The translations under genes and the position numbers were made by a program. Source: Alphaproteobacteria bacterium (GTDB taxonomy: Bacteria; Pseudomonadota; Alphaproteobacteria; Micropepsales; Micropepsaceae). Taken from it: DNA of 64,000 bases. Position 1 is the first letter of the stretch. Each line of letters opens with the position of its first letter. Of the stretch, positions 1 to 64,000 are shown piece after piece. The notes below the pieces were generated by a model that did not search any database, was not told where the DNA came from, and was given only the letters and a program-made list of their open reading frames with translations. The stretch is taken from the NCBI GenBank assembly GCA_947473475.1, contig CANJBZ010000007.1, forward strand, positions 1 through 64,000, written 5' to 3'.

Positions 1-143
1 CTTCGCATGGCTCGGACGGTGCAGACGGCTCGCAAAGGATTGGGAGAACCTCAATCGAAAGGCGCGCGCATTCTTGCGCCTCGCCTCCATCAGGCTCATG
101 TTGAGAAAGCTATGCAATCCAACATGATCTTCCCGGACAGACT

Positions 144-320
144 CTAAGGACACCAAGGAGACACGAAGATCACGAAGTTTATTCCGTGCTTGTTAGGTCT
201 GCGAATGTGTCTAAGTGACTTATTCGGTTCTAAATCAGCCTCGACAAGAATGCTGGCGCGCAAGGCGCGCCAATTTTTCTTGGTGTCCTTTGTGTCTTCT
301 TCGTGTCCTTAGTGGTTCCG
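144..320. repeat. Long inverted-repeat hairpin element, copy 1
   Basis: Imperfect inverted repeat built of GGACAC, AAGGAGACAC and ACGAAG words: left arm 144-177, right arm about 279-316. A second, shorter-looped copy lies at 39291-39390 after an unrelated gene. It sits in the 3' gap behind the TRAP binding-protein gene. The first 147 bases of the window hold an open frame without a recognisable product; otherwise the gap from 1 to 354 holds only this element. Confidence 0.7.
254..278 (+). terminator. Terminator-like hairpin with T run
   Basis: Perfect 8-bp arms TGGCGCGC / GCGCGCCA with a 3-base loop, followed by ATTTTTCTT. It would stop plus-strand transcription entering from the left edge. 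It lies inside the loop of the larger inverted repeat. Confidence 0.45.
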
Positions 321-354
321 CTTTTCTTTGCCCCGCTCCGCGAGAAAATAACTC

Positions 355-1347
355 CTATCCGAGTTTACCGACGTTCCCCTCAAGCAGGTCCCAGGCGCGT
401 TGGCCGATATGGGCTTTCCACTTCGGATAGTACGGCACGAGCGCGGGGCGGAAGGATGCCTTGTCCGCCTCGTTAAAGGTCATGCCCTTCTTCACCAAGT
501 CGGTGCGCAGTTCATCGTTCAGTCTGTCGGTATCCGCGCGCTGCAGGGCCACGAACTTGCGCGTGTTCGTTTCGATCACACGCTGCACATCCGGCGGCAA
601 TCCTTGCCATACTTTCATACTCGCGAGCATGTTGTAGCCTGACCAGGAATGGTCCGTGACGCTGGCGTATTTTTGAAATTCGTAAAATTTGAACAGCTCG
701 ACGACATCCCACGGATCGTCCTGCGCTTCGACCATGCCGCTCTTAAGCGCGTCATAGGTGCGCGTCAGGTTCATGGTGAAGACTTGCGCGCCCAGCGAGC
801 GGAAGAAATCCTGATACACGGTCGAACCGGGTATCCGCATCTTCAGCCCTTGCAGGTCGGCGGCATTGCGGATCGGCTTTGTCGTGCAGGTGATCTGGTG
901 CATGCCGTTTTCGAAACAGCCACCCGGAATGGCATAGACGCCTTTCGCGCGCAGCTCTTGCGTCAGATAGGCGCCTAGATCGCCGTCCATGGCTTTGTAG
1001 ACCTGCTGCGGATTGCGAAAGCCATAGGGCGTGGCCTGCACGTCGGCGGCCGGCAACATGGCCGACAAGCCATTACCAGCGAGAGTCATAAATGCGAGCC
1101 CGCCGCCGACCAGCGTATCGAGTCCGGCATCGCCGCGTGAAATCTGCACATCGACGCGACCATTGGTTTCCGCTTTCACCGCAGCCCACATTTCCGTGGC
1201 GCGCTTATGCAGCGGGCTTTCCACCGGCAGATTGTGGTTGTGCTTCAGCGTGATTTCCGCCGCTTGGGTTTTGCGCACGATCAGCGTCACGCCTGCGGCG
1301 GCAATGCCAAGATTCACATGACGGCGAGTCAATCGCGAACGGATCAT
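355..1347 (-). CDS. dctP: TRAP transporter substrate-binding protein, DctP family
   Basis: Periplasmic solute-binding protein of TRAP carriers, which usually bind carboxylates. The 330-residue length is normal. The N-terminus has a Tat-like TRR stretch before a hydrophobic segment ending near AEITLK, and the family pattern GLKMRIPG...LGAQVFTMNLTRTYDAL...VEAQDDP near residues 165-215 is clear. The ATG at 1347 follows GGGAGGG. It is last in a minus-strand set with a carrier and a CoA-transferase. No DctQ or DctM membrane gene is present in the window, so it is an orphan binding protein here; it may serve a permease elsewhere or have been recruited by the neighbouring AtoE-type carrier (inference). 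Confidence 0.9.
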   Translation of the reverse strand: MIRSRLTRRHVNLGIAAAGVTLIVRKTQAAEITLKHNHNLPVESPLHKRATEMWAAVKAETNGRVDVQISRGDAGLDTLVGGGLAFMTLAGNGLSAMLPAADVQATPYGFRNPQQVYKAMDGDLGAYLTQELRAKGVYAIPGGCFENGMHQITCTTKPIRNAADLQGLKMRIPGSTVYQDFFRSLGAQVFTMNLTRTYDALKSGMVEAQDDPWDVVELFKFYEFQKYASVTDHSWSGYNMLASMKVWQGLPPDVQRVIETNTRKFVALQRADTDRLNDELRTDLVKKGMTFNEADKASFRPALVPYYPKWKAHIGQRAWDLLEGNVGKLG

Positions 1348-1381
1348 GATGCCCTCCCGAGGCGGAAACGATTTTCGAAGA

Positions 1382-2731
1382 TTAGATCAAAAGCAGCAAC
1401 GCCGCGCCATAGATCACCGTGGCCACGATGAAGGTGACCACGGTAAATCCCATGACACGCTGAATGCCAATCCCTGCGATCGCCACCGCCGGCAGCGCCC
1501 AGAAGGGCTGCAGCATATTGGCGACCTGCTCGCCCATGGCGACGGCCATCGTGGTCGCGGACACCGAGCCATTCAAAGCGACCGCGGCGGGGATGGTGAA
1601 GGGGCCTTGGACCGCCCAATGGCCTCCGCCGCTGGGGATGACCAGCGAGATGAAGATGGAGGAAATAAAGCTCAGGATCGGCAGGCTGAACGCGGATGCC
1701 GACGCCGCGATGGAGGCGGAAATCTGCTGCGCCAAGCCGGTTGTGGTCATGATTCCCATGATGCCGCCATAGATCGGATATTGCAGGATCATCGAGCCGG
1801 TCTGCTTCGCCGCGCTTTTCACGGCGTCGGCAAAATTCAGTGGCGAACCGTGCAGCGCCAATCCCGCGATCAGAAAAATGAAAATCACCAGATTGGCATC
1901 GACCGTCAGACGCCCGCGATAAAATGCCGTCGCGATATAGGCGATGCCCGCCGCAACAAGGAACCAACTGCCAATCGGCGAATGCTCGATGCGCCGCGCC
2001 AGCAGATTGGAGCGCGTGATCGCCTTCAGCGGTGGTTCCACGGGCGGAACGAAAACCTGTGTCTCATGTTCGTTCGGACGCATGCGTATCAGAACAAACG
2101 GCATAACGAGCAGAACGAGCAATGTCGGGATGATATTCAGCGGCGTGAAGATCGACTGGCTATACGGCAGGATATGCCCAGTTACCTTTTCCACAATATT
2201 CAGCGCGCTGCCCGGCGAGGCTTGCGACAGCGGAATCGAGCCCGAAGGCCCGCTGTCATAAATCACGAAACCGGAATAGGCGGCTGCCACCAGCCAGGCG
2301 AAATCGACGCGCACCTGCTTGGCGACTTCGCGCGCCAGCACGGCGCCCACCACAAGACCGAAACCCCAATTGATCCACGAGGCGGCCGCCGCGGTAAGAA
2401 ACGTCGTCACAACGGCTTGGTTCGGTGTGCGGATAGCCGCGACAATCGTTTTCAAGCCACGCTGGACCGGCGGCGTGTGGGCAAGCGTGTGACCCGATAC
2501 CAGGATCAGGATCATCTGGAACGCGAAGCCCAGGATTCCGAACATGCCCGTATACCACGAGGTCACGATCACCTCGGGCGTACCCATCGGGGCGAAGATC
2601 GCCGCGGCCAAAGCGACAACCGCCGTCAGCATGATCGCCAGCACGAAAGCATCGGGCATCCATCGCTCGAACAGGTCCACCGAGACGGAGGTGAAGCTGC
2701 GCTTGGCAATCCCGGCGCTCTGGGTACTCAC
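1382..2731 (-). CDS. atoE: Short-chain fatty acid transporter, AtoE family
   Basis: Integral inner-membrane carrier of the short-chain fatty acid transporter family, about 449 residues with roughly ten hydrophobic helices. The family's SGGGHWAVQGP segment and the WINWGFGLVVGA segment are visible. I chose the GTG at 2731 (VSTQSAGIAK): its first bases overlap the stop of the upstream CoA-transferase as GTGA, the longer upstream reading is low-complexity and antisense-like, and the family begins near here. Coupled translation with a CaiB/BaiF CoA-transferase suggests uptake of a short acid followed by CoA activation or exchange. The exact substrate cannot be read from sequence. Confidence 0.88.
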   Translation of the reverse strand: MSTQSAGIAKRSFTSVSVDLFERWMPDAFVLAIMLTAVVALAAAIFAPMGTPEVIVTSWYTGMFGILGFAFQMILILVSGHTLAHTPPVQRGLKTIVAAIRTPNQAVVTTFLTAAAASWINWGFGLVVGAVLAREVAKQVRVDFAWLVAAAYSGFVIYDSGPSGSIPLSQASPGSALNIVEKVTGHILPYSQSIFTPLNIIPTLLVLLVMPFVLIRMRPNEHETQVFVPPVEPPLKAITRSNLLARRIEHSPIGSWFLVAAGIAYIATAFYRGRLTVDANLVIFIFLIAGLALHGSPLNFADAVKSAAKQTGSMILQYPIYGGIMGIMTTTGLAQQISASIAASASAFSLPILSFISSIFISLVIPSGGGHWAVQGPFTIPAAVALNGSVSATTMAVAMGEQVANMLQPFWALPAVAIAGIGIQRVMGFTVVTFIVATVIYGAALLLLI

Positions 2732-3939
2732 AGACAGCCCCCTTCGGCCCGCAATTTCGCGATGGCCTCCGTGTCGAGCCCGGCTTGACGAAGGATGTCG
2801 TCGGTGTGCTGGCCGAGCGTTGGCGCAGGCGTGCGCCACACACCGGGCGTGCCGGACAGACGCGGCACGATATTGTGCATCGGAAGCGAACCCAGTTCCG
2901 GGTCTTCCACATCGACAATGATTTGGCGTTCGCGGAAATGCGGGTCCTCCACGGCGTCGTCGATGTTGTAGACGGGGCCGACGGTGACGCCCGCAGCCCG
3001 CATCTGTGTCAACGACTCATCGCGCGTCTTGGTGACAAACCATGCGCCGACCGCCTCATCGACCAGCGGCCGGTTGCGGACACGATCGGTATTGGTGCGG
3101 AAGCGCGGGTCTTCGATCATGCCCGCCCGGCCGATTGTTTCAAAAAGGCGGCGCGCCATGGCCTGCGTCGATCCGGAGAGCGCAATATATTTGCCATCGG
3201 CACAGCGGTAGATATTGCGCGGCGCGGTAATGTTCGAGCCGTTTCCGGTGCGCTGCTTCACCTCGCCTGTGCGCTGGTAAATGGCGGCTTCGGGGCCAAG
3301 CGTCGAAAACAAAGGTTCCAGCAGCGACAGATCGATTACCTGTCCCTTGCCGGCCTGATTGCGCGCAAAAAGTGCTGTCACCGTCGCCATCGCGCCGGAC
3401 AATCCGGCGATCATATCGGCAAGCGCAAGCGGCGGAAGTACGGGTTCGCGATCTGGGAACCCGGTGCGGGCCGCCAAGCCGCTCATCGCTTCGATCAAGG
3501 TGCCGAATCCGGGAAGCTCCGCATACGGCCCGGTTTGGCCAAACCCGGAAATGCGCACGACGATCAGCCGTGGATTGCGCGCAAGCAGCGCGTCGGGGGC
3601 GAGTCCCATTTTCTCCAGCGTACCGGGGCGGTAGTTCTCGATAAAAACATCCGCCGTTTCGATCAGGCGAAGCAGCGCAGCTTTTGCGTCCGCATTGCGC
3701 AGATCGAGCGCGGCGGAAAACTTATTGCGGCAATAAGTTTTCCAGAACAGCTGCTCGCCGCCATCCAGCCACGCGCGCAAGGGATCGCCTTCCAGCGGCT
3801 CGATCTTGATGACGTCCGCGCCGAAATCGGCGAGTTGCAGGGACAGCATGTTGCCTGACACCAAACGCGAAAGATCGAGCACGCGGATACCCGCAAGCGG
3901 ACCTTTCGCGTCAGGCGAAAAGCGAATCGTGTTTGCCAA
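2728..3939 (-). CDS. CaiB/BaiF family CoA-transferase (family III)
   Basis: Moves CoA between acyl-CoA and a free acid. Family III hallmarks are present: GIRVLDLSRLVSGN at the N-terminus, DVIKIEPLEGDPLR, FIENYRPGTLEKMG and GPYAELPGFG. Length 403 fits the family. The start appears to be TTG at 3939 with a weak ribosome site; no better start exists before the conserved N-terminus. The stop overlaps the GTG of the AtoE-type carrier. Substrate unknown; candidates are formyl-, succinyl- or carnitine-type transferases, which cannot be separated by eye. Confidence 0.9.
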   Translation of the reverse strand: MANTIRFSPDAKGPLAGIRVLDLSRLVSGNMLSLQLADFGADVIKIEPLEGDPLRAWLDGGEQLFWKTYCRNKFSAALDLRNADAKAALLRLIETADVFIENYRPGTLEKMGLAPDALLARNPRLIVVRISGFGQTGPYAELPGFGTLIEAMSGLAARTGFPDREPVLPPLALADMIAGLSGAMATVTALFARNQAGKGQVIDLSLLEPLFSTLGPEAAIYQRTGEVKQRTGNGSNITAPRNIYRCADGKYIALSGSTQAMARRLFETIGRAGMIEDPRFRTNTDRVRNRPLVDEAVGAWFVTKTRDESLTQMRAAGVTVGPVYNIDDAVEDPHFRERQIIVDVEDPELGSLPMHNIVPRLSGTPGVWRTPAPTLGQHTDDILRQAGLDTEAIAKLRAEGGCL

Positions 3940-3963
3940 TGTATGTCTCTGGCGGCCTTGCGT

Positions 3964-4395
3964 TCAGCCGATGAGTTTCGCGCTGAGCGTAATTTCCGTG
4001 CCGGGGGCAAGCAGTCGCGAAATCGGGCAGTCGCGCTTGGCATTCTCCGCAAGTTGTTGGAACGCGGCCTCGTCGATGCCGGGCACTTCCGCTTCGGTGG
4101 TCAGGTCGATGCGCGTGACGCTGAATCCCGCAGCGGTCTTTTCAAAATTCAGCTTCGCCGTGGTGTACACGCGCTTTGGCGGCGTGCCGGCTTTGCCGAG
4201 GCCCGCGGACAGCGCCATGGAGAAACACCCCGCATGGGCGGCGGCAATGAGTTCTTCGGGGTTTGTCCCGGCGCCGTCTTCGAAGCGGGACTTGAAGGAA
4301 TACGGCCCATCATAGGCGCCGCTTCCAAGTTTCATATGGCCCGAGCCGTCCTGCAGCCCGCCCTTCCATTCTGCTTCCGCCGTGCGCTGTACCAT
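3964..4395 (-). CDS. osmC: OsmC family peroxiredoxin-like protein
   Basis: Cytosolic OsmC/Ohr-family protein, which reduces organic hydroperoxides with paired cysteines. The 143-residue product has the GTNPEELIAAAHAGCFSMAL segment with the first Cys and a second Cys in AKRDCPISRLL, as expected of the OsmC branch. The ATG at 4395 follows GGGAGAA; the longer frame up to 4455 has no ribosome site. It lies 24 bases before the CoA-transferase start, so it is probably cotranscribed. Its presence in a carrier/CoA-transferase set is unusual. Confidence 0.9.
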   Translation of the reverse strand: MVQRTAEAEWKGGLQDGSGHMKLGSGAYDGPYSFKSRFEDGAGTNPEELIAAAHAGCFSMALSAGLGKAGTPPKRVYTTAKLNFEKTAAGFSVTRIDLTTEAEVPGIDEAAFQQLAENAKRDCPISRLLAPGTEITLSAKLIG

Positions 4396-4506
4396 TGTGT
4401 TCTCCCTAATGTTGGGGCGGATATTGCCCGGAAATGACGCGATCGCAAACCGCAAACGGTGCGTTCACAGCGGCTTCCACGCAAAGTTGCGGAACAGGTA
4501 CCGGCG

Positions 4507-4914
4507 TCAGGCCGGTTTGAGCTTCTTCTGCACGCGGTCGTCGAAGCGGGCGACGTTGACAATGACCCGCCGGTGCGTGCCCCCGCCAATCGGCTCACGC
4601 TCATCATGGGCTTCGACGTGAAACGCCATGGTGCGGCCTTCGATCCCCATGAGTTCCGCTGTGGCGCGCACCCGCATGCCGATGGGCGTCGCTGCAAAAT
4701 GCCGGACGTCCAGTTGAATGCCCAAGCTTTGGTGGCCGGCGGGCAAAAGGTGTTCCACCGCGGCCAGCGCGGCCGCCTCGATAAGGTTGATCATCACGGG
4801 TGTGGCAAGCACGGGAACAACGCCGCTGCCGACGCTTGGCGCTGTATGCTCCTGGGCCACGAGCAGCTCAGCGGACCCTTTGAGGCCGGATGTCAGGCGG
4901 GAAAGATCAAGCAT
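4507..4914 (-). CDS. Thioesterase, FlK-like hotdog family
   Basis: Hotdog-fold acyl-CoA thioesterase of the fluoroacetyl-CoA thioesterase-like group, 135 residues. Diagnostic stretches are VPVLATPVMINLIEAAA and the basic RHFAATPIGMRVRATAEL segment. The ATG at 4914 follows GGAG; the upstream extension to 5106 lies in the divergent promoter region and is not protein-like. First gene of the minus-strand set, so the set could uptake, activate and deacylate a short acid (inference). Confidence 0.85.
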   Translation of the reverse strand: MLDLSRLTSGLKGSAELLVAQEHTAPSVGSGVVPVLATPVMINLIEAAALAAVEHLLPAGHQSLGIQLDVRHFAATPIGMRVRATAELMGIEGRTMAFHVEAHDEREPIGGGTHRRVIVNVARFDDRVQKKLKPA

Positions 4915-5039
4915 GAGAAGGCTCCGGCGCAGCGGGTTCACGCATAGAGCCGAAGCAACGCAACCGCAATATGTGTATAGTGCGGCTTGGCGCCATGGGG
5001 AAAACCCCGGGGCCTGGCGATCACGGGAGGGTATGCAAC

Positions 5040-6440
5040 ATGCTGCGCAAATCGGCACTTGGAACGGTTGGTCTTTCGCTCGTGGGGCTGTGCGCTCTGG
5101 CGACACCCGGCCAGGCCCAAATGGGCGGCCAGAACGGCGCCCCCTGGCGCGGAGCCGGGACGCAGCCCTGTTTCTCGCCCATCGACAATGCTGCCAACAA
5201 ATGCGGTCCAGCGGCGGAAACGGTGGCGGTGAAAGCGGGGCGGCTGTTCGACAGCAAGACCGCGCAAATGCTCACCAACCAAATCATCCTGCTGCAAGGC
5301 GAGCGCATCACCGAGGTCGGGCCCGTGGCGCAGGTCCGCATTCCGGCGGGCGCGCAAGTGATCGACCTGTCGAACCAAACGGTTCTGCCTGGATTGATCG
5401 ACCTGCATACGCATATGTTCAACACGCCTAAGCCCGGCATGTCGCGCGAGTTGTCCACGCTGGTGGCCATTCAGAACACGCAAGCTGACCTGCGGGCCGG
5501 CTTTACGGCCGTGCGCGATATGGGCACGCATGGCAACGGCTATGCCGACGTCGACATCAGGAATGCCATCAACAAGGGGCTGATCGATGGCCCGCGTGCG
5601 CAAGTTTCGACGCGCGGTATTGTCTGGAGCGGTGCTGCCAATGCAGAACCGGACAATGCCCTTGCCAGCACCGTTGTGCGCAATGCGGATGAAGCGCGTG
5701 CCGCGGTGCGCGATCAAATCCAGCACGGCGCCGATTGGATCAAAGTGTACCCGACGGGCGCCTATTCCTTCGCTCCGGACGGTCAGGCGCAATATGTGCT
5801 GACCTATCCGATGCCGGTGCTGCAGGCCCTGATCGATGAGACCCATCGTTTGGGCCACAAGACGGCCTGCCATGTTTACGGCGGCGATGGGCAGAAGAAC
5901 GCGATTGTTGCCGGTTGCGATTCCATCGAGCACGCCTTCGGCCTGGATCAGGAACAGGCGAACATGATGGTCGCCAAGAGGCTTACCTACGATCCGACGC
6001 TGCAGCGTTACACCGAGCCGTATATGGACGATAACGACCGCAAATCGACCGGCGGCAAATACCGGATGATCCCGATCTTCGAAAAAGCCGTCACCATGGC
6101 CTCCAACACGCGGGGGCTGAAAATCACGGTCGGCAGCGGTGTGGATGGCGCGACGTTCCCGCACGGCACGCAGGCGCTGGAATACATCGCGCTGGTGAAA
6201 CAGGCGCATCTGACGCCGGCGCGCGTTCTTCAGGCAGGCACCATGAACAATGCGGAAGTGCTGGGCTGGGATAAGGACATCGGCAGCATCGAAAAAGGCA
6301 AATACGCCGATCTCGTCGCCATGGCCGGCGATCCCCTGGCGGACATCACCGAGCTGCAGCGCGTCGCCTTTGTCATGAAGGGCGGCAAGATCATCCGTAA
6401 CGATCTGTTGCCGCGCGCGACCCAAACAGCGACGCGTTAA
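5040..6440 (+). CDS. Secreted amidohydrolase (prolidase-like subgroup)
   Basis: Metal-dependent amidohydrolase, 466 residues, with a Sec signal peptide ending near PGQAQ. Metal and catalytic residues are all visible: HTH in LPGLIDLHTHMF, Lys in DWIKVYPTGAY, His in ACHVYGG, His in CDSIEHAFG and Asp in GSGVDGATFPHG. The C-terminal GSIEKGKYADLVAM stretch is the composite sandwich domain typical of the family. ATG at 5040 sits behind GGGAGG. It is paralogous to the gene at 14436-15779, which lacks the Asp. Likely substrates are X-Pro dipeptides or N-acyl amino acids; not decidable here. Confidence 0.88.
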   Translation: MLRKSALGTVGLSLVGLCALATPGQAQMGGQNGAPWRGAGTQPCFSPIDNAANKCGPAAETVAVKAGRLFDSKTAQMLTNQIILLQGERITEVGPVAQVRIPAGAQVIDLSNQTVLPGLIDLHTHMFNTPKPGMSRELSTLVAIQNTQADLRAGFTAVRDMGTHGNGYADVDIRNAINKGLIDGPRAQVSTRGIVWSGAANAEPDNALASTVVRNADEARAAVRDQIQHGADWIKVYPTGAYSFAPDGQAQYVLTYPMPVLQALIDETHRLGHKTACHVYGGDGQKNAIVAGCDSIEHAFGLDQEQANMMVAKRLTYDPTLQRYTEPYMDDNDRKSTGGKYRMIPIFEKAVTMASNTRGLKITVGSGVDGATFPHGTQALEYIALVKQAHLTPARVLQAGTMNNAEVLGWDKDIGSIEKGKYADLVAMAGDPLADITELQRVAFVMKGGKIIRNDLLPRATQTATR

Positions 6441-6452
6441 TTGCGCAAAACC

Positions 6453-6480
6453 CTGCTGTAGAACGGCCGGGATACAGCAG
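6453..6480 (+). terminator. Hairpin downstream of the amidohydrolase gene
   Basis: Perfect 8-bp arms CTGCTGTA / TACAGCAG around a 12-base GC-rich loop, 12 bases past the stop codon. It lacks a T run, so it may be an mRNA 3' stabiliser or a weak terminator. The rest of the gap to 6647 holds no gene I can support. Confidence 0.3.
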
Positions 6481-6647
6481 CCGTAGCCCTAATTTTAACT
6501 GGAACCCGCTACAAGTGACCGGAAAACGGGCAGTTAAGCGCGCCCGGTAACATTACTGTGCGGCCGTTCATATCGTTGCGGCAATTTCCGCGTGCGGGCA
6601 GGGGAAATCTGCCATAAAAATCCTGATCTTTTGTGCCGGGGGATACC

Positions 6648-8207
6648 GTGACATATGCAAGTTCCGTTGCCGAGCGGAAACGCGGTTTCGCCAATCTTTC
6701 GCCCCTGGCGCTGTTGCTGGCAATCTGTTTCGCGGCAGCCATCATTATCTGGAATCTTGCGTTTGTGGGTTTCATCTCCAGTGACGATGTCAGCTATCTG
6801 GGCAACGCGCGGGACTGGTTGAATCGTTTCCCCAACGTTCCCGATAGCCACTGGGGCGTCCGCCACACCGTCGTTCTGCCGATTGCCGCCAGCATCGCGA
6901 TTTTTGGCGAAAGCGAGCGCGCTCTAGCCCTGCCGAGCCTCTTCTATCAACTCGCGCTCGTCGGCGTGACGGTCTGTTTTGTCTATCGCGCCGCCGGCAT
7001 CGTCGCGGCCTCAATGGTCGGGGCTCTGGTCCTGACGCTGCCATTGTATGCACTGAACTCCAGCATCGCCAACGCCGATACGCCTGAACTTCTGTTCGCC
7101 ACTCTGTCGTTCTGGCTGTTCATGCTGGCGACCGAACGCAAGGACAACGTTCTCTTACTGTTCGGCGCGGGTCTGTCCGCCGCATTTGCTGTGATGACGC
7201 GCGAGAGCGCCATCGCTCTGCTGTTCTTTTACTCCGTACTTTTCCTAGCGGGCTACGGTATGTCACGCTGGCGCTACTGGATCATGGCTGGCGCGTTCCT
7301 GATCGTGGAAGGCAGCGAGATGCTGTACTACGCGCTGGCAGCAGGCGATCCGCTGCACCGTGTCAAGATCGTGCTGGAATCGGCCAGTACCGATTACCGT
7401 CCCCCCGCGAACGGTCTTGAATTCGACTATAAGGGCGCCGTCCGCATCAGTCCTCTGATCGACTGGGCGCTGCCCATCGTTACACGCGTGGACTTTGCCG
7501 CATTGTTCTACTTTACTGTTCCAGCGATTGGCTGGCTCTATATCACGCGCAAGAAGACCGGCCGCGCCATGACGACGGCACGAATGGCCTTCTGTCTTGC
7601 CGCCGTGTGGATCGTGTTCATCGCCTTTGCGCTGCGCAATGTTGGGCTCCAGCCGCGCTATTATTCCGTTCTGGCGCTGTCGGCGATCGTCGTGATTGGC
7701 ATCTGGCTTGGCTACGGCCTCTGGCCGAAATACCGAAAGCAGGCCGCGATCATTTTTGCGCTGGCGCTTGGTGGCAATCTGCTCGCGCTTTATGTTGCCA
7801 ACAAATCGCCCATGCCGGGTCCGCACGCGCTGGTGTCCTATTTATCCAGCAACGACGTGCAGAATCTGGTCATCGATCCGGAATTGTACAATCGCAGTGC
7901 GACCTTGCTTGGTTGGGCCGGGCAAAAAGGCCGTGTCAAGCGCACCACGCCCATGCCGGGCGATTTGGTTTTCCACGACGACTGGTCCTTTAACCGCTTG
8001 TGGTCGCCGCTCTCGGACAAAACCCGCAAGCCAGAGTTCACGCCGCGCGAAGGATGGACCGTGGTCTGGCGGCAGGACGCCAACAACAATTTGGTCGCGC
8101 GTCTGATGCAGACGGCACGGCTGGATAAGATTATCCCGCGTCCGATTTACGCACGCATCGTGGATCGTCGCCCGCCCGTCATCGTGTACCGGGTCGAGCA
8201 CAACTGA
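6648..8207 (+). CDS. GT-C type membrane glycosyltransferase (PMT/GT39-like)
   Basis: Multi-pass inner-membrane glycosyltransferase of about 519 residues with ten or more hydrophobic helices. The first periplasmic loop has the acidic SSDDVSYLGNARDW motif near residue 45, typical of enzymes using polyprenyl-phosphate sugars, followed by a conserved Arg-Glu (MTRESAIALL). I prefer GTG at 6648, five bases behind GGGGGA; a GTG at 6633 is the alternative. It converges with a GT2/GtrA gene group on the other strand, and may be the final transferase that uses their lipid-linked sugar (inference). Confidence 0.8.
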   Translation: MTYASSVAERKRGFANLSPLALLLAICFAAAIIIWNLAFVGFISSDDVSYLGNARDWLNRFPNVPDSHWGVRHTVVLPIAASIAIFGESERALALPSLFYQLALVGVTVCFVYRAAGIVAASMVGALVLTLPLYALNSSIANADTPELLFATLSFWLFMLATERKDNVLLLFGAGLSAAFAVMTRESAIALLFFYSVLFLAGYGMSRWRYWIMAGAFLIVEGSEMLYYALAAGDPLHRVKIVLESASTDYRPPANGLEFDYKGAVRISPLIDWALPIVTRVDFAALFYFTVPAIGWLYITRKKTGRAMTTARMAFCLAAVWIVFIAFALRNVGLQPRYYSVLALSAIVVIGIWLGYGLWPKYRKQAAIIFALALGGNLLALYVANKSPMPGPHALVSYLSSNDVQNLVIDPELYNRSATLLGWAGQKGRVKRTTPMPGDLVFHDDWSFNRLWSPLSDKTRKPEFTPREGWTVVWRQDANNNLVARLMQTARLDKIIPRPIYARIVDRRPPVIVYRVEHN

Positions 8208-8226
8208 AGGCGCGGGGGCGGCAGGC

Positions 8227-9138
8227 CTAACGCGTGCGGCGGTCGATCATGTCGGCTAGAAGCGCCATCATCAGCGTATTCAGCGTGAAAACCAGCAGCA
8301 GTACCGAGGTGTCCGCGAGGTTCTGCGTTATAAAAAGGTCCCTGGCGAGACTCAGCACGCTGAGGAGAAACAGCGCCAGTCCGACCGGAAAGAACACGCG
8401 CAACGGGGCAAAATACATGCCCGTCCGCATGATCAAAACGACGAACCGCAGCGTGTCGCGGATCGGTTTTATCTTGGATTTGCCGACGCGGTGCCGGTAG
8501 GAGATCGGGATGAACAGCACCGGGCGGTAGCTCGTCAGCATCGCCAGCGTAATCGTCAACGTGAAGCTGAACGTGTCGGGCAGGATGCCGAGATAGGTTT
8601 CCGCCACGTCTTTGCGAAAAACCCGCATGCCCGAATTGATATCGGGGATGGTTTGCCGCGCTATCCAAGAAGCCCAGACCCGCAGGAACGCCTTCGGAAT
8701 GGCGCGAACCTTGGAATAATCGACGTTATCTCCGGTACAGGCGCCGACCACCATGTCGTAATCCGCGCAAGCGTCAACGAGTTCGCGGACGCGCTCGTTC
8801 GGATAGGTGCCGTCCGCATCGGTGATGGCGATGTATTCGCCGGACGCGACGCGAATGCCGGTCTTCAGCGCCGCCCCATAGCCGCGATTGCGATCATGAT
8901 GCATGACCCGCAATCCCGGATGTTCGGCGGCATAACGATTGAGAATGGCGCCGGTCCCGTCGGTTGAGCCGTCATTGACAATAATCAGCTCAAAGTCGCC
9001 TTGCGGACCCAGCGTTTCCACGAAATGGGTCAGCGTCTCGGCAATCGCGCCTTCTTCGTTGTAGCAGGGCACAATGACGGAGAATCTAACCGCCGTACTC
9101 GCCACACGCGGCGTCCGTTCTGTTTCTGAAAGGGTCAT
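8227..9138 (-). CDS. Family 2 glycosyltransferase with C-terminal membrane helices (GtrB/DPM1-like)
   Basis: Makes a polyprenyl-phosphate sugar on the cytosolic face. 303 residues: GT-A domain with VPCYNEEGAIAETL, the NDGSTDGT motif and a DADGTYPN metal site, followed by two hydrophobic helices (roughly 235-295) that anchor it. It follows the methyltransferase and GtrA genes on the minus strand with a 137-base gap, and converges with the GT-C gene. The set resembles the GtrA-GtrB-GtrC arrangement that decorates O-antigen or other surface glycans. Confidence 0.88.
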   Translation of the reverse strand: MTLSETERTPRVASTAVRFSVIVPCYNEEGAIAETLTHFVETLGPQGDFELIIVNDGSTDGTGAILNRYAAEHPGLRVMHHDRNRGYGAALKTGIRVASGEYIAITDADGTYPNERVRELVDACADYDMVVGACTGDNVDYSKVRAIPKAFLRVWASWIARQTIPDINSGMRVFRKDVAETYLGILPDTFSFTLTITLAMLTSYRPVLFIPISYRHRVGKSKIKPIRDTLRFVVLIMRTGMYFAPLRVFFPVGLALFLLSVLSLARDLFITQNLADTSVLLLVFTLNTLMMALLADMIDRRTR

Positions 9139-9275
9139 CGCGCTCGCAGGTGTGGCTCTTAAGAAAATGGGGATATAGATTCGATTAACCCCATTATCCT
9201 TAACAAAGGCCTTACGGCAACGTCCGTGTGCTGCCTGACGGCGTTATGTTCGCTCCGAGGCGTGAAAACGCGCCG

Positions 9276-10052
9276 TTAAGCCGGACGCCGGCCCGCGGCG
9301 ACCAAATTCCAGGCAACCGAATACAGAATTGGAGAAAGCGCGCTTTCCAGCACGCGATCCAAGGCGCAGCAGATGTAGGAAATCGGCGCCATCAAAGGCT
9401 GCGCGGGCATGGACACTTCGGCGAAGGGCGTCGAGAGAATACCCTGCGGCACGATCTTGATGTCGGTCAAACCGGCCTTTTCGAAAATCGCGCGCAAATC
9501 GCCGCGCGCGTATTCCAGCTGCTCGTCGGAGTAGTTTTTATCGACCTTCTTGCGCATTTGACGCAGCCACGAGACCAGCGGGTTGCCGCTTTGCGGCTCG
9601 TTGGCGACAACCCAGCCGCCAGGCCGTAGGTGCTTCAACACCTTCGTGAGCGTCTCCGCGGGATCGTCCAAATGGTGCAACAGCCCGATCATGAAGACGA
9701 CGTCGAACTGCTCCGGCGGTTCGTAGTCGTTGATGTTGACGACTTCAAAGGTCGCGCGTTCGTTGCGATTGAATTCGCGCGCGTACGAAATGAGCTTCTC
9801 GGAATAATCGATGCCGACAAAGGCTCCGTAGCGCCCTTCCATGTAGCGGGCCGCGAAACCGGCGCCGCACCCGATTTCCATGACGCGAGGCGCCGGGCCG
9901 AAATCGGCGACTTTCAGGGTTTGAGTCAGACGCAGTTTGCGTGCAATCCGGTGCGCCGGCTTCAAATCTTTTTTGGCGTAGGTGCTTGCAATGCGATCGA
10001 AAAGCTCGCGGTCGCGGCTTTCACGTTCGGATAGCGCGGCAGAAGAGTCCAT
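9276..10052 (-). CDS. Class I SAM-dependent methyltransferase
   Basis: Soluble methyltransferase of 258 residues. Motif I is RVMEIGCGAGFAARYM with the acidic end of strand 2 in FVGIDYSEKLI; a later DVVFMIGLLHHLDDP matches motif IV of methyltransferase-11 type enzymes. ATG at 10052 follows GGGGGC and starts one base after the GtrA stop, so the two are cotranslated. By context it may methylate a lipid carrier or sugar. The substrate is unknown. Confidence 0.85.
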   Translation of the reverse strand: MDSSAALSERESRDRELFDRIASTYAKKDLKPAHRIARKLRLTQTLKVADFGPAPRVMEIGCGAGFAARYMEGRYGAFVGIDYSEKLISYAREFNRNERATFEVVNINDYEPPEQFDVVFMIGLLHHLDDPAETLTKVLKHLRPGGWVVANEPQSGNPLVSWLRQMRKKVDKNYSDEQLEYARGDLRAIFEKAGLTDIKIVPQGILSTPFAEVSMPAQPLMAPISYICCALDRVLESALSPILYSVAWNLVAAGRRPA

Positions 10053-10053
10053 A

Positions 10054-10494
10054 TCAGCCCCCATTGGCAGAAACTTGCGGCGGCACTTTGGCGCGCGGCT
10101 TCCACGAGCTGCCGCCGTCGCGCTTGCCATAAACGATCACGTCGTAGACGACGAATTTCACAACGAAAGAAGCCGCGATCACGACAAAATTGGCGATGAA
10201 GTAGCGAATCCCGATAACCAGATAAAGGAACGAGAAACACGCATACTCGCCGCCGCGGAACAGCACATTCGTCATGGCGTAGGTGCGGAACTCGCGTAAG
10301 GCGGGGCCGCGCGAACGGTAAACGAAGTATTTCGTCGTGAAGAAGTTGAAGACGAAGGTCGTCGCGAAGCAAACAGCAACCGCCACCGCCGGAGCGACAC
10401 CGAACGCCTCATGTAGCAGAATGGGGCCGGCAAAGCTGATCGAAAAACTAGCCAAACTGGCCAACACATAACGCAACGCCGACGACATCCCCAC
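10054..10494 (-). CDS. gtrA: GtrA family membrane protein
   Basis: Small four-helix inner-membrane protein of 146 residues, thought to flip polyprenyl-linked sugars. Family signatures visible are FNFFTTKYFVYRS after helix 2 and the FVVKFVVYDVIVYG end of helix 4. First gene of the minus-strand group gtrA-methyltransferase-GT2. A positively charged tail follows the last helix. The 176 bases upstream (10495-10670) show no other gene. Confidence 0.88.
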   Translation of the reverse strand: MGMSSALRYVLASLASFSISFAGPILLHEAFGVAPAVAVAVCFATTFVFNFFTTKYFVYRSRGPALREFRTYAMTNVLFRGGEYACFSFLYLVIGIRYFIANFVVIAASFVVKFVVYDVIVYGKRDGGSSWKPRAKVPPQVSANGG

Positions 10495-10670
10495 AACCTA
10501 TCTGTCTATTCAGGGCACAGCCTTGTAGCCTTCACCGACCATACCAGCAAGGAACGGACTACAGGGGAATCCTTTCGAATCTTGATTAAAGAGGTCCGCT
10601 TTCAGCCGATATCCCTAGGGAACGACGTCACACAAGTGTGTCAGGTATTGGCGGGAGCTTGGCCGATAAT

Positions 10671-11570
10671 TCAGAAGTCCCGGCTTTTTGCATGCGGTAT
10701 GTCGCGCGTCTTGCCCTCGATCGCGTCGTAATCGTCTTCGGCGCAGACTTGTTCCAGCCATGGGGTGGGCGTGCGGCGATAGGTGGATGTGGCCGACCAC
10801 GCCGTGGTGAACATTTTCGGGTCTTCGACAGATATCTGGACCTGAAGCCCTTTAACGCTCGTGTTTGGATCAAGCACCATCGCACCGGGCGCACCGCCGA
10901 CACGGCCCTCGCTCCGCTCAAATGCGTCCTGCGCCTGCTTGGCGGTGGTTCCATCGATCAAACGATAGCGTTCGACAACGTGCAGCGAGTCCGTCACCGG
11001 CACGCCATAGCGGTCCACCATCGAGAACGGGAAGGACTGCACACCGACGGTATCGACAATCAGCGTGTCGCCTTCCCAATGGCCGACCGAATCGCCCATC
11101 GGTGAGGGCTTCAGGTTGCGCGGATGCGCCGTATTCATCCGCACACGGCGTATCTGATCGTCCTGATTGTAGATCATGGTGAGGTGGTCTTTGCCCGGCA
11201 AAATTCTGATGCCCAGCTGCATGGCATAGGTGAACGGCGGCTGATATGGCCCGCAATGATTGGACGGATCGGGATAGGCGCGGCCGGTCTTTGAGATTTC
11301 GCCCTGTTTGCGAACGGTTTCCGCCGCCGCCGGCTTTAGGATGGGGTTGTTGTAATCGCCGACAAGCTGGCCCGCGTCGGCGGAGCCATCGGGCAGGCGA
11401 TTAAGGTTCGTCAGCGGCGCGGGCTGGCCTGGGATCGGCTCAAAATTAAAGGCGTTGCGTCCCCACGGCCCTAAAAACGCCTCGGCAGGATCGGCCGTTT
11501 CCGCGCCAAATGCGGGCAAACCGATGCACACAGCGCACAGCGCCGCCGCAGGGATATAACCTGCCCTCAT
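10671..11570 (-). CDS. DF-tail exported paralog, cluster A no. 4 (subfamily 1)
   Basis: Unrecognised exported protein, 299 residues, signal peptide ending near GLPAFGAETA. Subfamily 1 marks: GDYNNPILKP, PDPSNHCGPYQPP with the first Cys, RRVRMNTAHPRNLKPSPMGDS, HWEGDTLIVDTVG, DSLHVVERYRLID, second Cys in EQVCAEDD, and final residues RDF. ATG at 11570 follows GAGGTG; the frame continues open far upstream, but that part overlaps the next paralog and is antisense-like. Eleven bases behind its upstream neighbour, so probably the last gene of a five-gene operon headed by the amidohydrolase at 15779. Function unknown. Confidence 0.85.
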   Translation of the reverse strand: MRAGYIPAAALCAVCIGLPAFGAETADPAEAFLGPWGRNAFNFEPIPGQPAPLTNLNRLPDGSADAGQLVGDYNNPILKPAAAETVRKQGEISKTGRAYPDPSNHCGPYQPPFTYAMQLGIRILPGKDHLTMIYNQDDQIRRVRMNTAHPRNLKPSPMGDSVGHWEGDTLIVDTVGVQSFPFSMVDRYGVPVTDSLHVVERYRLIDGTTAKQAQDAFERSEGRVGGAPGAMVLDPNTSVKGLQVQISVEDPKMFTTAWSATSTYRRTPTPWLEQVCAEDDYDAIEGKTRDIPHAKSRDF

Positions 11571-11581
11571 GGAACACCTCT

Positions 11582-12463
11582 TCAAAAATCGGGTTTCGCG
11601 GCTTGTGGTATCGGCTCGACATCGCCATAGCCGAACCATTGGGAATTGTTCTCCGCGCAGGACGCTTCCACCATCGGGCCGCCAGTGTTGCGCTGATAAA
11701 CCTGCAGTGCGCTCCAAGCCGTCGTAAAAGCGCCTGGGTCTTCCACGCGGACAGAAACTTCTATCGTTTTTCCACCGGGGGGCAGCCGGTAACGCTCGAC
11801 GACATGCATTTGGGCCGTGTGCGGCGTGCGGTAGGAATCGACGAAGGTGCGGTCGTTCAGGCCAATTGTGTCGACAACCAGCGTGTCGCCATTTTCGTAA
11901 TGACCAATGGATTCGCCGAACCAGGACGGCTTCACATTCTGCGAATGTTTGTCCGTCAAATACACATGCCGGGCCATGTGGTCTTCCTCCCAGATCATCG
12001 TCACTTCCTTCGGCGTCTGAAGAAAGTAGACGGGCCGCACGGGATAAAGCAGCCATCCCGGCACGCCGATGGGCCAACAGCGTTCCTTGGGCGTGAAATA
12101 GGGTTTGCCGGAAAGCGCCTGTTCGTTGGCTTTGCGAAGCGCATCCTTAACCCACGGCATCAGCATGGGATTGTTCAGGTTGGCGACGCGATAGGTCGGC
12201 TGCTTGCCGTCGCGGCGCGCGGCGGCATCGTCGGTATGGGGATGGGCGGGATCGTTGGTGACGGGGCCGGGGCCGCTCACCGGCGGCAGATAATCCTGGC
12301 CGGTGGGGTTCTCTCCCCTAGGATCGCCCGCAATCCAGCCTGTTCCGCTGTCCGGCGAAAAGATGGGAATCGGACCATTGTTCTGGGCGGCGGCGGGCCA
12401 CGTGATGGCTCCCGCCAGCATCACCAGCGGCACGACATTCAAGAGGGTCCGCATGGCTGTCAT
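11582..12463 (-). CDS. DF-tail exported paralog, cluster A no. 3 (subfamily 2)
   Basis: 293 residues with signal peptide ending near WPAAAQ. Unlike its three cluster A neighbours it has the cluster B layout: GWIAGD...DYLPPVSGPGP near 35-65, RVANLNNPMLMPWVKDALRKANE, first Cys in ERCWPIGVP, FLQTPKEVTMIWEEDHMARHVYLTDKHS, SWFGESIGHYENGDTLVVDT, second Cys in ASCAENN and final residues PDF. Six bases separate it from the upstream copy. Its position suggests exchange between the two arrays or an ancestral mixture (inference). Confidence 0.85.
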   Translation of the reverse strand: MTAMRTLLNVVPLVMLAGAITWPAAAQNNGPIPIFSPDSGTGWIAGDPRGENPTGQDYLPPVSGPGPVTNDPAHPHTDDAAARRDGKQPTYRVANLNNPMLMPWVKDALRKANEQALSGKPYFTPKERCWPIGVPGWLLYPVRPVYFLQTPKEVTMIWEEDHMARHVYLTDKHSQNVKPSWFGESIGHYENGDTLVVDTIGLNDRTFVDSYRTPHTAQMHVVERYRLPPGGKTIEVSVRVEDPGAFTTAWSALQVYQRNTGGPMVEASCAENNSQWFGYGDVEPIPQAAKPDF

Positions 12464-12469
12464 GGCGCC

Positions 12470-13426
12470 TTAGAAGTCCGGTGTCTTTGCCGTCGGCTGG
12501 TGCTGAAGATCGCCCAGATGGAACATGTCGACATTGTTGTCGGCGCAGACACCTTCATTCCAGCCGCGAATGGCGCGCTGATAGGTGACGTTCGTGTACC
12601 ATGGAACGGTGTAGGTCTTGGGGTCGTCCACCATCAACTCGACCCGCAGCGCCTTGCCGGCTTTCGGATCGACGGCCATCGGCCCGGTTTCGCCGTGCAC
12701 GCTCTTATGCTTCTCCAGCGCCGCTTTGCCTTCCGTGGCGTCGATAAGCCTGTACCGTTCGACCACATGCATGGCATCGCTCTGGGGCGTGCCGAAGCGG
12801 TCAACCACCGTGTACGGAGCAACCCTGATGCCGACCGTATCGACGACCAGCGTGTCGCCCTCGTAATGGGCAACGGAATCCCCCATCGGCGTGGCCTTAA
12901 GATTACGCGGATGGCTGGAATTCAGCCGGATATGCCGCACCTGATTGTCCTGCGTGTACAGGATGACGATTTCGTCCCCATTGCGCACCATTTCGAAGCC
13001 AAGCTGGATCGAGAACAAATAAGGCGGAGAATAGGCGCCGCACTGGTTGGATGGATCGGGAACGTCGTGGCCGCTCTCGGAATATTCGCCGTTACGCTTC
13101 ACGGCCGCCGCGGTCTCTGGCCGCAGGATGGGATTGTTGTAGTCGCCGACCAGCGGGATGGGGTCGCCATCCACCAGCGTGTAGCCCGCGAGCTTACCAA
13201 CCCGGCGCAGGTTGCCGATTGGGCCGGGCGTTTTGTCTGGGGTCTCGGTGTTGAAGGTGTTGCGGCCCCAGGTGCCGGAAAAATCCGGCACGGAGCCGGT
13301 GTCCGCAGCGAGGCCCGGCACAGCGCAAGCGGCCGTACAGAGCAAACCGCATGCGATGCGAAAACGCACCGATACGCCGGGCAAAACCGTTGTGCGCGCA
13401 ATCGGCGCTGTTAGAAATCCTCTCAC
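12470..13426 (-). CDS. DF-tail exported paralog, cluster A no. 2 (subfamily 1)
   Basis: 318 residues from a GTG at 13426, seven bases behind GGGAGG; the long open frame upstream to 13579 overlaps the next gene and is not credible. An extended n-region precedes the hydrophobic segment RIACGLLCTAACAVPGLAA. Subfamily 1 features include PDFSGTWGRNTFN after the signal, GDYNNPILRP, PSNQCGAYSPPY, MGDSVAHYEGDTLVVDT and MHVVERYRLID. Ends TPDF. Compared with neighbours it has an insertion rich in Lys/Glu around the HVVERY region (EGKAALEKHKS). Function unknown. Confidence 0.83.
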   Translation of the reverse strand: MRGFLTAPIARTTVLPGVSVRFRIACGLLCTAACAVPGLAADTGSVPDFSGTWGRNTFNTETPDKTPGPIGNLRRVGKLAGYTLVDGDPIPLVGDYNNPILRPETAAAVKRNGEYSESGHDVPDPSNQCGAYSPPYLFSIQLGFEMVRNGDEIVILYTQDNQVRHIRLNSSHPRNLKATPMGDSVAHYEGDTLVVDTVGIRVAPYTVVDRFGTPQSDAMHVVERYRLIDATEGKAALEKHKSVHGETGPMAVDPKAGKALRVELMVDDPKTYTVPWYTNVTYQRAIRGWNEGVCADNNVDMFHLGDLQHQPTAKTPDF

Positions 13427-13449
13427 AATTCCCCTCCCAGAGAACTTGC

Positions 13450-14367
13450 TCAGAAATCGCGTCTCTCGGCCCGCGGTACGTTCGTAATTTTCTCCGCGTA
13501 ATACTCGGTCTGATTTTCGGCACAGATCTGCTCCTGCCATTCGCTGCCGGCCTTGCGGTAGGTCACGACCTGCGACCATGGCGCGGTGAAGACGCCGGGG
13601 TCTTCGACTGTATAGGCAAGCTGCAGCCCTGGGCCTTTGTAATCGGGATCGTAGAAGACGCCGTTGCCGTTCGGTCCATCGGTGCGGCCGAAATCCTTCT
13701 CGTTTTGAACGACGGCCTTTTGCATGGTCTCGTTATCGACCATGCGATAGCGCTCGGTGACATGCATGGCTTCGCTTTGCGGCGAACCATACTGATCCGC
13801 CATGCTCATCGGCCCCACCTTGATGCCGACCGTGTCCACAACAAGCGTGCCGCCCTCGTAATGTCCGATGGAATCGCCCATCCAGGAGGGCGTGACTTTC
13901 GCGGGATGCCGCGCGTTCAGGCGAACATGCCGGACGTGATGATCCAGCATGTAGAGGATGGTGACTTCATCCTTGCCTTGGACAAGCTGGATTTCCTGCT
14001 GGCGCAGGATATAGGGCGGCTGCTGCGGCGCGCACTGGTTCGACGGATCGGGAAAGGCATCTCCGGTCTTGGAGATATCGCCCAATCGTTTCACCTGGGC
14101 GGCTGCCACGGGCTTCAGCAGCGGATCGTTGTAGTCACCGGCCAGTTTTCCGCCGTCATAGGCGCCATCCGATGCCCGGTGCATCAGGTTCACAATTCCA
14201 GCGCGCCCGGATTCCGGCGGTTCGGCCCCGAAGGTCATCCGCGCCCATACGCCCGCGAAATCCGGTACGGCCGCGCTTTCAGCCGCCTGGCCTGGCCAAA
14301 CGGCAGCGGCAGCCAACAGCACCGCCCCGATACAGACACGAGGTCCGGCCGGTATCTTGCGCGCCAT
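13450..14367 (-). CDS. DF-tail exported paralog, cluster A no. 1 (subfamily 1)
   Basis: 305 residues; ATG at 14367 follows GGGAGGG. Signal peptide runs to about AAVWPGQAA. Carries PDFAGVWARMTFG, GDYNDPLLKP, PSNQCAPQQPPY, PSWMGDSIGHYEGGTLVVDTVG, MHVTERYRMVD and a second Cys in EQICAENQ; ends RRDF. It is 68 bases downstream of the amidohydrolase-like gene at 14436-15779, so the enzyme and four paralogs are likely one transcript. Function unknown. Confidence 0.85.
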   Translation of the reverse strand: MARKIPAGPRVCIGAVLLAAAAVWPGQAAESAAVPDFAGVWARMTFGAEPPESGRAGIVNLMHRASDGAYDGGKLAGDYNDPLLKPVAAAQVKRLGDISKTGDAFPDPSNQCAPQQPPYILRQQEIQLVQGKDEVTILYMLDHHVRHVRLNARHPAKVTPSWMGDSIGHYEGGTLVVDTVGIKVGPMSMADQYGSPQSEAMHVTERYRMVDNETMQKAVVQNEKDFGRTDGPNGNGVFYDPDYKGPGLQLAYTVEDPGVFTAPWSQVVTYRKAGSEWQEQICAENQTEYYAEKITNVPRAERRDF

Positions 14368-14435
14368 CGAAGCCCTCCCAGACATTCGCTGGAGTATAGC
14401 CCGCCAGATGCGGGAAATCAGGCGCTAAATGGGTG

Positions 14436-15779
14436 TCAACGCGCGGTGGCTGCGACGTCGGCCCCGCCAAGCGTATTCTTCACCACCATGCCGCCCTTCA
14501 TCACGAAGCGTACCCGCTCCATTTCCGCAATATCGTCCAGCGGATTGCCTCCGACCGCGATGATGTCGGCGAACTTGCCCTTCTCGATGCTGGCTATCTG
14601 GTTTTCCCAATTGTAGTTCAGCATCCGCGCCGCCGGCAGATAGGCCGTCTGGATCGCCTGAGCGGGCTTCATCCCCCATTTCACGAAGAAGCCGAACTGG
14701 TTCCCCTGCTTGCCGTGCGGTATCGCGGCGGACGTGGCGCCGCTGCCGAAGACGATCGTCACCCCTGCGGCGAGCGCGCGGCGGAAGGCCTGCTCGGCCA
14801 GCTTCATGCGGGAATTGCGCCCGCCCGTGGCTTCCATGTCCTCTTTTTCCAGCGCGATGAGATCATCGATGGTGCAGACGAACGGAAGCCGCTTTTGCAG
14901 CAAGGTACGTATCTGCGGCGTATCCATTTCCAGCAGATGATTATTCGCATCCACGCCCGCGTTGATGCAGGAATCCATGCCTTCGCCGCCATAGGTATGA
15001 CAGGCGACTTTCAGCCCGAGCCGGTGCGATTCATCCACAATGGCTTGCACTTCTTCGAAGGTCATCGACGGGCTGTTCACCAGCGTCGCGTCCGGCTTCC
15101 ACATATGCATCGTGCCGGAGAAATCCTGGGTCGTATAAATCTTGATGTAATCCACGCCGTGCAGCTTGGCTTCGCGCACGGCCGCGCGCGCCAGCCACGG
15201 CCCATTGATATTCTTGTTCTCGGTGTAGCTCGAATAGAAGCGGCCCTCGGCGGGGTCGGTATAGTAGTTCGTGGCGCGCGGATTGAGTGATTGTCCCACC
15301 ACCTGCATACGCGGGCCTTGCACGAGTCCTGAATTTATCTGATCGCGCAGATCGACCGTGTTCCAGCCGCCGCGCGAGTCCATGTCCAGAACGGTGGTGA
15401 AGCCCGCTTCCAGATCGACCTGAGCGTTGGCCAGCGCGATCAGCGCCCGCTGCGTCGGCGTATTGCCGCCTGTGTTCACATGCACGTGGGCATCGACCAT
15501 TCCCGGCATAACGGTGGCCGCGGAAAGATCGATGACCCGCGCGCCCGCCGGAATAGCGAGATTGGGTCCGGCATCGGTAATGCGGTCACCTTTCACCAGA
15601 ATTATTTGATTGTTGAGCATCGTGCCGGTGCGCGAATCGAACAGCCGTCCGGCGCGAATGGCGATGATCTGGTCCGCCGGCGCAAGATATTTGCCTGCTG
15701 CCTGCGCCCCGGCCGGCGTTGCGCCTAATGTTGGGCCGATTGCCGCGAATGCAAGAATGGCCATTGTTTTGGCGCGCAT
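14436..15779 (-). CDS. Exported amidohydrolase homolog lacking the final catalytic Asp
   Basis: 447 residues, signal peptide to about GATPAGAQA. Clear paralog of the enzyme at 5040-6440: AIRAGRLFDSRTG, metal-site HVH in VDAHVHVN, Lys in DYIKIYTT, His in ACHTYGG, and NNHL where the other has IEH. The segment aligned to GSGVDGATFPHG reads GSGATSAAIPHG, so the conserved Asp that activates water is Thr. It may therefore be inactive, use another base, or bind without hydrolysing. ATG at 15779 follows GGGAGGGG. It heads cluster A of the DF-tail family. Confidence 0.88.
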   Translation of the reverse strand: MRAKTMAILAFAAIGPTLGATPAGAQAAGKYLAPADQIIAIRAGRLFDSRTGTMLNNQIILVKGDRITDAGPNLAIPAGARVIDLSAATVMPGMVDAHVHVNTGGNTPTQRALIALANAQVDLEAGFTTVLDMDSRGGWNTVDLRDQINSGLVQGPRMQVVGQSLNPRATNYYTDPAEGRFYSSYTENKNINGPWLARAAVREAKLHGVDYIKIYTTQDFSGTMHMWKPDATLVNSPSMTFEEVQAIVDESHRLGLKVACHTYGGEGMDSCINAGVDANNHLLEMDTPQIRTLLQKRLPFVCTIDDLIALEKEDMEATGGRNSRMKLAEQAFRRALAAGVTIVFGSGATSAAIPHGKQGNQFGFFVKWGMKPAQAIQTAYLPAARMLNYNWENQIASIEKGKFADIIAVGGNPLDDIAEMERVRFVMKGGMVVKNTLGGADVAATAR

Positions 15780-15910
15780 GAGTCCCCTCCCAATTCGATG
15801 CTCTTTGGCCCGAGCTTAGCGAATTTTGCCGCGGGGGGCACGCTGATAGGCACAAAAGAAAAGTGCGCAGGCGGCGAGCACCCACGCACTTTAGAGGTCA
15901 AACGCTTGCT

Positions 15911-16549
15911 TTAGTCGAGCGAAGCCACCGGCGCGTTGCCGATGTTGATCATAGCGCGGCGATTCTGCGGTTCGCGCACGCCCGGTCCCGTCGCAACCAG
16001 CGGATCGTCGAAGCTGCGGCCCGAGGTCGCAATTTCCGAGGAGTTAAAGCCCATGCGGACGATTTCGTTCTTCACGGCCATCGCGCGGCGTTCGGACAAA
16101 GCCTGATTGTACTGATGCGATCCGACCGTGTCCGTGTGCCCAGTGACCGTCACGCGCACTGGGCCGTTCATGCGGGCTGTCTGTACAGCGTGCGAAACGA
16201 TTTCGCGTGCTTCCCGGGTGAGGTTCGACCTGTCAAAATCGAAGAACACAACGTAGTTGTGCACATAATCGGGTGCGGGCGCGGGAGCCGGTGGCGCTAT
16301 TTCCTGAGCAACCATCGGAGGCGGCGGAGGCGCGGGCGGCGCCGGAGGAGCGGCTGCTTCCTGCACAACGGTTTCGCGCACCTGATCGCGCTGCGTCACG
16401 GTAACCGAGCGATAGTCCGAGGGCTTCGGATTCGGAGCGGACCCGATATTCAGGTTCACACCCGCGCGCGGATTGCTGAAATAATTGGCTGATACCGGCG
16501 ATGCGATGAGCGCCGATAACATCAGCAGGGGCACTATTGTTTTTCTCAT
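15911..16549 (-). CDS. OmpA family outer-membrane protein
   Basis: 212 residues; ATG at 16549 behind GGAGA. Signal peptide ends near SPVSA; a Pro/Ala-rich linker (about 70-105) precedes a C-terminal OmpA peptidoglycan-binding domain with FDFDRSNLTREAREIV, the diagnostic TGHTDTVGSHQYNQALSERRA and NRRAMI. No transmembrane barrel precedes it, so it is a periplasmic, envelope-anchoring OmpA-like protein rather than a porin. The 313-base gap to the divergent LVIVD gene presumably holds both promoters; I could not pick convincing -35/-10 boxes. Confidence 0.88.
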   Translation of the reverse strand: MRKTIVPLLMLSALIASPVSANYFSNPRAGVNLNIGSAPNPKPSDYRSVTVTQRDQVRETVVQEAAAPPAPPAPPPPPMVAQEIAPPAPAPAPDYVHNYVVFFDFDRSNLTREAREIVSHAVQTARMNGPVRVTVTGHTDTVGSHQYNQALSERRAMAVKNEIVRMGFNSSEIATSGRSFDDPLVATGPGVREPQNRRAMINIGNAPVASLD

Positions 16550-16862
16550 TGTTTTTCTCCGTTGGGCGAGCGCGACCATGACCCAGGAGGGTTTGGCCAG
16601 GCGCCCGCGCGACCACACCGAGAAAAACGCGCAAAGCAGGCGCAAGTGCCCGTTGTCCGCGAGACTGTTGCTGTCAGCCTTGCCGGTTAGACCGTTAAAT
16701 GGCCGTTTGGGCGCCAGTTTTCAGGGAAAAAGAACGGCCTGTGGGCAGGCCTCAATGGTGACGCCCGAGTCAGGATCACAGATGTATTCGGCTCAACCCG
16801 GTTCCGCCCCCGGCGGCTGCCTGCTATGGTCCGGCTCGTTTTCACAGCAGCAGAGAGACGAA

Positions 16863-18206
16863 ATGGCAGCGATTACCCGACGTGCTTCCCTGGCAGGCAT
16901 GGCCGGCATGGCAGGATTGGCAGCAGCCTCAGGCTTGGCCGGAACCAGCAGAGCGCAACCCGCGCCGCAGCCGCCCATTCCGCCGCAAGGTATCGCCAGC
17001 CGCCGCATCAAGCATATTTCGTACAGCGACGTGGGCGGCCGTTCCGACACGGTGCAGATCATGCTGAACCGCGGGCATCTTTACGTCGGCCATATGTTCA
17101 CCGACGGCGTGACGACGCTGGACGCGCGCGACCCGCGCAATCTCAAGCCGGTGCACTTCTTCCGCACGGCGCCCAACACGCGCACGCATCATTTGCAGGT
17201 GTCCGACGATCTGATGCTGCTGGGTAATGGCGCCAACATCGTGCGTATGCAGTCCTACGACAGCCTGCGCGGCTATTTTGAAAACAACGTCGCCGACAGC
17301 CTGACCAACCGCGTGCCCTTCCGTTCCGGTTTGTCGATCCACGACATTTCCAAGCCGGCCGAACCGCGCGAAATCGCATTCCTGGAAATGCCGGGCATCG
17401 GCATCAACCGCTTGTGGTGGCCGGGCGGGCGTTACGCTTATGTCTCGGCGCATTTTGACGGCTTTACCGACCACATCCTTTGCATCGTGGATTTGAAGAC
17501 CATCACCAAGCCGGAGATCGTGTCGAAGTGGTGGCTGCCCGGCATGAACCGCGCCGCCGGCGAAACGTCGAAAAATCCGCAGGGCAAACGCTGGGCGCTG
17601 CATCACATGATCACCGCGGGCAATCGCGGCTATGCCGCCTGGCGCGATGGCGGCTTTACCATTCACGACATCAGCGACCCCACAAATCCCAAGCTGCTGT
17701 CGCACATCAATTGGTCCCCGCCGTTCCCTGGCGGCACGCACACGCCGCTGCCTTTGCCGGGGCGCAAGCTGGCCGTCGTCGCAGATGAATCGAACGCCGA
17801 TTTCTGCGCCAAGGGCCACTTTCCCACCTGGATTCTCGATGTGCGCGCCGATGACAATCCGGTGCCAATTGCGACCATGCCGGAGCCGTCGGACCGCAAC
17901 GATTATTGCAAGCTGGGAAATTTCGGGCCGCACAATCTGCATGAGAATCGGCCGGGCTCGTTCCAGAGCGAAGAGACGATCTTCGCCACCTATCACGATG
18001 CCGGCGTGCGCGTGTTCGACATCCGCAACCAGTTTGAGCCAAAAGAGCTGGCCTATTGGGTGCCGCCGCCGCCGGTCAAAATGTTCGACCCGCGTCCGAA
18101 CGTGGCCAAATGCGCAATGACCTGCGACTGCTACGTCACGCCGTCAGGGCTCATGTATGTGAGCGACTGGAACGGTGGCCTGCACGTCCTGCAGTATGAG
18201 GGGTGA
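16863..18206 (+). CDS. Exported LVIVD-repeat beta-propeller protein
   Basis: 447 residues beginning at ATG 16863 with an AGAGAG ribosome site. The N-terminus has a twin-arginine-like TRRASLAGMAG run and an Ala-rich hydrophobic stretch. Repeats of the LVIVD type are seen as VTTLDARDPRNLKPV, LSIHDISKPAEPREI, FTIHDISDPTNPKLL and VRVFDIRNQFEPKEL, i.e. a surface-exposed seven-bladed propeller. Two Cys in KCAMTCDCYV near the C-terminus. Catalytic role not evident. The longer frame upstream to 16485 lacks a signal and is not used. Confidence 0.82.
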   Translation: MAAITRRASLAGMAGMAGLAAASGLAGTSRAQPAPQPPIPPQGIASRRIKHISYSDVGGRSDTVQIMLNRGHLYVGHMFTDGVTTLDARDPRNLKPVHFFRTAPNTRTHHLQVSDDLMLLGNGANIVRMQSYDSLRGYFENNVADSLTNRVPFRSGLSIHDISKPAEPREIAFLEMPGIGINRLWWPGGRYAYVSAHFDGFTDHILCIVDLKTITKPEIVSKWWLPGMNRAAGETSKNPQGKRWALHHMITAGNRGYAAWRDGGFTIHDISDPTNPKLLSHINWSPPFPGGTHTPLPLPGRKLAVVADESNADFCAKGHFPTWILDVRADDNPVPIATMPEPSDRNDYCKLGNFGPHNLHENRPGSFQSEETIFATYHDAGVRVFDIRNQFEPKELAYWVPPPPVKMFDPRPNVAKCAMTCDCYVTPSGLMYVSDWNGGLHVLQYEG

Positions 18207-18209
18207 CAG

Positions 18210-18527
18210 TTAAGCCCCGGGTTTCTTCGCGAAGACCAGGCGGTTCTTATTGTCCTGCATCAGCGCGTGGAAACCGCTAATCGTGTCCAGTCCGATGCCG
18301 CGCGGAAATCCCGTCTCCTCATCGGGTTGGATTTTGCCGTAGCTCGCGGAGGCGACCTTTTCCCATTTCCCGATAGGCTTCTTGATCTCCAGATTGACGA
18401 CGGTGCCTTTCAGGATCAGGCGGACGATGGCCGGGTGAGGCGGCGATGGTTTGGTAAGGCTGGGATGGCCGTCGACCATTTGCCAGCCATTGGCCAACGC
18501 CCATTGCGTCAACTCGTCCTTGTCCAT
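18210..18527 (-). CDS. Small conserved-looking protein of unknown function
   Basis: 105 residues, soluble, starting MDKDELTQWALANGW at ATG 18527, one base after the stop of the membrane protein upstream (TAG-C-ATG). The pattern of alternating charged and hydrophobic residues with a Gly-Phe-Pro-Arg-Gly-Ile stretch suggests a compact alpha/beta fold, but I do not recognise a family. Third-codon base use is like its neighbours, which supports a real gene. Confidence 0.65.
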   Translation of the reverse strand: MDKDELTQWALANGWQMVDGHPSLTKPSPPHPAIVRLILKGTVVNLEIKKPIGKWEKVASASYGKIQPDEETGFPRGIGLDTISGFHALMQDNKNRLVFAKKPGA

Positions 18528-18528
18528 G

Positions 18529-18831
18529 CTATGGCCCTTGCTCGATACGTTGCCGGTCCGGTTCGTCGGGATCGACCACCCTGAAATCGCCATCGATAAT
18601 CGTGACGCTTGCACGTTGCCGCTGCGGCCGCCGCCGGCCGAACATCGACGGGAACAAATAATACAACACCGTCATAACGGCCACGAAAGGCAGCACGAAC
18701 AGGAAGATGCCGAGCGCCAAGACGGCAATCGCGACCAGAATCAGTCCGACGACGAACAGACCGGCGATAATGCTGATCCAGCTTCCGGTCGAAAGCCTGA
18801 TTCGAATGGGAGAGTGAGGCGGTTGCGTCAT
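18529..18831 (-). CDS. Small two-helix membrane protein
   Basis: 100 residues. Two hydrophobic helices (about 18-43 and 45-62) are followed by a basic stretch GRRRPQRQR and a cytosolic tail ending in Glu/Asp-rich sequence. Weak ribosome site at ATG 18831. Its stop is one base from the start of the following gene. Only 25 bases separate its start from the TTG proposed for dusB, so they share a divergent promoter region. Function unknown. Confidence 0.6.
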   Translation of the reverse strand: MTQPPHSPIRIRLSTGSWISIIAGLFVVGLILVAIAVLALGIFLFVLPFVAVMTVLYYLFPSMFGRRRPQRQRASVTIIDGDFRVVDPDEPDRQRIEQGP

Positions 18832-18856
18832 GCCGTGAAAATATCCGATAGAAGTC

Positions 18857-19924
18857 TTGCTACCATATCATATCGATAGCGTGAGCCCGGCAAACAACGG
18901 CGATACGATAAATTCATCTGGACCGCCAGGCATCGCCATAGGGGACGTGCGGGTCGCAGGCCGCGTGTTTTTTGCGCCGATGACTGGCGTTTCGGATTTA
19001 CCATTCCGCCGCGCGGCCTCGAAGCTGGGAGCCGCCTATGTCGCCACCGAAATGGTGGCCTGTGACAGTTTTGCACGCGGCCGCCCCGATGTGGTGCGCC
19101 GTGCAGCCGTCGGCGAAGGCTTGCCGCTGATGGTAATTCAGCTTGTGGGCCGGGAGCCTCACTGGCTGGCAAAAGGCGCTGCTCTGGCCGAAGCGGCCGG
19201 CGCGGATATCATCGACATTAATATGGGGTGCCCGGCGAAAGAGGTGACGGGCGCGCTGTCCGGCTCGGCGCTGATGCGCGATCTCGATTTGGCCGAGAGC
19301 TTGATCGCCGTGGCGGTCAACGCGACCAAGCGTCCCGTCACGTTAAAAATGCGGCTTGGCTGGGACGAGCAGTCGAAGAACGCGCCCGAGCTTGCCGCGC
19401 GCGCCGAACAAGCGGGCATCAAAGCGATTACGGTGCATGGACGGACGCGCCAGCAATTTTACAATGGCCGCGCCGATTGGAGCGCGGTCGCAGCGGTGAA
19501 GGCCGCGACGAAATTGCCGGTGATCGTCAACGGCGACGTAACGGATGAAACCTCCGCCCGCGAGGCACTGCGCTTATCAGGTGCGGACGCCATTATGATC
19601 GGACGCGGCTGCTACGGCCGCCCCTGGATCGCGCGCTCGATCGATGCCGCTCTGCAGACAGGAAACAAAATTCGTGAACCGGATTTAACCGAGCGACTGA
19701 CAATCGCCCTCGATCATCTGGCAGACAGCCTGCGCTTCTACGGCGATAACATGGGCCTGAGAATTTTCCGCAAACATCTCGGCTGGTACATCGAACACTC
19801 GCCTTTGCCCATGTCGCACGAAACCCGCCGCGCCGCCCGCGCGCAGCTCTGCCGGTTGGATTCAGCTACCGCCGTTGAAGCTGCACTGACCGCATTGTGG
19901 AACGAAGACGCCATCGCCGCTTAA
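18857..19924 (+). CDS. dusB: tRNA-dihydrouridine synthase B
   Basis: Flavoenzyme that reduces uridine in tRNA. Family features: FFAPMTGVSDLPFRR near the start, ATEMVACDSFARG, INMGCPAKEVTGALSGSALMRD with the catalytic Cys, HGRTRQQFYNGRADW and NGDVTDETSAREAL...DAIMIGRGCYGRPW. The TTG at 18857 gives 355 residues; GTG at 18881 is an equally good start because the family begins close to IGDVRV. In many alphaproteobacteria dusB precedes ntrBC; that linkage is absent here. Confidence 0.9.
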   Translation: MLPYHIDSVSPANNGDTINSSGPPGIAIGDVRVAGRVFFAPMTGVSDLPFRRAASKLGAAYVATEMVACDSFARGRPDVVRRAAVGEGLPLMVIQLVGREPHWLAKGAALAEAAGADIIDINMGCPAKEVTGALSGSALMRDLDLAESLIAVAVNATKRPVTLKMRLGWDEQSKNAPELAARAEQAGIKAITVHGRTRQQFYNGRADWSAVAAVKAATKLPVIVNGDVTDETSAREALRLSGADAIMIGRGCYGRPWIARSIDAALQTGNKIREPDLTERLTIALDHLADSLRFYGDNMGLRIFRKHLGWYIEHSPLPMSHETRRAARAQLCRLDSATAVEAALTALWNEDAIAA

Positions 19925-19925
19925 A

Positions 19926-20126
19926 TGCTCCTCCCCTGCGTAGCGAAGCGCAGCGGGGGAGGGGGACCGCCGCAGGCGGTGGAGGGGGCGGCCGCGCGCG
20001 CAATAGCTTGTATGACGCGCGACCGACCCGATCGCATTCACAAGAAATCTCCAGCGACCTATCGGTGGCAGCCCCCTCCACCATGCTGCGCATGGTCCCC
20101 CTCCCCCGCTTCGCGGGGGAGGATCA
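19926..20126. repeat. REP-like palindromic pair between dusB and the cyclophilin gene
   Basis: Two inverted copies, about 19926-19995 and 20070-20125, of an element with the core GGGGGAGGGGGACC-hairpin-GGTGGAGGGGGC. The inner hairpin is ACCGCC-GCA-GGCGGT in one and ACCATGC-TGC-GCATGGT in the other, so pairing is kept while sequence differs. Related copies lie at 49631-49770 and 60860-61022. Located between convergent genes, it could also act as a bidirectional transcription end. Confidence 0.75.
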
Positions 20127-20127
20127 A

Positions 20128-20703
20128 TCAATTCGAAATCGTGACCTTCTGAATCACCACCGGCATTGCGGGGGCGGCGTCGCCGAACGGCCCAATCCCG
20201 CCGCCGAGTTCGACTTTGGAGATCGCGTCCACCACGTCCAAGCCTTCGGTCACTTTGCCGAAGGCGGTGAAGCCGGTCTTGTTCTCCATGTCGTCGGGCA
20301 TGTGATCGAGCCCTTTGTTGTCGGCAAGATTGATGAAGAATTCCGCGCGCCCCGAATTGAGCTCGTCGCCATGGGCCAGCGTGATCGTTCCGCGCAGATT
20401 GCTCTGGGACGTGGCCGTTTCAAGCGGAATGCCTTCATGAATGCCACGCGGCTTGCCCATCGCGTCATAGCTTCCGGCCTGAATCACGAAACCCGGCACC
20501 ACGCGGTAAAATACCGTACCGTCGTAATGCTTTTCCTTCGCGTAGCGGATGAAATTATCGACCGTTTGCGGCGCATGTTCGCGATCGAGGTCGATGACGA
20601 TATTGCCCATCGACGTTTCCAGCGTTGCCGTCGGCGCAGCAAAGGCTGGTGCCGCGACGAACAAGCCCAACGCTACAAAGACATTTCGTAATTGCCGCTT
20701 CAT
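20128..20703 (-). CDS. ppi: Periplasmic cyclophilin-type peptidyl-prolyl isomerase
   Basis: Speeds cis-trans isomerisation of X-Pro bonds in exported proteins. 191 residues from ATG 20703 (GAGGTC upstream): signal peptide to about PAFAAPT, then a single cyclophilin domain with FYRVVPGFVIQAGSYD, AHGDELNSGRAEFFINL and FTAFGKVTEGLDVVDAIS. Bacterial-type length. Eight bases behind the PD40 protein gene, as the last member of a three-gene minus-strand operon with a secreted peptidase. Confidence 0.9.
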   Translation of the reverse strand: MKRQLRNVFVALGLFVAAPAFAAPTATLETSMGNIVIDLDREHAPQTVDNFIRYAKEKHYDGTVFYRVVPGFVIQAGSYDAMGKPRGIHEGIPLETATSQSNLRGTITLAHGDELNSGRAEFFINLADNKGLDHMPDDMENKTGFTAFGKVTEGLDVVDAISKVELGGGIGPFGDAAPAMPVVIQKVTISN

Positions 20704-20711
20704 GTCGGACC

Positions 20712-21770
20712 TCAAGGATTTTCCACCCAATCCGCGACGAACACATTCGTGTCGCCCGGCTTGGCGGCGTGACGGTTGGATTCCCAGATCAGTTTCTTGC
20801 CGTCCGGACTGAACATGGCGAAACCGTCGAAGCTTTCGTCGAAGGTAATCTGTTGCAGCCCGGTGCCGTCGCGATTGATCAGATAGAGATCGAAATTGCC
20901 GCCGCGCGGGTTGCTCATGTTGGACGCAAAGATGATCTGCTTGCCGTTGGGATGGAAATACGGCGCGAAATTCGCCGCACCATTCGACGTAAGTTGCTTC
21001 TGCTGCGTGCCGTCCGACTTCATGATGAACAATTCCATCTTGGCCGGCATCACAAGGTTCTTTGCGAACAGATCCTTGTAGCGTTTAATTTCGTCGTCGG
21101 TTTTCGGACGATTGGCGCGCCAGACGATGTACTGCCCGTCCTGCGAATGCCAAGCCCCGCCATCATAACCAAGATCGTGCGTCAGGCGGCGCTGTCCGGT
21201 GCCGTCGAGATTCATCTCGTACAGTTCAAGATCGCCATCGCGCGCCGACGTGAAGATGATCTTCTTGCCGTCCGTCGAGATGGTGCCTTCCGCATCGTAG
21301 CCGTTCGTGTTGGTCAGCCGCTTCAAATCGCTGCCGTCGACATTGGCGGAGAAAATGTCGAACGAGGGATAGATCGCCCACACATAGCCTTCGCGCATGT
21401 CGGCGGGCGGCGGGCAATCGGGCGAGTTCACATGGGTCGACGCGTAAATGATCCGCTTGCCGTCCGGCGTGAAGTAGCCGCAGGTCGTGCGTCCCCGGCC
21501 CGTGCTGACGAGCTTCACATTGGAGCCGTCCGCGTTCATGGTGAATTCCTGATCGCATTTGTACGGCTCATGTGTCGACTGAAAGATGATTTGCTTGCCG
21601 TCGGCCGACCAATAGGCTTCGGCATTTTCGCCGGACATGGTGATCTGGCGGATGTTACGCAGATGCGTTTCCTTCGGATCCGGTGTGATGAAGGACTGTT
21701 GCGCCGAATAGACCGGACTCAAAGCCAGCACGGCAACCACCGAAGCCGAAAGTAAGGTCCTCAATTTCAT
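20712..21770 (-). CDS. Exported TolB-like beta-propeller (PD40 repeats)
   Basis: 352 residues with a signal peptide to about SPVYSAQQ. At least five WD40-like PD40 repeats: YWSADGKQIIFQS, YFTPDGKRIIYAS, ISTDGKKIIFTS, YFHPNGKQIIFAS and MFSPDGKKLIWES. Such propellers bind proteins or peptides in the periplasm. I chose the ATG at 21770, seven bases behind AAGGAG; an ATG at 21776 overlaps the stop of the M28 peptidase gene as ATGA. A partner role for the upstream peptidase is likely from this coupling (inference). Confidence 0.85.
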   Translation of the reverse strand: MKLRTLLSASVVAVLALSPVYSAQQSFITPDPKETHLRNIRQITMSGENAEAYWSADGKQIIFQSTHEPYKCDQEFTMNADGSNVKLVSTGRGRTTCGYFTPDGKRIIYASTHVNSPDCPPPADMREGYVWAIYPSFDIFSANVDGSDLKRLTNTNGYDAEGTISTDGKKIIFTSARDGDLELYEMNLDGTGQRRLTHDLGYDGGAWHSQDGQYIVWRANRPKTDDEIKRYKDLFAKNLVMPAKMELFIMKSDGTQQKQLTSNGAANFAPYFHPNGKQIIFASNMSNPRGGNFDLYLINRDGTGLQQITFDESFDGFAMFSPDGKKLIWESNRHAAKPGDTNVFVADWVENP

Positions 21771-21772
21771 CG

Positions 21773-23623
21773 TCATCTCCTTGCTTCCAGCGTGACGCTG
21801 GTCTTCACGTCCTGGCCATTGCGCTTCACGACGACGCTTACCACGTCGCCCGGCTTCTTCGCGCGCAGCGTGTAGGCATAATCGTTCAGGTTTTGAATTT
21901 GCTTGCCGTCGAATTCGGTCATGATGTCGCCGGTTTTCAGGCCCGCTTTGGCGGCAGGGCTGTTGTTTTGCACATCGGAAAACAGCACGCCTTTGATGTC
22001 GTCGCGAAAATCGGGCACTGAGCCGAAATAGGGGCCGTAGCCGCGCCCGCTGCCACGGCTCGCCGGAATAGGCTGCGCCACTTCGTTGTAAGCGAGCTTC
22101 GCCGGTTCCGAGGCAATCTGCCCCGTTAAGCGATAGACCAACGAAAGCACCTGCACGGCGCCTTCGGCGTTGATCTTGTCCGCCGTATCGGAGGGCTTGT
22201 GATAGTCGGTGTGCAGGCCAGAGAAGAAAAACAGCACCGGAATTTTCTTCGCGTTGAACGAGGTGTGGTCACTGGCGCCGTAACCCGATTCCGAGAATTC
22301 CAGTTTCAGCGGACCGTCTTTGTCGAGCTGCTCCAGCGTCGGTTTCAGTTCGGGCGAGGTGCCCACGCCACCGACAAACAAGCGTTCATCTTTCAAGCGT
22401 CCGATCATGTCCATGTTGATCATGGCATCGATATTGGTGAGTGGAACGGTGGGATGGTTCACGAAATTGGACGAACCCAGCAGCCCGATCTCTTCACCGG
22501 CAAAGGCCATGAACAGCACCGAACGCTTCCATGCGGGTTTGGCGGCCATCGCGTAGCGCGCCAGCTCCATGACGCCCGCTGTGCCCGACGCATTGTCGTC
22601 GGCGCCATGATGAACTTGTCCGATCAGCGAGGGCGCAAGCGAATTGCGATTGCCAAGCCCCAAATGGTCGTAATGCGCGCCAATGACGACCCACTGATCT
22701 TTCAGGGTCTGATCGGATCCGGGCAGGGCGGCAATGACGTTCTTTACCGTTCGCCGGCTGCGTGTCACCTCTGTTGCGATATGCGCGGTAATGCCGGGGA
22801 GCTCGAAAGATTGCGGCTGCAAGTCTTTGTCGATCGCCTGTTGCAGGGCTGCCAAATCCTTGCCCTTCGCGGCGAACGGCTTCAGCACGAAATCGCGTTT
22901 CACATGGACGGCGGGGATGCCCATATCGGCTTCGTCGACCTGCCGCTCGGTCGGTCCAAGCTCGTCCATGGGATGGCTGGGTTCGGTGATGAACACGATC
23001 CCCTTGGCGCCATGCAGGCGGGCATTGATCGCCTTGTTCGTGAATGAGGCGTGGGCCGTGAAATCTTTTCCCAGGAAGACGCTCTTTGCGTCCTCCTCCT
23101 GCGGCTCGTGATCGAAGACGACGACAATCTTGTCCTTTGCGTCGATGCCGGAATAATCGTCGTATTTGTATTCAGGCGCGGTGATGCCGTAGCCGGCAAA
23201 CACCAGCGGACCGTCAAACGCCGCCGTGTTGGAGAACAGGATCGGGATAAAATCCTGGTTGATCTTCGGGGCGCTTCCGGCGATGCGCAGCTCGTTCTTT
23301 GTCCCGAGTTGCGCGCCTGTTGTAATCTCGAAAGTCTGGAAATAGGTGCCGTTGTCGCCGGCGGGATGGAGCCCGGCTTCGCGGAACTTCCCCGCGATAT
23401 AGTCGGCCGCCTGATCCAGTTCGGGGGAACCATCGCCCCGCCCTTGCAGTGCGTCGGAGGCGAGATAGGTGACATCGGCGAGATAGCGCGTGGCCGAAAG
23501 TCCGCCGGGCGCTTGTGCCGCTGCCGGGCCGGGCATGCCGGCAGGTTGGTCGCCCAGATAGACAGAAACCGCAATGCCGGCGGCTGCGACGCCTAAAACG
23601 GCCGCGAAGAAGCTTTTCCTCAT
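21773..23623 (-). CDS. Secreted M28 zinc aminopeptidase with PA and PDZ domains
   Basis: 616 residues. Signal anchor at 1-25, protease-associated domain around 130-270, M28 catalytic domain about 290-500, PDZ domain about 525-616 (GVLFSDVQNNSPAAKAGLKTGDIMTEFDGKQ split here as its key stretch). Zinc and catalytic residues: VIGAHYDHLG, HHGADDNASG, AFAGEEIGLLG, NMDMIGR and GASDHTSF are all intact. First gene of the operon with the PD40 propeller and cyclophilin. Acts on peptides in periplasm or outside. Confidence 0.92.
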   Translation of the reverse strand: MRKSFFAAVLGVAAAGIAVSVYLGDQPAGMPGPAAAQAPGGLSATRYLADVTYLASDALQGRGDGSPELDQAADYIAGKFREAGLHPAGDNGTYFQTFEITTGAQLGTKNELRIAGSAPKINQDFIPILFSNTAAFDGPLVFAGYGITAPEYKYDDYSGIDAKDKIVVVFDHEPQEEDAKSVFLGKDFTAHASFTNKAINARLHGAKGIVFITEPSHPMDELGPTERQVDEADMGIPAVHVKRDFVLKPFAAKGKDLAALQQAIDKDLQPQSFELPGITAHIATEVTRSRRTVKNVIAALPGSDQTLKDQWVVIGAHYDHLGLGNRNSLAPSLIGQVHHGADDNASGTAGVMELARYAMAAKPAWKRSVLFMAFAGEEIGLLGSSNFVNHPTVPLTNIDAMINMDMIGRLKDERLFVGGVGTSPELKPTLEQLDKDGPLKLEFSESGYGASDHTSFNAKKIPVLFFFSGLHTDYHKPSDTADKINAEGAVQVLSLVYRLTGQIASEPAKLAYNEVAQPIPASRGSGRGYGPYFGSVPDFRDDIKGVLFSDVQNNSPAAKAGLKTGDIMTEFDGKQIQNLNDYAYTLRAKKPGDVVSVVVKRNGQDVKTSVTLEARR

Positions 23624-23751
23624 AAGCGACTTATAGCCGGGCAGGGGAATCCTGTCAGCGGCCCGGACGCCTCCCGCATGGCCCGAAAGGGATAAAGCCC
23701 GTCTCGATCAAACGAATATGAAGAGCAATTCCGGGCGTCCTTTGCAGGCGC

Positions 23752-23925
23752 CTAATTGATCATGCTCTTAAGGGTGGCCGCGTAACCTTCCAGGTCCGCA
23801 ACGGCCTGCCGGCAATCCCGCCTTTGCGACAAGAGTCGAGCCAGCGCATGAGCCTCGGCGGCTTCCGTGCGCAAGGAGCTCCCATGCTCTTGGGTAGCCT
23901 GTATCGAACGTTCCAGCTTTTTCAA
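23752..23925 (-). CDS. Possible 57-residue coiled-coil protein (TTG start)
   Basis: The 428-base gap between the M28 gene and the cobalamin adenosyltransferase gene holds one protein-like frame. It starts at TTG 23925 close behind GGGGGCGGAG, reads LKKLERSIQATQEHG at the start, is rich in Glu, Lys, Ala, Leu and Gln in heptad-like spacing, and stops at TAG 23752. An in-frame TAG lies just upstream of the ribosome site, so this is not an internal part of a longer frame. I recognise no family; a chance frame or gene remnant is possible. Confidence 0.3.
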   Translation of the reverse strand: MKKLERSIQATQEHGSSLRTEAAEAHALARLLSQRRDCRQAVADLEGYAATLKSMIN

Positions 23926-24051
23926 CTCCGCCCCCTAGCGGTGACCTTCGGTGATTTTCTTAAACTTCCGATCCGTGAGACTCGATGCAAATCAACCTAG
24001 CGTTATGTGCGGGCAAGTGATGCGGGGCGCTGTCCTACAGCAAATTTGGGG

Positions 24052-24615
24052 TCAACGGTTCAGGCCGGGCGTCCATAAAACTTCGTTTGCTCCGCGGCCG
24101 TTGCAATAACGAGCCAGTACAAACAGAAGGTCTGATAACCGATTGACATACTTCAGTGATTCCACATTCACCCGTTCTTTTGAGGCAAGCTCTGCGATAT
24201 CCCGTTCCGCGCGACGGACGATGGTTCGCGCATAGTGGAGATAGGCAGAGGCAGGACTTCCCCCTGGAAGAACGAAGCTCGTGAGGGGGGATAGCACTTC
24301 GTTGAACCGGTCGATGTGACGCTCGACACTTACCGTCTGCTCTACTGTCACACGCAACCGCGGCCTTGTGTCCGAATCGTCTTCCGGCCGGCACAGGTCC
24401 CCACCCACATCGAAAAGGTCGTTCTGGGCCAGGGCCAGCACAGAACGAACTTCCTCATCGTCGATATGGAGCAGTGCCACGCCGATTGCGGCGTTGGCTT
24501 CGTCCAATCCGCCGCAAACCTGTACCCGCAAGTCGAATTTGGGCACGCGCGAGCCGTCGCCCAGCGAGGTCAGGCCGCTGTCGCCGCCTCGCGTGTAAAT
24601 CCGGTCAAGCCGCAT
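24052..24615 (-). CDS. pduO: Cob(I)alamin adenosyltransferase, PduO type
   Basis: Attaches the adenosyl group from ATP to reduced corrinoid, making coenzyme B12. 187 residues with the ATP-binding N-terminal TRGGDSGLTSLGDGSRVPK, the mid GGLDEANAAIG, and the C-terminal FVLPGGSPASAYLHYARTIVRRAER and VKYLNRLSDLLFV-like stretch characteristic of PduO/MMAB enzymes. Eighteen bases after btuD, last of the riboswitch-controlled uptake operon, so imported cobalamin is activated directly. Confidence 0.93.
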   Translation of the reverse strand: MRLDRIYTRGGDSGLTSLGDGSRVPKFDLRVQVCGGLDEANAAIGVALLHIDDEEVRSVLALAQNDLFDVGGDLCRPEDDSDTRPRLRVTVEQTVSVERHIDRFNEVLSPLTSFVLPGGSPASAYLHYARTIVRRAERDIAELASKERVNVESLKYVNRLSDLLFVLARYCNGRGANEVLWTPGLNR

Positions 24616-24633
24616 GGTTTTTCTCCTTCGTCA

Positions 24634-25407
24634 TTAGAGCGGGGCAAGATAATCGACAAAAGCGCCGCCTTGCGCGCCCGCTATTGAGGCGTCCACGCGA
24701 AAAATCCGGCGCAGCAAGTCGGGCGTAAGCACGTCTTGCGGCGATCCATCGGCGGCGATTCGCCCCTGATGAAGCGCGATGAGGCGGGTGGCGTGACGGG
24801 CGGCAAGCGTCAGATCGTGCAGTGCCGCGATGATCACCTTCCCGCGTCCGGCCAGCGCCCGCAATCGCGCCGTGGCATCAAGGGCGTATTTGGGATCGAG
24901 CCCCTCAAGCGGCTCATCGACAATAAGGATGTCCGGGTTCGCCACCAAGGCGCGCGCGAGCATGGCCCGAGCAAGCTCTCCACCCGACAAGGTGGTCGCT
25001 GCCTGATCGCGGTGCCCCATCAGGTCGCATTCCAGCAAGGCGGCGGCGACGCGGGCCTCATCGCTTTCGGAGAGGCCGCTGAACGCGGGAAGCGTCGGTG
25101 TGAGGCCAAGGGCAACCAAACGTTCGACCGGAATGGGCCATTCGCAGCGCGGGCTTTGTGGCAGGTAGGCGCGCAACCGCGCCAGCTCAGAACGGCCGTA
25201 GGCGGATATATTGCGGTCGTTCAGCAACACCGTGCCTTGCGCGGGACGTGCGAGCCCCGCGAGGGCTTCGAGCAGCGTGGACTTTCCCGCCCCGTTGGCG
25301 CCGATGACCGCCACAAATTCCCCGCTCTGCGCGGTCAGGGAGAGGTCGCGAAGAATGGTCCGGCCGCCTTTGATGACTGAAATTTGGCGTGCGGCGATCG
25401 CCGTCAT
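24634..25407 (-). CDS. btuD: Cobalamin ABC transporter ATPase BtuD
   Basis: ATPase of the FecE/BtuD/HmuV group, 257 residues. Walker A GANGAGKSTL, Q-loop YLPQSPRCEW, signature LSGGELARAML, Walker B ILIVDEPLEGLD and the switch His in ALHDLTLAARH. Its ATG overlaps the btuC stop (ATGA). Sequence alone fits heme, siderophore or B12 systems; the riboswitch and pduO assign it to cobalamin. Confidence 0.9.
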   Translation of the reverse strand: MTAIAARQISVIKGGRTILRDLSLTAQSGEFVAVIGANGAGKSTLLEALAGLARPAQGTVLLNDRNISAYGRSELARLRAYLPQSPRCEWPIPVERLVALGLTPTLPAFSGLSESDEARVAAALLECDLMGHRDQAATTLSGGELARAMLARALVANPDILIVDEPLEGLDPKYALDATARLRALAGRGKVIIAALHDLTLAARHATRLIALHQGRIAADGSPQDVLTPDLLRRIFRVDASIAGAQGGAFVDYLAPL

Positions 25408-26444
25408 GGCGCGGTTCTCCGCAGGCGAACGACCAGCCAGAAGAAGAACGGCGTGCCAAGCAAGGCGGTTAGCACGCCCAGCTTCATTTCCGGTCCGACG
25501 CTGATAAGGCGCGTCGTAACGTCGGCCCCCAGCAGCAACACCGCGCCCGCAAGTGCGGAGGGAAGCAAAAGGCGGCTTGGCAAATAGGAGGCGAAGGGCC
25601 GGATCAGGTGCGGCGCTACCAGCCCGATGAAGCCCACCGCGCCGGTGACCGACGTTGCCGCTCCTACCGCCATCGCCGTCCCGGCCAGCGCCATGACGTG
25701 CAAGCGCGGAAGATCGACGCCCAAACTTTCGGCCTGTGCTTCCCCCAGGGTAAGGGCATCGAGCGCTCGTCCCGTAAAGGCGAGCATGGCTGAACCTGCC
25801 AGGATCAGCGGCGCTGCCAGCGCAATGTGATCCCAGCTGCGGTCCGCGAGCGATCCCATAAGCCAGGTCATGATCTCGTACGCGGCATCGACGCCGGGGG
25901 CGAGATTAAGCGCCAGCGCAATCAGCGCTGCGCCGAACGTGTTCACCGCCGCCCCCGCCAGCACCAGCGAAAGCGTGCCGCCGCCGCGGCCCAGAGCAAA
26001 TGTGAGCGCCATCGCGCCGAATGCGCCGATCAATCCGAACAGCGGAATGACCGCGGGCGACAGTTGCGACAGATCGAAATAGATGGCGATGACCGCGCCG
26101 AAACTGGCGCCGGACGTCACGCCGAGAAGGCCGGGCTCTGCCAGGGGATTGCGTGTCAGCCCCTGTAACACCGCGCCCGAAAGGCCGAGTGTCCCACCCA
26201 CCAGCACCGCAAGCACGGCGCGCGGCAGCCGCAACTCGGTGACGATGAGCGAGGAAAGCTGCGCATGCGTCGAGAAGAGGCCGTCCAAGACATCGGCCGG
26301 GCTCAGCCAGACGCGGCCCGCCAGCAGCGATACGCAAAACAGAATACAGAGGGCGGCAAAAATCCCCGCGCTGAGGGCGTGCACCGAATCGATGGCCCGC
26401 CCCGCCGCGTGTTTTTTCACCGAGCTTACCGTTTCGACCGTCAT
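25404..26444 (-). CDS. btuC: Cobalamin ABC transporter permease BtuC
   Basis: FecCD-family permease of 346 residues with about ten membrane helices. The LTRNPLAEPGLLGVTSGASFGAV region and the cytosolic coupling stretch TLGEAQAESLGVDLPRLH are family hallmarks, as is GFIGLVAPHLIRP. ATG 26444 overlaps the btuF stop codon and its own stop overlaps the btuD start, showing tight translational coupling. Confidence 0.92.
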   Translation of the reverse strand: MTVETVSSVKKHAAGRAIDSVHALSAGIFAALCILFCVSLLAGRVWLSPADVLDGLFSTHAQLSSLIVTELRLPRAVLAVLVGGTLGLSGAVLQGLTRNPLAEPGLLGVTSGASFGAVIAIYFDLSQLSPAVIPLFGLIGAFGAMALTFALGRGGGTLSLVLAGAAVNTFGAALIALALNLAPGVDAAYEIMTWLMGSLADRSWDHIALAAPLILAGSAMLAFTGRALDALTLGEAQAESLGVDLPRLHVMALAGTAMAVGAATSVTGAVGFIGLVAPHLIRPFASYLPSRLLLPSALAGAVLLLGADVTTRLISVGPEMKLGVLTALLGTPFFFWLVVRLRRTAP

Positions 26445-27304
26445 GGACGAGCAGCCATGGCCGCGAGCGTGTGCCGCATGGTTTCGCGCAATTGTTTGGC
26501 CGCATCCGCCGATTGCGGCAATCCGCAGCGAAAGAATGTTTCATTATAGGCGATCTGGCGGCCCGCAAAGAGCCTCTGCACCACACGGTGCTGCACCTGC
26601 CGATGCACGCTATCGGGCCGCCGGCTGTTGGACCCGCCATACACGACCAGCTGCGGATCGAGCGTAACCAACTGCTCGAGATCGAACCCGGCATAATTTC
26701 CGTGGAACGTGTTTTCATTGAGCCGCGCCGCAACGTTTTCGGCGCCGGCCGCGCTCAGGATGGCATCGAACAGCGTCCCCGGTCCGGGAACGTTGCCGCC
26801 GCCGTCCCAGGCGACGACGGCAATCGGCTTTTCGGGGGCAGTCTGGCGCAGCTCCGCCAAGGTAGAATCCATGCGTTGCAACAAGGCTTCGGCGCGCGCC
26901 TCTTCTTCAAGCGCGCGGCCAATGGTGCGGGTAATGTTCCGGATGTCCTCGAAGCTCTCCGCGCCCGGCACTTCCAGAAGCGGAATGCCCGCCCTTTTTA
27001 GCAAAGCGCGCGTAGCGAAGGTTGATGTGGTGCCCGCAATCACCAAGTCCGGACGCTGCGCCAGAACCTCTTCCGACGATCCGTAGTTCACTTTGACCCG
27101 GCTGGCGTCGATGGACGGAAAACCAACGTCCGGGCCGCGTGCCAGATAGGTCACCGACGCAATCCGCTCCGGCGGCAGAAGTTGCAGCACAATCTGGTCC
27201 GTACACAGATTGAGCGACATGACCCGCTGCGGCTTGCCCACGGCGGAAGCGGCGCCTGCCAAAGCAAGCACCGCAACCGTCGCGAGGAGCGTCCGCGGTT
27301 TCAT
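26441..27304 (-). CDS. btuF: Cobalamin ABC transporter periplasmic binding protein BtuF
   Basis: 287-residue cluster with a signal peptide to about AGAASAVG and a class III binding fold: RVMSLNLCTDQIVLQLLPPERIASVTYL near the start, then VLAQRPDLVIAG and LVTLDPQLVVYGG. ATG 27304 overlaps the TGA of the receptor gene (ATGA). Delivers cobalamin from the TonB receptor to BtuCD. The upstream in-frame extension to 27415 lies inside the receptor gene and is discarded. Confidence 0.9.
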   Translation of the reverse strand: MKPRTLLATVAVLALAGAASAVGKPQRVMSLNLCTDQIVLQLLPPERIASVTYLARGPDVGFPSIDASRVKVNYGSSEEVLAQRPDLVIAGTTSTFATRALLKRAGIPLLEVPGAESFEDIRNITRTIGRALEEEARAEALLQRMDSTLAELRQTAPEKPIAVVAWDGGGNVPGPGTLFDAILSAAGAENVAARLNENTFHGNYAGFDLEQLVTLDPQLVVYGGSNSRRPDSVHRQVQHRVVQRLFAGRQIAYNETFFRCGLPQSADAAKQLRETMRHTLAAMAARP

Positions 27305-29253
27305 TGCAGGTAGGCCCGCAAACCGGCATACGCCGCGATGCCTGAAGACCGGATGGTGTAGACCTCCTGATATTTCCTGTTGAACAGGTTTTCGACGCGG
27401 CCGTAGAGCTGCCACATATCGCTGATCCTGTAATCGGCGCCTATATTGACCAGTGTGTAGCTGGGAAGAGTCACCTGTAACGGTCCGGACAGGGTGAAAT
27501 TCCGGTCCTGCTGTTCGCCGTTATAGCGCACCGTCAGGTTCGCGCCGAACCGCCCGCCGTCATCGCGCCACGCCACATTGGCGCTCGCGATATGAGGGGC
27601 GCGGCGCACCTCCTGCTCTCCGTCTTCCAACGCGTGCAAGTAAGTGTACGCGAGATCGACCCGCCATTGGTTACCGAGCCGCGCGGACAAACTGGTTTCA
27701 ATGCCGTCCCGCGGAGAAGCCAAGGTTGCGTTGCGCGGTGAAGCGGCAAATGTCGGCGGGAGAAAATCGACGACAATCTCGTCTTTCAGGCGCGCATTAA
27801 AATAGGTGATGTCGAAAACCGCCATGCGGCCGAACAGATTTTGGCTGAATCCGGCTTCCCATCCCTCGGATCGTTCCGGTTTCAGATTGGGATTGCCGGC
27901 AAAGGATCCCGGTCCCGAGGTGAATCCGTAAAGTTCATAGATGGTCGGTGCTTTGATCCCGGTGCCCAACGCAGCATGCGGCCGAAACCCGTTGTCGAGG
28001 CGATAGCTTGCTTGCAGCCGGTACGTGAAAGCATTCTCAAAGCGATAATTCTCATCGTAGCGGGCAGCGGCGCCCACCGAGAGGCGCTCGTCGAACACCG
28101 CCTCATATTCCGCAACGTAGCCGTAGTTGATCGAACCGTGGGTGCTCGTATCGGCGAATCCCGTCGGATCGGTGTTCTGATAGGTCTCGCGTTCGTAGTC
28201 GATCGCGCCGGTCAGGCGCTGCATCGTGCCGCCGCTGCTCAGGTCGAGCGAACTGACATAAGACGCGCGGAAGCGCCGGCCTTTGTCGCCAGAGTTGCGC
28301 TCGTCGGGCGCCGCGAAAAAACCGCCATAGCCGTCGCGTTTGGCATCGACGCCCTGGATGGAGACGTCGTTCTTCCAGCGTCCGTCGAAGCCATCAAACT
28401 CGGCTCCGAGCAGACCCATGATGCGCGAGTCTTTGTAATGCGCGTCGCTGTCGATCTCGAAGCCGTAGTGCGCGCCGGGCGGGAAGTTGAAATCCTGTTC
28501 GTTCTGATCCGCGCGCGTGGCGCTGTAGCGGGTGACGGCGCGAAGGCGGATGGCATCGTTCAGAGCATAGGAAAACTTGCCGCTCAGCGAGCCAATTTTC
28601 GTGCCCAGTTTGCGCGTGCCGAAATCGTTGTCGCGTGCTCCGGCGGTCGCGAAATATGCGGCGTTGACGGCGTAATCGAGCGCGCCGGAAACACCGGCGG
28701 CGCGCAGCGAGCCGTTGACGGTATCGAACGATCCGCCTTCCACGCGGCCACGAATGCCCGGCGTGTCCGTGCCGCTGGCGGTAATGTAGTGGATCACGCC
28801 GCCGATGGCGTCCGATCCGTAAAGCGCGCTCTGTTCGCCGCGAAGAACTTCCACTTTCGCCGCTTCATCCGTCAGCAGCGTGGCGAAATCGAATTCCCCG
28901 TAGAACGGATCGCTCGCTTTGATGCCGTCGATAAACGTCAGCGTGTGGTTGCTTTCCGCGCCGCGAATCCGAACCTGTGTGAAGCTGCCCACCGTGCCGG
29001 CGCGGCTAACCGCAACACCGGGCACGTCGCGCAACACGTCGGACAGAAGCGTGGTTTGCCGCAGTTCGATGTCCAGTGGTTCAAGCACCGTCGCTGATGC
29101 GCCCAGAAATTCGGAGCGAATCGATCCCAGACGCGATGCCGTCACGACAACATGCTCGACGGAATCGGATGCATCCTGCGCGTACGCCTGGAATGGTGCG
29201 GCGATAAATCCTGTACAATGAAAGAAGACGTAAGGCGGCGAAATTCTGCTCAT
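27301..29253 (-). CDS. btuB: TonB-dependent cobalamin receptor BtuB
   Basis: Outer-membrane receptor, 650 residues from ATG 29253 behind AAGGGGAGCC. Signal peptide to about AAPFQAYAQ, TonB box EHVVVTAS, plug domain with VPGVAVSRAGTVGSFTQVRIRGAES and LRGEQSALYGSDAIGGVI, then the 22-strand barrel with a terminal NLFNRKYQEVYTIRSSGIAAYAGLR. Oddity: the last residues are YLQ, not the aromatic residue usual for barrel proteins. First gene of the operon, directly under the cobalamin riboswitch. BtuB assignment rests on this control and on the btuFCD neighbours. Confidence 0.92.
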   Translation of the reverse strand: MSRISPPYVFFHCTGFIAAPFQAYAQDASDSVEHVVVTASRLGSIRSEFLGASATVLEPLDIELRQTTLLSDVLRDVPGVAVSRAGTVGSFTQVRIRGAESNHTLTFIDGIKASDPFYGEFDFATLLTDEAAKVEVLRGEQSALYGSDAIGGVIHYITASGTDTPGIRGRVEGGSFDTVNGSLRAAGVSGALDYAVNAAYFATAGARDNDFGTRKLGTKIGSLSGKFSYALNDAIRLRAVTRYSATRADQNEQDFNFPPGAHYGFEIDSDAHYKDSRIMGLLGAEFDGFDGRWKNDVSIQGVDAKRDGYGGFFAAPDERNSGDKGRRFRASYVSSLDLSSGGTMQRLTGAIDYERETYQNTDPTGFADTSTHGSINYGYVAEYEAVFDERLSVGAAARYDENYRFENAFTYRLQASYRLDNGFRPHAALGTGIKAPTIYELYGFTSGPGSFAGNPNLKPERSEGWEAGFSQNLFGRMAVFDITYFNARLKDEIVVDFLPPTFAASPRNATLASPRDGIETSLSARLGNQWRVDLAYTYLHALEDGEQEVRRAPHIASANVAWRDDGGRFGANLTVRYNGEQQDRNFTLSGPLQVTLPSYTLVNIGADYRISDMWQLYGRVENLFNRKYQEVYTIRSSGIAAYAGLRAYLQ

Positions 29254-29265
29254 GGCTCCCCTTTC

Positions 29266-29280
29266 GGACACTGCGTGTCC
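29266..29280 (-). promoter_or_regulatory. Hairpin beside the btuB ribosome site
   Basis: Perfect palindrome GGACAC-GCA-GTGTCC on the minus strand, ending immediately before GAAAGGGGAGCC and the btuB ATG. A second strong stem with a UUCG loop (GCGGCC-TTCG-GGCCGC) lies at about 29373-29388. Both lie between the aptamer and the start codon and may be parts of the riboswitch expression platform. No T run is seen, so control of translation is more likely than termination (inference). Confidence 0.4.
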
Positions 29281-29437
29281 GCTTGCGTTCGAACGAGCCG
29301 CAGCAACGCCATAGGCGTCGCGAACGGCGTTGAAACGGCAGGCCGGGTTTAATCGGCACACCGTCACACGCGGCCCGAAGGCCGCACGTCGCTCGCGGGA
29401 TTAGCCGTGCATGGAACTCACCTGGTTCCTGCATGAG

Positions 29438-29640
29438 CGACACGCACCGGCCGGTCTACTGGCTCGCGGGTCAGACGCGACATGCCCGCCTTCCCAGGAT
29501 TTCTCCCAGTGGCTGCGGTCCCGAATAACCGGGCCCGCTTGGGCATGCGCTCGCCGCTTACAGTTGCAGGGACAGCCGCAGATTGGGGAAAAACCCCGCT
29601 GCGTTCCCGTGGTAGCCCTCTCGGGCACCGGTGCGCATAA
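29438..29640 (-). promoter_or_regulatory. Cobalamin riboswitch (btuB leader)
   Basis: On the minus strand this leader shows, in order, GGTGCCCGAGAGGG with a following GGGAA, the GCGGGG stem, CGGCTGTCCCTGCAACTG then TAAGCGG, a long variable arm, CCACTGGGAGAAATCCTGGGAAGG and the B12 box GAGCCAGTAGACCGGCC at about 29450-29466. This order and these words define the AdoCbl-type riboswitch. It precedes btuB by about 185 bases and so should repress btuB-btuF-btuC-btuD-pduO when cobalamin is plentiful. Confidence 0.95.
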
Positions 29641-29777
29641 GCGAGAAATCAATCTCGCTTGGGCCGAACACTCGTCCTTCAGCTTCGCGCCGTCAAGCGC
29701 GAATCGGGATGCCCTCGCGGTTACACAAAGGCTGCGCCATAATGCCGGTGCAGAAGTTTTTTTCGTGAAAGAAAGTC

Positions 29778-30434
29778 ATGACTCCGCCCCAACTCGATCT
29801 GATGGTTATCGTCGATGTGATTTGCCCCTGGTGCTATGTCGGCAAACGCCGGCTGGAAAAAGCGTTGGCACTTCTTGGCAGCGATGTTGGTGTGCATGTC
29901 AGCTGGCTGCCGTTCGAACTCAACCCCGGTATGCCCAAAGAAGGCATCGAGCGGCGCGAATATCGCATCAAGAAATTCGGATCGTGGGAGCGTTCGCTGC
30001 AACTCGATGCGCAACTGGCGGAGCAGGGCGTCAAAGAAGGTCTGGCCTTCCGCTACGATTTGCAGGCGCGTACACCCAACACATTCGACGCGCATCGGCT
30101 GATACGCCTGGCGGGGCAGGGGCCGTTTCAGACAACGCTGGTCGAGACGTTATTCCGCGGATACTTCACGCAAGGGCGCGACATTGGAAATGCGGAAACG
30201 CTTGCGGAGATCGCTGCCGAAAGCGGGATGGATCGCGCTGAGGTGCTTGCGTTTCTAAGGACGGATGAACTCGCCGGCGAGGTGCGGCAATATGAAGATG
30301 TGGCGCGCAACGCCGGAATCACCGGCGTGCCTGCCTTCGTGGCAAACCGCCGTCCTGTATTGTCAGGGGCGCATCCGCCCGAAACAATCGCGGCAGCGCT
30401 CAGGGACGTTCTGGGGCTTGCTCCGGTGGTGTGA
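29778..30434 (+). CDS. DsbA family oxidoreductase, FrnE-like
   Basis: 218 residues, no signal peptide, so cytosolic. Thioredoxin fold with CPWC at residues 16-19 (VICPWCYVG), helical insertion, and the late cis-Pro segment AGITGVPAFVANRRPVLSGAHP. This matches the FrnE/2-hydroxychromene-carboxylate isomerase-like group that handles cytosolic disulfides under stress. ATG 29778 follows GAAAG. Its 3' end overlaps the remnant of a decarboxylase-like gene on the other strand. Confidence 0.88.
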   Translation: MTPPQLDLMVIVDVICPWCYVGKRRLEKALALLGSDVGVHVSWLPFELNPGMPKEGIERREYRIKKFGSWERSLQLDAQLAEQGVKEGLAFRYDLQARTPNTFDAHRLIRLAGQGPFQTTLVETLFRGYFTQGRDIGNAETLAEIAAESGMDRAEVLAFLRTDELAGEVRQYEDVARNAGITGVPAFVANRRPVLSGAHPPETIAAALRDVLGLAPVV

Positions 30435-30588
30435 CGCCGCGGCATTTGCCTCTTTCAGCACATCTTCCATCCACGTCATCGAGTGGACCCGCTTCGGCGC
30501 AAGCCTCACCCAGGTTCTGGTACGCAGCCCAGATCTCCGGGTGACGGCTTGCGATACGCTGCGCGCCAGCTGGCAGTCTTTCGCTCAT
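30363..30588 (-). pseudogene. Remnant of a carboxymuconolactone decarboxylase-like gene with internal deletion
   Basis: From ATG 30588 one frame reads a typical N-terminus of a CMD/AhpD-like protein (LPAGAQRIASRHPEIWAAY then NLGEACAEAGPLD). Directly after, a second frame reads a family-like C-terminus, MTWMEDVLKEANAA. The middle, which holds the CxxC/His active site in intact relatives, is missing, and the frame changes at the joint. The ATG overlaps the TGA of the upstream gene (ATGA), showing it was once cotranslated. Its tail overlaps the DsbA gene. The first frame alone would make 62 residues ending at 30400. Confidence 0.5.
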
Positions 30589-31016
30589 GCCTCAGCAGAA
30601 GGCTGCGACCGAGCGCGACGCGCGCCTTTGGTGCGCTTGGCTTGCGGTTTGCTCTTCTCACCGTTCACGGCGGACATCTTGTTGGCTGCCGCGCGGCGCG
30701 ATTGTTTCGTACGAGCGCTTACCGCGACCGTCCTCCCAACCGGCTTACTATCGCGATGCCACCATGCCTCAAGCGCCGAAATTCCGGTGATACGCTCTTT
30801 ATTCCGCCACAGCGCATAAAGACCGCCCGCAATGGCGCCGATGCCGAGCGAGGCCGCGCCGACAATCGCCGTGGCATTTGATTTCTGAGAAGCACGGCCA
30901 GCCTTGGCCCAATCTTCCAATTGCGCCGCAACACCGCGCGCTGCGTGTGCCGCGCTATTCGCCGCTGTCCGCACGTCCTTCGCATCCGGTAATGCCGTCC
31001 CGAAATACTTGCGCAT
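30585..31016 (-). CDS. Stress-linked membrane protein with basic tail
   Basis: 143 residues from ATG 31016, five bases behind GGGGA; an ATG at 31028 lacks a ribosome site. An amphipathic N-terminal part (DVRTAANSAAHAARGVAAQ) resembles membrane-associated stress proteins, followed by one glycine-rich helix around 50-70 and a Lys/Arg/Ala-rich tail (about 95-143). I do not recognise the family. A perfect EcfG-type promoter lies directly upstream, which suggests general-stress control. Confidence 0.65.
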   Translation of the reverse strand: MRKYFGTALPDAKDVRTAANSAAHAARGVAAQLEDWAKAGRASQKSNATAIVGAASLGIGAIAGGLYALWRNKERITGISALEAWWHRDSKPVGRTVAVSARTKQSRRAAANKMSAVNGEKSKPQAKRTKGARRARSQPSAEA

Positions 31017-31046
31017 ATGTGTCCCCATGAGAAATTGCGGCGAGAC

Positions 31047-31072
31047 AACGTGTAGTCAGCCCCATCGGTTCC
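31047..31072 (-). promoter_or_regulatory. EcfG-type general stress promoter, minus strand
   Basis: GGAAC at 31072-31068 and CGTT at 31050-31047 with a 17-base spacer, an exact match to the alphaproteobacterial EcfG consensus GGAAC-N16/17-CGTT. A transcript start near 31040 leaves a 24-base leader before ATG 31016. Confidence 0.65.
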
Positions 31073-31115
31073 GCCGCGCCAAAGCTAGCGCCGCGCGTCG
31101 AATACAATTGTGATG

Positions 31116-31140
31116 GGAACGTTCTCGATTTCTGCGTGTT
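31116..31140 (+). promoter_or_regulatory. EcfG-like promoter, plus strand
   Basis: GGAAC at 31116-31120, 16-base spacer, TGTT at 31137-31140: one mismatch from the EcfG consensus. It is about 30 bases upstream of ATG 31171 and drives two stress-type genes away from the divergent EcfG promoter on the other strand. Confidence 0.45.
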
Positions 31141-31170
31141 CTTCAGGCAACGCAACACGGAGGAAATCCC

Positions 31171-31485
31171 ATGCGCTTTGTCATGCCTGCAGCAGCAGCT
31201 GCCACCCTTATCGCTTTTTCCGCTTTTGCCCAACCCGCGGCGAATAACAATGCACCCAGCAATCCGGCCGTGAAGACCACGGAAGGCAACAATCCCGGCG
31301 CTCCGGCGTCAGGCGCGAACAGCTTCACTGAAGGCCAAGCCAAAGCGCGGATGGAAGCGCGCGGTTACGCCAGCGTTTCAGGATTGGCCAAAGACAACCA
31401 GGGAATCTGGCGCGGCAAGGCCATGCAGAACGGTAAAGCCGTCAACGTCACGCTCGATTACCAGGGCAACGTGACCGTCAACTGA
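31171..31485 (+). CDS. Small exported protein, PepSY-like
   Basis: 104 residues; ATG 31171 behind ACGGAGGAAA. Signal peptide to about FSAFAQP, an Asn/Pro/Ala-rich linker (about 22-55), then a compact domain EGQAKARMEARGY...GIWRGKAMQNGKAVNVTLDYQG that looks like a single PepSY/DUF-type alpha-beta unit. Probably periplasmic. Under an EcfG-like promoter and 34 bases ahead of the stress protein gene at 31520, so likely cotranscribed. Confidence 0.75.
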   Translation: MRFVMPAAAAATLIAFSAFAQPAANNNAPSNPAVKTTEGNNPGAPASGANSFTEGQAKARMEARGYASVSGLAKDNQGIWRGKAMQNGKAVNVTLDYQGNVTVN

Positions 31486-31519
31486 GCCGTACAACTGAAC
31501 TTTAAAAAGGATTGTTCCT

Positions 31520-32170
31520 ATGACCGTCACGATTTCTCGCCTGTACGACGATTATTCGGCCGCAAGCCAAGCCGTTCGCGATTTGGAAGCTGCGGGACTC
31601 TCGTCCAACGACATCAGCATCGTCGCCAGCAATGCGGACAATTGGTACAGCGATAAGCGCTCGGATTCGCGTATGGACCGGGTGGACACTGACCGCGATG
31701 GCACGGATGACCGCGTCGAAGGCGCCGAAGCGGGTGCCGGAATCGGCGCTGTTTTAGGCGGCGCTGCGGGCCTGCTTGCCGGTCTTGGCCTCCTTGCCAT
31801 TCCCGGTATCGGGCCGGTTGTTGCCGCCGGGTGGCTGGTCGCAACGGGGGCTGGAGCCCTTGCGGTTGGTGCGGCCGGCGGCATCATCGGCGCCCTGACG
31901 CAGTCAGGCGTGAGCAAGGAAGATGCACACGTCTATGCCGAAGGCGTGCGCCGTGGCGGCACGCTGGTGACGGCACGCGTCCCCGATGGCGAGCGTACAC
32001 GCTACGAAGCCATCCTGGACAGCTCCGCGATCAACATTCGCGAACGCGGCGAAGCCTACCGCCGTGGCGGCTGGTCCGGCTTCGAAGAAAAGGCGCCGGC
32101 TTATTCAGCGGAACAAGCGCGCCGGGAACGGGAAACCTACGGTTCGACCGGTATGGGGCCCCCGCTCTAA
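31520..32170 (+). CDS. General stress protein 17M-like protein with glycine-zipper membrane region
   Basis: 216 residues. N-terminal 17M-type domain (VTISRLYDDYSAASQAVRDL...LSSNDISIVASN) followed by a Gly/Ala-rich segment of about 70 residues (roughly 68-135) able to form two helices with glycine zippers, then VSKEDAHVYAEGVRRGGTLVTARV, a second half of the domain. The tail is charged. ATG 31520 follows AAAGGA. The terminator at 32193 ends the transcript. Role in desiccation or envelope stress is inferred from family and promoter. Confidence 0.82.
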   Translation: MTVTISRLYDDYSAASQAVRDLEAAGLSSNDISIVASNADNWYSDKRSDSRMDRVDTDRDGTDDRVEGAEAGAGIGAVLGGAAGLLAGLGLLAIPGIGPVVAAGWLVATGAGALAVGAAGGIIGALTQSGVSKEDAHVYAEGVRRGGTLVTARVPDGERTRYEAILDSSAINIRERGEAYRRGGWSGFEEKAPAYSAEQARRERETYGSTGMGPPL

Positions 32171-32192
32171 ACCGAGTTGCCATACACCAACG

Positions 32193-32228
32193 CAAAAGGC
32201 CTCGCCCTCCGGCGGGGCCTTTTTTTCG
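32193..32228 (+). terminator. Rho-independent terminator after the stress genes
   Basis: AAAAGGCCTCGCC-CTCC-GGCGGGGCCT stem-loop followed by eight T, with an A run on the 5' side. Strong and correctly placed 23 bases past the stop codon at 32170. Confidence 0.9.
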
Positions 32229-32280
32229 TGCGCGCCCGAGAACTCTTGGCGCGCTGGTGCCGATTGCGTAAAGATTGGGG

Positions 32281-33657
32281 ATGGAAAATTCGCTGCAACC
32301 GGCAAGCGTTGCCGGAACCTTTTATCCCGCCGATCCGACCGAACTCGCCGCGGGCGTCGATGCCAGTCTGGCACGCGCGGCTCCGCCGCCCTTGGCGCCC
32401 AAAGCGGTCATAGCTCCGCATGCGGGGCACATTTATTCCGGCGATGTGGCGGCGTCCGCCTACCGCCTGCTCGCTCAGCGCAAGGGCGAGATAAAGCGCG
32501 TCATCCTGCTCGGTCCGAACCATCGTAAACCCGTTCGCGGAATGGCGCTGTCGCCGGCGGATGCTTGGGAGACGCCGTTCGGCCCGTTGCCTGTGGCGAA
32601 AGAGGCGCGCGATTTGCTCGCGCGTCAGCCGGGAGTAGCGGTCGACCCGAGCCCCTTCGTGAACGAGCACAGTCTCGAAGTGCATTTGCCCTTCATTCAC
32701 CGCACGCTTGGCGAGGTGGAAATCCTGCCGGTTCTCGTCGGGCAGACTCCGAAGGAGGCCGTGTCCGGCGCGTTGGATATGCTGTGGGGCGGACCGGAAA
32801 CCGCGATCATCGTGTCGTCGGACTTAAGCCACTACCACGATTACGCGACCTGTCAGACGAAGGACGAGGAAACGACGGTCGCCATCGAGCGGCTGCAAGC
32901 GCAAGGCTGCGATGGCGATCGCGCCTGCGGGCGGTTTTCCATCCATGGGCTTCTCGATCAGGCGCAACGCCGCGATTTGCGCGTGACCGCCATCGACGTG
33001 CGCAATTCCGGCGACACGCGCGGGCCCCGCGACCGCGTGGTCGGCTACGGTTCGTTTGCTTTTGAGTACGCGCATTCGGCGCAGCTCGATGCCGGCACGC
33101 GGGACCTTTTGATGCGCATCGCCAAGGAAGTCGTAAAGCAGGGCGCGAACAATCCAGGCGGCGGCGTGACGGTGAAATTCCAGGGGCCGATCCCGCGTGT
33201 GCTCCGCGCGCAACGCGCCACCTTCGTGACGCTGAAGATCGGCGACCGCCTGCGCGGTTGCCGCGGCTCACTCGCGCCGCATAAGAGCCTGATTAACGAC
33301 GTCGTAGAGAACGCACGCAAATCCGCCTTCGACGATCCGCGCTTTCCGCCGCTGACGCCGGCGGAATTGGATCAGATCAATTTCCACATCTCGATCCTCT
33401 CGACACCGCGGCGCATTCGCGTCGAAACCGAAGCGGAGTTGGCACGCGCGCTGAGGCCCGACATTGACGGCCTCATCATCCGCGATGCCGGCAAGCAGGC
33501 GATCTTCTTGCCGAGCGTCTGGGAAAGCATCCACGATCCCCTTAGCTTCATCCGTCACCTGAAACACAAAGCGGGCCTGCCGGCGGATCATTGGTCGCCG
33601 TCGTTTGAGGCGTTCCGTTACGTCACGGAAAGCTTCGGCGACACCGCCGCGCATTAG
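32281..33657 (+). CDS. AmmeMemoRadiSam proteins B and A fused (Memo-AMMECR1)
   Basis: 458 residues from ATG 32281 (TTG 32275 is an alternative). N-terminal Memo domain, about 1-265: AGTFYPADPTEL, APHAGHIYSGDVAA, NEHSLEVHLPF and SSDLSHYHDY carry the conserved His and Asp residues. C-terminal AMMECR1 domain, about 275-455: TFVTLKIGDRLRGCRGSLAP, then DPRFPPLTPAEL and LPSVWESIHDP. These are usually separate proteins next to a dedicated radical SAM enzyme; here B and A are one chain and the radical SAM gene is convergent at 33903. Biochemical role of the system is not established. Confidence 0.92.
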   Translation: MENSLQPASVAGTFYPADPTELAAGVDASLARAAPPPLAPKAVIAPHAGHIYSGDVAASAYRLLAQRKGEIKRVILLGPNHRKPVRGMALSPADAWETPFGPLPVAKEARDLLARQPGVAVDPSPFVNEHSLEVHLPFIHRTLGEVEILPVLVGQTPKEAVSGALDMLWGGPETAIIVSSDLSHYHDYATCQTKDEETTVAIERLQAQGCDGDRACGRFSIHGLLDQAQRRDLRVTAIDVRNSGDTRGPRDRVVGYGSFAFEYAHSAQLDAGTRDLLMRIAKEVVKQGANNPGGGVTVKFQGPIPRVLRAQRATFVTLKIGDRLRGCRGSLAPHKSLINDVVENARKSAFDDPRFPPLTPAELDQINFHISILSTPRRIRVETEAELARALRPDIDGLIIRDAGKQAIFLPSVWESIHDPLSFIRHLKHKAGLPADHWSPSFEAFRYVTESFGDTAAH

Positions 33658-33699
33658 AGACGTTTGCGTTGAGGGGAGCCTCTTCTCAAAGCTAAACTC

Positions 33700-33820
33700 A
33701 CCATGGCCGCCCTTGAGGCGGCCACCCAGCGCGCCCGCGTCGGCGGGCGCAAAAGAATCATCGGCTCGCAGACGCTCGCCTGCTGGTTGGCCGGCTCGGA
33801 GGCCGGCCACGGTGAGAGAT
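33700..33820. repeat. 121-bp dispersed structured repeat, copy 1
   Basis: Nearly identical in length and sequence to 51565-51685. Begins with a hairpin GGCCGCC-CTTGA-GGCGGCC, has a conserved middle CGGGCGCAAAAGAATCAT, and ends with GGCCGGC-TCGGAG-GCCGGCC and GGTGAGAGAT. The other copy has GGCCGGG-CTTGA-CCCGGCC in the first stem: two compensatory pair changes. It lies between the convergent Memo-AMMECR1 and radical SAM genes. Confidence 0.85.
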
Positions 33821-33902
33821 CTTAATTTCATCCACCCAAACAACAATAGGCCCTGCGTGTTTCGAGGCGTTGCTTCGCAACGCTCCTCAGCATGACGAAG
33901 TG

Positions 33903-35018
33903 CTAGGCTGAGGTAGTCGCGAAATTTGCCAGCCTGACCGGCTGGCGCTTCGGGCCCCATGTTCCGGCGGGGCCGTCGAAAACGCCGGCGCATTGGGTGC
34001 CGCACGACAGACAATGTCCCTGAGCATCCAGACGCCACGTGCCAAGGGCATACCAGTCGCGCTCGATCAGGCACGAGCCGCAGTGGTGGCAAAAGGTGCT
34101 TTGCCGTCCGATGTCGTGGACATTGCCGGTATAAGTGTATCGGACACCTTGCTCCATCGCGATGCGGCGTGCGGCAGCGAGCGTGGCGTGCGGCGTGCGC
34201 TCCTTCCCCAGCATGCGGTAGTCGGGATGAAACGCCGAGAAATGCAGCGGCACGTCGGGGCCTAACTTGTCCACGACCCAGCGCGATAACCGTTCGATCT
34301 CCTTGGGGGAATCGTTCTCGCCCGGAATGAGCAACGTGGTGATTTCAAACCACGTCTTGGTCTCGTGCTTCAGATATTCCAGGGTGTCGAGCACCGGCGC
34401 GAGATGCGACTTGGTGATCTTGAAATAGAAATCCTCGGTGAAGGCTTTCAGGTCGACATTGGCCGCATCGATGTGCCGGTAAAATTCCGCGCGCGGCGCG
34501 GGGCTCATATAGCCCGCGGTCACGGACACCGTTTTGATTCCCCTGGCGTGGCAGGCTTCCGCCACGTCGATGGCATATTCAAAAAAGATCGTGGGATCGT
34601 TGTAGGTGAACGCAATCGAGCGGCAGCCGAGCTTCACGCAGGCATCCGCCAGCATCTCCGGCGTTGCGCGGTCGGCCAGCGTATCGGTTTCGCGGCTCTT
34701 GGAGATGTCGTGATTTTGGCAAAAGGAGCACGAGAGGTTGCACCCCGCCGTGCCGAACGACAGCACGGGTGTTCCGGGCAGAAAATGGTTCAGCGGCTTC
34801 TTTTCGATAGGATCGACGCAAAAACCGGACGAACGACCCCATGTCTTCAGGACGATCTGCCCGCCCTCTGCGGCACGAACGAAGCACAAGCCCCGCTGGC
34901 CCTCATGCAATTTGCATTCGCGCGGGCACACGTCGCAGCGAATACGCCCGTCGTCCAGCCTGGTCCAATGCCGGGTCGGAACGGTGTCTGAGGGGAATGG
35001 GCTGGGGTCCGGTATCAT
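33903..35018 (-). CDS. AmmeMemoRadiSam system radical SAM enzyme
   Basis: 371 residues. An N-terminal Cys cluster CDVCPRECKLHEGQRGLC precedes the radical SAM site CNLSCSFCQNHDISK (Cys-x3-Cys-x2-Cys) near residue 95. The middle part matches pyruvate-formate-lyase-activase-like enzymes (TYNDPTIFFEYA, SVTAGYMSP, DLKAFTEDFY). The C-terminus has a zinc-ribbon-like CHHCGSCL...CLSCGTQC. Partner of the fused Memo-AMMECR1 gene next door; the two genes converge on a dispersed repeat instead of forming the usual operon. Confidence 0.92.
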   Translation of the reverse strand: MIPDPSPFPSDTVPTRHWTRLDDGRIRCDVCPRECKLHEGQRGLCFVRAAEGGQIVLKTWGRSSGFCVDPIEKKPLNHFLPGTPVLSFGTAGCNLSCSFCQNHDISKSRETDTLADRATPEMLADACVKLGCRSIAFTYNDPTIFFEYAIDVAEACHARGIKTVSVTAGYMSPAPRAEFYRHIDAANVDLKAFTEDFYFKITKSHLAPVLDTLEYLKHETKTWFEITTLLIPGENDSPKEIERLSRWVVDKLGPDVPLHFSAFHPDYRMLGKERTPHATLAAARRIAMEQGVRYTYTGNVHDIGRQSTFCHHCGSCLIERDWYALGTWRLDAQGHCLSCGTQCAGVFDGPAGTWGPKRQPVRLANFATTSA

Positions 35019-35341
35019 CGTTGCAGGCGCCGACGTGGGTGGTGAATTGTGAATAGGTGCGTAGCGGGGGGATTAGGGAGACTCTATTACTTTCTGTTCA
35101 CCCCTCTCGCTTGACGGGCACCATGCAGCGCATAGGCAAGAAGGCCAATCTAGGCGAGGTTTAAGGCGCCCGTCGATGACCCGCGCAAAGTTCCCTGCAA
35201 TTGCCGTCGATCCTAGGTACGTTTCCCAAGTTGCGGGTTAGGAAAAATTTAGAATACAAACGGAAAATTAAACCCATTTCCGTGAGGATGGGTGGGGAGT
35301 GCCCGCCACGGGGCGGATTCGCCGGCCGAAAGGTAGCTGCC
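35019..35341. other. Intergenic leader between radical SAM and histidine kinase genes
   Basis: 323 bases without a supportable gene. It holds a small hairpin around CCCAT...ATGGG at 35273-35293 just ahead of the kinase gene and an AT-rich stretch (35240-35275) that is unlike the surrounding GC-rich DNA and likely includes promoter elements. I could not place a convincing promoter. Confidence 0.4.
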
Positions 35342-36445
35342 ATGTTTCGCTCGTCGAGCTGGTTTGAATGGCCCGCCAAGCGATCGCGCCAAAGCACGAT
35401 CGCCAATTCGACCGCAATCGTCTGTCTGATCGGGATAGCCGACTATCTATCGGGCTGGCAGATTTCCTGGTCGGCCGTTTACGTCTACCCGATCGCGATC
35501 ATTGCTTGGTATGTGGGTGCACCGTGGGCGTATGGCCTCTCGCTGCTCAGCGTAACTCTGTACACGGCGGGCGACCTTGCCACCGGTTTTGCTTTTAATA
35601 CCTGGCTGGTTCCGGCTTGGAATGCGGTGATCCGGCTCGTCTTCTACGCCATTCTCATCCACATGCTCACCTACATCCGGTCTTTGACACAGGGATTGGA
35701 GCTGCGCGTGCTTGAGCGTACGGCGGAGCTGCGCCGTGAAATCGCCGAGCGTGAAAGGCTGGAGCGCGAATTGCTGGAAGTGGGCGAGCGTGAGCGCCGC
35801 CGCCTGGGTTTCGACCTGCACGACGGATTATGCCAGCACCTGACGGGAACCGCGCTCGCCGCTCACGTTCTCATGGAAAAGCTGACGCGCCGCGGAATTC
35901 CGGAAGCGGCGGAAGCCGCCAAAACCGTCGACCTCATCGAAGAGGGAATTTCCTTATCGCGCAAAATGGCAAAAGGCCTGCAGCCCGTGGAAATGCACGC
36001 CGGCGGGCTGATGCAGGCGCTGCAGGATTTCGCGGGCGCCACGACCAATCTGTTCAAAATCTCGTGCCGCTTTGAATGCGATGCACCGATCCTGTTCGGC
36101 AGCATCTCGCAAGCCGATCATTTGTACCATATCGCCCGTGAAGCGACGACCAACGCGATCAAACACGGGCGGGCACGCAATGTCGTGATTTCGCTCGAAC
36201 CCCGTGAGGAAGGCGCTGTTTTGACTGTCACGGATGACGGTTTCGGCATCCCATTGCCTCTGCCCAAAAAGGGCGGCATGGGTCTGGCCATCATGGCCCA
36301 GCGCGCCAAACTTATTGGCGCTACATTCGATATCCGCCCGGTGTCGAATGGCGGCACTGTGGTATCGTGCACTGTTCCCCATCCGGCAGCCGGAATAGAA
36401 ATCAATTTCGACTCCACCAAGCAGCGTGATCCCCAATATGTCTGA
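35342..36445 (+). CDS. Membrane sensor histidine kinase, NarX/HisKA_3 type
   Basis: 367 residues from ATG 35342 (AAAGGTAG upstream). Four to five N-terminal membrane helices (about 25-130) without a sizeable periplasmic loop, a coiled coil (ELRVLERTAELRREIAERERLEREL), the HisKA_3 phospho-acceptor segment RRRLGFDLHDGLCQHLTG and a HATPase domain with REATTNAIKHGRARNV, TVTDDGFGIP and GMGLAIMAQRAKLIGA. The stop overlaps the start region of the response regulator gene. Signal unknown; the helix bundle suggests a membrane-borne cue. Confidence 0.9.
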   Translation: MFRSSSWFEWPAKRSRQSTIANSTAIVCLIGIADYLSGWQISWSAVYVYPIAIIAWYVGAPWAYGLSLLSVTLYTAGDLATGFAFNTWLVPAWNAVIRLVFYAILIHMLTYIRSLTQGLELRVLERTAELRREIAERERLERELLEVGERERRRLGFDLHDGLCQHLTGTALAAHVLMEKLTRRGIPEAAEAAKTVDLIEEGISLSRKMAKGLQPVEMHAGGLMQALQDFAGATTNLFKISCRFECDAPILFGSISQADHLYHIAREATTNAIKHGRARNVVISLEPREEGAVLTVTDDGFGIPLPLPKKGGMGLAIMAQRAKLIGATFDIRPVSNGGTVVSCTVPHPAAGIEINFDSTKQRDPQYV

Positions 36446-37094
36446 CAAGAAGCACAGCATCCTTTTGGTCGACGATCATCCGCTGGTGCGTGAATGGCTC
36501 GCCAGCCTGATCAATCAGCAGCCCGACCTCGCCGTCTGCGGCGAAGCCGAAAGCGCGCAGGAAGCCCTCGAATTCATCGCCACCCGGGGGCCAGATCTTG
36601 CCATCGTCGACCTGTCGCTGAAGGAAAGCTCGGGCCTGGAACTCATCAAGACGATCAAGACGACCCATCCGAACGTCGCCGTCATCGTGCTCTCGATGCA
36701 CGACGAAAGGCACTACGCCGAGCGCGCCATTCGCGCCGGGGCGCGCGGCTATGTCATGAAGCGCGAGACCACCAAGAAGATCATTTCCGCCATCCATCAG
36801 GTGCTGGCGGGAAAGCTGGGCGTCAGCGAGGAAGTCGCCGCTCTGTTCGCCGAACGCTTCGTCGACAACAAGTCCCGGACATGGACTCCGGTCGAGGAAT
36901 TGAGCGACCGCGAATTGGAAGTGTTCCGTCTGCTCGGCCAAGGGTTGGACACGCGAGCGGTCGCCAATCGGCTGCAAATCAGCATCAAGACGGTTCAGGC
37001 CTATTGCGCCCGTATCAAGGACAAGCTCAGTCTGGCCAACGCGACCGAGTTGCTGCGCGAGGCCATCCGCTGGACCGAGAGCAACGCCGCGTAA
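36438..37094 (+). CDS. NarL/FixJ-family response regulator
   Basis: 218 residues from ATG 36438, which overlaps the kinase stop by eight bases (GTG 36426 is an alternative). Receiver domain with acidic pocket LVDDHPLVREWL, phospho-Asp in DLAIVDLSLKESSG and Lys in VMKRETTKK; C-terminal LuxR-type helix-turn-helix with LSDRELEVFRLLGQGLDTRAVANRL. The cognate partner of the upstream kinase by position and type. Confidence 0.93.
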   Translation: MSDKKHSILLVDDHPLVREWLASLINQQPDLAVCGEAESAQEALEFIATRGPDLAIVDLSLKESSGLELIKTIKTTHPNVAVIVLSMHDERHYAERAIRAGARGYVMKRETTKKIISAIHQVLAGKLGVSEEVAALFAERFVDNKSRTWTPVEELSDRELEVFRLLGQGLDTRAVANRLQISIKTVQAYCARIKDKLSLANATELLREAIRWTESNAA

Positions 37095-37108
37095 GAAGCG
37101 GGATCGCC

Positions 37109-37594
37109 GTGCCGGATATATTCGTCGATGCGGATGCTTGTCCCGTCAAAGCGGAGGTTGAGCGCGTTGCCGTCCGTCATGGGCTGACCGTGCATATCGT
37201 CAGCAATGGCGGGGTTCGGCCCAGTCTCAATCCGCTCATCAAAACCGTGATCGTACCGCAAGGCGCCGACGTGGCGGACAACTGGATCGCGGATCATATT
37301 AGCCCGTACGACATCGCCATAACGGCCGACATACCGCTGGCCTCACGCTGTCTGCAAAAAGGCGCGGCGGCCATCGGTCCCTCCGGCAAGCTATTCACCG
37401 CCGATGGCATCGGGATGGCGCTGGGCATGCGCGATCTGCATCGGCACTTGCGCGAGGCCACGGGACAGCAGACGTTCAATCCCGGTTTCACGGACAAGGA
37501 TCGTTCGCGTTTCCTTGGCATGCTGGAGAACGTGGTGCAGGCAAAGCTGCGTGAGACGCGGAATGCGCCACAACGCCCGCCAGACAGCCCTTAA
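37109..37594 (+). CDS. yaiI: YaiI/YqxD family protein (DUF188)
   Basis: 161 residues, GTG start at 37109 after AGCGGGA. PIN-like NYN fold family: IFVDADACPVKAEVERVA at the start, HIVSNGG, ADVADNWIADHI, AITADIPLASRCLQKGA and the late DKDRSRFLGMLENV. Role in the cell unknown although conserved widely. Starts 14 bases past the response-regulator stop, likely cotranscribed. Confidence 0.9.
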   Translation: MPDIFVDADACPVKAEVERVAVRHGLTVHIVSNGGVRPSLNPLIKTVIVPQGADVADNWIADHISPYDIAITADIPLASRCLQKGAAAIGPSGKLFTADGIGMALGMRDLHRHLREATGQQTFNPGFTDKDRSRFLGMLENVVQAKLRETRNAPQRPPDSP

Positions 37595-37616
37595 CGAATG
37601 CCGCGCCCCCTCTGGG

Positions 37617-37645
37617 TTGACTTTATTAAGCTAAGCGTTGATATA
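37617..37645 (+). promoter_or_regulatory. Sigma-70-like promoter for the RhlE gene
   Basis: TTGACT at 37617-37622, 17-base spacer and GATATA at 37640-37645 followed by AG. Gives a leader of about 145 bases before GTG 37799 that contains a small hairpin around GAAC.CGC-TTTT-GCG.GTTC near 37760. Long leaders are common for cold-induced helicase genes. Confidence 0.4.
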
Positions 37646-37798
37646 AGCGCCGCACCCCAGCGGTCGCACGACGGCGCCATTTTTGGAAAGCCTGTCACGG
37701 CGGGGTGAATTTCCAACATACCGTTCGCTCCAGATGTGCGTGGAAGACGGCAACCGCCCTCGAACACGCTTTTGCGTTCTGGAGCAATAAGGACAAAT

Positions 37799-39049
37799 GT
37801 GACTGACGTTACTTTCTCGACCCTCGGCTTGGCCGAGCCGCTTCTGCGCGCGCTTGCCACCGAAAAATACCTCGTGCCGACGCCGATTCAGGCCCAGGCC
37901 ATTCCCCTCATCCTCAGTGGCCGCGACGTGCTCGGCCTCGCGCAAACCGGAACCGGCAAGACGGCGGCGTTCGGCTTGCCCCTGCTGCAGCATCTTTCCG
38001 CACCGCATGAGCGGGTTCTTCCCAATTGCGTGCGGGCGCTGATTCTGGCGCCGACCCGCGAGCTTGCGGTGCAGATCGATGAATCGCTGCAGACCTATGG
38101 GCGGCATCTGAAGCTCCGTCATGCCGTCATCCTTGGCGGCGTCAACCAGCACCGTCAGGTGCAGGTCATGCGTGGGGGCGTGGACGTTCTGGTGGCGACG
38201 CCGGGCCGCCTGCTCGATCTCATCACCCAGAAACATGTGCGGCTGGATCTGGCTACTACGCTGGTCATCGACGAGGCCGATCGTATGTTCGACATGGGCT
38301 TCATTCGCGACGTGCGGAAGATCGTGTCTCGCCTTCCGCGCAAGCGGCAGTCGATGCTCTTTTCGGCGACCATGCCGAACGAAGTGGCGCATCTGGTTGC
38401 GGAAGTGTTGCACGAACCGGCGCGGATCGAGGTTTCACCCAAGACCATCACCGCCGACAAAATCGAGCAGCGCGTCTACTTCGTTCCGGCGCAGGACAAG
38501 CGGCCGCTTCTGAACACGCTTTTGGCCGATGCCGCCATGAAACGGGTGATCGTTTTTACCCGCACCAAGCATGGCGCCAATAAGGTCGCCGAAAATCTGG
38601 AAAAGGCGGGCCATCGCGCCGAAGCCATTCACGGCAACAAGTCCCAAAACGCGCGGCAGCGGGCGCTGGATGAATTCCGCCAGGGCCGCGCGCGCATCCT
38701 GGTCGCTACCGATATTGCCGCGCGCGGTATCGATATCGATGACGTAACGCACGTCGTCAATTTTGAGCTTCCTGACGTCGCCGAGAGCTATGTGCATCGC
38801 ATCGGCCGTACCGCACGCGCGGGCAGCGCGGGCATTGCAATCGCCTTTTGCGACCCGTCGGAACGTCCCTCGCTCAAGGCCATTGAAAAGCTGGTGAAGC
38901 AGGATCTGACCGTAATGGCTGGTGAACGCTACGGGCAGGCGTCGGAGCGCCAATACGCGAATGCGAAACCGGAACCCGGCGAACAGCAGCGCCGCTTCAA
39001 TCGTCGCCCACGCGGGCAGGGCCGTCCGGCACGCCCGCAGGCTGCTTGA
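37799..39049 (+). CDS. rhlE: DEAD-box RNA helicase, RhlE-like
   Basis: 416 residues from GTG 37799 behind AAGGA. All helicase motifs are present: Q-motif VPTPIQAQAIP, AQTGTGKTAAF, PTRELAVQI, ATPGRLLDL, IDEADRMFDMGF, FSATMP, VFTRTKHGANKVAENL, VATDIAARGIDI and HRIGRTARAG. The short Arg/Gly/Pro-rich tail (RRFNRRPRGQGRPARP) binds RNA nonspecifically. Acts in rRNA maturation and RNA decay. An overlapping ATG-TGA (37798-37803) one base upstream could slow initiation. Confidence 0.93.
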   Translation: MTDVTFSTLGLAEPLLRALATEKYLVPTPIQAQAIPLILSGRDVLGLAQTGTGKTAAFGLPLLQHLSAPHERVLPNCVRALILAPTRELAVQIDESLQTYGRHLKLRHAVILGGVNQHRQVQVMRGGVDVLVATPGRLLDLITQKHVRLDLATTLVIDEADRMFDMGFIRDVRKIVSRLPRKRQSMLFSATMPNEVAHLVAEVLHEPARIEVSPKTITADKIEQRVYFVPAQDKRPLLNTLLADAAMKRVIVFTRTKHGANKVAENLEKAGHRAEAIHGNKSQNARQRALDEFRQGRARILVATDIAARGIDIDDVTHVVNFELPDVAESYVHRIGRTARAGSAGIAIAFCDPSERPSLKAIEKLVKQDLTVMAGERYGQASERQYANAKPEPGEQQRRFNRRPRGQGRPARPQAA

Positions 39050-39064
39050 TAGAGGAACTCCATC

Positions 39065-39283
39065 ATGGCGAAAAAGAAGAAGGATACGCTCCCGCAGCCC
39101 TACGCGGAGGTGACTAAGGACGCCCGCTTTGCAGGCACCTACGAGGTGTTCGTGCCGGTAGAGGGGCGGGTACGCCCACACCGCGTGCCGTTGCAGTTCA
39201 AGTCCAAAGACAACGCCGAATCGTGGATCCACAGCTCCGAAGGCGAAGACGCGATCCGCGATATCCGCAACGCCGAAGATTGA
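39065..39283 (+). CDS. Small basic protein of unknown function
   Basis: 72 residues, ATG 39065 behind GAGGAAC, 15 bases after rhlE. Starts with Lys-rich MAKKKKD and has a compact charged body with FAGTYEVFVPVEGRVRPHRVPLQF and a C-terminal acidic run. Probably cotranslated with the helicase and possibly RNA-linked (inference). No family recognised. Confidence 0.65.
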   Translation: MAKKKKDTLPQPYAEVTKDARFAGTYEVFVPVEGRVRPHRVPLQFKSKDNAESWIHSSEGEDAIRDIRNAED

Positions 39284-39290
39284 AAAATAA

Positions 39291-39390
39291 GGGGAACCAC
39301 AAAGGACACTAAGGAGACACAAAGATCACAAAGCTTGTTTTCTCTTTGTGTCCTTCGTGTCTTCTTCGTGAACTTAGTGGTTCCCCTTTT
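39291..39390. repeat. Long inverted-repeat hairpin element, copy 2
   Basis: GGGGAACCACAAAGGACACTAAGG at the left is mirrored by a right arm ending in CTTAGTGGTTCCCC, giving a hairpin of about 45-bp arms around CTTGTTTTCTCTTT. Same words as the element at 144-320 (GGAGACAC, CACGAAG, GGTTCC). Sits between convergent genes and may end both transcripts. Confidence 0.8.
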
Positions 39391-40856
39391 TATTTCGCAG
39401 CAGCCGTTTTCAGCTTGGCCGCCCAGTTTGCGGCGTACCGCGCGCGGGGCACTTCGTCGCCGCGCAAATAGACTTTGTCGATCTTGCGCGTGTTCGAGAT
39501 GTTTTCGAGCGGATTGGCGTTCAGCACGATGAAGTCGGCCTGACGTCCGCCCGCGACCAGTCCCGTGTTGAATTTTCCGATACGCGCGCCGTCGCTCGTG
39601 GCCGCTTTGATCGCCTCGTTCGGCGTCATGCCCATCGCGACCATGCTTTCCAGGTCGAGGTGATTCTGGAACGCCATCAGATGGCGCGTCTGGCCGGTGT
39701 CCGTGCCGCCGACGACGATCATCCCCGCTCCACGCAGCACCATCATGTTCTTGCCGTCCGCCGCGAACGCGGCCTTAGCGCGCGCCACCTGATCGGGCGT
39801 CATCTTCTTCAGCGGCTCGCCCCAATACCGCTCGATCTGCTGTGGCGAGTACAGCGCCTTCAGGAGCGGGTCGTCGAGCCATGAAGGCCGCGCCGCGCCC
39901 CCGGTCATGTTCATCCATCCCGTAATCAGCGCGGGTGTCACCCACATCACCGGCCTGTCGTTGCGCGCGATGCGGTCCTTCACCAGCGCGATCATCTCGG
40001 CATCAACCACATCGCCGCCGCGCACCGGAACATGCAGCCAGCCTTCCAAGCCGCCTTTGACCATCAGCTTGGCGTCTGACAGTTTCACGTTGTGGACGGC
40101 GACGGGCACATTCGCCTTATGCGCTTCATCGAGGACCGCGCCGTAAAGTGCAGGCGTCAGCGTCTTCTTCTGCCCCTCGCGGTCGTCCACCCAAATCTTG
40201 ATGAATTCCGGCTTCAATTGCGCGTAATCGCGCACGGCGGCACGCGCTTCTTCGGGCGTGGAGACGCCATAGGAAACATCGACTCGCGACGGATCGCCTT
40301 GCGCGCCTGATCCCGGCCACGCCATGCCCGGTCCAGCGGTCTTGAACACAGCGGCGCCGGGAACGACCTCGTTACGCACTCTTAGCGGCACGTCGCCCCA
40401 TTTGGTGCGTCCGCCGTGCAAATCGGAGCGGTCCACCAGATCGCCGATGCCGACCGCCGCGCCGACGCCGACATAGGCCAGCCGCTGCAAATGGTCGATC
40501 AGGTTCTCGCGGGTGAACGTCTCCTTCGACATGGTGCCGGCGGCAAGGTTCTGAAAGCCGAAATGGCCGTGCATATCGACCAGTGCCGGCATCACCGTTT
40601 TACCGGTCAGATCGACTCGCGCGGCGCCGGCGGGCAGAGGGATGTCGCCTTTGCGCCCGACGCGCGTGAAGGTGGCGCCGGTGACGAGGAACGCGGAATT
40701 CTCGACCGCCGGTGAGCCATCGCCCGCAATCAGTCTCGCGCCTTCATACAGGGTAATGCGCGGTGCTTGGCTTTGTGCATCCGATGAAACAAGCGCGGCA
40801 AACAGGCCCGCAGCGGCGATGAGCGGACGCGCCAGGAGGCGCTTTGCAAGCGACAT
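39390..40856 (-). CDS. Exported amidohydrolase
   Basis: 488 residues from ATG 40856 behind AGGAG; signal peptide to about VSSDAQSQA. Complete metal site: HGH in LVDMHGHFGF, Lys in EFIKIWVDD, His in VAVHNVK, His in EGWLHVPV and Asp in VVGGTDTGQ. C-terminal GKFNTGLVAGGRQADFIVL completes the sandwich domain. Distant paralog of the two other amidohydrolases in the window but with GTDTG instead of the PHG-type loop. Substrate unknown. Confidence 0.88.
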   Translation of the reverse strand: MSLAKRLLARPLIAAAGLFAALVSSDAQSQAPRITLYEGARLIAGDGSPAVENSAFLVTGATFTRVGRKGDIPLPAGAARVDLTGKTVMPALVDMHGHFGFQNLAAGTMSKETFTRENLIDHLQRLAYVGVGAAVGIGDLVDRSDLHGGRTKWGDVPLRVRNEVVPGAAVFKTAGPGMAWPGSGAQGDPSRVDVSYGVSTPEEARAAVRDYAQLKPEFIKIWVDDREGQKKTLTPALYGAVLDEAHKANVPVAVHNVKLSDAKLMVKGGLEGWLHVPVRGGDVVDAEMIALVKDRIARNDRPVMWVTPALITGWMNMTGGAARPSWLDDPLLKALYSPQQIERYWGEPLKKMTPDQVARAKAAFAADGKNMMVLRGAGMIVVGGTDTGQTRHLMAFQNHLDLESMVAMGMTPNEAIKAATSDGARIGKFNTGLVAGGRQADFIVLNANPLENISNTRKIDKVYLRGDEVPRARYAANWAAKLKTAAAK

Positions 40857-40984
40857 GGAAAATCTCCTACTTACCCAGCGGCGCTGGACCTTGTGAAAGC
40901 ATGCTCCGGCGGCCACCTACTCGCCCACAACATCCCCGCGGCAAGCGCCGGCCCCTCCCGAAGGCGCGCTGGTTGCGCCCCCGG

Positions 40985-42670
40985 CTAATCGAGTGGCTGC
41001 AGCTTCACGATCGAGCCGCCATGATTGCTGCCGACCCAGAAGCTCACCGGCGTCGTGGAATTGTCGATCCAGACGCGGCGGATGTTGGTGGAGTTCGGCA
41101 GCAGATAATCCGTCATCTCGCCGGTTTTGGTGTTAATGCGCGTGACGCGGTCGGTCATCATCGAGCCCGTCCATGCGTCCCCGTTTTTGTCGACGGCGAC
41201 GTCATACGGATTGCTCCAAGCAATCGGAACAACCCATTCGCGGATGGCTTTGCTTTTGGGGTCGTACATGCCGATGGCGTTGCCGTCATATTCCGCGAAC
41301 CACAAACGGTTCTGCTCGTCTACGCGGCCGCGCCGCGGGCGCGAGCGCAGAATGCTGGTTTTATGAACTTCCAGCTTCTTCGTTGCGCCGTCCAGTATGC
41401 CGATATTGTTGCCGTTGAAATCGAGCATATACAGTCTGTTATCGCGGTCTGCGTTGATGCCGTAGGAGCCGATGGAGCGTTTGGTTTCCGGATCGGTGAA
41501 CGAGCCGAAATTTTCCCACTGCCCCGTTTTCACATCGAGCCGCAGAATTTGCGCGCGGTCGGAATTCTTCACCCATACCTTGCCGTCGACATGCACGGAC
41601 GTGGGCGAGGCAAAGGATTGCTGCGTGGCGTCCGTCTGCCATTCTTTCGGGACGGACCATGTCTGCACTTTGCCGGTTTTCTTATCCAGTCTGGCGACGC
41701 CGCCCTGATACATCATGGCGGCCCAGATATTGCCGTCCTTGTCTTCTTCCAGATCGAGCGTGCCGACCGGGAAGCCTTCCTTGATTTTCGGAACGGGATA
41801 TTCCGTCACCTTGCCGGTTTTCGGATCCATCTTGCCGATGAAGAGAGCACCGAAATCCGAGTACCAGACCATGCCGTCGCCATCGACGATCACGTCATGG
41901 GGCATGATGTTTTTTCGCGGCAAATCGTATTCCGTGACGATCATGCGCGTGGCTTTGCCGGTGGGACGGGGCAGCGTCTTATAGGAATAGCTGTGCTGCG
42001 GCCCCTTGCTGAGATTGATGCTCGCAAGCCATTCCGCGGCTTGCCGCATGGCATTGGCGCGTTCATCGCTCGCGCCCATCGCATTGCCCGCGCCGCCGCC
42101 CAGATTGCGCCGCGCCGTGCCGATAAGACGTTGCGGCTGCGTAGGCATGCTGCCGGGGTAGTAACCGGCCATGCGGTCGAACACCTGCATGAACTCGTCG
42201 GCGTCGTGCTGTGAGTTCACGATGCGCTGGTAGGAGTGACAGGAATTGCAGGAGAGCAAAAACTTCTTCTGCTCATCGCTACCGGGCGCGCTCGCCAGCC
42301 ATTCGGCGTTCGTCAATTGCGCCACGAGGTTCTTTGTCGGCGCAAGTTTCAGATCCGCGTTCGCCGGAGCGCCCGCCTTCACATCCGCCGCCGCGGCGCC
42401 ATCGAGATCGTAACCGGTGGCGCGAATTTTCAGCGTGTAATGCCCCGGCTCCAACCGGCCGGCGGGAAAGCTGTAATGGCCCTTGTTGTCTGTCGCGACC
42501 GATAACGCGATCACCGAACCGTCTTTCTTCGCCGTGACCACGACGCCTTCCATGGCGCCTTCTTTGGCGGAACTTACCGTGCCCTGAAGGGCGGCGCCTC
42601 CTTGCGCATGCGCTTGTGCCACAAGGGCGAGAAGGGTGGCAGACACGGTAAGCAATAGCGCTTTGCGCAT
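40985..42670 (-). CDS. Exported CarboxypepD_reg / c-type heme / Vgb-like propeller fusion
   Basis: 561 residues from ATG 42670 behind GGAGG; signal peptide to about AQAHAQG. Domains in order: carboxypeptidase-regulatory-like beta-sandwich about 25-100 (ALQGTVSSAKEGAMEGVVVTAKK), a heme c segment with CNSCHSYQRI near 135 and Met-rich stretches after it (FMQVFDRMAG), then a streptogramin-lyase/virginiamycin-lyase-like propeller about 235-555 (YSDFGALFIGKMDPKTGKVTEY, GIDA-like repeats, GSNHGGSIVKL at the end). Combination suggests electron transfer tied to a sensor or lyase fold in the periplasm. Confidence 0.85.
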   Translation of the reverse strand: MRKALLLTVSATLLALVAQAHAQGGAALQGTVSSAKEGAMEGVVVTAKKDGSVIALSVATDNKGHYSFPAGRLEPGHYTLKIRATGYDLDGAAAADVKAGAPANADLKLAPTKNLVAQLTNAEWLASAPGSDEQKKFLLSCNSCHSYQRIVNSQHDADEFMQVFDRMAGYYPGSMPTQPQRLIGTARRNLGGGAGNAMGASDERANAMRQAAEWLASINLSKGPQHSYSYKTLPRPTGKATRMIVTEYDLPRKNIMPHDVIVDGDGMVWYSDFGALFIGKMDPKTGKVTEYPVPKIKEGFPVGTLDLEEDKDGNIWAAMMYQGGVARLDKKTGKVQTWSVPKEWQTDATQQSFASPTSVHVDGKVWVKNSDRAQILRLDVKTGQWENFGSFTDPETKRSIGSYGINADRDNRLYMLDFNGNNIGILDGATKKLEVHKTSILRSRPRRGRVDEQNRLWFAEYDGNAIGMYDPKSKAIREWVVPIAWSNPYDVAVDKNGDAWTGSMMTDRVTRINTKTGEMTDYLLPNSTNIRRVWIDNSTTPVSFWVGSNHGGSIVKLQPLD

Positions 42671-42861
42671 GACATCCTCCTGGCCGGGGACATAGCCCCG
42701 TGTTTCCCGCGTGCGGTCCCCGCCTCTCCAATTATGTTTTGGGTTTGTCCGGGCGACAGCAGTTTTCGGGCGCAAGGGTGCGCTTTTCCGCTTATCTGGG
42801 CAAGACGGATTGCGCCCGGGGCAAAGGCGCGGGCGTTAGGTAAATTGATGTTGCAGCGGGA

Positions 42862-43203
42862 TCAGGCCTGGGTGTCGACCAGCATGCCGGACATTTCCTT
42901 CAGATATTCCCGCATCGCAATCAACTGCTCCGACGGCCATTGTTTGATGACCTCGCCGGTGTCCGGGTTGACCGAACGATAGATGAAGGTGCCGAGCTCC
43001 TTGTCCTTTTCCACCTGAAGCCTGGAATTGGGAGGCAGGCTTTTCTTGATCAGTTTTTCGACAGCCGCTCGGACGACTTCGACGCGCTGATCCGGCGCGA
43101 GATTGGTGTCGGGCGTTGGAGCGCCAGGCGTGGCCGCCGGGGGCTGCCGTGTTTCATTCGCGGCATCCCGCGTGTTACGGCCATTGGTGATGGGATCGAT
43201 CAT
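42862..43203 (-). CDS. flaG: Flagellar protein FlaG
   Basis: 113 residues. N-terminal part is low-complexity Pro/Ala/Asn, then the FlaG core: LQVEKDKELGTFIYRSVNPDTGEVIKQWPSEQL with the typical end MREYLKEMSGMLVD. Sets filament length in other bacteria. Located 39 bases past the flagellin terminator on the same strand, so it is likely transcribed by read-through or its own promoter. The 191-base gap to the Vgb-like gene holds nothing I can support. Confidence 0.88.
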   Translation of the reverse strand: MIDPITNGRNTRDAANETRQPPAATPGAPTPDTNLAPDQRVEVVRAAVEKLIKKSLPPNSRLQVEKDKELGTFIYRSVNPDTGEVIKQWPSEQLIAMREYLKEMSGMLVDTQA

Positions 43204-43242
43204 GATCGTGTCGCAACAGCAGCGCCTTCCAAATCCGAACTA

Positions 43243-43276
43243 GAAAAAAGTGGGACCGGCCGAGACCGGCCCCACC
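43243..43276 (-). terminator. Rho-independent terminator of the flagellin gene
   Basis: On the minus strand GTGGGGCCGG-TCTC-GGCCGGTCCCAC followed by six T. Ten bases after the flagellin stop codon. One internal mismatch in a 10-bp stem. Confidence 0.85.
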
Positions 43277-43285
43277 GAGACTTCA

Positions 43286-44110
43286 TTAACGGAACAGAGA
43301 CAGGGTGATCGACGGCGCCTGGTTGGCGATCGACAATGCCTGCACGCCCAGCTGCTGTTTCACCTGTAGAGACTGCAGCTTGGCGCTTTCGGTCGCCATG
43401 TCCGCATCCACCAGGTTGCCGATACCCGAATTCAGGGTATCGACCAGCTTCTGCACGAACTCGCCCTGGATCTGGAACTTCTTGGATCCGGAGGCCAGCT
43501 TCGCCAGCGATGAGTTGACGTTCCCGATCGAGGCATTGATGGTTGCCACCATCGTGGACGCCTTTGCCTGGGTCGAAATCGTCCCCGTGCTGGTCAGGGT
43601 GACGATCGAGCCGGACAGAGCCAGGGTCTGCCCCTGAGCGGTGATCTTCTTCGTGCCGTCGGACGATGCGAGGGCCTGGTAGTTCGCCGTCGAACCGTCA
43701 ACCAGATTGACGCCGTTGAACCCTGCATTCTGCACGATCGTCCCGATCTGATCGCGCAGTGCCGAGAAGTCCGCGTTCAAAGCGTTGCGGCTGGCCGTAT
43801 CGAGCGACGCATCGGCAGCGGCGAGGGACTTGCCCTTAAGATCGTTGAGCAAGTCCGAGATGGACTGGCCGGCGGAGATCGCCACGTCCACGGTCGACAT
43901 ACCGCGGTTGAGGCTGTCCGAAACGGCCGTGTAGCCGGCAATGTTGCCGCGCATGGTCTGCGCGATGGCAAAGACGGCGCCGTTGTCTTTCGCATTGGCA
44001 ACCTTCAAGCCCGAATTGATGTGGCTCTGGGTGGTTTGCAATTCCGACTGGGTCTTGGTCAGAAACTGCAGGGCGGCCATGGCTCCGTTGTTCGTATTGA
44101 CGCTAAGCAT
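43286..44110 (-). CDS. fljK: Flagellin, Caulobacter-type
   Basis: Filament subunit of 274 residues, the short alphaproteobacterial form. Conserved D0/D1 ends: MLSVNTNNGAMAALQFLTKT at the start and IANQAPSITLSLFR at the stop, with a small variable middle (about 135-200). ATG 44110 follows CGGAGACAT. Symbol is by resemblance to Caulobacter FljK and not by proof. Transcribed from a sigma-54-like promoter with ftr-like sites (see 44179 and 44251); no other flagellar structural genes are in the window apart from flaG. Confidence 0.9.
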   Translation of the reverse strand: MLSVNTNNGAMAALQFLTKTQSELQTTQSHINSGLKVANAKDNGAVFAIAQTMRGNIAGYTAVSDSLNRGMSTVDVAISAGQSISDLLNDLKGKSLAAADASLDTASRNALNADFSALRDQIGTIVQNAGFNGVNLVDGSTANYQALASSDGTKKITAQGQTLALSGSIVTLTSTGTISTQAKASTMVATINASIGNVNSSLAKLASGSKKFQIQGEFVQKLVDTLNSGIGNLVDADMATESAKLQSLQVKQQLGVQALSIANQAPSITLSLFR

Positions 44111-44178
44111 GCAATGTCTCCGTTCTGGCAGATAGCGAGCGTTGTGCTCGTGGGATGTTTTTCCCAAACGGTGCTATC

Positions 44179-44192
44179 GCAATGCCCATTCC
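44179..44192 (-). promoter_or_regulatory. Sigma-54-like promoter of the flagellin gene
   Basis: On the minus strand GG-N10-GC with TTGC at the -12 position (CGGAATGGGCATTGCG). The -24 side matches only partly. A start near 44168 leaves a leader of about 58 bases before ATG 44110. Supported by the four enhancer-like inverted repeats 60-160 bases upstream. Confidence 0.55.
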
Positions 44193-44250
44193 GTACAATT
44201 TGACCGATCGATTAAGGACGTCCGCGCAGGAACGGTAGGAAATTTTTGAC

Positions 44251-44340
44251 CCGGCAGAAACCAATTAGCGGCACATCGTGCCCGGCAGTTTCTGCCGGGG
44301 TGGGCAATTTTTGCCGTGAATGCGGCATTTCTTGCCGGGC
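44251..44340. promoter_or_regulatory. Four ftr-like inverted repeats, putative FlbD enhancer sites
   Basis: Copies at 44251-44262 (CCGGCAGAAACC half site), 44281-44299 (CCCGGCAG-TTT-CTGCCGGG, perfect 8-bp arms), 44303-44315 (GGCAA-TTT-TTGCC) and about 44322-44340 (CGGCATTTCTTGCCGGGC). The pattern CGGCA-N-TGCCG resembles, from memory, the ftr elements bound by FlbD upstream of Caulobacter sigma-54 flagellar promoters. The next start on the plus strand is a 35-residue protein gene at 44517, which could share the region. Confidence 0.55.
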
Positions 44341-44516
44341 CGGCCGGAAATCGATGTCGCGGGTTCGCTCGCCCTGTATGCGGCCGCTTACCTCCTGCTA
44401 ACCGTTTTTCGCGGACCACCGAACCGCGCTGCAACATTCGCACCGGGTTTGACTCACATCAAAACGGCGCCATCAAAGCGGAGCATTCTCCGCTCAGCAA
44501 AAAGAGGAGCTGCACC

Positions 44517-44624
44517 ATGTACACATTCGGAGATTTTCTGTTCATCGGTATCGTCGCGGTCGCGCTGTGCACGTTTGCTGCCGTGCTGGCTTTCGCCGAG
44601 CGCCAGACGAACGGGCGGCTTTGA
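44517..44624 (+). CDS. 35-residue single-helix membrane protein
   Basis: ATG 44517, seven bases behind AGAGGAG. The product starts MYTFGDFLFIGIVAVALCTF and is one hydrophobic helix followed by a short charged tail ERQTNGRL. No cysteine motif. Good ribosome site and sensible composition support a real micro-protein, but it may be specific to this lineage. It is convergent with the cytochrome subunit gene, 28 bases away. Confidence 0.55.
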   Translation: MYTFGDFLFIGIVAVALCTFAAVLAFAERQTNGRL

Positions 44625-44652
44625 GTGAAGTTACCGGGCCAGGACGGCGGAA

Positions 44653-44940
44653 CTATTTTTCGCCGTAGTTCGTCGTCAGGTACTCGATGATCGTGTCCGC
44701 GTCCGATTTCTGAATCGGGGCTGCGAAGGCGTTGATCATCTTGTTCACCTCCGCCGTCCAGGTCTGCCGGTTCATGAACGGCGCATTGATCCGGATGTAG
44801 TCGAGGCTGTGGCAGACGCCGCAATTATTTTCCACGATTGCGCGGCCCGGCGCATCCCTGAGAAGGTTCGGCGTCTCGGCTGCGAAAGCGCCCGTCATGG
44901 CGAGCGCGGCGGGGATCAGAATAAATTGGCCCAATTTCAT
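44653..44940 (-). CDS. sorB: Sulfite dehydrogenase cytochrome c subunit
   Basis: 95 residues from ATG 44940 with AAGGAG upstream. Signal peptide to about GAFAAETP, a single heme c site CGVCHSLDYIRIN and a late Met (NKMINAF) as likely distal ligand. Accepts electrons from the molybdenum subunit encoded just upstream (11 bases between the genes) and passes them to a downstream cytochrome. Confidence 0.85.
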   Translation of the reverse strand: MKLGQFILIPAALAMTGAFAAETPNLLRDAPGRAIVENNCGVCHSLDYIRINAPFMNRQTWTAEVNKMINAFAAPIQKSDADTIIEYLTTNYGEK

Positions 44941-44951
44941 AGTTGTGCTCC

Positions 44952-46175
44952 TTAGGCCACGACGATGGACGTCGGCCGCACGACATTGTTCTGGTAGCCC
45001 GCCGGATTGAACACGAGCTTGTCGACTTGGGTCTCGCCCCGGCTGTTTGTGGCGCGCGAAAGAATGGTCTGCGTTCCGGCGGCGTTCGCTCCGAAGCGGT
45101 AGGTCCAGGGCCGGAATGAGAACCGCCCCATATCCCTTCCCAATGTCGCGTTCTGCCAATTCATGCCGCCATCGACGGATACGGCAACGGCGCTGATTCC
45201 ATAGCCGCCATCCCAGGCAATGCCGGCGACGTTGACCATATCGCCGCGCCGCACCTGGCCTCCTTCGGCTGGAGAGGTAATCAGCGAGTTGACCACCATT
45301 TCCGTGATCGGGGTGTTCATCGCGTTCTCCTGGCTGGCAAAGCTCTCCATCCGGGGGAACATGCCTGTCGGCAGGCGGTAAGCGCCTTTCATCCAGAAGC
45401 CGTCATAGGGCTTTGTCACCGCCTGGATGGAGGTGAGGTGTTTCATCCAATAGGTGGCGGTCCAGCCGGGCACAACGAGACGCGCCGGGAAGCCGTTGAA
45501 ATGCGGCAGAGGCTGGCCGTTCATCTGCAGCGCGATGATCGTGTTGTCGTCGATAGCCTTCGACAGTGGCAGGCTTTTGACGAAATCCGGCGTTCCCATG
45601 ATGACAGCGCCATCGGCGCCATCGACGACGATTTCAACCACGCCGCCTTTCAGACCGGCTTTGCCCAGCACGTCTTTGAGGCGGGGCCCGCGCCACGTCG
45701 CGTTGCCCATCGCGCCGACGCTCCACTGCACGCCCGGAACATGGGGCGTGGAAAGGCCGCGACGGTTGCCGGAGCACTGGCACACCGCCGTGATTTCCAC
45801 CTGCTCATAGCCGCGTTGCAGGTCGGCGAAGCTCAGTTGCAGCGGGGTGTTGACACCTTCGCCGCCGACCTCAAGCTTCCACTGCGCCTGATCGATCCGG
45901 GGCGGGATGTTGGCCAAATGGTAGCGCACGAAAAAGGCATCGTTTGGCGTGATTGGATCGGCAAAGAAAGACGCGGGCGTCTCATAATTCGGCGGCCGGT
46001 TGGTCAGCTTAATCAGCGGGCGCTTGCCGGGAAGCGCCTCCATGACCGCCATCTCATAGTCGCCTTCAGGAAGCCCCGCCGTCAGGGATGCCCGCTCCGC
46101 GGCGAAGCCGAGCCCCGGAAGAACCGGCGCTGCGATCGTGCCCCCTAATGCGCCAATAAAGAATCTACGGTCCAC
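44952..46175 (-). CDS. sorA: Sulfite dehydrogenase molybdenum subunit
   Basis: 407 residues from GTG 46175 (CGGAGG upstream). Twin-arginine signal VDRRFFIGALGG. Molybdopterin-binding domain with the molybdenum-ligand Cys in ITAVCQCSGNRRGLS, the GNATWRGPRLKDVL and HFNGFPARLVVPGW stretches, and a C-terminal dimerisation domain with VSVDGGMNW. Oxidises sulfite to sulfate in the periplasm with SorB. The 127-base gap upstream separates it from the divergent FkbM gene. Confidence 0.92.
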   Translation of the reverse strand: MDRRFFIGALGGTIAAPVLPGLGFAAERASLTAGLPEGDYEMAVMEALPGKRPLIKLTNRPPNYETPASFFADPITPNDAFFVRYHLANIPPRIDQAQWKLEVGGEGVNTPLQLSFADLQRGYEQVEITAVCQCSGNRRGLSTPHVPGVQWSVGAMGNATWRGPRLKDVLGKAGLKGGVVEIVVDGADGAVIMGTPDFVKSLPLSKAIDDNTIIALQMNGQPLPHFNGFPARLVVPGWTATYWMKHLTSIQAVTKPYDGFWMKGAYRLPTGMFPRMESFASQENAMNTPITEMVVNSLITSPAEGGQVRRGDMVNVAGIAWDGGYGISAVAVSVDGGMNWQNATLGRDMGRFSFRPWTYRFGANAAGTQTILSRATNSRGETQVDKLVFNPAGYQNNVVRPTSIVVA

Positions 46176-46302
46176 GAAGCCTCCGCTGTACGGCGATAAA
46201 TCCACACCAGAGTCGTAAAATAGAGGCACGCCCCCCGCAAGCGGCATTTCCAACGCTTCGAAAACGGTCAAAACTGCGTCCGGAACCTTGGCGTTGGAGA
46301 AA

Positions 46303-47364
46303 ATGGCGGTGGCCGCATGGCTTGAGACAGCTCTGAGGCTCCAGCGCGCCGGGCAGCTTGCCCAAGCCGAGCAAATCTATGTCGGCGTGCTCGCGGCGGA
46401 CCCCAATAACGCCGAGGCCTTGCACCTGTCGGGTCTGATGGCGGCAAGCCGTGGCAACATGGATGCGGCCAGCCGGCTGCTTGAGCGAGCCGTCGCCGCA
46501 ATGCCCGTCCAGCCCTATCTGCACGCCAGCCAAGGCAATCTCTATTTCGCCCGTGGCATGATTCCCGAAATGACAGCCGCCTATCGCCGCGCGCTGCTGG
46601 GTGAATATTTCCGCGATATTCCCGCGCCCTTCGCCGATATTATCGCGCGGGTGGGTGCCCCGGCGCCCTCTGAGGGCTTTGTCACCGATCCGACGGCATA
46701 CAGGTCGCAGTATTTGCAGGACGTCGTGCTGGACCGCTGGATGTTCGGTGGGCTGACCGGCGGCACCTTTGCCGACATCGGGGCGCACGATGGGGTGACC
46801 TTCAGCAACACCTACTTCTTCGAGAAGGTTCGCGGTTGGACGGGTGTTGCGGTCGAGCCCAATCCCGATGTCTTCGAAAAGCTGACCGCAAACCGGTCAT
46901 GCCGCGCGCTCAATTGCTGCGTTTCGGACACGGAAGGCACCGTGCCCTTCCTGAAGCTGAGTGGTTATTCCGAGATGCTGTCGGGCATTACGAAAGACTA
47001 CGATCCCGAGCACCGGCAACGCATCGAGGCGGAGCTTCGCCAATATGGCGGGCGCGCCGAAACGATCGAGGTTCTTACGCGGCCTTTCAACGGCATCGCA
47101 GCCGATAGTGGCCTTTCGGAGATCACCTATCTGAGCATCGATACCGAGGGCAGCGAGCTGGCCATCCTCCGGGCCATCGATTTCTCCAGACTGTTTGTCC
47201 ACGCGCTCACCGTGGAATGCAATTTTGACCACGCCCAGGCCGAAATGGCGGCGTTCATGCGCGAGCGCGGTTTCGACCACGTCCAAACGCTCGGGCATGA
47301 CCTCGTTTTTCTCAATCGCGCCAGCCGGTTTTATGAGCCGTTCACCCGATTGTGCCGGGGTTGA
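46303..47364 (+). CDS. FkbM family methyltransferase with N-terminal TPR region
   Basis: 353 residues from ATG 46303, four bases behind TTGGAG. About residues 5-105 form two to three TPR-like helices (ALRLQRAGQLAQAEQIYVGVL, NNAEALHLSGLMAASRG). The FkbM domain has FADIGAHDGVTFSNT (motif I), VAVEPNPDVFEKL and the LSIDTEGSELAILRAID stretch. These enzymes methylate sugars or flagellin/surface glycans; TPR-fused forms often act on surface polysaccharides. Substrate unknown. Confidence 0.88.
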   Translation: MAVAAWLETALRLQRAGQLAQAEQIYVGVLAADPNNAEALHLSGLMAASRGNMDAASRLLERAVAAMPVQPYLHASQGNLYFARGMIPEMTAAYRRALLGEYFRDIPAPFADIIARVGAPAPSEGFVTDPTAYRSQYLQDVVLDRWMFGGLTGGTFADIGAHDGVTFSNTYFFEKVRGWTGVAVEPNPDVFEKLTANRSCRALNCCVSDTEGTVPFLKLSGYSEMLSGITKDYDPEHRQRIEAELRQYGGRAETIEVLTRPFNGIAADSGLSEITYLSIDTEGSELAILRAIDFSRLFVHALTVECNFDHAQAEMAAFMRERGFDHVQTLGHDLVFLNRASRFYEPFTRLCRG

Positions 47365-47432
47365 GCTTTCTCTTCGATTGGTGCACGAGAATAGCTCCCT
47401 TACAGTCCCAGACAACTCAGCACGGCCCGAAC

Positions 47433-48245
47433 ATGACAGCGCAAGACGGTTCATTCACCACCTCCGATGGTTGCAAGATTTCCTACACGGTCAGGAGTGC
47501 CGGAAGCGAGCGCGCCCCGAAACTGGCGCTGGTCCATTCGCTCGCGCTCGACCGCACGGTGTGGGACGGCGTGGAGGAGCAGATCGGCGACCGCGCGGAC
47601 ATCCTCACCTATGACGCGCGCGGCCATGGCCGCTCCAGCCGCCCCCACATGGTCTATTCGTCCGAGCTGTTTGCGCGCGATCTGGCCGAACTGATGGATC
47701 ACATCGGCTGGAAGGAAAGCGCGGTTGCGGGCTGCTCCATGGGCGGCTGCGTGGCGCAGGCCTTCGGCGGCCTTTACCCGGCCCGGGCGCAAGCCTTGGC
47801 GCTGATCGACACGACCGCCTGGTACGGCCCCGAAGCGCCCAAGCAGTTTCGCGAGCGCGCGGCCGCCGGCAAGGAAAAGGGCATGGCGGCGCTGATCGCC
47901 TTCCAGATCACGCGCTGGTTTTCGGAAAAGTTTCCGCCGGTGCGCCCGGACGTGGTGAAGAAATTCACGGACGTCTTCGTGGCTAACGATGTCGATTGTT
48001 ACGCTTCGACGTGCGCGCTTCTGGGCGATGCCGACCTGAGGCACTATCTGCCCGCGTTCAAAATGCCGGTCGCGGTCATCGTCGGCGAAGAGGATTACGC
48101 GGCCCCGGTCGCCATGGCCAAAGCCATGCATGACGCGATTGCCGGTTCGACGCTGCACATCATCCCGAGCGGCCGTCACCTGACGCCTATCGAAAACCCG
48201 GACGTGATCGCGCAAGACCTGCTGACGCTGCTGGGGCGCATCTGA
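47433..48245 (+). CDS. Alpha/beta hydrolase, enol-lactonase-like
   Basis: 270 residues from ATG 47433. Nucleophile elbow AGCSMGGCVAQAF with Ser, oxyanion HSLALDRTVWDG, acid near GEEDYAAP and His in PSGRHLTPIENP. Closest to 3-oxoadipate enol-lactonase (PcaD) and related C-C hydrolases. Stop overlaps the MFS transporter start (TGATG), suggesting uptake and first cleavage of an aromatic-derived compound, which is inference from context. Confidence 0.85.
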   Translation: MTAQDGSFTTSDGCKISYTVRSAGSERAPKLALVHSLALDRTVWDGVEEQIGDRADILTYDARGHGRSSRPHMVYSSELFARDLAELMDHIGWKESAVAGCSMGGCVAQAFGGLYPARAQALALIDTTAWYGPEAPKQFRERAAAGKEKGMAALIAFQITRWFSEKFPPVRPDVVKKFTDVFVANDVDCYASTCALLGDADLRHYLPAFKMPVAVIVGEEDYAAPVAMAKAMHDAIAGSTLHIIPSGRHLTPIENPDVIAQDLLTLLGRI

Positions 48246-49630
48246 TGTCCGCGGGCGGGGGAGCCGCGCAGACGGCCGGGGCAGTTGCCGACGATGCCGT
48301 CCGCGCGGCCGAGTTGATCGCGCGCATCGAATCCGTGCCGTTTTCCCGCTGGCATATCCGCCCGCGCGTCATCATGGGCAGCGCCACATTCTTCGATGCT
48401 TTCACGGCGCTGTCGCTCGCATCCGCAACCCCTGTGCTGGTGCAGCTATGGGGCCTGACGCTGACGCAAGTCGGTTATCTTTTGGCGGCGAGCTACATCG
48501 GACAATTCGCAGGCGCGTTGATCTTCGGCTGGCTCGGCGAGCGCATCGGCCGCGTGATGAGCGCCACCTATGCGACGCTCATCATGGCCGTCGTCAGCCT
48601 TGCATGCGCCTTCACCGGCAATTTCACCGAAATGTTCATCTGCCGTCTGATCCAGGGGATCGGCGTCGGCGGCGAGATGCCAGTGGCGGCTACGTACATC
48701 AACGAACTGTCCCGCGCGCATGGGCGAGGGCGGTTCTTCATGCTCTATGAGCTGATCTTCCCCATCGGATTTTTGGCCGCCGCGGTTGCGGGCGCGCAGC
48801 TTGTGCCCGTCTATGGCTGGAACGTGCTGTTTCTCATGGGCACCGTGCCGGGGCTGCTGATCACGTTTTTGGTTTCGCGCCTGCCGGAAAGTCCACGCTG
48901 GCTGATCCGCAAGGGACGCTTTGCCGAAGCCGAAGCCATCATCCGCAGTCTTGAGGCAAGTACGCCCGAGCGCACTCCCGTGCAGGCGCACGCGCTTTCG
49001 GCCACGGCAATGCAGAAGAGCCGCTGGTCCGAGCTGTTTTCGCCGGTCTATCGCCATCGCACGCTGATCGTATGGGTGATCTGGGCGACCGCTTATGGGG
49101 TCACCAACGGCCTGAACAATTTCATGCCGACGCTCTACAACCGCGTCTATCACCTGCCGCTGCAGGCCTCGCTGAATTTCGCGCTGCTGACCAATGCGAC
49201 GCAAATCCTGGTGCTGCTGGTCTGCGTGTTCGTGATCGACCGCGTCGGGCGCAAAGCCTGGATGACCGCGGGCTTCATCCTGGGCGGCTTGCTCCTCGCG
49301 CCGTTGGGCCTGTTCGGGGCGGACGATGTGAACCGGGTGATTCTGTTCGTGACGCTTAGCTACGGCGTAATGAGCACCATCAACACCGTGCTCTATCTCT
49401 ACACGCCGGAGATTTATCCGACGCGCATGCGCGCCATCGGAACGGCGGCGGGGACATGCTGGCTGCGTTTGGCATCGGCCGCCGGCCCGACTGTGGTTGG
49501 CCTGACGATGGTGTCGCACGGAATCGAGTCGGTATTCCTGATGTTTGCCGGCGTGGCGATAGTCGGCGCCGTCGCCGCCACCCAAATGATCGAAACCCGC
49601 AACCGCCGCTTGGAAGATATAGCACCGTAG
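48245..49630 (+). CDS. MFS transporter, aromatic-acid/sugar-type
   Basis: 461 residues, 12 helices. Major-facilitator signatures GWLGERIGRVMSATYATL between helices 2-3 and, in the middle, FICRLIQGIGVGGEMPVAATYINEL and LPESPRWLIRKGRFAEAEAII, as in the sugar porter and AAHS groups; YTPEIYPTRMRAIGTAAGTCWLR near the end. ATG overlaps the hydrolase stop by two bases (TGATG), so expression is coupled. Substrate probably a small acid handled by the upstream hydrolase. Confidence 0.88.
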   Translation: MSAGGGAAQTAGAVADDAVRAAELIARIESVPFSRWHIRPRVIMGSATFFDAFTALSLASATPVLVQLWGLTLTQVGYLLAASYIGQFAGALIFGWLGERIGRVMSATYATLIMAVVSLACAFTGNFTEMFICRLIQGIGVGGEMPVAATYINELSRAHGRGRFFMLYELIFPIGFLAAAVAGAQLVPVYGWNVLFLMGTVPGLLITFLVSRLPESPRWLIRKGRFAEAEAIIRSLEASTPERTPVQAHALSATAMQKSRWSELFSPVYRHRTLIVWVIWATAYGVTNGLNNFMPTLYNRVYHLPLQASLNFALLTNATQILVLLVCVFVIDRVGRKAWMTAGFILGGLLLAPLGLFGADDVNRVILFVTLSYGVMSTINTVLYLYTPEIYPTRMRAIGTAAGTCWLRLASAAGPTVVGLTMVSHGIESVFLMFAGVAIVGAVAATQMIETRNRRLEDIAP

Positions 49631-49770
49631 ACTCCCTCGCCCCCTTCGGGGAGAGGGTCGGGGTGAGGGGGCGGTCTATCCACCTTCATATCGCGCATAC
49701 ATTGCGCCGCCGTCGCCCCCTCCGTCTCGCCGCTTCGTGGCGATCCACCTCCCCCGTAACAACGGGGGAG
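49631..49770. repeat. REP-like palindromic pair
   Basis: CGCCCCCTTCGGGGAGAGGGTCGGGG-type palindrome at about 49635-49675, and at about 49708-49770 an element with CGGGGGAGGTGG-hairpin-CGGAGGGGGCG whose hairpin is CGCCAC-GAAG-GCGGCG-like. Same family as at 19926 and 60860, placed between convergent MFS and DF-tail genes. Confidence 0.6.
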
Positions 49771-49772
49771 GA

Positions 49773-50672
49773 TCAGAAATCCGCGGTCTTCGCTTCCGGA
49801 ATTGGGGCCACACCGAGACTGAAGAAGTTGGTGTGATTTTCGGCGCAGGGCGATTCATCGACTTCGCCTTGCAGTCTCAGGCGATAGGTTTGCCGGGCAG
49901 ACCATTTCGTCGTGAACGCGCCGGGGTCTTCGACATCCACTTTCACTTCCATCGTGCGGCCGTCGGGCACGAGCGTGTAACGCTCGACGACATGCAGCGC
50001 CTTGGTGTGCGGCGTCAGATAATTGTCGACAAAGGTCTTGTCCGAAATCGCGATGGTGTCCACCACCAGCGTGTCGTGGCCTTCGTAGTGGCCAACGGAT
50101 TCGCCATACCAGGACGGCTTCGGATTCATGGAATGCGGCACGTTCAGATAAACATGGCGGGTCTGTGCATCGCCCTCATTGATGAGCAGCACGTCCTTGG
50201 CGCCTTGGACAATATAAACGGGCCGCACGCGCGTGTAGACGGTGAACGCTGGCACGCCCGCCGGCCAGCAGCGCTCGCGCGGATTGTAGGGTATGCCGCC
50301 CGCAAGAACGCGCGCGTTTGCTTTTTCCAGCGATTGCCTGACCCAAGGCTGCAGAATGGGATTTGATGTATCGGCGACGCGATAGGTCGGATCGCCGCTT
50401 TGGTTGCTGCGATAGGGGTGTTTGGGATCGGCGAAGATCGGTCCTGGTCCAGAGTCGGGCGGCAGGAAATCATCGCCCACTTCGTACCAGCCATAATCGA
50501 CGGCGGCGAAATTCGGGATGCCGTCGGCGCGCGGCTTCAGCGTCCCTTCCGCGGCGAGCGGAAAACCCGCGCCCTGCGGAAGACCGGCGGCGCGCTGGTC
50601 CAACGTCGCCGCGGATGCCGCCGCCAGGGAAGCCGCAACCGCTGCCGCCGTATAGACCTTCAATCCGCGCAT
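49773..50672 (-). CDS. DF-tail exported paralog, cluster B no. 14
   Basis: 299 residues from ATG 50672 (weak ribosome site); the open extension upstream to 50882 lies in the next gene. Signal peptide to about ASAATL, then YGWYEVGDDFLPPDSGPGP, TYRVADTSNPILQPWVRQSLEKAN, first Cys in ERCWPAGVP near 135, TRHVYLNVPHSMNPKPSWY and GESVGHYEGHDTLVVDT. Second Cys in ESPCAENH; ends TADF. It has an extra HD pair before TLVVDT and a long insert after the signal (residues 28-58). Last gene of cluster B on the minus strand. Confidence 0.83.
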   Translation of the reverse strand: MRGLKVYTAAAVAASLAAASAATLDQRAAGLPQGAGFPLAAEGTLKPRADGIPNFAAVDYGWYEVGDDFLPPDSGPGPIFADPKHPYRSNQSGDPTYRVADTSNPILQPWVRQSLEKANARVLAGGIPYNPRERCWPAGVPAFTVYTRVRPVYIVQGAKDVLLINEGDAQTRHVYLNVPHSMNPKPSWYGESVGHYEGHDTLVVDTIAISDKTFVDNYLTPHTKALHVVERYTLVPDGRTMEVKVDVEDPGAFTTKWSARQTYRLRLQGEVDESPCAENHTNFFSLGVAPIPEAKTADF

Positions 50673-50706
50673 AAGACTGTGCCGTGATGCCTTCGCCACT
50701 CGGCTA

Positions 50707-51522
50707 TCAAAAATCGGGCCGGTTGGCGACAGGAACCGGCCAGTCGAACAGGCCGAAATTGTTCTCCGCGCAGACCACCTCGGTGAGCGGCCCTTCCTCA
50801 ACGCGACGATACCGCTGTAACGCCGACCAGGGCTTGTTGAACGTGTTCGGGTCATCCACCGTGATCTTCGTCTCCAGCACACGTCCGTTGTCCGTCAGGC
50901 GGTAGCGCTCCACGACGTGCAGCTTTTCAGTGTGGGGCGTGCGGTAATTGTCGACATAGGTCTTGGTGTTCATGCCGATGGTGTCGACCACAAGCGTGTC
51001 GCCTTCATAGCGGCCGACCGACTCGCCATACCAGGACGGCCTAGGATTTTTGGAATGCTCTACGTTCATCCGTACTCGGCGGACCTCCTGGTTGCCGGCG
51101 AAAATGAGCCGCACGTCCTTCGGCGTCTGGATGAAATAGATCGGCTCGACAATGTAGGACGAAAATCCGGGGACGCCCGCCGGTGTGCAGCTTGACCGCG
51201 CGGTGAATGCGTTCTTGCCGGCCAAGACCGCGTCATTGTCTTTCTTCATCTGCGCCGCCGCCCAGGGCTTCAGATTGGGATTGGCGGTGTCGGCAATGCG
51301 GAACGTCGCCTGCGCCGCCCGTCCATTCGGCACATAGGGATGCGCCGGATCGAACGTGCTGGGCGGCGTCTCACCCGGCACCGGCGCCAGATCGTTGTTC
51401 ATCGCGATCCACGCCGTACCGCCATTGGCTTGGAGATCGGGCGGGGAGGGCGCGTCGGCAGCGAATGCCGCGGATGAGAGCACAAGGCTCACGATCGACA
51501 ATAGCGTCCGTTTACGGAGCAT
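50707..51522 (-). CDS. DF-tail exported paralog, cluster B no. 13
   Basis: 271 residues, the shortest copy. Signal peptide to about SSAAFAAD; WIAMNNDLAPVPGE, TFRIADTANPNLKPWAAAQMKKDN, first Cys in SSCTPAGVP at 112, YFIQTPKDVRLIF, SWYGESVGRYEG, TPHTEKLHVVERY, second Cys near 251 and final residues RPDF. Arg replaces His in the usual SVGHYEG core. Follows the 121-bp repeat that separates it from the tannase-like gene. Confidence 0.83.
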   Translation of the reverse strand: MLRKRTLLSIVSLVLSSAAFAADAPSPPDLQANGGTAWIAMNNDLAPVPGETPPSTFDPAHPYVPNGRAAQATFRIADTANPNLKPWAAAQMKKDNDAVLAGKNAFTARSSCTPAGVPGFSSYIVEPIYFIQTPKDVRLIFAGNQEVRRVRMNVEHSKNPRPSWYGESVGRYEGDTLVVDTIGMNTKTYVDNYRTPHTEKLHVVERYRLTDNGRVLETKITVDDPNTFNKPWSALQRYRRVEEGPLTEVVCAENNFGLFDWPVPVANRPDF

Positions 51523-51564
51523 TATTTCTTCAACCTCTTTACCCCTCGTTCAAAAACCAACTTT

Positions 51565-51685
51565 ACCATGGCCGGGCTTGACCCGGCCACCTAGTGCGCA
51601 CGCGTCTGCGGGCGCAAAAGAATCATTGGCTCGCCGACGCTCGCCTGCTGGGTGGCCGGCTCGGAGGCCGGCCATGGTGAGAGAT
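51565..51685. repeat. 121-bp dispersed structured repeat, copy 2
   Basis: Aligns end to end with 33700-33820 at the same length. First stem GGCCGGG-CTTGA-CCCGGCC against GGCCGCC-CTTGA-GGCGGCC in copy 1: the two base pairs differ on both strands at once. Last stem GGCCGGC-TCGGAG-GCCGGCC and the tail GGTGAGAGAT are unchanged. Lies between a DF-tail gene and the tannase-family gene. Confidence 0.85.
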
Positions 51686-51697
51686 TTGGTTTCATGA

Positions 51698-53359
51698 TCA
51701 CGGTTTCGCACAACTGAAACTGGCAGCGTCCTTCACGTCGCCTTTGCCGTCGTAGCGCGGGTAGGCGGGATACAGGCACATCGGCCGCGCGGCGACCGTC
51801 GGGAACGGCGCCTTCTGTTCCTGCGACACCTGCATCAGCACTGCCGGTGCTTTGCCGCCATCGACCCATCCGTCGAGCGCACCCAGCATGTCCACTTTCG
51901 CCGGTACCGCTTCGCCGTTTGCCATCACGCCGTTACCCGGATGATTGACGCCGGGCGTCGTATAAAAACGCATAAACGAATCCACGCGCGCCGGGCCCAT
52001 CTTGGCGACGACGGATTTGTAATAGGTGGTCTCCTGCAGCACGCTGCGCTGATAGTCCGCGCCATTGCCTTTCAGGATCAGCTTGCCGCCACGCGCGAGG
52101 AACGCAGACAAGTCCGGATCGGTCGCGTCGAACATCTGCGAGATTTCGCGCAGGCGGGCGGTGCTTTCTTGAATCGAGAATTGGAACGGGTTGAACTTGG
52201 CGTCCTTCGCGACGTAGTAGCGGATAAAGCCGTTGGAGTTCGCCCAGGCGACCGATTGCACCTTTTCCGAGATAAGCGGGAAGCGCGGCGGCTCCAACCC
52301 GGTAATGGTATCAACCATGCCGCCGGGCTGAACCTCGCTGCCATAGGTCCAGCCGGGGAAACTTGTCGTCCCGTTCTTCATCGCGAACGGATACGGGAAC
52401 GGCCGGTGTATCAGGCGGTCGGCTTCGATCTGTGCATCCGATAAACAGGTATCGCCTTCATCCTTGCCGGACGCGCAGCGGATTACCTTCGGATCGAAAA
52501 CCGTCATGCATTGTTCGTAGGCGCCGATCACCCCGTCCGCCAAACCGTCGAGCTTGTCGCAAGCCGCATTGACGGCCGTCATCAGCGTTTTCACCTTGGC
52601 CGGGTTGAGCCAGCCGCCATCGTTTTGCAGTTGCGCCAGCTTATTCCGCACCAACTGACCGCCCGTGTAATTCGCCACTGGGACCACCGCGACGATGCCG
52701 TCGAAATCATTGGGGAAACGCTGCGCCATGGTCAGCGCCTCGCGTCCGCCTTCGGAGCCGCCATAGAAATACATCTTCGTCGGCGCGCGGTCGTAAAAGG
52801 CCGTCGCGATGCGCACGCCCGCATCGTGCGTCTTCTTGTAGGCGGCATAAGCCATGTTGGTCAGCGACTCGTCGTTCAGCGCGAACGCCATAGGCTCAGC
52901 CAGCTTCTTGTTGTCGTGGCCGGAATCCGTGCCCCATGTCGCAAAGCCACGCGCCACCGGAACGGGCGTATCGCGCCGCGCATCGCGCAATGGCGCAAGA
53001 CCGGTAATCAGAACGCCATTGCTGCCGCCGCCGCCATATTGCACCGCCTTGCCGTTCCACTGCATCGGCAGGTTCACTTCGAAATTCACCGGCGGCGCGT
53101 TGGGATCGAGCGGCTGCACCGCGCCGAGCACCTTGCAATATTCCTTCGTCGCGCCGGGGTTAGCGGGATCGGCAACCACCGTGGCGATTTGTGCAGACGA
53201 GATCGTTGCGCCGCCGTTCGGCAAGCCGATGTCTTTGGCAGCGATCTTCAGTTGAACCAGATCGGCGCACGCCGTGGCTGCGTTGGCGGGCGCAGCGGCC
53301 AATGCCAACGCCGCCGTGGCGCTCGTGGCAAGCAACAGGCGCAAAGAGGCGTGGGTCAT
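51698..53359 (-). CDS. Tannase/feruloyl esterase family hydrolase without the CS-D-HC cysteines
   Basis: 553 residues, signal peptide to about AAPANAATA. Family features: GGTISS-like N-terminal stretch, YGGGGSNGVLI, YFYGGSEGGREALTMAQRFP nucleophile loop, GGKLILKGNGADYQRS (likely catalytic Asp) and PGVNHPGNG (His). Canonical enzymes have Cys before the Ser and after the His, linked by a disulfide (CS-D-HC). Here both positions are changed, to Gly and Pro. Sits between two DF-tail copies on the same strand, so it may work with them. Substrate likely an aromatic ester. Confidence 0.85.
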   Translation of the reverse strand: MTHASLRLLLATSATAALALAAAPANAATACADLVQLKIAAKDIGLPNGGATISSAQIATVVADPANPGATKEYCKVLGAVQPLDPNAPPVNFEVNLPMQWNGKAVQYGGGGSNGVLITGLAPLRDARRDTPVPVARGFATWGTDSGHDNKKLAEPMAFALNDESLTNMAYAAYKKTHDAGVRIATAFYDRAPTKMYFYGGSEGGREALTMAQRFPNDFDGIVAVVPVANYTGGQLVRNKLAQLQNDGGWLNPAKVKTLMTAVNAACDKLDGLADGVIGAYEQCMTVFDPKVIRCASGKDEGDTCLSDAQIEADRLIHRPFPYPFAMKNGTTSFPGWTYGSEVQPGGMVDTITGLEPPRFPLISEKVQSVAWANSNGFIRYYVAKDAKFNPFQFSIQESTARLREISQMFDATDPDLSAFLARGGKLILKGNGADYQRSVLQETTYYKSVVAKMGPARVDSFMRFYTTPGVNHPGNGVMANGEAVPAKVDMLGALDGWVDGGKAPAVLMQVSQEQKAPFPTVAARPMCLYPAYPRYDGKGDVKDAASFSCAKP

Positions 53360-53376
53360 AGGGGCGTTCCTTTTTC

Positions 53377-54213
53377 TTAGAAGTCAGGGGTCTTGGCCTG
53401 CGGAATGGGGTCCATGTCATAGCCGAGGAAATTGTTCGGATTCTCGGCGCAGCTTTGCTCCGGCATCGGCCCGTTCTGCACGCGGCGATAACGCTGCATC
53501 GCATGCCAGGGCGTCGTGAAGGCGCCGGGGTCTTCCACCATCACGTCCACCGTCAGCCCCTTTTGATCGGGATTGATCTTGAAGCGCTCTACAACGTGCA
53601 GTTTGGTGGTGTGCGGCGTGCGGAAATTGTCGACGTAAGACTTGTCGTTCAGTCCGACGGTGTCGACCACCAGCGTATCGCCGTTTTCATAGTGGCCGAT
53701 GGATTCGCCGAACCAGGACGGCCCAGGATTGGCGCTGTGCTTATCCGTCAGATAGACCCGCCGCACCTCATGATTGGGCGGCCAGACCAGCACCACTTCC
53801 TTCGGCGTCTGGATGAAATAGACGGGCTGCGCGGGATGCAGCAGATAGGCGGGTACGCCCTGCGGAATGCAGCTCACCTGCGGCGTAAACCCGCCACGCC
53901 CGCCCGCCTTTACATTCTCATTCACCTTGGTGAGCGCCTCACGCACCCAGGGTTGCAGAATGGGATTGCTGACGTCCGCATCGCGAAAGGTAGGCTGCGC
54001 CCCCGTGTTGTTGCCACCATGCTCGTGACCTGGAACGTCGCGCACGGGACCCGGACCGCTTGGCGGCTGCAGGAAGTCCGCTCCCGCGGCCTGCCAGCCG
54101 CCGTCCATAAAGGCGAAGGGTGGAATCTGCGTGTTGTCGGCCGCCAGCGCCGTGCCCGCACATGCGAGCGTCGCGGCGCCCATGGCGGCCGCAAACATCC
54201 TCGAAGCAGTCAT
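53377..54213 (-). CDS. DF-tail exported paralog, cluster B no. 12
   Basis: 278 residues from ATG 54213 (an ATG at 54216 is adjacent to GGGAGGG). Signal peptide to about GTALAAD; GGWQAAGADFLQPPSGPGP, first Cys in QVSCIPQGVP, YLLHPAQPVYFIQTPKEVVLVW, YLTDKHSANPGPSWFGES, TPHTTKLHVVERF, second Cys in EQSCAEN and tail TPDF. 17 bases from the tannase-like gene downstream and 23 from the upstream copy. Function unknown. Confidence 0.85.
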   Translation of the reverse strand: MTASRMFAAAMGAATLACAGTALAADNTQIPPFAFMDGGWQAAGADFLQPPSGPGPVRDVPGHEHGGNNTGAQPTFRDADVSNPILQPWVREALTKVNENVKAGGRGGFTPQVSCIPQGVPAYLLHPAQPVYFIQTPKEVVLVWPPNHEVRRVYLTDKHSANPGPSWFGESIGHYENGDTLVVDTVGLNDKSYVDNFRTPHTTKLHVVERFKINPDQKGLTVDVMVEDPGAFTTPWHAMQRYRRVQNGPMPEQSCAENPNNFLGYDMDPIPQAKTPDF

Positions 54214-54236
54214 CATCCCTCCCTGAAAACGATACG

Positions 54237-55157
54237 TCAGAAGTCCGGTTTGGCCGCCTCTGGAGCGCCCACCCAGCCCGGTATATTGAAGATGTTGTCG
54301 TTGTTCTCGGAACAGTTCTGTTCGATCAACGGTCGGTTCGGCGTGCGGGTGTAGGTCTGCTTCGTCTGCCAAGGCTGATTGAAGGCTTCCGGATCGTCCA
54401 CGGTCAGATTGACCTCAAGGCGCTTGCCCTCTTCGATGAGATGATAGCGTTCCACGACGTGCAGCTTTTCGGTGTGCGGCGTGTGGTAATTATCCACGAC
54501 GGCCTTGGTCGACAGCCCGATGGTGTCCACCACCAGCGTATCGCCCTCGTAGTGGCCCACGGATTCTCCGTACCAGGATGGTTTGGGATTGTTGCTGTGC
54601 GGCACGTTCATATGAACATGCCGGACCTCGCGGTTGCCGGAATAGATCAGCAGCACTTCCTTGGGCGATTGAATGACGTAAACCGGCTCGACCACGAAGA
54701 TGGAGAATCCCGGCACGCCCCCCGGCAGGCAGCTCCAGCGTGGGGTGGTTCCAAGCTCGCCGCCGGCCAAAACTTTGTCGTTCCACTTCTTCAGCTCGGC
54801 GACGACCCAAGGCTTCAGATTGGGATTGCTGAGGTCCGCGATGCGATAGGTGGCTTGGCCGGGCTCGTCGTTACGGCGGAACGGATATTTCGGATCCCAG
54901 GTCACCGGGCTGGGGCTGCCTGGAACGGCCACGAAATCCGAGTTGATGGCGATCCATCCGTCCGTAGGCGCCCAAAAATTCGGGATGCTGGAATTCTCCG
55001 CCGCTGACGCGGCCGTCAGACAAAAGAGAGATGCCGCTACTGCTCCTACCCTCCCCTTGAGGGAGGGTCGAACGCGGCGTAGCCCAAAGGGCGAAGCCTC
55101 CCACCCTCCCTCAAGGGGAGGGTGGGAGGCTGTGACTCGCGACAAAAAACGAAACAT
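54237..55157 (-). CDS. DF-tail exported paralog, cluster B no. 11, with repeat inserted in signal peptide
   Basis: 306 residues from ATG 55157 (GAGGT upstream). Residues 1-9 (MFRFLSRVT) and about 39-52 (AVAASLFCLTAASA) would join to a perfect signal peptide. About 29-30 residues between them (starting ASHPPLEGGWEAS) are encoded by a palindromic repeat at 55044-55129, kept in frame. The rest is standard: DGWIAINSDFVAVPG, first Cys in RWSCLPGGVP, VYVIQSPKEVLLIY, SWYGESVGHYEG, TPHTEKLHVVERY, second Cys in EQNCSEN and tail KPDF. Export may be weakened by the insert. Confidence 0.83.
   Translation of the reverse strand: MFRFLSRVTASHPPLEGGWEASPFGLRRVRPSLKGRVGAVAASLFCLTAASAAENSSIPNFWAPTDGWIAINSDFVAVPGSPSPVTWDPKYPFRRNDEPGQATYRIADLSNPNLKPWVVAELKKWNDKVLAGGELGTTPRWSCLPGGVPGFSIFVVEPVYVIQSPKEVLLIYSGNREVRHVHMNVPHSNNPKPSWYGESVGHYEGDTLVVDTIGLSTKAVVDNYHTPHTEKLHVVERYHLIEEGKRLEVNLTVDDPEAFNQPWQTKQTYTRTPNRPLIEQNCSENNDNIFNIPGWVGAPEAAKPDF
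55044..55129. repeat. Palindromic element inside a coding sequence
   Basis: Left CCCTCCCCTTGAGGGAGGG (55049-55068) is repeated inverted as CCCTCCCTCAAGGGGAGGG (55103-55122), with CCTACC/GGTGGGAGG-type outer ends and a 30-base core. About 86 bases long, in frame inside the gene at 54237-55157. Such elements are otherwise intergenic. Confidence 0.8.
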
Positions 55158-55173
55158 CGGGACCTCACTCGTC

Positions 55174-56052
55174 TCAAAAATCCGGCCGTTTGGCTTCCGG
55201 CATCGGCTCGGTTTCATGGTTGAAATAGTTCGCGTTATTTTCCGCGCAGTTCATCTCAATGATAGGCCCTGGCTCGACCCGGCGGTAGCGCTGAATAGCG
55301 TTCCAGGGCTGGGTAAACGCGCCGGGGTCTTCCACGCGCAGGTCCACCTGCAGGACCTTGCCGCCCTCGATCATGTGGAAGCGTTCGACGATATGCAGTT
55401 TGTCCGTATGGGGCGTGCGGTAATTGTCGACGAAGACCTGATCGTTCAGTCCGACCGTATCGACCACCAGCGTATCGCCTTCGTAATGACCGACCGACTC
55501 GCCGTGCCAGGATGGGGCGGCCTTCGCCGAATGGGGCACGTTCAGATAGACGTGACGCACCATGTGATCGAACTGGGTCATCATCACGATCTCTTTGGCG
55601 GTCTGGACAAAGAACAGCGGCTGCACCGGGTAGAGCAGATAAACCGGCACGCCGTTGGGCCAGCACGCCGTCTGCCGCGTGTAGCCGGGCCTACCCGCCA
55701 GCACCGCCTCGTTGCGCTTACGCAGGGCTTCGCGCGTCCACGGCAACAGGATTGGGTTGGAGAGGTCCGCCACACGGAAGGTGGAGGCGCCCAGAAACTT
55801 CATGGACGGCTGTGCCGCGCGGTATTCCACTTCATCGGGAATGAAGGGGTGCTGAGGGTCGCTGAGGATCGGTCCAGCGCCGCTCGCGGGCGGCAGAAAA
55901 TCGGTGCCATAGGCGATCCAGCCCACATTGGGCGTGGGCGAAAGGCTCAGCGGCGGTGCGCTGTTCTGGGCGAAACTGGCGCCGCCGCAAAAGCCGCACG
56001 TGGCAGCTGCGGCAAAGACACCTGCGAAAACAAAATCTCTGAAACGAAGCAT
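55174..56052 (-). CDS. DF-tail exported paralog, cluster B no. 10
   Basis: 292 residues from ATG 56052, two bases after the preceding stop. Signal peptide to about GGASFAQN; has an insert of about 12 residues (EVEYRAAQPSMKFL) ahead of the RVADLSNPILLPW stretch, then first Cys in QTACWPNGVP, YLLYPVQPLFFVQT, APSWHGESVGHYEGDTLVVDT (His in place of Tyr/Phe), TPHTDKLHIVERF, second Cys in MNCAENN and tail RPDF. Function unknown. Confidence 0.84.
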   Translation of the reverse strand: MLRFRDFVFAGVFAAAATCGFCGGASFAQNSAPPLSLSPTPNVGWIAYGTDFLPPASGAGPILSDPQHPFIPDEVEYRAAQPSMKFLGASTFRVADLSNPILLPWTREALRKRNEAVLAGRPGYTRQTACWPNGVPVYLLYPVQPLFFVQTAKEIVMMTQFDHMVRHVYLNVPHSAKAAPSWHGESVGHYEGDTLVVDTVGLNDQVFVDNYRTPHTDKLHIVERFHMIEGGKVLQVDLRVEDPGAFTQPWNAIQRYRRVEPGPIIEMNCAENNANYFNHETEPMPEAKRPDF

Positions 56053-56054
56053 GG

Positions 56055-56921
56055 TCAAAAATCCGGATGATCTTGCTGCGGCAGCGGGTCGAAGTCGAAA
56101 TTGAAGTAATTGATGTTGCCTTCAGCACAGGTGGATTCCGCCATCGCGCCGACTTCCAGCCGCGCATAAAGCTGCTTGGCCTGCCAGGGCGTCGTGAACG
56201 CGCCGGGGTCTTCGACCGTCAGGCTCACTTCGATGCGGGTTTCCGCGTTCATCAGGCGGTAGCGTTCGACCACGTGCAGCTTGTCGGTGTGGGGCGTGCG
56301 GTAATTGTCGACGAAGGTCTTGGTGTTCAGCCCGATCGTATCCACCACCAGCGTGTCGCCATTTTCGTAGTGGCCGATGGATTCGCCAAACCATGACGGC
56401 TTGGGATTGGGCGTGTGCTTATCGGTCAGATAAATGTGCCGGACCATCATGTCCGACTGCCAGATCATCAGCACTTCCTTCGGCGTTTGGATGATGTAGG
56501 TCGGTTGCGCCGTGTACAGAACAAACGCCGGCACGCCCAGCGGCCAGCAGCGCACCTGAGGCGGGAAGGCCGGCTTGCCCGCCAGAACCTTGTCGTTGGT
56601 CTTTTTCAGCTCGTCTTTGACCCAGGGCTGAAGGATGGGATTGTTCAAATCGGCCACCCGCAACGTCGGCTGACGCCCGCCGCGTCCGCTTTGGATGTAG
56701 GGATGGGCTGGATCGGGCGTGACGGGATGCGGCCCGCTGTCCGGGGGCATGTATTCGTTGCCATAGGCCAGCCAGCTTACGGACTCGTCGCCGCCGAAAT
56801 TCGGAATCTTGCCAGGCGGCACCGGCAGGCTGGGAGCCTGCGCCAACGCCAGCCCTGCGCACAACGCCACGGAAGCGCCCGCAAGCAGCGACGTCGCGCA
56901 TGCAACTCGAAATTTCACCAT
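56055..56921 (-). CDS. DF-tail exported paralog, cluster B no. 9
   Basis: 288 residues from ATG 56921; the long frame back to 57431 is the antisense of the neighbour and is discarded. Signal peptide to about AGLALAQAP, WLAYGNEYMPPDSGPHP, RVADLNNPILQPWVKDELKKTND, first Cys in QVRCWPLGVP, YIIQTPKEVLMIWQSD, PSWFGESIGHYENGDT, TPHTDKLHVVERY, second Cys in ESTCAEGN and tail HPDF. Typical subfamily 2 member with an almost consensus sequence. Confidence 0.85.
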   Translation of the reverse strand: MVKFRVACATSLLAGASVALCAGLALAQAPSLPVPPGKIPNFGGDESVSWLAYGNEYMPPDSGPHPVTPDPAHPYIQSGRGGRQPTLRVADLNNPILQPWVKDELKKTNDKVLAGKPAFPPQVRCWPLGVPAFVLYTAQPTYIIQTPKEVLMIWQSDMMVRHIYLTDKHTPNPKPSWFGESIGHYENGDTLVVDTIGLNTKTFVDNYRTPHTDKLHVVERYRLMNAETRIEVSLTVEDPGAFTTPWQAKQLYARLEVGAMAESTCAEGNINYFNFDFDPLPQQDHPDF

Positions 56922-56938
56922 GCCGGTCCAATACCTGT

Positions 56939-57799
56939 TCAAAAATCCGCTTTCGCCGCGACCGGAAGCGGCTCGGTGCGCTGCTGGAACGGGTTGTTCA
57001 TTTCGCCATCCGCGCAGCGCGATTCGATCATCGGTCCGGGGGCTTTGCGCCAGCGATGGATGACGTGCAGCGGCTGCTTCAGCACCGCCGGGTCGTCCAT
57101 GGTGATGTCCGCTTCGAGCTTCTCGCCGCCTTCGATCAGGCGGATGCGCTCGACGACGTGCAGCTTCTCGGAATGCGGCGTGCGGTAATTGTCGATGAAG
57201 GTCTTGGTGTTTTGGCCAATGGTGTCCACGATCAGCGTATCGCCTTCCCAGTGACCGACAGATTCTCCGTACCAGGACGGTTTGGGATTGGCGGAGTGCG
57301 GGACGTCCATATAGATGTGGCGAATCTGCTGATCCATCTGCCACATCATGGTGATCTTCTTCGGCTCCTGCAGGATGAAGGTCGGCTGCGCCGGGTTCAG
57401 CAGATAGACCGGCGTGCCGGACATCCAGCAACGCGACTCGCGAGCGAACATCGCAAAGCCGGACAAAACCAGGTCGTTCGACTTCTTCAATTCCGCCTTC
57501 GCGAAATCGGTCAGATTGGGATTGCTGATGTCGGCGACGCGGAACGTCGATTGCTCACCCGAACCATTGGGCACGTAGCGGTGCGCCGGATCATAGGTAA
57601 CCGGCTGCGGACCGCCGGGCACCGGATCGTAGTCCGTGCCGATGGAAATCCAGCCGGTATTGTTGTCGGAGAAGACCGGCCGCGCACCATTGGCCGGCGC
57701 CGCCGCAAGACTTGGCGCCAAGCCAAGTCCCGCCAGCAACCCGATTGCAGCAGTTCCAGAAAACAAGCTCACGAAACGCTTCGACGCAAATTTGGACAT
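56939..57799 (-). CDS. DF-tail exported paralog, cluster B no. 8
   Basis: 286 residues from ATG 57799 behind GGGAGG. Signal peptide to about APSLAAAP; GWISIGTDYDPVPGGPQP, STFRVADISNPNLTDFAKAELKKSND, first Cys in ESRCWMSGTP (no Val after Gly), FILQEPKKITMMWQMD, SWYGESVGHWEGDTLIVDT, TPHSEKLHVVERI, second Cys in ESRCADGE and tail KADF. One of the more divergent copies around the CWP motif. Confidence 0.84.
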   Translation of the reverse strand: MSKFASKRFVSLFSGTAAIGLLAGLGLAPSLAAAPANGARPVFSDNNTGWISIGTDYDPVPGGPQPVTYDPAHRYVPNGSGEQSTFRVADISNPNLTDFAKAELKKSNDLVLSGFAMFARESRCWMSGTPVYLLNPAQPTFILQEPKKITMMWQMDQQIRHIYMDVPHSANPKPSWYGESVGHWEGDTLIVDTIGQNTKTFIDNYRTPHSEKLHVVERIRLIEGGEKLEADITMDDPAVLKQPLHVIHRWRKAPGPMIESRCADGEMNNPFQQRTEPLPVAAKADF

Positions 57800-57837
57800 C
57801 GGTACCTCCCAATCCCAATGCCCCATCCCGTCAGCGA

Positions 57838-58797
57838 TCAGAAATCCGCTCTATTGGCCTCCGGGATCGGGGGCAGTTTCTGCTTGAAGAAGATGGCGTC
57901 ATTGTTGTTTTCGGCGCAAACCGTCTCAAGAAGCGGGTTCACCACTTTGCGCCATTTCTGCATCATGTGCAGCGGTTCGTTGAACGTATCGGAGTCTTCC
58001 ACCATCACCACCGCCGTCAACTCTTTGCCGTCCGGCGAGATCGTGAAGCGCTCGACAACATGCTCCTTCTCGGTGTGCGGGGTGCGGAAATTGTCGATGA
58101 AGTTGTTCTTCGTGGCCAAACCGATGGTGTCGACCACCAGCGTATTGCCGTTTTCATAATGGCCGATGGAGTGGCCGAAGGACTCGGTCTTCACATTGGC
58201 CGGGTGCTTATCGGTCAGGAAGATACGGCGGACCATATGGTCGCGCTGCCAGATCATCCAAACTTCCTTGGGGGTCTGAATGAAATAGAACGGCTCCGCC
58301 GGATACAGCAATTGCCCCGGAACCCCGCCCGGCCAGCAGCGCGCTTGCGCCGCAAACGGCACGTCGAGCTTGCCGGAGAGCACCTCGTCATTGCTCGCCT
58401 TCATGGCGTCCGACGCCCATTTCTTGATCCGGGGGTCGCGGTAATCGCCGATACGCAGTGTCGGCTGCACGCCCAGACGTATCGCCTCGACATTGCTGAT
58501 CTGCGGATGCTCGGGATCGTTCTTGATGCGCCCATGCCCCGGCGTACCGGCGGGAGGGTCCATCCAATCGGCGCCGACAGACAGCCAAGCGAACTGCGTC
58601 GAGGCAAGGTTCGGAATGCCGTCCTTCGTCACCGTGAAGTCCAGGAAGTTCGGCGTGGAGGTATCGACAAGAGACGGTTCACTCTGCCGTTGCGCCGATG
58701 AAGCGGGCGATAGCGCCGCAACCACGAGAGAAGCCACGGCGCAAAAGGCGAGAGCGCCTTTGCGTGCGGTAGAGGAGAGCAGGGCAGTCTTTAACAT
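57838..58797 (-). CDS. DF-tail exported paralog, cluster B no. 7 (tandem twin)
   Basis: 319 residues from ATG 58797 (GGAG upstream; ATG at 58800 is alternative). Signal peptide to about ALSPASSAQ. Long N-terminal spacer with FTVTKDGIPNLASTQFAWLSVGADW, then DYRDPRIKKWASDAM, first Cys in QARCWPGGVP, YFIQTPKEVWMIWQRDHMV, SFGHSIGHYENGNTLVVDT, LATKNNFIDNFRTPHTEKE, second Cys in ETVCAENN and tail RADF. Very like the next copy, with which it forms a recent duplicate pair. Confidence 0.86.
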   Translation of the reverse strand: MLKTALLSSTARKGALAFCAVASLVVAALSPASSAQRQSEPSLVDTSTPNFLDFTVTKDGIPNLASTQFAWLSVGADWMDPPAGTPGHGRIKNDPEHPQISNVEAIRLGVQPTLRIGDYRDPRIKKWASDAMKASNDEVLSGKLDVPFAAQARCWPGGVPGQLLYPAEPFYFIQTPKEVWMIWQRDHMVRRIFLTDKHPANVKTESFGHSIGHYENGNTLVVDTIGLATKNNFIDNFRTPHTEKEHVVERFTISPDGKELTAVVMVEDSDTFNEPLHMMQKWRKVVNPLLETVCAENNNDAIFFKQKLPPIPEANRADF

Positions 58798-58859
58798 CAT
58801 CAACTCCGTACGTGTGTTCATGCTCCAATCAAAACCGGCCCTGCATTCTCAGCCGGGCG

Positions 58860-59810
58860 TCAGAAGTCGGCTTTGGCCGCTATCGGCATCGGCGGCAGTT
58901 TCTGATGGAAGAACTCGCTATCGTTGTTGTTCTCGGCGCAAACCGTCTCCAGCAGCGGGTTCACGACCTTGCGCCATTTCTGCATCATCTGGATCGGTTC
59001 GTTGAACGTGTCCGGGTCATCGACCACCGCCACATTCGTCAATTCCTTGCCGTCCGCGGAGATGGTGAAGCGCTCGACAACGTGCTCCTTCTCGCTATGC
59101 GGCGTACGGAAATTGTCGATGAAATTGTTGTGGGTCGCCAGCCCAATGGTGTCCACGACCAACGTGTTGCCGCCTTCGTAATGGCCGATGGAGTGGCCGA
59201 AGGATTGCGGCGTCACATTGTCCGGATGCTTGTCCGTGAGATAGACGCGGCGCACCATGTGGTCGCGCTGCCAGATCATCCAGACTTCCTTCGGGGTCTG
59301 AATGAAATAGAACGGTTCGGCCGGATAGAGCGATTGGGCCGGTACGCCGCCCGGCCAGCAGCGCGCCTGCGCCGCGAACGGCACGTCGAGCTTGCCGGAA
59401 AGCACCTCGTCATTGCTCGCCTTCATGGCGTCGGACGCCCATTTCTTTATCCGGGGATCGCGATAGTCGCCGATGCGCATCGTGGGCTGCACGCCCAAAC
59501 GGCGCGCTTCCACATTGCCGATCAACGGATGTTCGGGATCGTTCTTGATACGGCCCTTGCCCGGCGTGCCCGGAGGGGGATCCATCCAGTCCGCGCCGAC
59601 GGACAGCCAGGCGAATTGTGTGGAAGACAGATTGGGTATGCCGTCCTTCGTCACCGTGAAATCGAGATTGGGCGGCGTGTCGCGGTCGACGAGACCTGGT
59701 TCCGCACCTTGACGCTGCGCCGACGAGGCCGGCGACAGCGCCGCAACGACAAGCGCGGCAACCGCGCAGGCGGAAAGCGCGGTGGAAGAAGCAAATTTCG
59801 TTTTGAACAT
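58860..59810 (-). CDS. DF-tail exported paralog, cluster B no. 6 (tandem twin)
   Basis: 316 residues from ATG 59810 behind ACGGAG. By eye about four in five residues match the copy at 57838-58797, including the SPASSAQRQ signal-peptide end, DGIPNLSSTQFAWLSVGADW, IKKWASDAMKASNDEVL, SFGHSIGHYEGGNTLVVDT and LPPMP near the end; tail KADF. Gap to its twin is 62 bases, larger than elsewhere in the array. Function unknown. Confidence 0.86.
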   Translation of the reverse strand: MFKTKFASSTALSACAVAALVVAALSPASSAQRQGAEPGLVDRDTPPNLDFTVTKDGIPNLSSTQFAWLSVGADWMDPPPGTPGKGRIKNDPEHPLIGNVEARRLGVQPTMRIGDYRDPRIKKWASDAMKASNDEVLSGKLDVPFAAQARCWPGGVPAQSLYPAEPFYFIQTPKEVWMIWQRDHMVRRVYLTDKHPDNVTPQSFGHSIGHYEGGNTLVVDTIGLATHNNFIDNFRTPHSEKEHVVERFTISADGKELTNVAVVDDPDTFNEPIQMMQKWRKVVNPLLETVCAENNNDSEFFHQKLPPMPIAAKADF

Positions 59811-59844
59811 TACTCAACTCCGTAGTGTGTGTGCGTACTTCCGA

Positions 59845-60732
59845 TCAGAAATCCGGCGGGATGCCCATCGGCATGGCGTACAGTTTCTGATGGAAAATTT
59901 CGGCGTCGTTGTTGTTTTCCGCGCAGACCGTTTCGCCCATTGGCGCATCGACCTTGAACCAGCGCTGCTGCATCGTCAGCGGTGCGTTGAACGTGTCCGG
60001 GTCTTCCACGGTTGCGATGGACGTAATGTGCTTGCCGTCTTTTTCGATCGTGAACCGTTCCACCACGTGCTCTTTTTCGGTGTGCGGCGTGCGGAAATTG
60101 TCGATGTAGCTGTTTTTGGTGGAAAGGCCGATCGTATCGACAACCAGCGTGTCGCCGTTTTCGTAATGGCCGATGGATTCGCCGAACCAGTCGGGCTTCG
60201 GATTGGGCGAGTGTTTGTCGCGCAGATAGATGCGGCGCACCATGTGATCGCGCTGCCACATGATCCAAACCTCTTTCGGCGTCTGCACGAAATAGATCGG
60301 CTCGAACGGGTACAGCGATTGTCCCGGCACGCCACCCGGCCAGCAGCGCGCCTGCGCGGCGAACGGGACGTCAACCTTGTGTTCCAGCGCCTCAATGTTG
60401 GTCGCTTCCATCTGCTTTGCCGCCCAAGGCTTCAGGATCGGGTCTTTTGTATCGCCCACTCGCATGGTCGGCTGAATGCCGCGCCGGTTCGCTTCCGCAT
60501 TGCTGACGAAGGGATGGGCGGGATCGTTACGGATGGGGCCGTGGCCGGGCGTGCCCGCCGGCGGTTCCTGCCAGTCCGCAACGTCGCTCTCCCAGCCATA
60601 ATTGGCCGAAGCGAAATCCGGGATTTTCTCGTCAGCCGCGACCGGAACCACCCCTGTGGCTGCCGCGATCAGAGCGGCCAAAGCCGCACCAAAAAACAAG
60701 CCTGCGCGCGTCATCCTGGACTGAAACATCAT
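59845..60732 (-). CDS. DF-tail exported paralog, cluster B no. 5
   Basis: 295 residues from ATG 60732 behind GAGGAAACA. Signal peptide to about VVPVAADE; YGWESDVADWQEPPAGTPGHG, MRVGDTKDPILKPWAAKQMEATN, first Cys in QARCWPGGVP, YFVQTPKEVWIMWQRDHMV, PDWFGESIGHYENGDT, TPHTEKEHVVERF, second Cys in ETVCAENN and tail PPDF. It groups with the two twin copies through KEHVVERF and the AQARCWPGGVP stretch. Confidence 0.86.
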   Translation of the reverse strand: MMFQSRMTRAGLFFGAALAALIAAATGVVPVAADEKIPDFASANYGWESDVADWQEPPAGTPGHGPIRNDPAHPFVSNAEANRRGIQPTMRVGDTKDPILKPWAAKQMEATNIEALEHKVDVPFAAQARCWPGGVPGQSLYPFEPIYFVQTPKEVWIMWQRDHMVRRIYLRDKHSPNPKPDWFGESIGHYENGDTLVVDTIGLSTKNSYIDNFRTPHTEKEHVVERFTIEKDGKHITSIATVEDPDTFNAPLTMQQRWFKVDAPMGETVCAENNNDAEIFHQKLYAMPMGIPPDF

Positions 60733-61033
60733 TGTTTCCTCAAAACGAAACGGTCCGCCCAAATGTCTTTTTTAGGCGGAAACTATGTCTCCGCCCCTTT
60801 GGCCGCAGATTAAGGCTCTGACGGCCTCCGGGCAACCGGCAGCCGCACCGCATATTGCCGCTGAAAGGCGGTGGAGGGGCCTTTATTCCCCCGCTTGCGG
60901 GGGAAGTGGCGCGCGCAGCGCGACGATGGGGGCGCGATGGCTCAAATGGCCTAAATCTAGCGGCGGCTTGCCCCCTCCACCGCTTCGCGGTTCCCCTCCC
61001 CCGCGAAGTGGCGGGGGAGGATCCCACTTAACC
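60733..61033. repeat. Intergenic stretch with REP-like palindromes
   Basis: The only gap above 150 bases inside cluster B. Right part (about 60960-61022) carries GGGGGAGGGGAACC-hairpin-GGTGGAGGGGGC with hairpin ACCGC-GAA-GCGGT read on the minus strand; left part (about 60868-60915) has CCCCCGCTTGCGGGGGAAG and a partial inverted mate. Same family as 19926-20126. A promoter for the copy at 60732 must lie here but no clear boxes stand out. Confidence 0.7.
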
Positions 61034-61894
61034 TCAAAAATCTGGATTGTTGGCCTGCGGGATGGGCACCACGTCGTATCCCAGGAAGTCCGAATTGTTC
61101 TCGGCGCAGGGGTTTTCCGCGAGGATGCGGTCCGTCGGCTTCCAGCGCTGGATCGCCGTCCAGGGCATGTTGAAGGTTTCCGGATCGTCCACCGTAACGG
61201 TCGCCTGAAGGGTCTTGCCGCCTTCGATCAGCTTGTAGCGCTCCACGACGTGGATTTTGTCCGTATGGGGCGTGCGGTAATTGTCTGCGGTGGTGCGGTC
61301 GTTCAGCCCAATCGTGTCGATGACCAGTTCGTCGCCTTCGAAATGGCCAACCGATTCGCCGTACCAGGACGGCTTGGGGTTCTTGGTATGCGGTACGTTC
61401 AGATAGATGTGGCGCACTTCGGCGTTCAGTTCGTTGACCATCGTGACCTCGGTCTTCGACTGGTAGAAGAACAAGGGCTGCCCGCCACGCGTGAACACCA
61501 GCGATCCCGGCACACCGGCCGGCCAGCAGCGTTCGCGGGTGATGTAAGGGACTTTCCCGGCCAGAACATCGTCGTTGGCCTTTTTCATCTTTGCGATGGC
61601 CCACGGCTTCAGGATGGGGTTCGTCAGATCCGCGACGCGGTAGGTCGGCTGCCGCCCGCCGCCATTGGGGATGTACGGATGTTTCGGGTCCGACATGACC
61701 GGGCTCGCCATGCCGGGCACGGGGATGAAGTCATCGCCGGTCGGGCGATCCGGCACCCAGCCGCTGTTGGGCTGCGGGGTGAACAACGGCACGGCGCTCG
61801 CATGATCGGCCGCCGAAGCCGGCATCAACAGAACGCCTGCGCATGCCGCCCCCAACAGAGCCGCCCGTGCGATTCCTGGTTTCAATCCCGTCAT
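61034..61894 (-). CDS. DF-tail exported paralog, cluster B no. 4
   Basis: 286 residues from ATG 61894 behind GGGAGGACG. Signal peptide to about LMPASAAD; SGWVPDRPTGDDFIPVPGM, TYRVADLTNPILKPWAIAKMKKAND, first Cys in ERCWPAGVP, FFYQSKTEVTMVNELNAEV, SWYGESVGHFEGDELVIDT, TPHTDKIHVVERY, second Cys in ENPCAENN and tail NPDF. Glu replaces Thr in the usual DTLVVDT. Function unknown. Confidence 0.86.
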   Translation of the reverse strand: MTGLKPGIARAALLGAACAGVLLMPASAADHASAVPLFTPQPNSGWVPDRPTGDDFIPVPGMASPVMSDPKHPYIPNGGGRQPTYRVADLTNPILKPWAIAKMKKANDDVLAGKVPYITRERCWPAGVPGSLVFTRGGQPLFFYQSKTEVTMVNELNAEVRHIYLNVPHTKNPKPSWYGESVGHFEGDELVIDTIGLNDRTTADNYRTPHTDKIHVVERYKLIEGGKTLQATVTVDDPETFNMPWTAIQRWKPTDRILAENPCAENNSDFLGYDVVPIPQANNPDF

Positions 61895-61919
61895 ATCGTC
61901 CTCCCAAGCAGCCGGTTGT

Positions 61920-62762
61920 TCAGAAATCCGGCTTGTCTGTATGCGGCACGGCGACATAGCCGTGACCGAAAAAGTCGGTATTGTTCTCGGCGCAGACGGC
62001 CTCTTCCATTTTGGCACGAGTCTGGCGCTGATATTGCTGTTTTGCGCGCCAGACCGTGGTGAAGGCGCCGGGGTCCTCGACCGTCACATCGAGATTGAGC
62101 GTCTTGCCGTCATCTGCCACACGATAGCGTTCCACCACATGAAGCTGCGTCGTGTGCGGCGTCAGGTAATTGTCGATATAGGTTTTGTCGTTCATCCCGA
62201 TAGTATCGACGATAAGCTCCTCGCCCTCGTAATGGCCGACGGATTCTCCGTACCAGGACGGTTTTGGATTTTTGGAATGCGGCACGTTCAGGAAAATGTG
62301 GCGGACCTGCTGGTCGCCCTCATTGATGATGGTCACTTCGCGCGGGCCTTGCAGAAAATAGACGGGACGCAACCGCGAGAAGACGTCGAAACCGGGCACG
62401 CCCGCCATGTGGCAGGTCTCGCGCGGATTGTACGGCACCTTGCCGGCGATCACGACCGCATTGGCTTTGCGCATTTGTTCGCGCGCCCAGGGCTGCAGAA
62501 TCGGGTTGCTCAGATCGGCGACGCGGTCGGTCGGCTGACGTCCGCTTTGATTGCTGTAATAGGGGTGCGCCGGGTCGAAGGCGATAGGGCCAGGTCCCGA
62601 TTCGGGCGGCATGAAATCATCGCCGGCCGGAAACCAGCCATATTCGGAATAGGACAATCCGGCGAGCGGCCCCGAGGTTTTCTGCTGGTCTTGCGCGTTC
62701 GCATCAGCCCACGCGGCAGCGAGGGCTATCGCGGCAACGGCGGAAGCGGCGCCTCGCAGCAT
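61920..62762 (-). CDS. DF-tail exported paralog, cluster B no. 3
   Basis: 280 residues from ATG 62762, one base after the preceding stop (TGA-C-ATG). Signal peptide to about AWADANAQ; YGWFPAGDDFMPPESGPGP, TDRVADLSNPILQPWAREQMRKAN, first Cys in RETCHMAGVP, YFLQGPREVTIINEGDQQV, SWYGESVGHYEGEELIVDT, TPHTTQLHVVERY, second Cys in EAVCAENN and tail KPDF. Most like the last copy of the array (49773) in its VEGD-type middle. Coupled to its upstream neighbour. Confidence 0.86.
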   Translation of the reverse strand: MLRGAASAVAAIALAAAWADANAQDQQKTSGPLAGLSYSEYGWFPAGDDFMPPESGPGPIAFDPAHPYYSNQSGRQPTDRVADLSNPILQPWAREQMRKANAVVIAGKVPYNPRETCHMAGVPGFDVFSRLRPVYFLQGPREVTIINEGDQQVRHIFLNVPHSKNPKPSWYGESVGHYEGEELIVDTIGMNDKTYIDNYLTPHTTQLHVVERYRVADDGKTLNLDVTVEDPGAFTTVWRAKQQYQRQTRAKMEEAVCAENNTDFFGHGYVAVPHTDKPDF

Positions 62763-62763
62763 G

Positions 62764-63621
62764 TCAAAAATCCGGTGTGTCGGCTTTGGCCAGCGGCACC
62801 AGGCCTTGGCTGAAATGGTCGTCATTGTTCTCGTTGCAGGGCACTTGCAGGATCGGCGCGTCATCCACACGCTTCCAGCGTTGCACGGCCCGCCACGGCA
62901 TCTTGAACGCGCCGGTATCTTCCACATAGACCGACACGTCGATGGTCTTGGCGTCGGCCGAAAGCTTCCAGCGTTCGATGACGTGTATCTGTGTCGTATG
63001 CGGCGTGCGGTAGTTGTCGGTGAAGGTCTTGTCGTTCTGGCCGATGGTGTCGATCACCAGCGTGTCGCCGTTTTCGTAATGCCCGACAGATTCTCCGTAC
63101 CAGGACGGTTTAAGGTTTTTGGAATGTGGGACGTTCATATAGATGTGGCGTATTTCAGGGCCGCCCTGGTTGATGACCACGATCTCGTTCTTCAGCGGAT
63201 AGAAGAAATAGGGCTCGACCAGCGAATAGGCGTCGAAGCCCGGCACGCCCACGGGAAAGCAGCGTTCGCGGGCGCGGTACGGGACTTTCCCCGCCAGCAC
63301 CTCGTCGTTCGCCTTTTTCATCGGCGGCTTCAGCCAATCCTGAAGGATCGGATTGTTCAGATCGGCTACCCGATACGTGGAATGCGGGCCGAAATTGTTG
63401 GGAATGTAGGGATGGGCTTTGTCGAACACGACTGGCCCGGGACCGCCGCTCGGATCGGGCAGCAGATCGTCAACCCCAAAGGCGTGATCCAGAACCCAGC
63501 CGGTGTTCGGCCCCGGCGAGAACACCGGAATTTTCTGTGCTGTGGCCGTATCGGCCGCGACCGCCGCGCCGGCCATGCAAACCGCCAACGGTACTGCCCA
63601 AATTGCACTGAATCGCGACAT
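62764..63621 (-). CDS. DF-tail exported paralog, cluster B no. 2
   Basis: 285 residues from ATG 63621 behind AAGGAAG. Signal peptide to about AGAAVAAD; TGWVLDHAFGVDDLLPDP, TYRVADLNNPILQDWLKPPMKKAND, first Cys in ERCFPVGVP, YFFYPLKNEIVVINQGGPE, SWYGESVGHYENGDTLVID, TPHTTQIHVIERW, second Cys in QVPCNENND and tail TPDF. Phe replaces Trp in the CWP motif. Follows a 137-base gap with a terminator, so it probably starts a new transcript. Confidence 0.86.
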   Translation of the reverse strand: MSRFSAIWAVPLAVCMAGAAVAADTATAQKIPVFSPGPNTGWVLDHAFGVDDLLPDPSGGPGPVVFDKAHPYIPNNFGPHSTYRVADLNNPILQDWLKPPMKKANDEVLAGKVPYRARERCFPVGVPGFDAYSLVEPYFFYPLKNEIVVINQGGPEIRHIYMNVPHSKNLKPSWYGESVGHYENGDTLVIDTIGQNDKTFTDNYRTPHTTQIHVIERWKLSADAKTIDVSVYVEDTGAFKMPWRAVQRWKRVDDAPILQVPCNENNDDHFSQGLVPLAKADTPDF

Positions 63622-63681
63622 GTGCCGCTTCCTTTGGCGTTACGTCTTTATCCGGAAACAACGCAGGCGAACTGCGGAAAC

Positions 63682-63735
63682 AAAAAGGCCGGCAACGATG
63701 CCCATCTCATATGTCTTGGACATCATACCGGCCTT
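63682..63735 (-). terminator. Terminator-like stem-loop between array copies
   Basis: On the minus strand AAGGCCGG pairs with CCGGCCTT across a 35-base loop that holds a smaller TGTC-CAA-GACA hairpin, followed by TTTTTGTTTCC. It would end transcripts coming from the partial copy at the right edge. The long loop makes it weaker than a typical terminator. Confidence 0.5.
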
Positions 63736-63758
63736 CCCGCGGTCTTTACCGCTTCCTA

Positions 63759-64000
63759 TCAGAAGTCGCCTTTGTCGGCCTTCGGCAGCGCAACGACGTC
63801 GTAGCTGAAATAGCCGTCATTGCTGGGCTCGCAGAGATATTCCTCCAGAGGCCGCGCGATCTTCTTCCAACGCTGCACGCCGGTCCAGGGCATGTTGAAC
63901 GCGCCTGGATCGTCCACGGTCACGGTTGCCTGCAGGGTGTTGCCGCCCTCGATCAGCTTCCAGCGTTCCACGACGTGGATCTGGTCGGTGTGCGGCGTGC
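63759..64000 (-). CDS. DF-tail exported paralog, cluster B no. 1 (partial, runs off right edge)
   Basis: Only the last 80 or so codons are inside the window. They read TPHTDQIHVVERWKLIEGG, ATVTVDDPGAFNMPW, WTGVQRWKKI, the second Cys in EYLCEPSND and the tail KGDF. This is enough to assign it to the family; the start and signal peptide lie to the right. The array therefore continues beyond the window. Confidence 0.85.
   Translation of the reverse strand, partial: TPHTDQIHVVERWKLIEGGNTLQATVTVDDPGAFNMPWTGVQRWKKIARPLEEYLCEPSNDGYFSYDVVALPKADKGDF

Follow-up and report, generated by a model that had tools for sequence, protein, structure and literature searches.

A glycine at the beta-8 aspartate position in a conserved clade of amidohydrolase-superfamily proteins

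Gene A, an amidohydrolase-superfamily gene located in the 64,000-nucleotide stretch of DNA analysed in this study (the window), has a glycine, Gly347, at the canonical position of the aspartate at the end of strand beta-8. In binuclear amidohydrolases, this aspartate is regarded as a defining ligand and as the general acid/base. The absence of the aspartate from gene A goes beyond a chance observation, as Gly347 was found in 99 of the 148 aligned proteins and these 99 occupy one side of a single branch. The reading favoured here, at a probability of roughly 0.58, is that gene A encodes a maintained metal enzyme of a monophyletic, exported clade, akin to Cc2672 and the X-Pro dipeptidases, in which the acid/base function would have been rebuilt at position 306. 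Annotation models put the proteins of this clade nearest to Xaa-Pro dipeptidase. A large and conserved clade lacking the aspartate means either that the chemistry has another route, or that many annotated hydrolases do something else. If a broader and more tentative proposal, that of an undescribed catalytic subtype, is true, the clade would represent a natural, clade-wide relocation of a catalytic residue that has long been treated as indispensable. Its A, B and C branches, with the nearest Asp-bearing groups, are natural partners for residue swaps.

Gene A and the residue lost from strand beta-8

The features of gene A and of paralog B in the window are as follows.

14436..15779, minus strand: gene A, amidohydrolase superfamily, 447 aa, Gly347 type, A branch (open reading frame, PF01979 and structural model)
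15480..15488, minus strand: HxH metal motif, His98 and His100, invariant in 99/99 Gly rows
15141..15143, minus strand: Lys213, position of the carboxylated bridging lysine (alignment)
14997..14999, minus strand: His261, metal ligand (alignment)
14937..14939, minus strand: His281, metal ligand (alignment)
14862..14864, minus strand: Asp306, beta-7 end, candidate replacement acid, Asp in 20/20 A-branch rows as delimited on the first tree
14739..14741, minus strand: Gly347, codon GGC, canonical beta-8 Asp position (alignment)
14733..14735, minus strand: Thr349, codon ACG, taken for the lost Asp in the first-pass annotation, two residues past the canonical position (alignment)
4971..6440, plus strand: paralog B (GSGVDG), Gly codon at 6138 (canonical position), Asp codon at 6144 (+2) and Arg codon at 6006 (306 position)

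Gene A is an intact open reading frame on the minus strand, and the plus-strand reading contains stops. The protein matched PF01979 (Amidohydro_1) above the cut-off, with an E value of 2.8e-20. The best NCBIfam model was NF051886, Xaa-Pro dipeptidase, with 282.6 bits, the cut-off of 500 not being reached. The nearest solved relative was Cc2672 (3mtw), an L-Lys/L-Arg carboxypeptidase of Caulobacter, with 205 bits over residues 37-434. The AlphaFold model of gene A (pLDDT 85.4, pTM 0.87) superposed on 3mtw over its full length, with a Z score of 45.8 and an rmsd of 2.3 for 378 aligned residues. With the TIM-barrel fold and the PF01979 match, gene A belongs to the amidohydrolase superfamily. The N-terminus carries a Sec-type leader, as judged by eye, and the protein looks exported.

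In the first-pass annotation, the loop of gene A (FGSGATSAAIPHG) had been compared with that of paralog B (VGSGVDGATFPHG), and the catalytic Asp was said to be replaced by threonine. The absence of the Asp was upheld, and Thr349 does occupy the column of the paralog B Asp, but the residue named was the wrong one, as the Asp of paralog B is not the catalytic Asp of the superfamily. On strand 8, the Asp-bearing relatives have the motif G-(T/S)-D, and both window paralogs have G-S-G. In relatives that can be aligned free of gaps (VGSDVGPFPHGTQ in L139 versus FGSGVGPFPHGTQ in L200), the canonical G-(T/S)-D aligns with the G-S-G of the two paralogs. In these rows it is the Asp itself that has changed, and the lost Asp is therefore Gly347. 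The Asp of paralog B lies at +2, within a two-residue insertion, and Thr349 of gene A corresponds to this extra Asp, which is particular to the B branch. Pairwise alignments are ambiguous because of the two-residue insertion that follows GSG in both A and B: with phmmer, the Asp of Cc2672 aligned with Gly347 in gene A, but with paralog B's own Asp in paralog B. The gap-free rows resolve this ambiguity, loop length being equal to that of 13/14 nearest Asp rows in 8/41 A-type and 9/10 C-type rows.

Paralog B was rejected as the intact, canonical control that it had been taken for, as it also has Gly at the canonical Asp position. An assay against this enzyme (the paralog at 5040 in the first-pass annotation) is thus not a comparison with a canonical enzyme.

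Origin and spread of the Gly347 clade

Profile A1 was searched against 96 genomes of the order to which the window belongs, 398 genomes of its phylum and 5 genomes reached via acidobacterial loci; further searches around those covered 396, 299, 11 and 193 genomes, with some overlap between the sets. A match at E <= 1e-80 was obtained in 21/96 genomes of the order. A-type genes were present in 3/96, all within the window's own genus (7 genomes), and the window's own genome was the only one of the 398 phylum genomes to pass E <= 1e-110. The final alignment contained 148 proteins, of which 99 have Gly347, 46 have Asp and 3 have Asn at the beta-8 position. A truncated sequence (L137) and an off-family sequence (L053b) were dropped before tree construction, and the duplicate L333 (the same gene as L164) was removed. 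Columns 303-309 and 343-357 were excluded from both the 148-row and the 65-row trees.

The branch separating the 99 Gly347 rows had an SH-aLRT support of 98 in the 148-row tree. In the 65-row subset the same branch had bootstrap and SH-aLRT values of 98/96 and was present in 97% of 200 bootstrap trees, and its support in an earlier 85-row tree was 99. Twenty-three A-type rows added with profile A1 all had Gly347, the ligand set HHKHH and D314 (23/23), which is not a fully independent test, as the members of profile A1 all have GSG. C260 and Y263 of the Gly clade also occur in the nearest Asp-bearing group ('PTLYVYEFEPEED ... FGTDVGPFPHGTQ'), most members of which have an acid at 314 as well. 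These shared residues indicate that the Gly clade arose inside the same subfamily. On the sampled tree, the change from the beta-8 Asp to Gly has a single origin, which precedes the divergence of branches A, B and C. The clade is large and mostly from soil bacteria, and the loss of the Asp is old.

On the tree, gene A is nearer to the acidobacterial sequences L045, L180, L184 and L185 than to L125 (G002) of its own genus. This suggests inter-phylum transfer of gene A, or it may reflect contamination of metagenome-assembled genomes.

Genomic neighbourhood of A-type genes

The window contains 17 DF-tail proteins, in groups of 4 (10671-14385) and 13 (49776-63621). The first group is adjacent to gene A.

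10671..14385, minus strand: the four DF-tail genes that lie downstream, an adjacency to gene A shared only within the genus

The four genes are on the same strand as gene A. The gap of 68 bases given in the first-pass annotation applies if the seventh-codon Met (14367) of the first DF-tail gene is the start, but there are only 50 bases to its first ATG (14385). The survey of homologs did not bear out a general pairing: an adjacent DF-tail gene was found at 1/25 other A-type loci, namely L206, which is from the same genus and lies at a contig end. L206 was in the first set of 17 A-type loci with flanks, in which L213 had DF-like matches more than 5 kb away; among 8 further loci none was adjacent, and L289 had a DF-like match about 5 kb away. 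Several contigs end near the gene, which limits these counts of neighbours. Among the controls, DF-like matches within the fetched stretch were found for 1/14 B-type, 0/6 C-type and 2/20 Asp-type or other loci. In the window's genome (3.87 Mb), DF-tail genes number about 89 and form about 57 clusters, and about 3% of genes would flank one by chance. DF-tail pairing as a general feature of A-type genes is not supported. Neither Pfam nor NCBIfam gave a match for the four DF-tail proteins tested. A structural model of the first one weakly resembles a fatty-acid-binding-protein barrel (best Foldseek E value 7.9e-3; Z score 9.0), a likeness too weak for a DF-tail function to be drawn from it.

An open reading frame of the MmgE/PrpD family overlaps the end of the amidohydrolase reading frame on the same strand at 4/25 A-type loci (L210, L212, L213 and L221, the last a member of a deep A lineage), Pfam matches being shown for L212 and L221. 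No such overlapping frame was present in the second set of 8 A-type loci. Weaker MmgE/PrpD matches were found 2.2-2.5 kb away at 3/6 C-type loci. By eye, the MmgE/PrpD reading frames of L212 and L213 have a twin-arginine-like leader; an exported setting is unusual for this family. A molybdenum hydroxylase is encoded near two A-type loci (L207 and L208) and one B-type locus (L228). The neighbours of L207, which is from the same genus (G001), comprise a molybdenum hydroxylase, an amidase, an Amidohydro_2 protein, an MFS transporter and an isopropylmalate-dehydrogenase-like gene, possibly an N-heterocycle catabolic cluster. The settings of the A-type genes look like small-molecule catabolism outside the cytoplasm.

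Metal site, position 306 and possible functions

As the first-pass annotation had stated, the metal-binding His and Lys residues of gene A are kept. The HxH motif, the carboxylatable Lys and the two further His of binuclear subtype I are all present, with Gly347 in place of the Asp at the beta-8 end. The five residues His98, His100, Lys213, His261 and His281 are conserved in all 99 Gly347 rows (HHKHH), and the loss of several metal ligands that marks CRMP-like proteins was not seen in gene A. For A-type pairs, dN/dS was 0.04-0.29 (Nei-Gojobori; 9 pairs with dS < 1 among the pairs listed, pN < 0.2). Purifying selection acts on the A-type genes, which are not decaying. The five remaining ligands are under strict selection, and the protein is therefore most likely metal-binding and an enzyme; the earlier suggestion of a non-canonical enzyme fits these results. 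In contrast, the 3 Asn347 rows (L168, L315 and L332) have lost His281 (F or L) and have the look of a failing site. His281 is also lost in one Asp row, L302, and all four are probably decayed amidohydrolases.

Gene A shares the fold, the HxH motif, the Lys and the two His with Cc2672. It differs from Cc2672 and NF051886 in having Gly where these have Asp (GTD), and Tyr263 in place of their second beta-5 His (HAH), a residue expected for Xaa-Pro or Arg carboxypeptidase-like activity. In the 99 Gly rows this position is Y in 73, F in 20 and L in 6; it is Y in 14/14 nearest Asp rows. By sequence and fold, gene A is of the same family as the ochratoxin A amidohydrolases ADH3 and the A. niger ochratoxinase (AnOTA). 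According to the report on these enzymes, both need both metals, Asp378 of AnOTA is on the alpha metal, metal-ligand mutants of ADH3 are dead, and His289 of AnOTA, the second beta-5 His, binds the substrate carboxylate in docking (PMC11342369). The metallo bile salt hydrolase BwBSH, of the same superfamily, has a six-ligand binuclear site, and its description states that D583A abolished activity, as did mutation of each of the other five ligands (PMC13081902). The equivalent of BwBSH Asp583 is naturally Gly in the gene A clade, and the effect of D583A makes the loss of the Asp functionally weighty. Since removal of the Asp kills activity in related enzymes, a natural clade lacking it must either fulfil the same role by other means or serve a different one. 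No description of an Asp-less amidohydrolase clade was found in the titles and abstract openings of the open-licence literature searched, which is no proof of novelty.

Residue 306, at the beta-7 end, is ionizable in all 99 Gly rows (R in 46, D in 41, H in 10 and E in 2), whereas each of the 14 nearest Asp rows has a nonpolar residue there (V in 8, A in 3 and I, F and P in one each). Asp349 occurs in exactly the 46 rows with R306, which are 46/48 of the B-branch rows, and the two B-branch rows without Asp349 (L163 and L309) have Glu306 with Gln349. These patterns indicate that positions 306 and 349 change together. The coupling is suggestive of compensation for the lost Asp but is not proof of it, as the sequences are related and few independent changes lie behind the pattern. 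The counts are confined to rows in which T303-x-x-306 aligns without gaps, namely those with Gly and the 14 nearest with Asp; the more distant, Cc2672-like Asp rows were left uncounted because the register of the beta-7 loop differs between two alignments, the second of which has D or E in the 306 column in 16/46 Asp rows.

In the favoured explanation, the beta-8 Asp, both alpha-metal ligand and general acid/base, would have been replaced by Gly ancestrally, and one or two divalent metals would still be held by the HxH motif, the carboxylated Lys and the two His. The acid/base role would probably have shifted to position 306, with Asp306 in the A branch and His306 in the C branch, and in the B branch to an Arg306-Asp349 pair, or to Glu306/Gln349 in one B sub-lineage. 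In gene A, water may be activated by Asp306, provided that this residue comes within reach of the metal or of the water itself. A dipeptide with a free carboxylate is probably not the substrate, since the carboxylate-binding beta-5 His is replaced by Tyr, Phe or Leu, although the nearest Asp relatives share the Tyr. Further points weigh against this explanation: Gly347 could be a sign of inactivity, as metal-ligand mutants of the ochratoxinase relatives are reported to be dead (PMC11342369), and Asp349 of the B branch may simply be salt-bridged to Arg306 and not catalytic. A broader proposal, put forward tentatively, is that the clade may constitute an undescribed catalytic subtype, in which the Asp was lost once, the acid/base was rebuilt at the beta-7 end (Asp306, His306, Glu306 or Arg306-Asp349), and the genes spread in acidobacterial genomes and were exchanged with the window's genus.

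The alternative that catalysis disappeared with the Asp, leaving a metal-dependent binding or scaffold protein whose metal site is kept for ligand binding, is rather unlikely but has a precedent. The residue lost is one whose mutation is reported to kill relatives (PMC13081902, PMC11342369), and CRMP1, a pseudoenzyme of the superfamily and the closest published parallel to the Gly347 clade, also has Gly (Gly332) for the beta-8 Asp. In CRMP1, however, the majority of the other listed ligands are absent as well (PMC2999344), whereas the Gly347 clade keeps all five. The ionizable residue 306 in every Gly row and the overlap of some A-type genes with an enzyme gene (MmgE/PrpD) also argue against a purely binding function.

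An improbable reading, and the closest to the first-pass annotation, is that Asp349 of paralog B substitutes for the canonical Asp, in which case B would be near-canonical and only A would truly have lost its Asp. A two-residue step along a strand leaves the side-chain direction unchanged, and Asp349 is nearly universal in the B branch. However, Asp349 never occurs without Arg306, as would fit a salt bridge, Glu306 is present in the two B rows without Asp349, and Gly347 is ancestral and common to A and B. The original form of that annotation, in which gene A has undergone one Asp-to-Thr replacement and is functionally paired with the DF-tail genes, drew on a real residue difference to paralog B and on an adjacency seen in the window and in L206, but it has been largely refuted by Gly at the canonical position in both paralogs and by the 24/25 other A-type loci without an adjacent DF-tail gene, although several contigs are short. 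An alignment or assembly artefact, for which the variable-length insertions in the A and B loops might be invoked, is just as remote, since rows of equal loop length require no gap for D-to-G and the GSG motif recurs across many separate assemblies.

The spacing from His281 to residue 306 in gene A is 25, the same as that from His307 to the substrate-pocket Val332 in ochratoxinase (PMC11342369), an arithmetic hint only, as loop lengths differ. Asp/Glu314 was considered as a replacement acid, being present at first in 55/55 Gly versus 4/29 Asp rows, and was rejected when 13/14 nearest Asp rows were found to have an acid there. Cys260 was set aside as a catalytic residue: it directly precedes the ligand His261, a strand position expected to point away from the metal, and is also present in 14/14 nearest Asp rows.

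Follow-up and report, generated by a model that had tools for sequence, protein, structure and literature searches.

The window analysed here is a stretch of 64,000 nucleotides from an alphaproteobacterium of the family Micropepsaceae, and the gene at 54237-55157 on its minus strand belongs to a group of tandem paralogs whose products have DF at their C-terminal ends. These secreted DF-tail paralogs lie on the minus strand at 49776-64000 and 11585-12394, and the family has at least 38 matches in the genome and many in congeners. No match at E <= 1e-30 was found in other genera of the same taxonomic family, and Novosphingobium plasmids carry weak relatives. The protein has no sequence match in Pfam, NCBIfam or PDB, and its predicted fold (mean pLDDT 63) has no PDB match at E <= 0.001. 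Within its signal peptide the gene carries a palindromic repeat, arranged as follows:

54237..55157, minus strand: coding sequence of the insert-bearing DF-tail secreted protein, 306 aa (open frame; orthologs 73-77% identical)
55155..55157, minus strand: ATG start of this coding sequence (from the sequence; no in-frame start between insert and hydrophobic core)
55131..55157, minus strand: original n-region codons MFRFLSRVT (translation, paralog comparison)
~55044..55130, minus strand: inserted palindromic repeat, 87 nt or 29 codons (ASHPPLEGGWEASPFGLRRVRPSLKGRVG), absent from orthologs and paralogs and belonging to a genome repeat family; its exact ends cannot be fixed
55103..55123, minus strand: right 21-bp palindromic unit, in inverted orientation (repeat-family comparison)
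55069..55102, plus strand: spacer within the element (comparison with other copies)
55048..55068, plus strand: left 21-bp palindromic unit ACCCTCCCCTTGAGGGAGGGT with inner CGAA tag (repeat-family comparison)
55002..55043, minus strand: hydrophobic core and c-region of the signal peptide, AVAASLFCLTAASA, following the insert (translation, paralog comparison)

The insert in the signal peptide

The translation reads MFRFLSRVT-ASHPPLEGGWEASPFGLRRVRPSLKGRVG-AVAASLFCLTAASA-AEN..., so that the segment follows codon 9 and precedes the hydrophobic core of the signal peptide. The original prediction of a palindrome at 55044-55129 inside this signal peptide holds to within one base. The ATG at 55157 lies 16 nt past the stop codon of the upstream paralog (55174), which is an operon distance, it has GAGG (55163-55166) as a Shine-Dalgarno sequence at a spacing of 5 nt, and it opens an MxRF N-terminus that is also seen in the neighbouring paralog. 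A start codon downstream of the insert was ruled out, because the stretch from the insert to the mature protein has no in-frame ATG, GTG or TTG. Production of the DF-tail protein with its signal peptide thus implies translation of the insert.

The inserted DNA contains inverted repeat arms of 33 nt (55043-55075 and 55096-55128) that are 88% complementary, and a further inverted repeat of 16 nt at 55095-55131 that is perfect. The two occurrences of a 19-bp core in the window are the two arms of the element, and dinucleotide shuffles of the window yield zero matches to it. The single-strand fold predicted for the insert has an energy of -70.2 kcal/mol (z = -7.5 as RNA and -7.9 as DNA). A known RNA family was rejected as the source of the insert: an Rfam scan gave 14 matches, all far under the gathering scores and at chance level.

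The two closest orthologs, from the congeners G002 and G005 (73-75% identical), have signal peptides of the ordinary kind. The segment is missing from them, and likewise from the neighbouring paralogs and every other paralog examined. This is the absence from close relatives that was anticipated, and not one ortholog carries the segment. A scan of genome contigs for remoter orthologs returned a single relative, at 46% identity. In G002 the orthologs of the genes at 56942, 56058, 54240 and 50710 are consecutive, both upstream and downstream of the insert-bearing gene, and in G005 the orthologs of 56058 and 54240 are consecutive, which covers the upstream side; this conserved gene order argues against misassembly. 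Compared with its G002 ortholog, the gene differs at 16, 11 and 46% of first, second and third codon positions, respectively. This concentration of changes at third positions indicates purifying selection on the gene family, a pattern that bears on the family and not on the time since insertion.

A dispersed family of palindromic repeats

The palindrome had been described as of an intergenic type, and sequence searches of the 3.87-Mb genome recover a dispersed repeat with about 43 loci, most of them intergenic. Searched at up to 3 mismatches, the 21-bp unit ACCCTCCCCTTGAGGGAGGGT matches the genome 61 times and the reversed control 0 times. Each unit forms a hairpin with an 8-bp stem and a 5-nt loop, preceded by TCC(C/T) and followed by the CGAA tag, with C-G as the second stem pair, and the units form inverted dimers. 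Full copies (118-205 bp) have the structure TCCYACCCTCCCCTTGAGGGAGGGTCGAA-[variable stem]-TTCGGGGAGGGGA-[10-18 nt loop]-TCCCCTCCCCGAA-[variable stem]-TTCGACCCTCCCTCAAGGGGAGGGTGGGA and are bounded by terminal inverted repeats, TCCYACCCTCCCC...GGGGAGGGTGGGA, as in MITEs; half copies and solo palindromes exist beside them, so that overall lengths range from 21 to 205 bp. No consistent target-site duplication is visible in the flanks of the copies, with the nearest ortholog only 73% identical and no close empty site. The spacer of the window copy shares the part CGAACGCG(A/G)CGTAGCCC..GGGCGAAG with the full copies at C20:52820, C14:75874 and C1:47457; the left half is common to all of these, and the window copy is without the inner GGGGAGGGGA..TCCCCTCCCC present in the other three. 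In full copies such as G000:C1:47513, C5:26337 and C13:53976, the arms are nearly identical and the central loop of 10-18 nt differs in every copy.

Within the genus, matches to the repeat occur in G001, G002 and G005, and none were found in the congeners G003, G004 and G006. A 24-bp form is present in only 4 of the 289 genomes searched in the class, and a TCAA variant reaches 30 copies in one distant genome; in the distant genome G154 the tag is CAA in place of CGAA. The exact palindrome sequence was not found in the literature searched. An origin through a RAYT was ruled out, since Y1_Tnp (RAYT, PF01797) is absent from the genome and the two Y1_Tnp loci seen in G002 and G005 have no copy of the palindrome beside them.

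The extragenic copies lie in 14 convergent, 19 unidirectional and 3 divergent gene gaps. Of the 33 copies that have a facing gene end, 22 are at most 10 bp away from the stop codon of that gene, against 16.0 expected if insertion were uniform in the same gaps (P = 7e-4), a result that we regard as moderate because the gene calls, made with a hexamer model, are approximate. Short palindromes in many copies, mostly extragenic and near the 3' ends of genes, are typical of REP elements in general, and the present repeat has these traits. One copy, at G000:C18:52623, directly adjoins the start codon (ATG) of a gene for a UbiG-like methyltransferase (AAGGGGAGGGTGGGTATG), and its purine-rich end could act as a ribosome-binding site.

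Other genes with in-frame copies

About 5 of the 43 loci are internal to genes and all five leave open frames: besides the window gene, at least four further genes carry intact in-frame copies, namely those for a di-haem oxidoreductase (DHOR), Maf, ThiD and DnaE2. This supports the earlier proposal that an intergenic palindrome was captured in frame within a coding region. The copies sit at tolerant places, such as the n-region of signal peptides, loops and termini.

The DHOR gene (C16:27780-29234) has a full element in its signal peptide, after MVPRNLK, giving MVPRNLK-[element]-VTVLASAALA where the G001 ortholog reads MVPRHLTLALLAAAAPAMALG. The upstream gene overlaps the DHOR gene and its TAA lies a few nt before the element, which indicates that an insertion behind a stop codon became an insertion in the DHOR signal peptide. 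Inside this element an SD-like GGGGAGGGGACAATG with an ATG is a possible new start. In Maf (C10:6435-7253), a full element lies between AKAEAV and VVLAADTVV, a second, different palindromic-looking insert lies further along, and both are absent from four congeners. A solo palindrome (C5:79234) encodes STLPLREGG in ThiD (C5:78937-79764), which is about 4-6 residues longer than in all six congeners (5-6 against most of them) and 5 longer than its PDB relatives. In DnaE2 (C1:153261) the solo palindrome IPTLPLREGRKG lies in frame within a loop that is variable among congeners too, so that the net added length is less certain. A solo copy may also extend the C-terminus of a glycerate kinase (G000:C56:5673). 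Open reading frames across the elements at C39:16318, C39:583, C3:110460 and C4:34509 were set aside as spurious or uncertain, on the basis of coding score or because no family match covered the element.

Comparison with known palindromic elements

The Rickettsia palindromic elements (RPE; Ogata et al. 2000, 2002), as far as the accounts in PMC10969869 and PMC2229807 describe them, are in-frame inserts in protein genes. The present repeat resembles what these accounts report in that a palindrome lies in frame in unrelated conserved protein genes and adds tens of residues, and in that the host proteins apparently stay functional, which we infer for the cases described here. In-frame insertion together with absence from orthologs is found in the window gene, DHOR, Maf and ThiD, so that the Rickettsia analogy drawn in the original prediction is right in kind. 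An RPE-bearing guanylate kinase has been purified and assayed for activity (PMC2229807). We draw the likeness at the level of the type of insertion. As differences, most copies here are intergenic, with about 5 of 43 in genes, their lengths range from 21 to 205 bp and their inner loops are random. The genome is also 3.9 Mb in size, whereas RPE hosts have the small genomes of obligate intracellular bacteria.

The repeat is also similar to REPs of the GTAG and CGTC superfamilies, for which insertions less than 20 bp from gene 3' ends, DnaE2 among the REP-bearing genes and some genes with two inserts have been reported (Di Nocera et al. 2013, PMC3733652). It shares the 8-bp stem, the 5-nt loop, the inverted dimers and the position near 3' ends of convergent or unidirectional genes, and some copies lie in frame inside genes, including DnaE2, with two inserts in one gene (here Maf). 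However, the GTAG tag is absent from the hairpin end, where CGAA is found instead. The CGTC superfamily is defined by the tag CGTC (or TGTC/CCTC), AT pairs at stem positions 1 and 2 and a CCA tail, and the present repeat differs in its CGAA tag and in the C-G at the second stem pair. Because the tags agree with neither superfamily, we describe the repeat as REP-like only. Unlike RAYT-mobilised REPs, it has no RAYT in its genome, and its full copies differ from REPs in having extra variable stems and a random loop of 10-18 nt.

A further parallel is the Yersinia RU-2 MITE, which contributes part of the signal peptide at locus YPO1552 (Delihas, PMC2229807). In both cases a small mobile element supplies part of a signal peptide, but in Yersinia it provides hydrophobic residues and a new exported ORF, whereas here a pre-existing signal peptide was split and a basic n-region supplied. 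This type of event is already known, from the Rickettsia elements and from intragenic REPs including those in DnaE2. The present case is a well-supported further example, and its novelty is modest.

Interpretation of the insertion

Taken together, the segment is very probably a copy of a REP/MITE-like dispersed repeat that lies in frame after codon 9 of a signal peptide that probably still works, and the effect of the copy is probably near neutral. A repeat copy, mobile by a process of the transposition type, would have landed at the junction between the n-region and the hydrophobic core. In its reading frame the inserted DNA has no stop codon. The 21-bp unit is open in five of its six frames, so that a copy whose length is divisible by three can be inserted without breaking the frame or introducing a stop. 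The last codons of the insert (RRVRPSLKGRVG) place a new run of basic residues right in front of the hydrophobic core, which is unchanged, as is the cleavage region, and the signal peptide is lengthened at its tolerant end, to 52 residues from about 23. Judging from the architecture of this signal peptide, the protein is likely still translated and exported, and the copy may persist as near-neutral rather than through any known usefulness.

The strongest alternative, although an unlikely one, is that the element acts at the RNA level, with the hairpin from codon 10 onward lowering translation or transcription relative to the operon neighbours and the peptide being incidental. The stability of the predicted fold agrees with such a role, as does the position of most copies just behind stop codons, where ribosome stalling or mRNA protection by REPs has been reported (PMC5082802, PMC12306157). 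Yet the window copy is inside a coding sequence, about 44 nt from the nearest upstream stop codon, and the solo palindromes of ThiD and DnaE2 are far from both ends of their genes, so that RNA control is not a common denominator of the copies.

Somewhat less probable still is that the insertion inactivated export or the gene itself, and that the open frame is an accident of a recent, non-functional allele. With dozens of paralogs in the genome the loss of one would be tolerable, and an n-region of 38 residues is unusually long. Against this, the frame is intact over 306 codons with the hydrophobic core and cleavage region untouched, and the open frames of all five internal captures, which include the single-copy genes ThiD and Maf, point to selection against disruptive ones.

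We consider it very improbable that translation starts elsewhere and leaves the element untranslated. Many N-terminal REPs are thought to be non-coding, a caveat raised by Di Nocera et al. 2013 (PMC3733652), and the SD-like GGGGAGGGGACAATG in the DHOR element could mark a new start, but the window gene offers no in-frame start behind the insert and has a well-placed, neighbour-like one before it. An assembly artefact that joined two contig ends through the repeat, of the sort to which repeats in a draft of 66 contigs are prone, is hardly credible, given that the flanking genes on both sides form one conserved cluster in G002, that the two gene halves meet in frame, and that independent in-frame copies exist elsewhere in the genome.

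Returning to the capture of a REP/MITE-like repeat, we tentatively propose a more general view, which is possible though doubtful: a repeat family distinct from the GTAG and CGTC REPs may decorate proteins in an alphaproteobacterium that is not a member of the Rickettsiales, repeatedly using the n/h junction of signal peptides, where insertion would be tolerated and the basic n-region would come from the element itself. One route to this outcome, as in DHOR, would start where an upstream gene overlaps the signal peptide of the next one and a copy inserts behind the stop codon of that upstream gene. The cases described here represent the decoration of proteins by palindromic repeats in an alphaproteobacterium with a larger genome, where the same genome holds several independent examples, including two in signal peptides. 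They bring within reach of simple export reporters the old question of whether such inserts are only tolerated or also alter targeting and expression.
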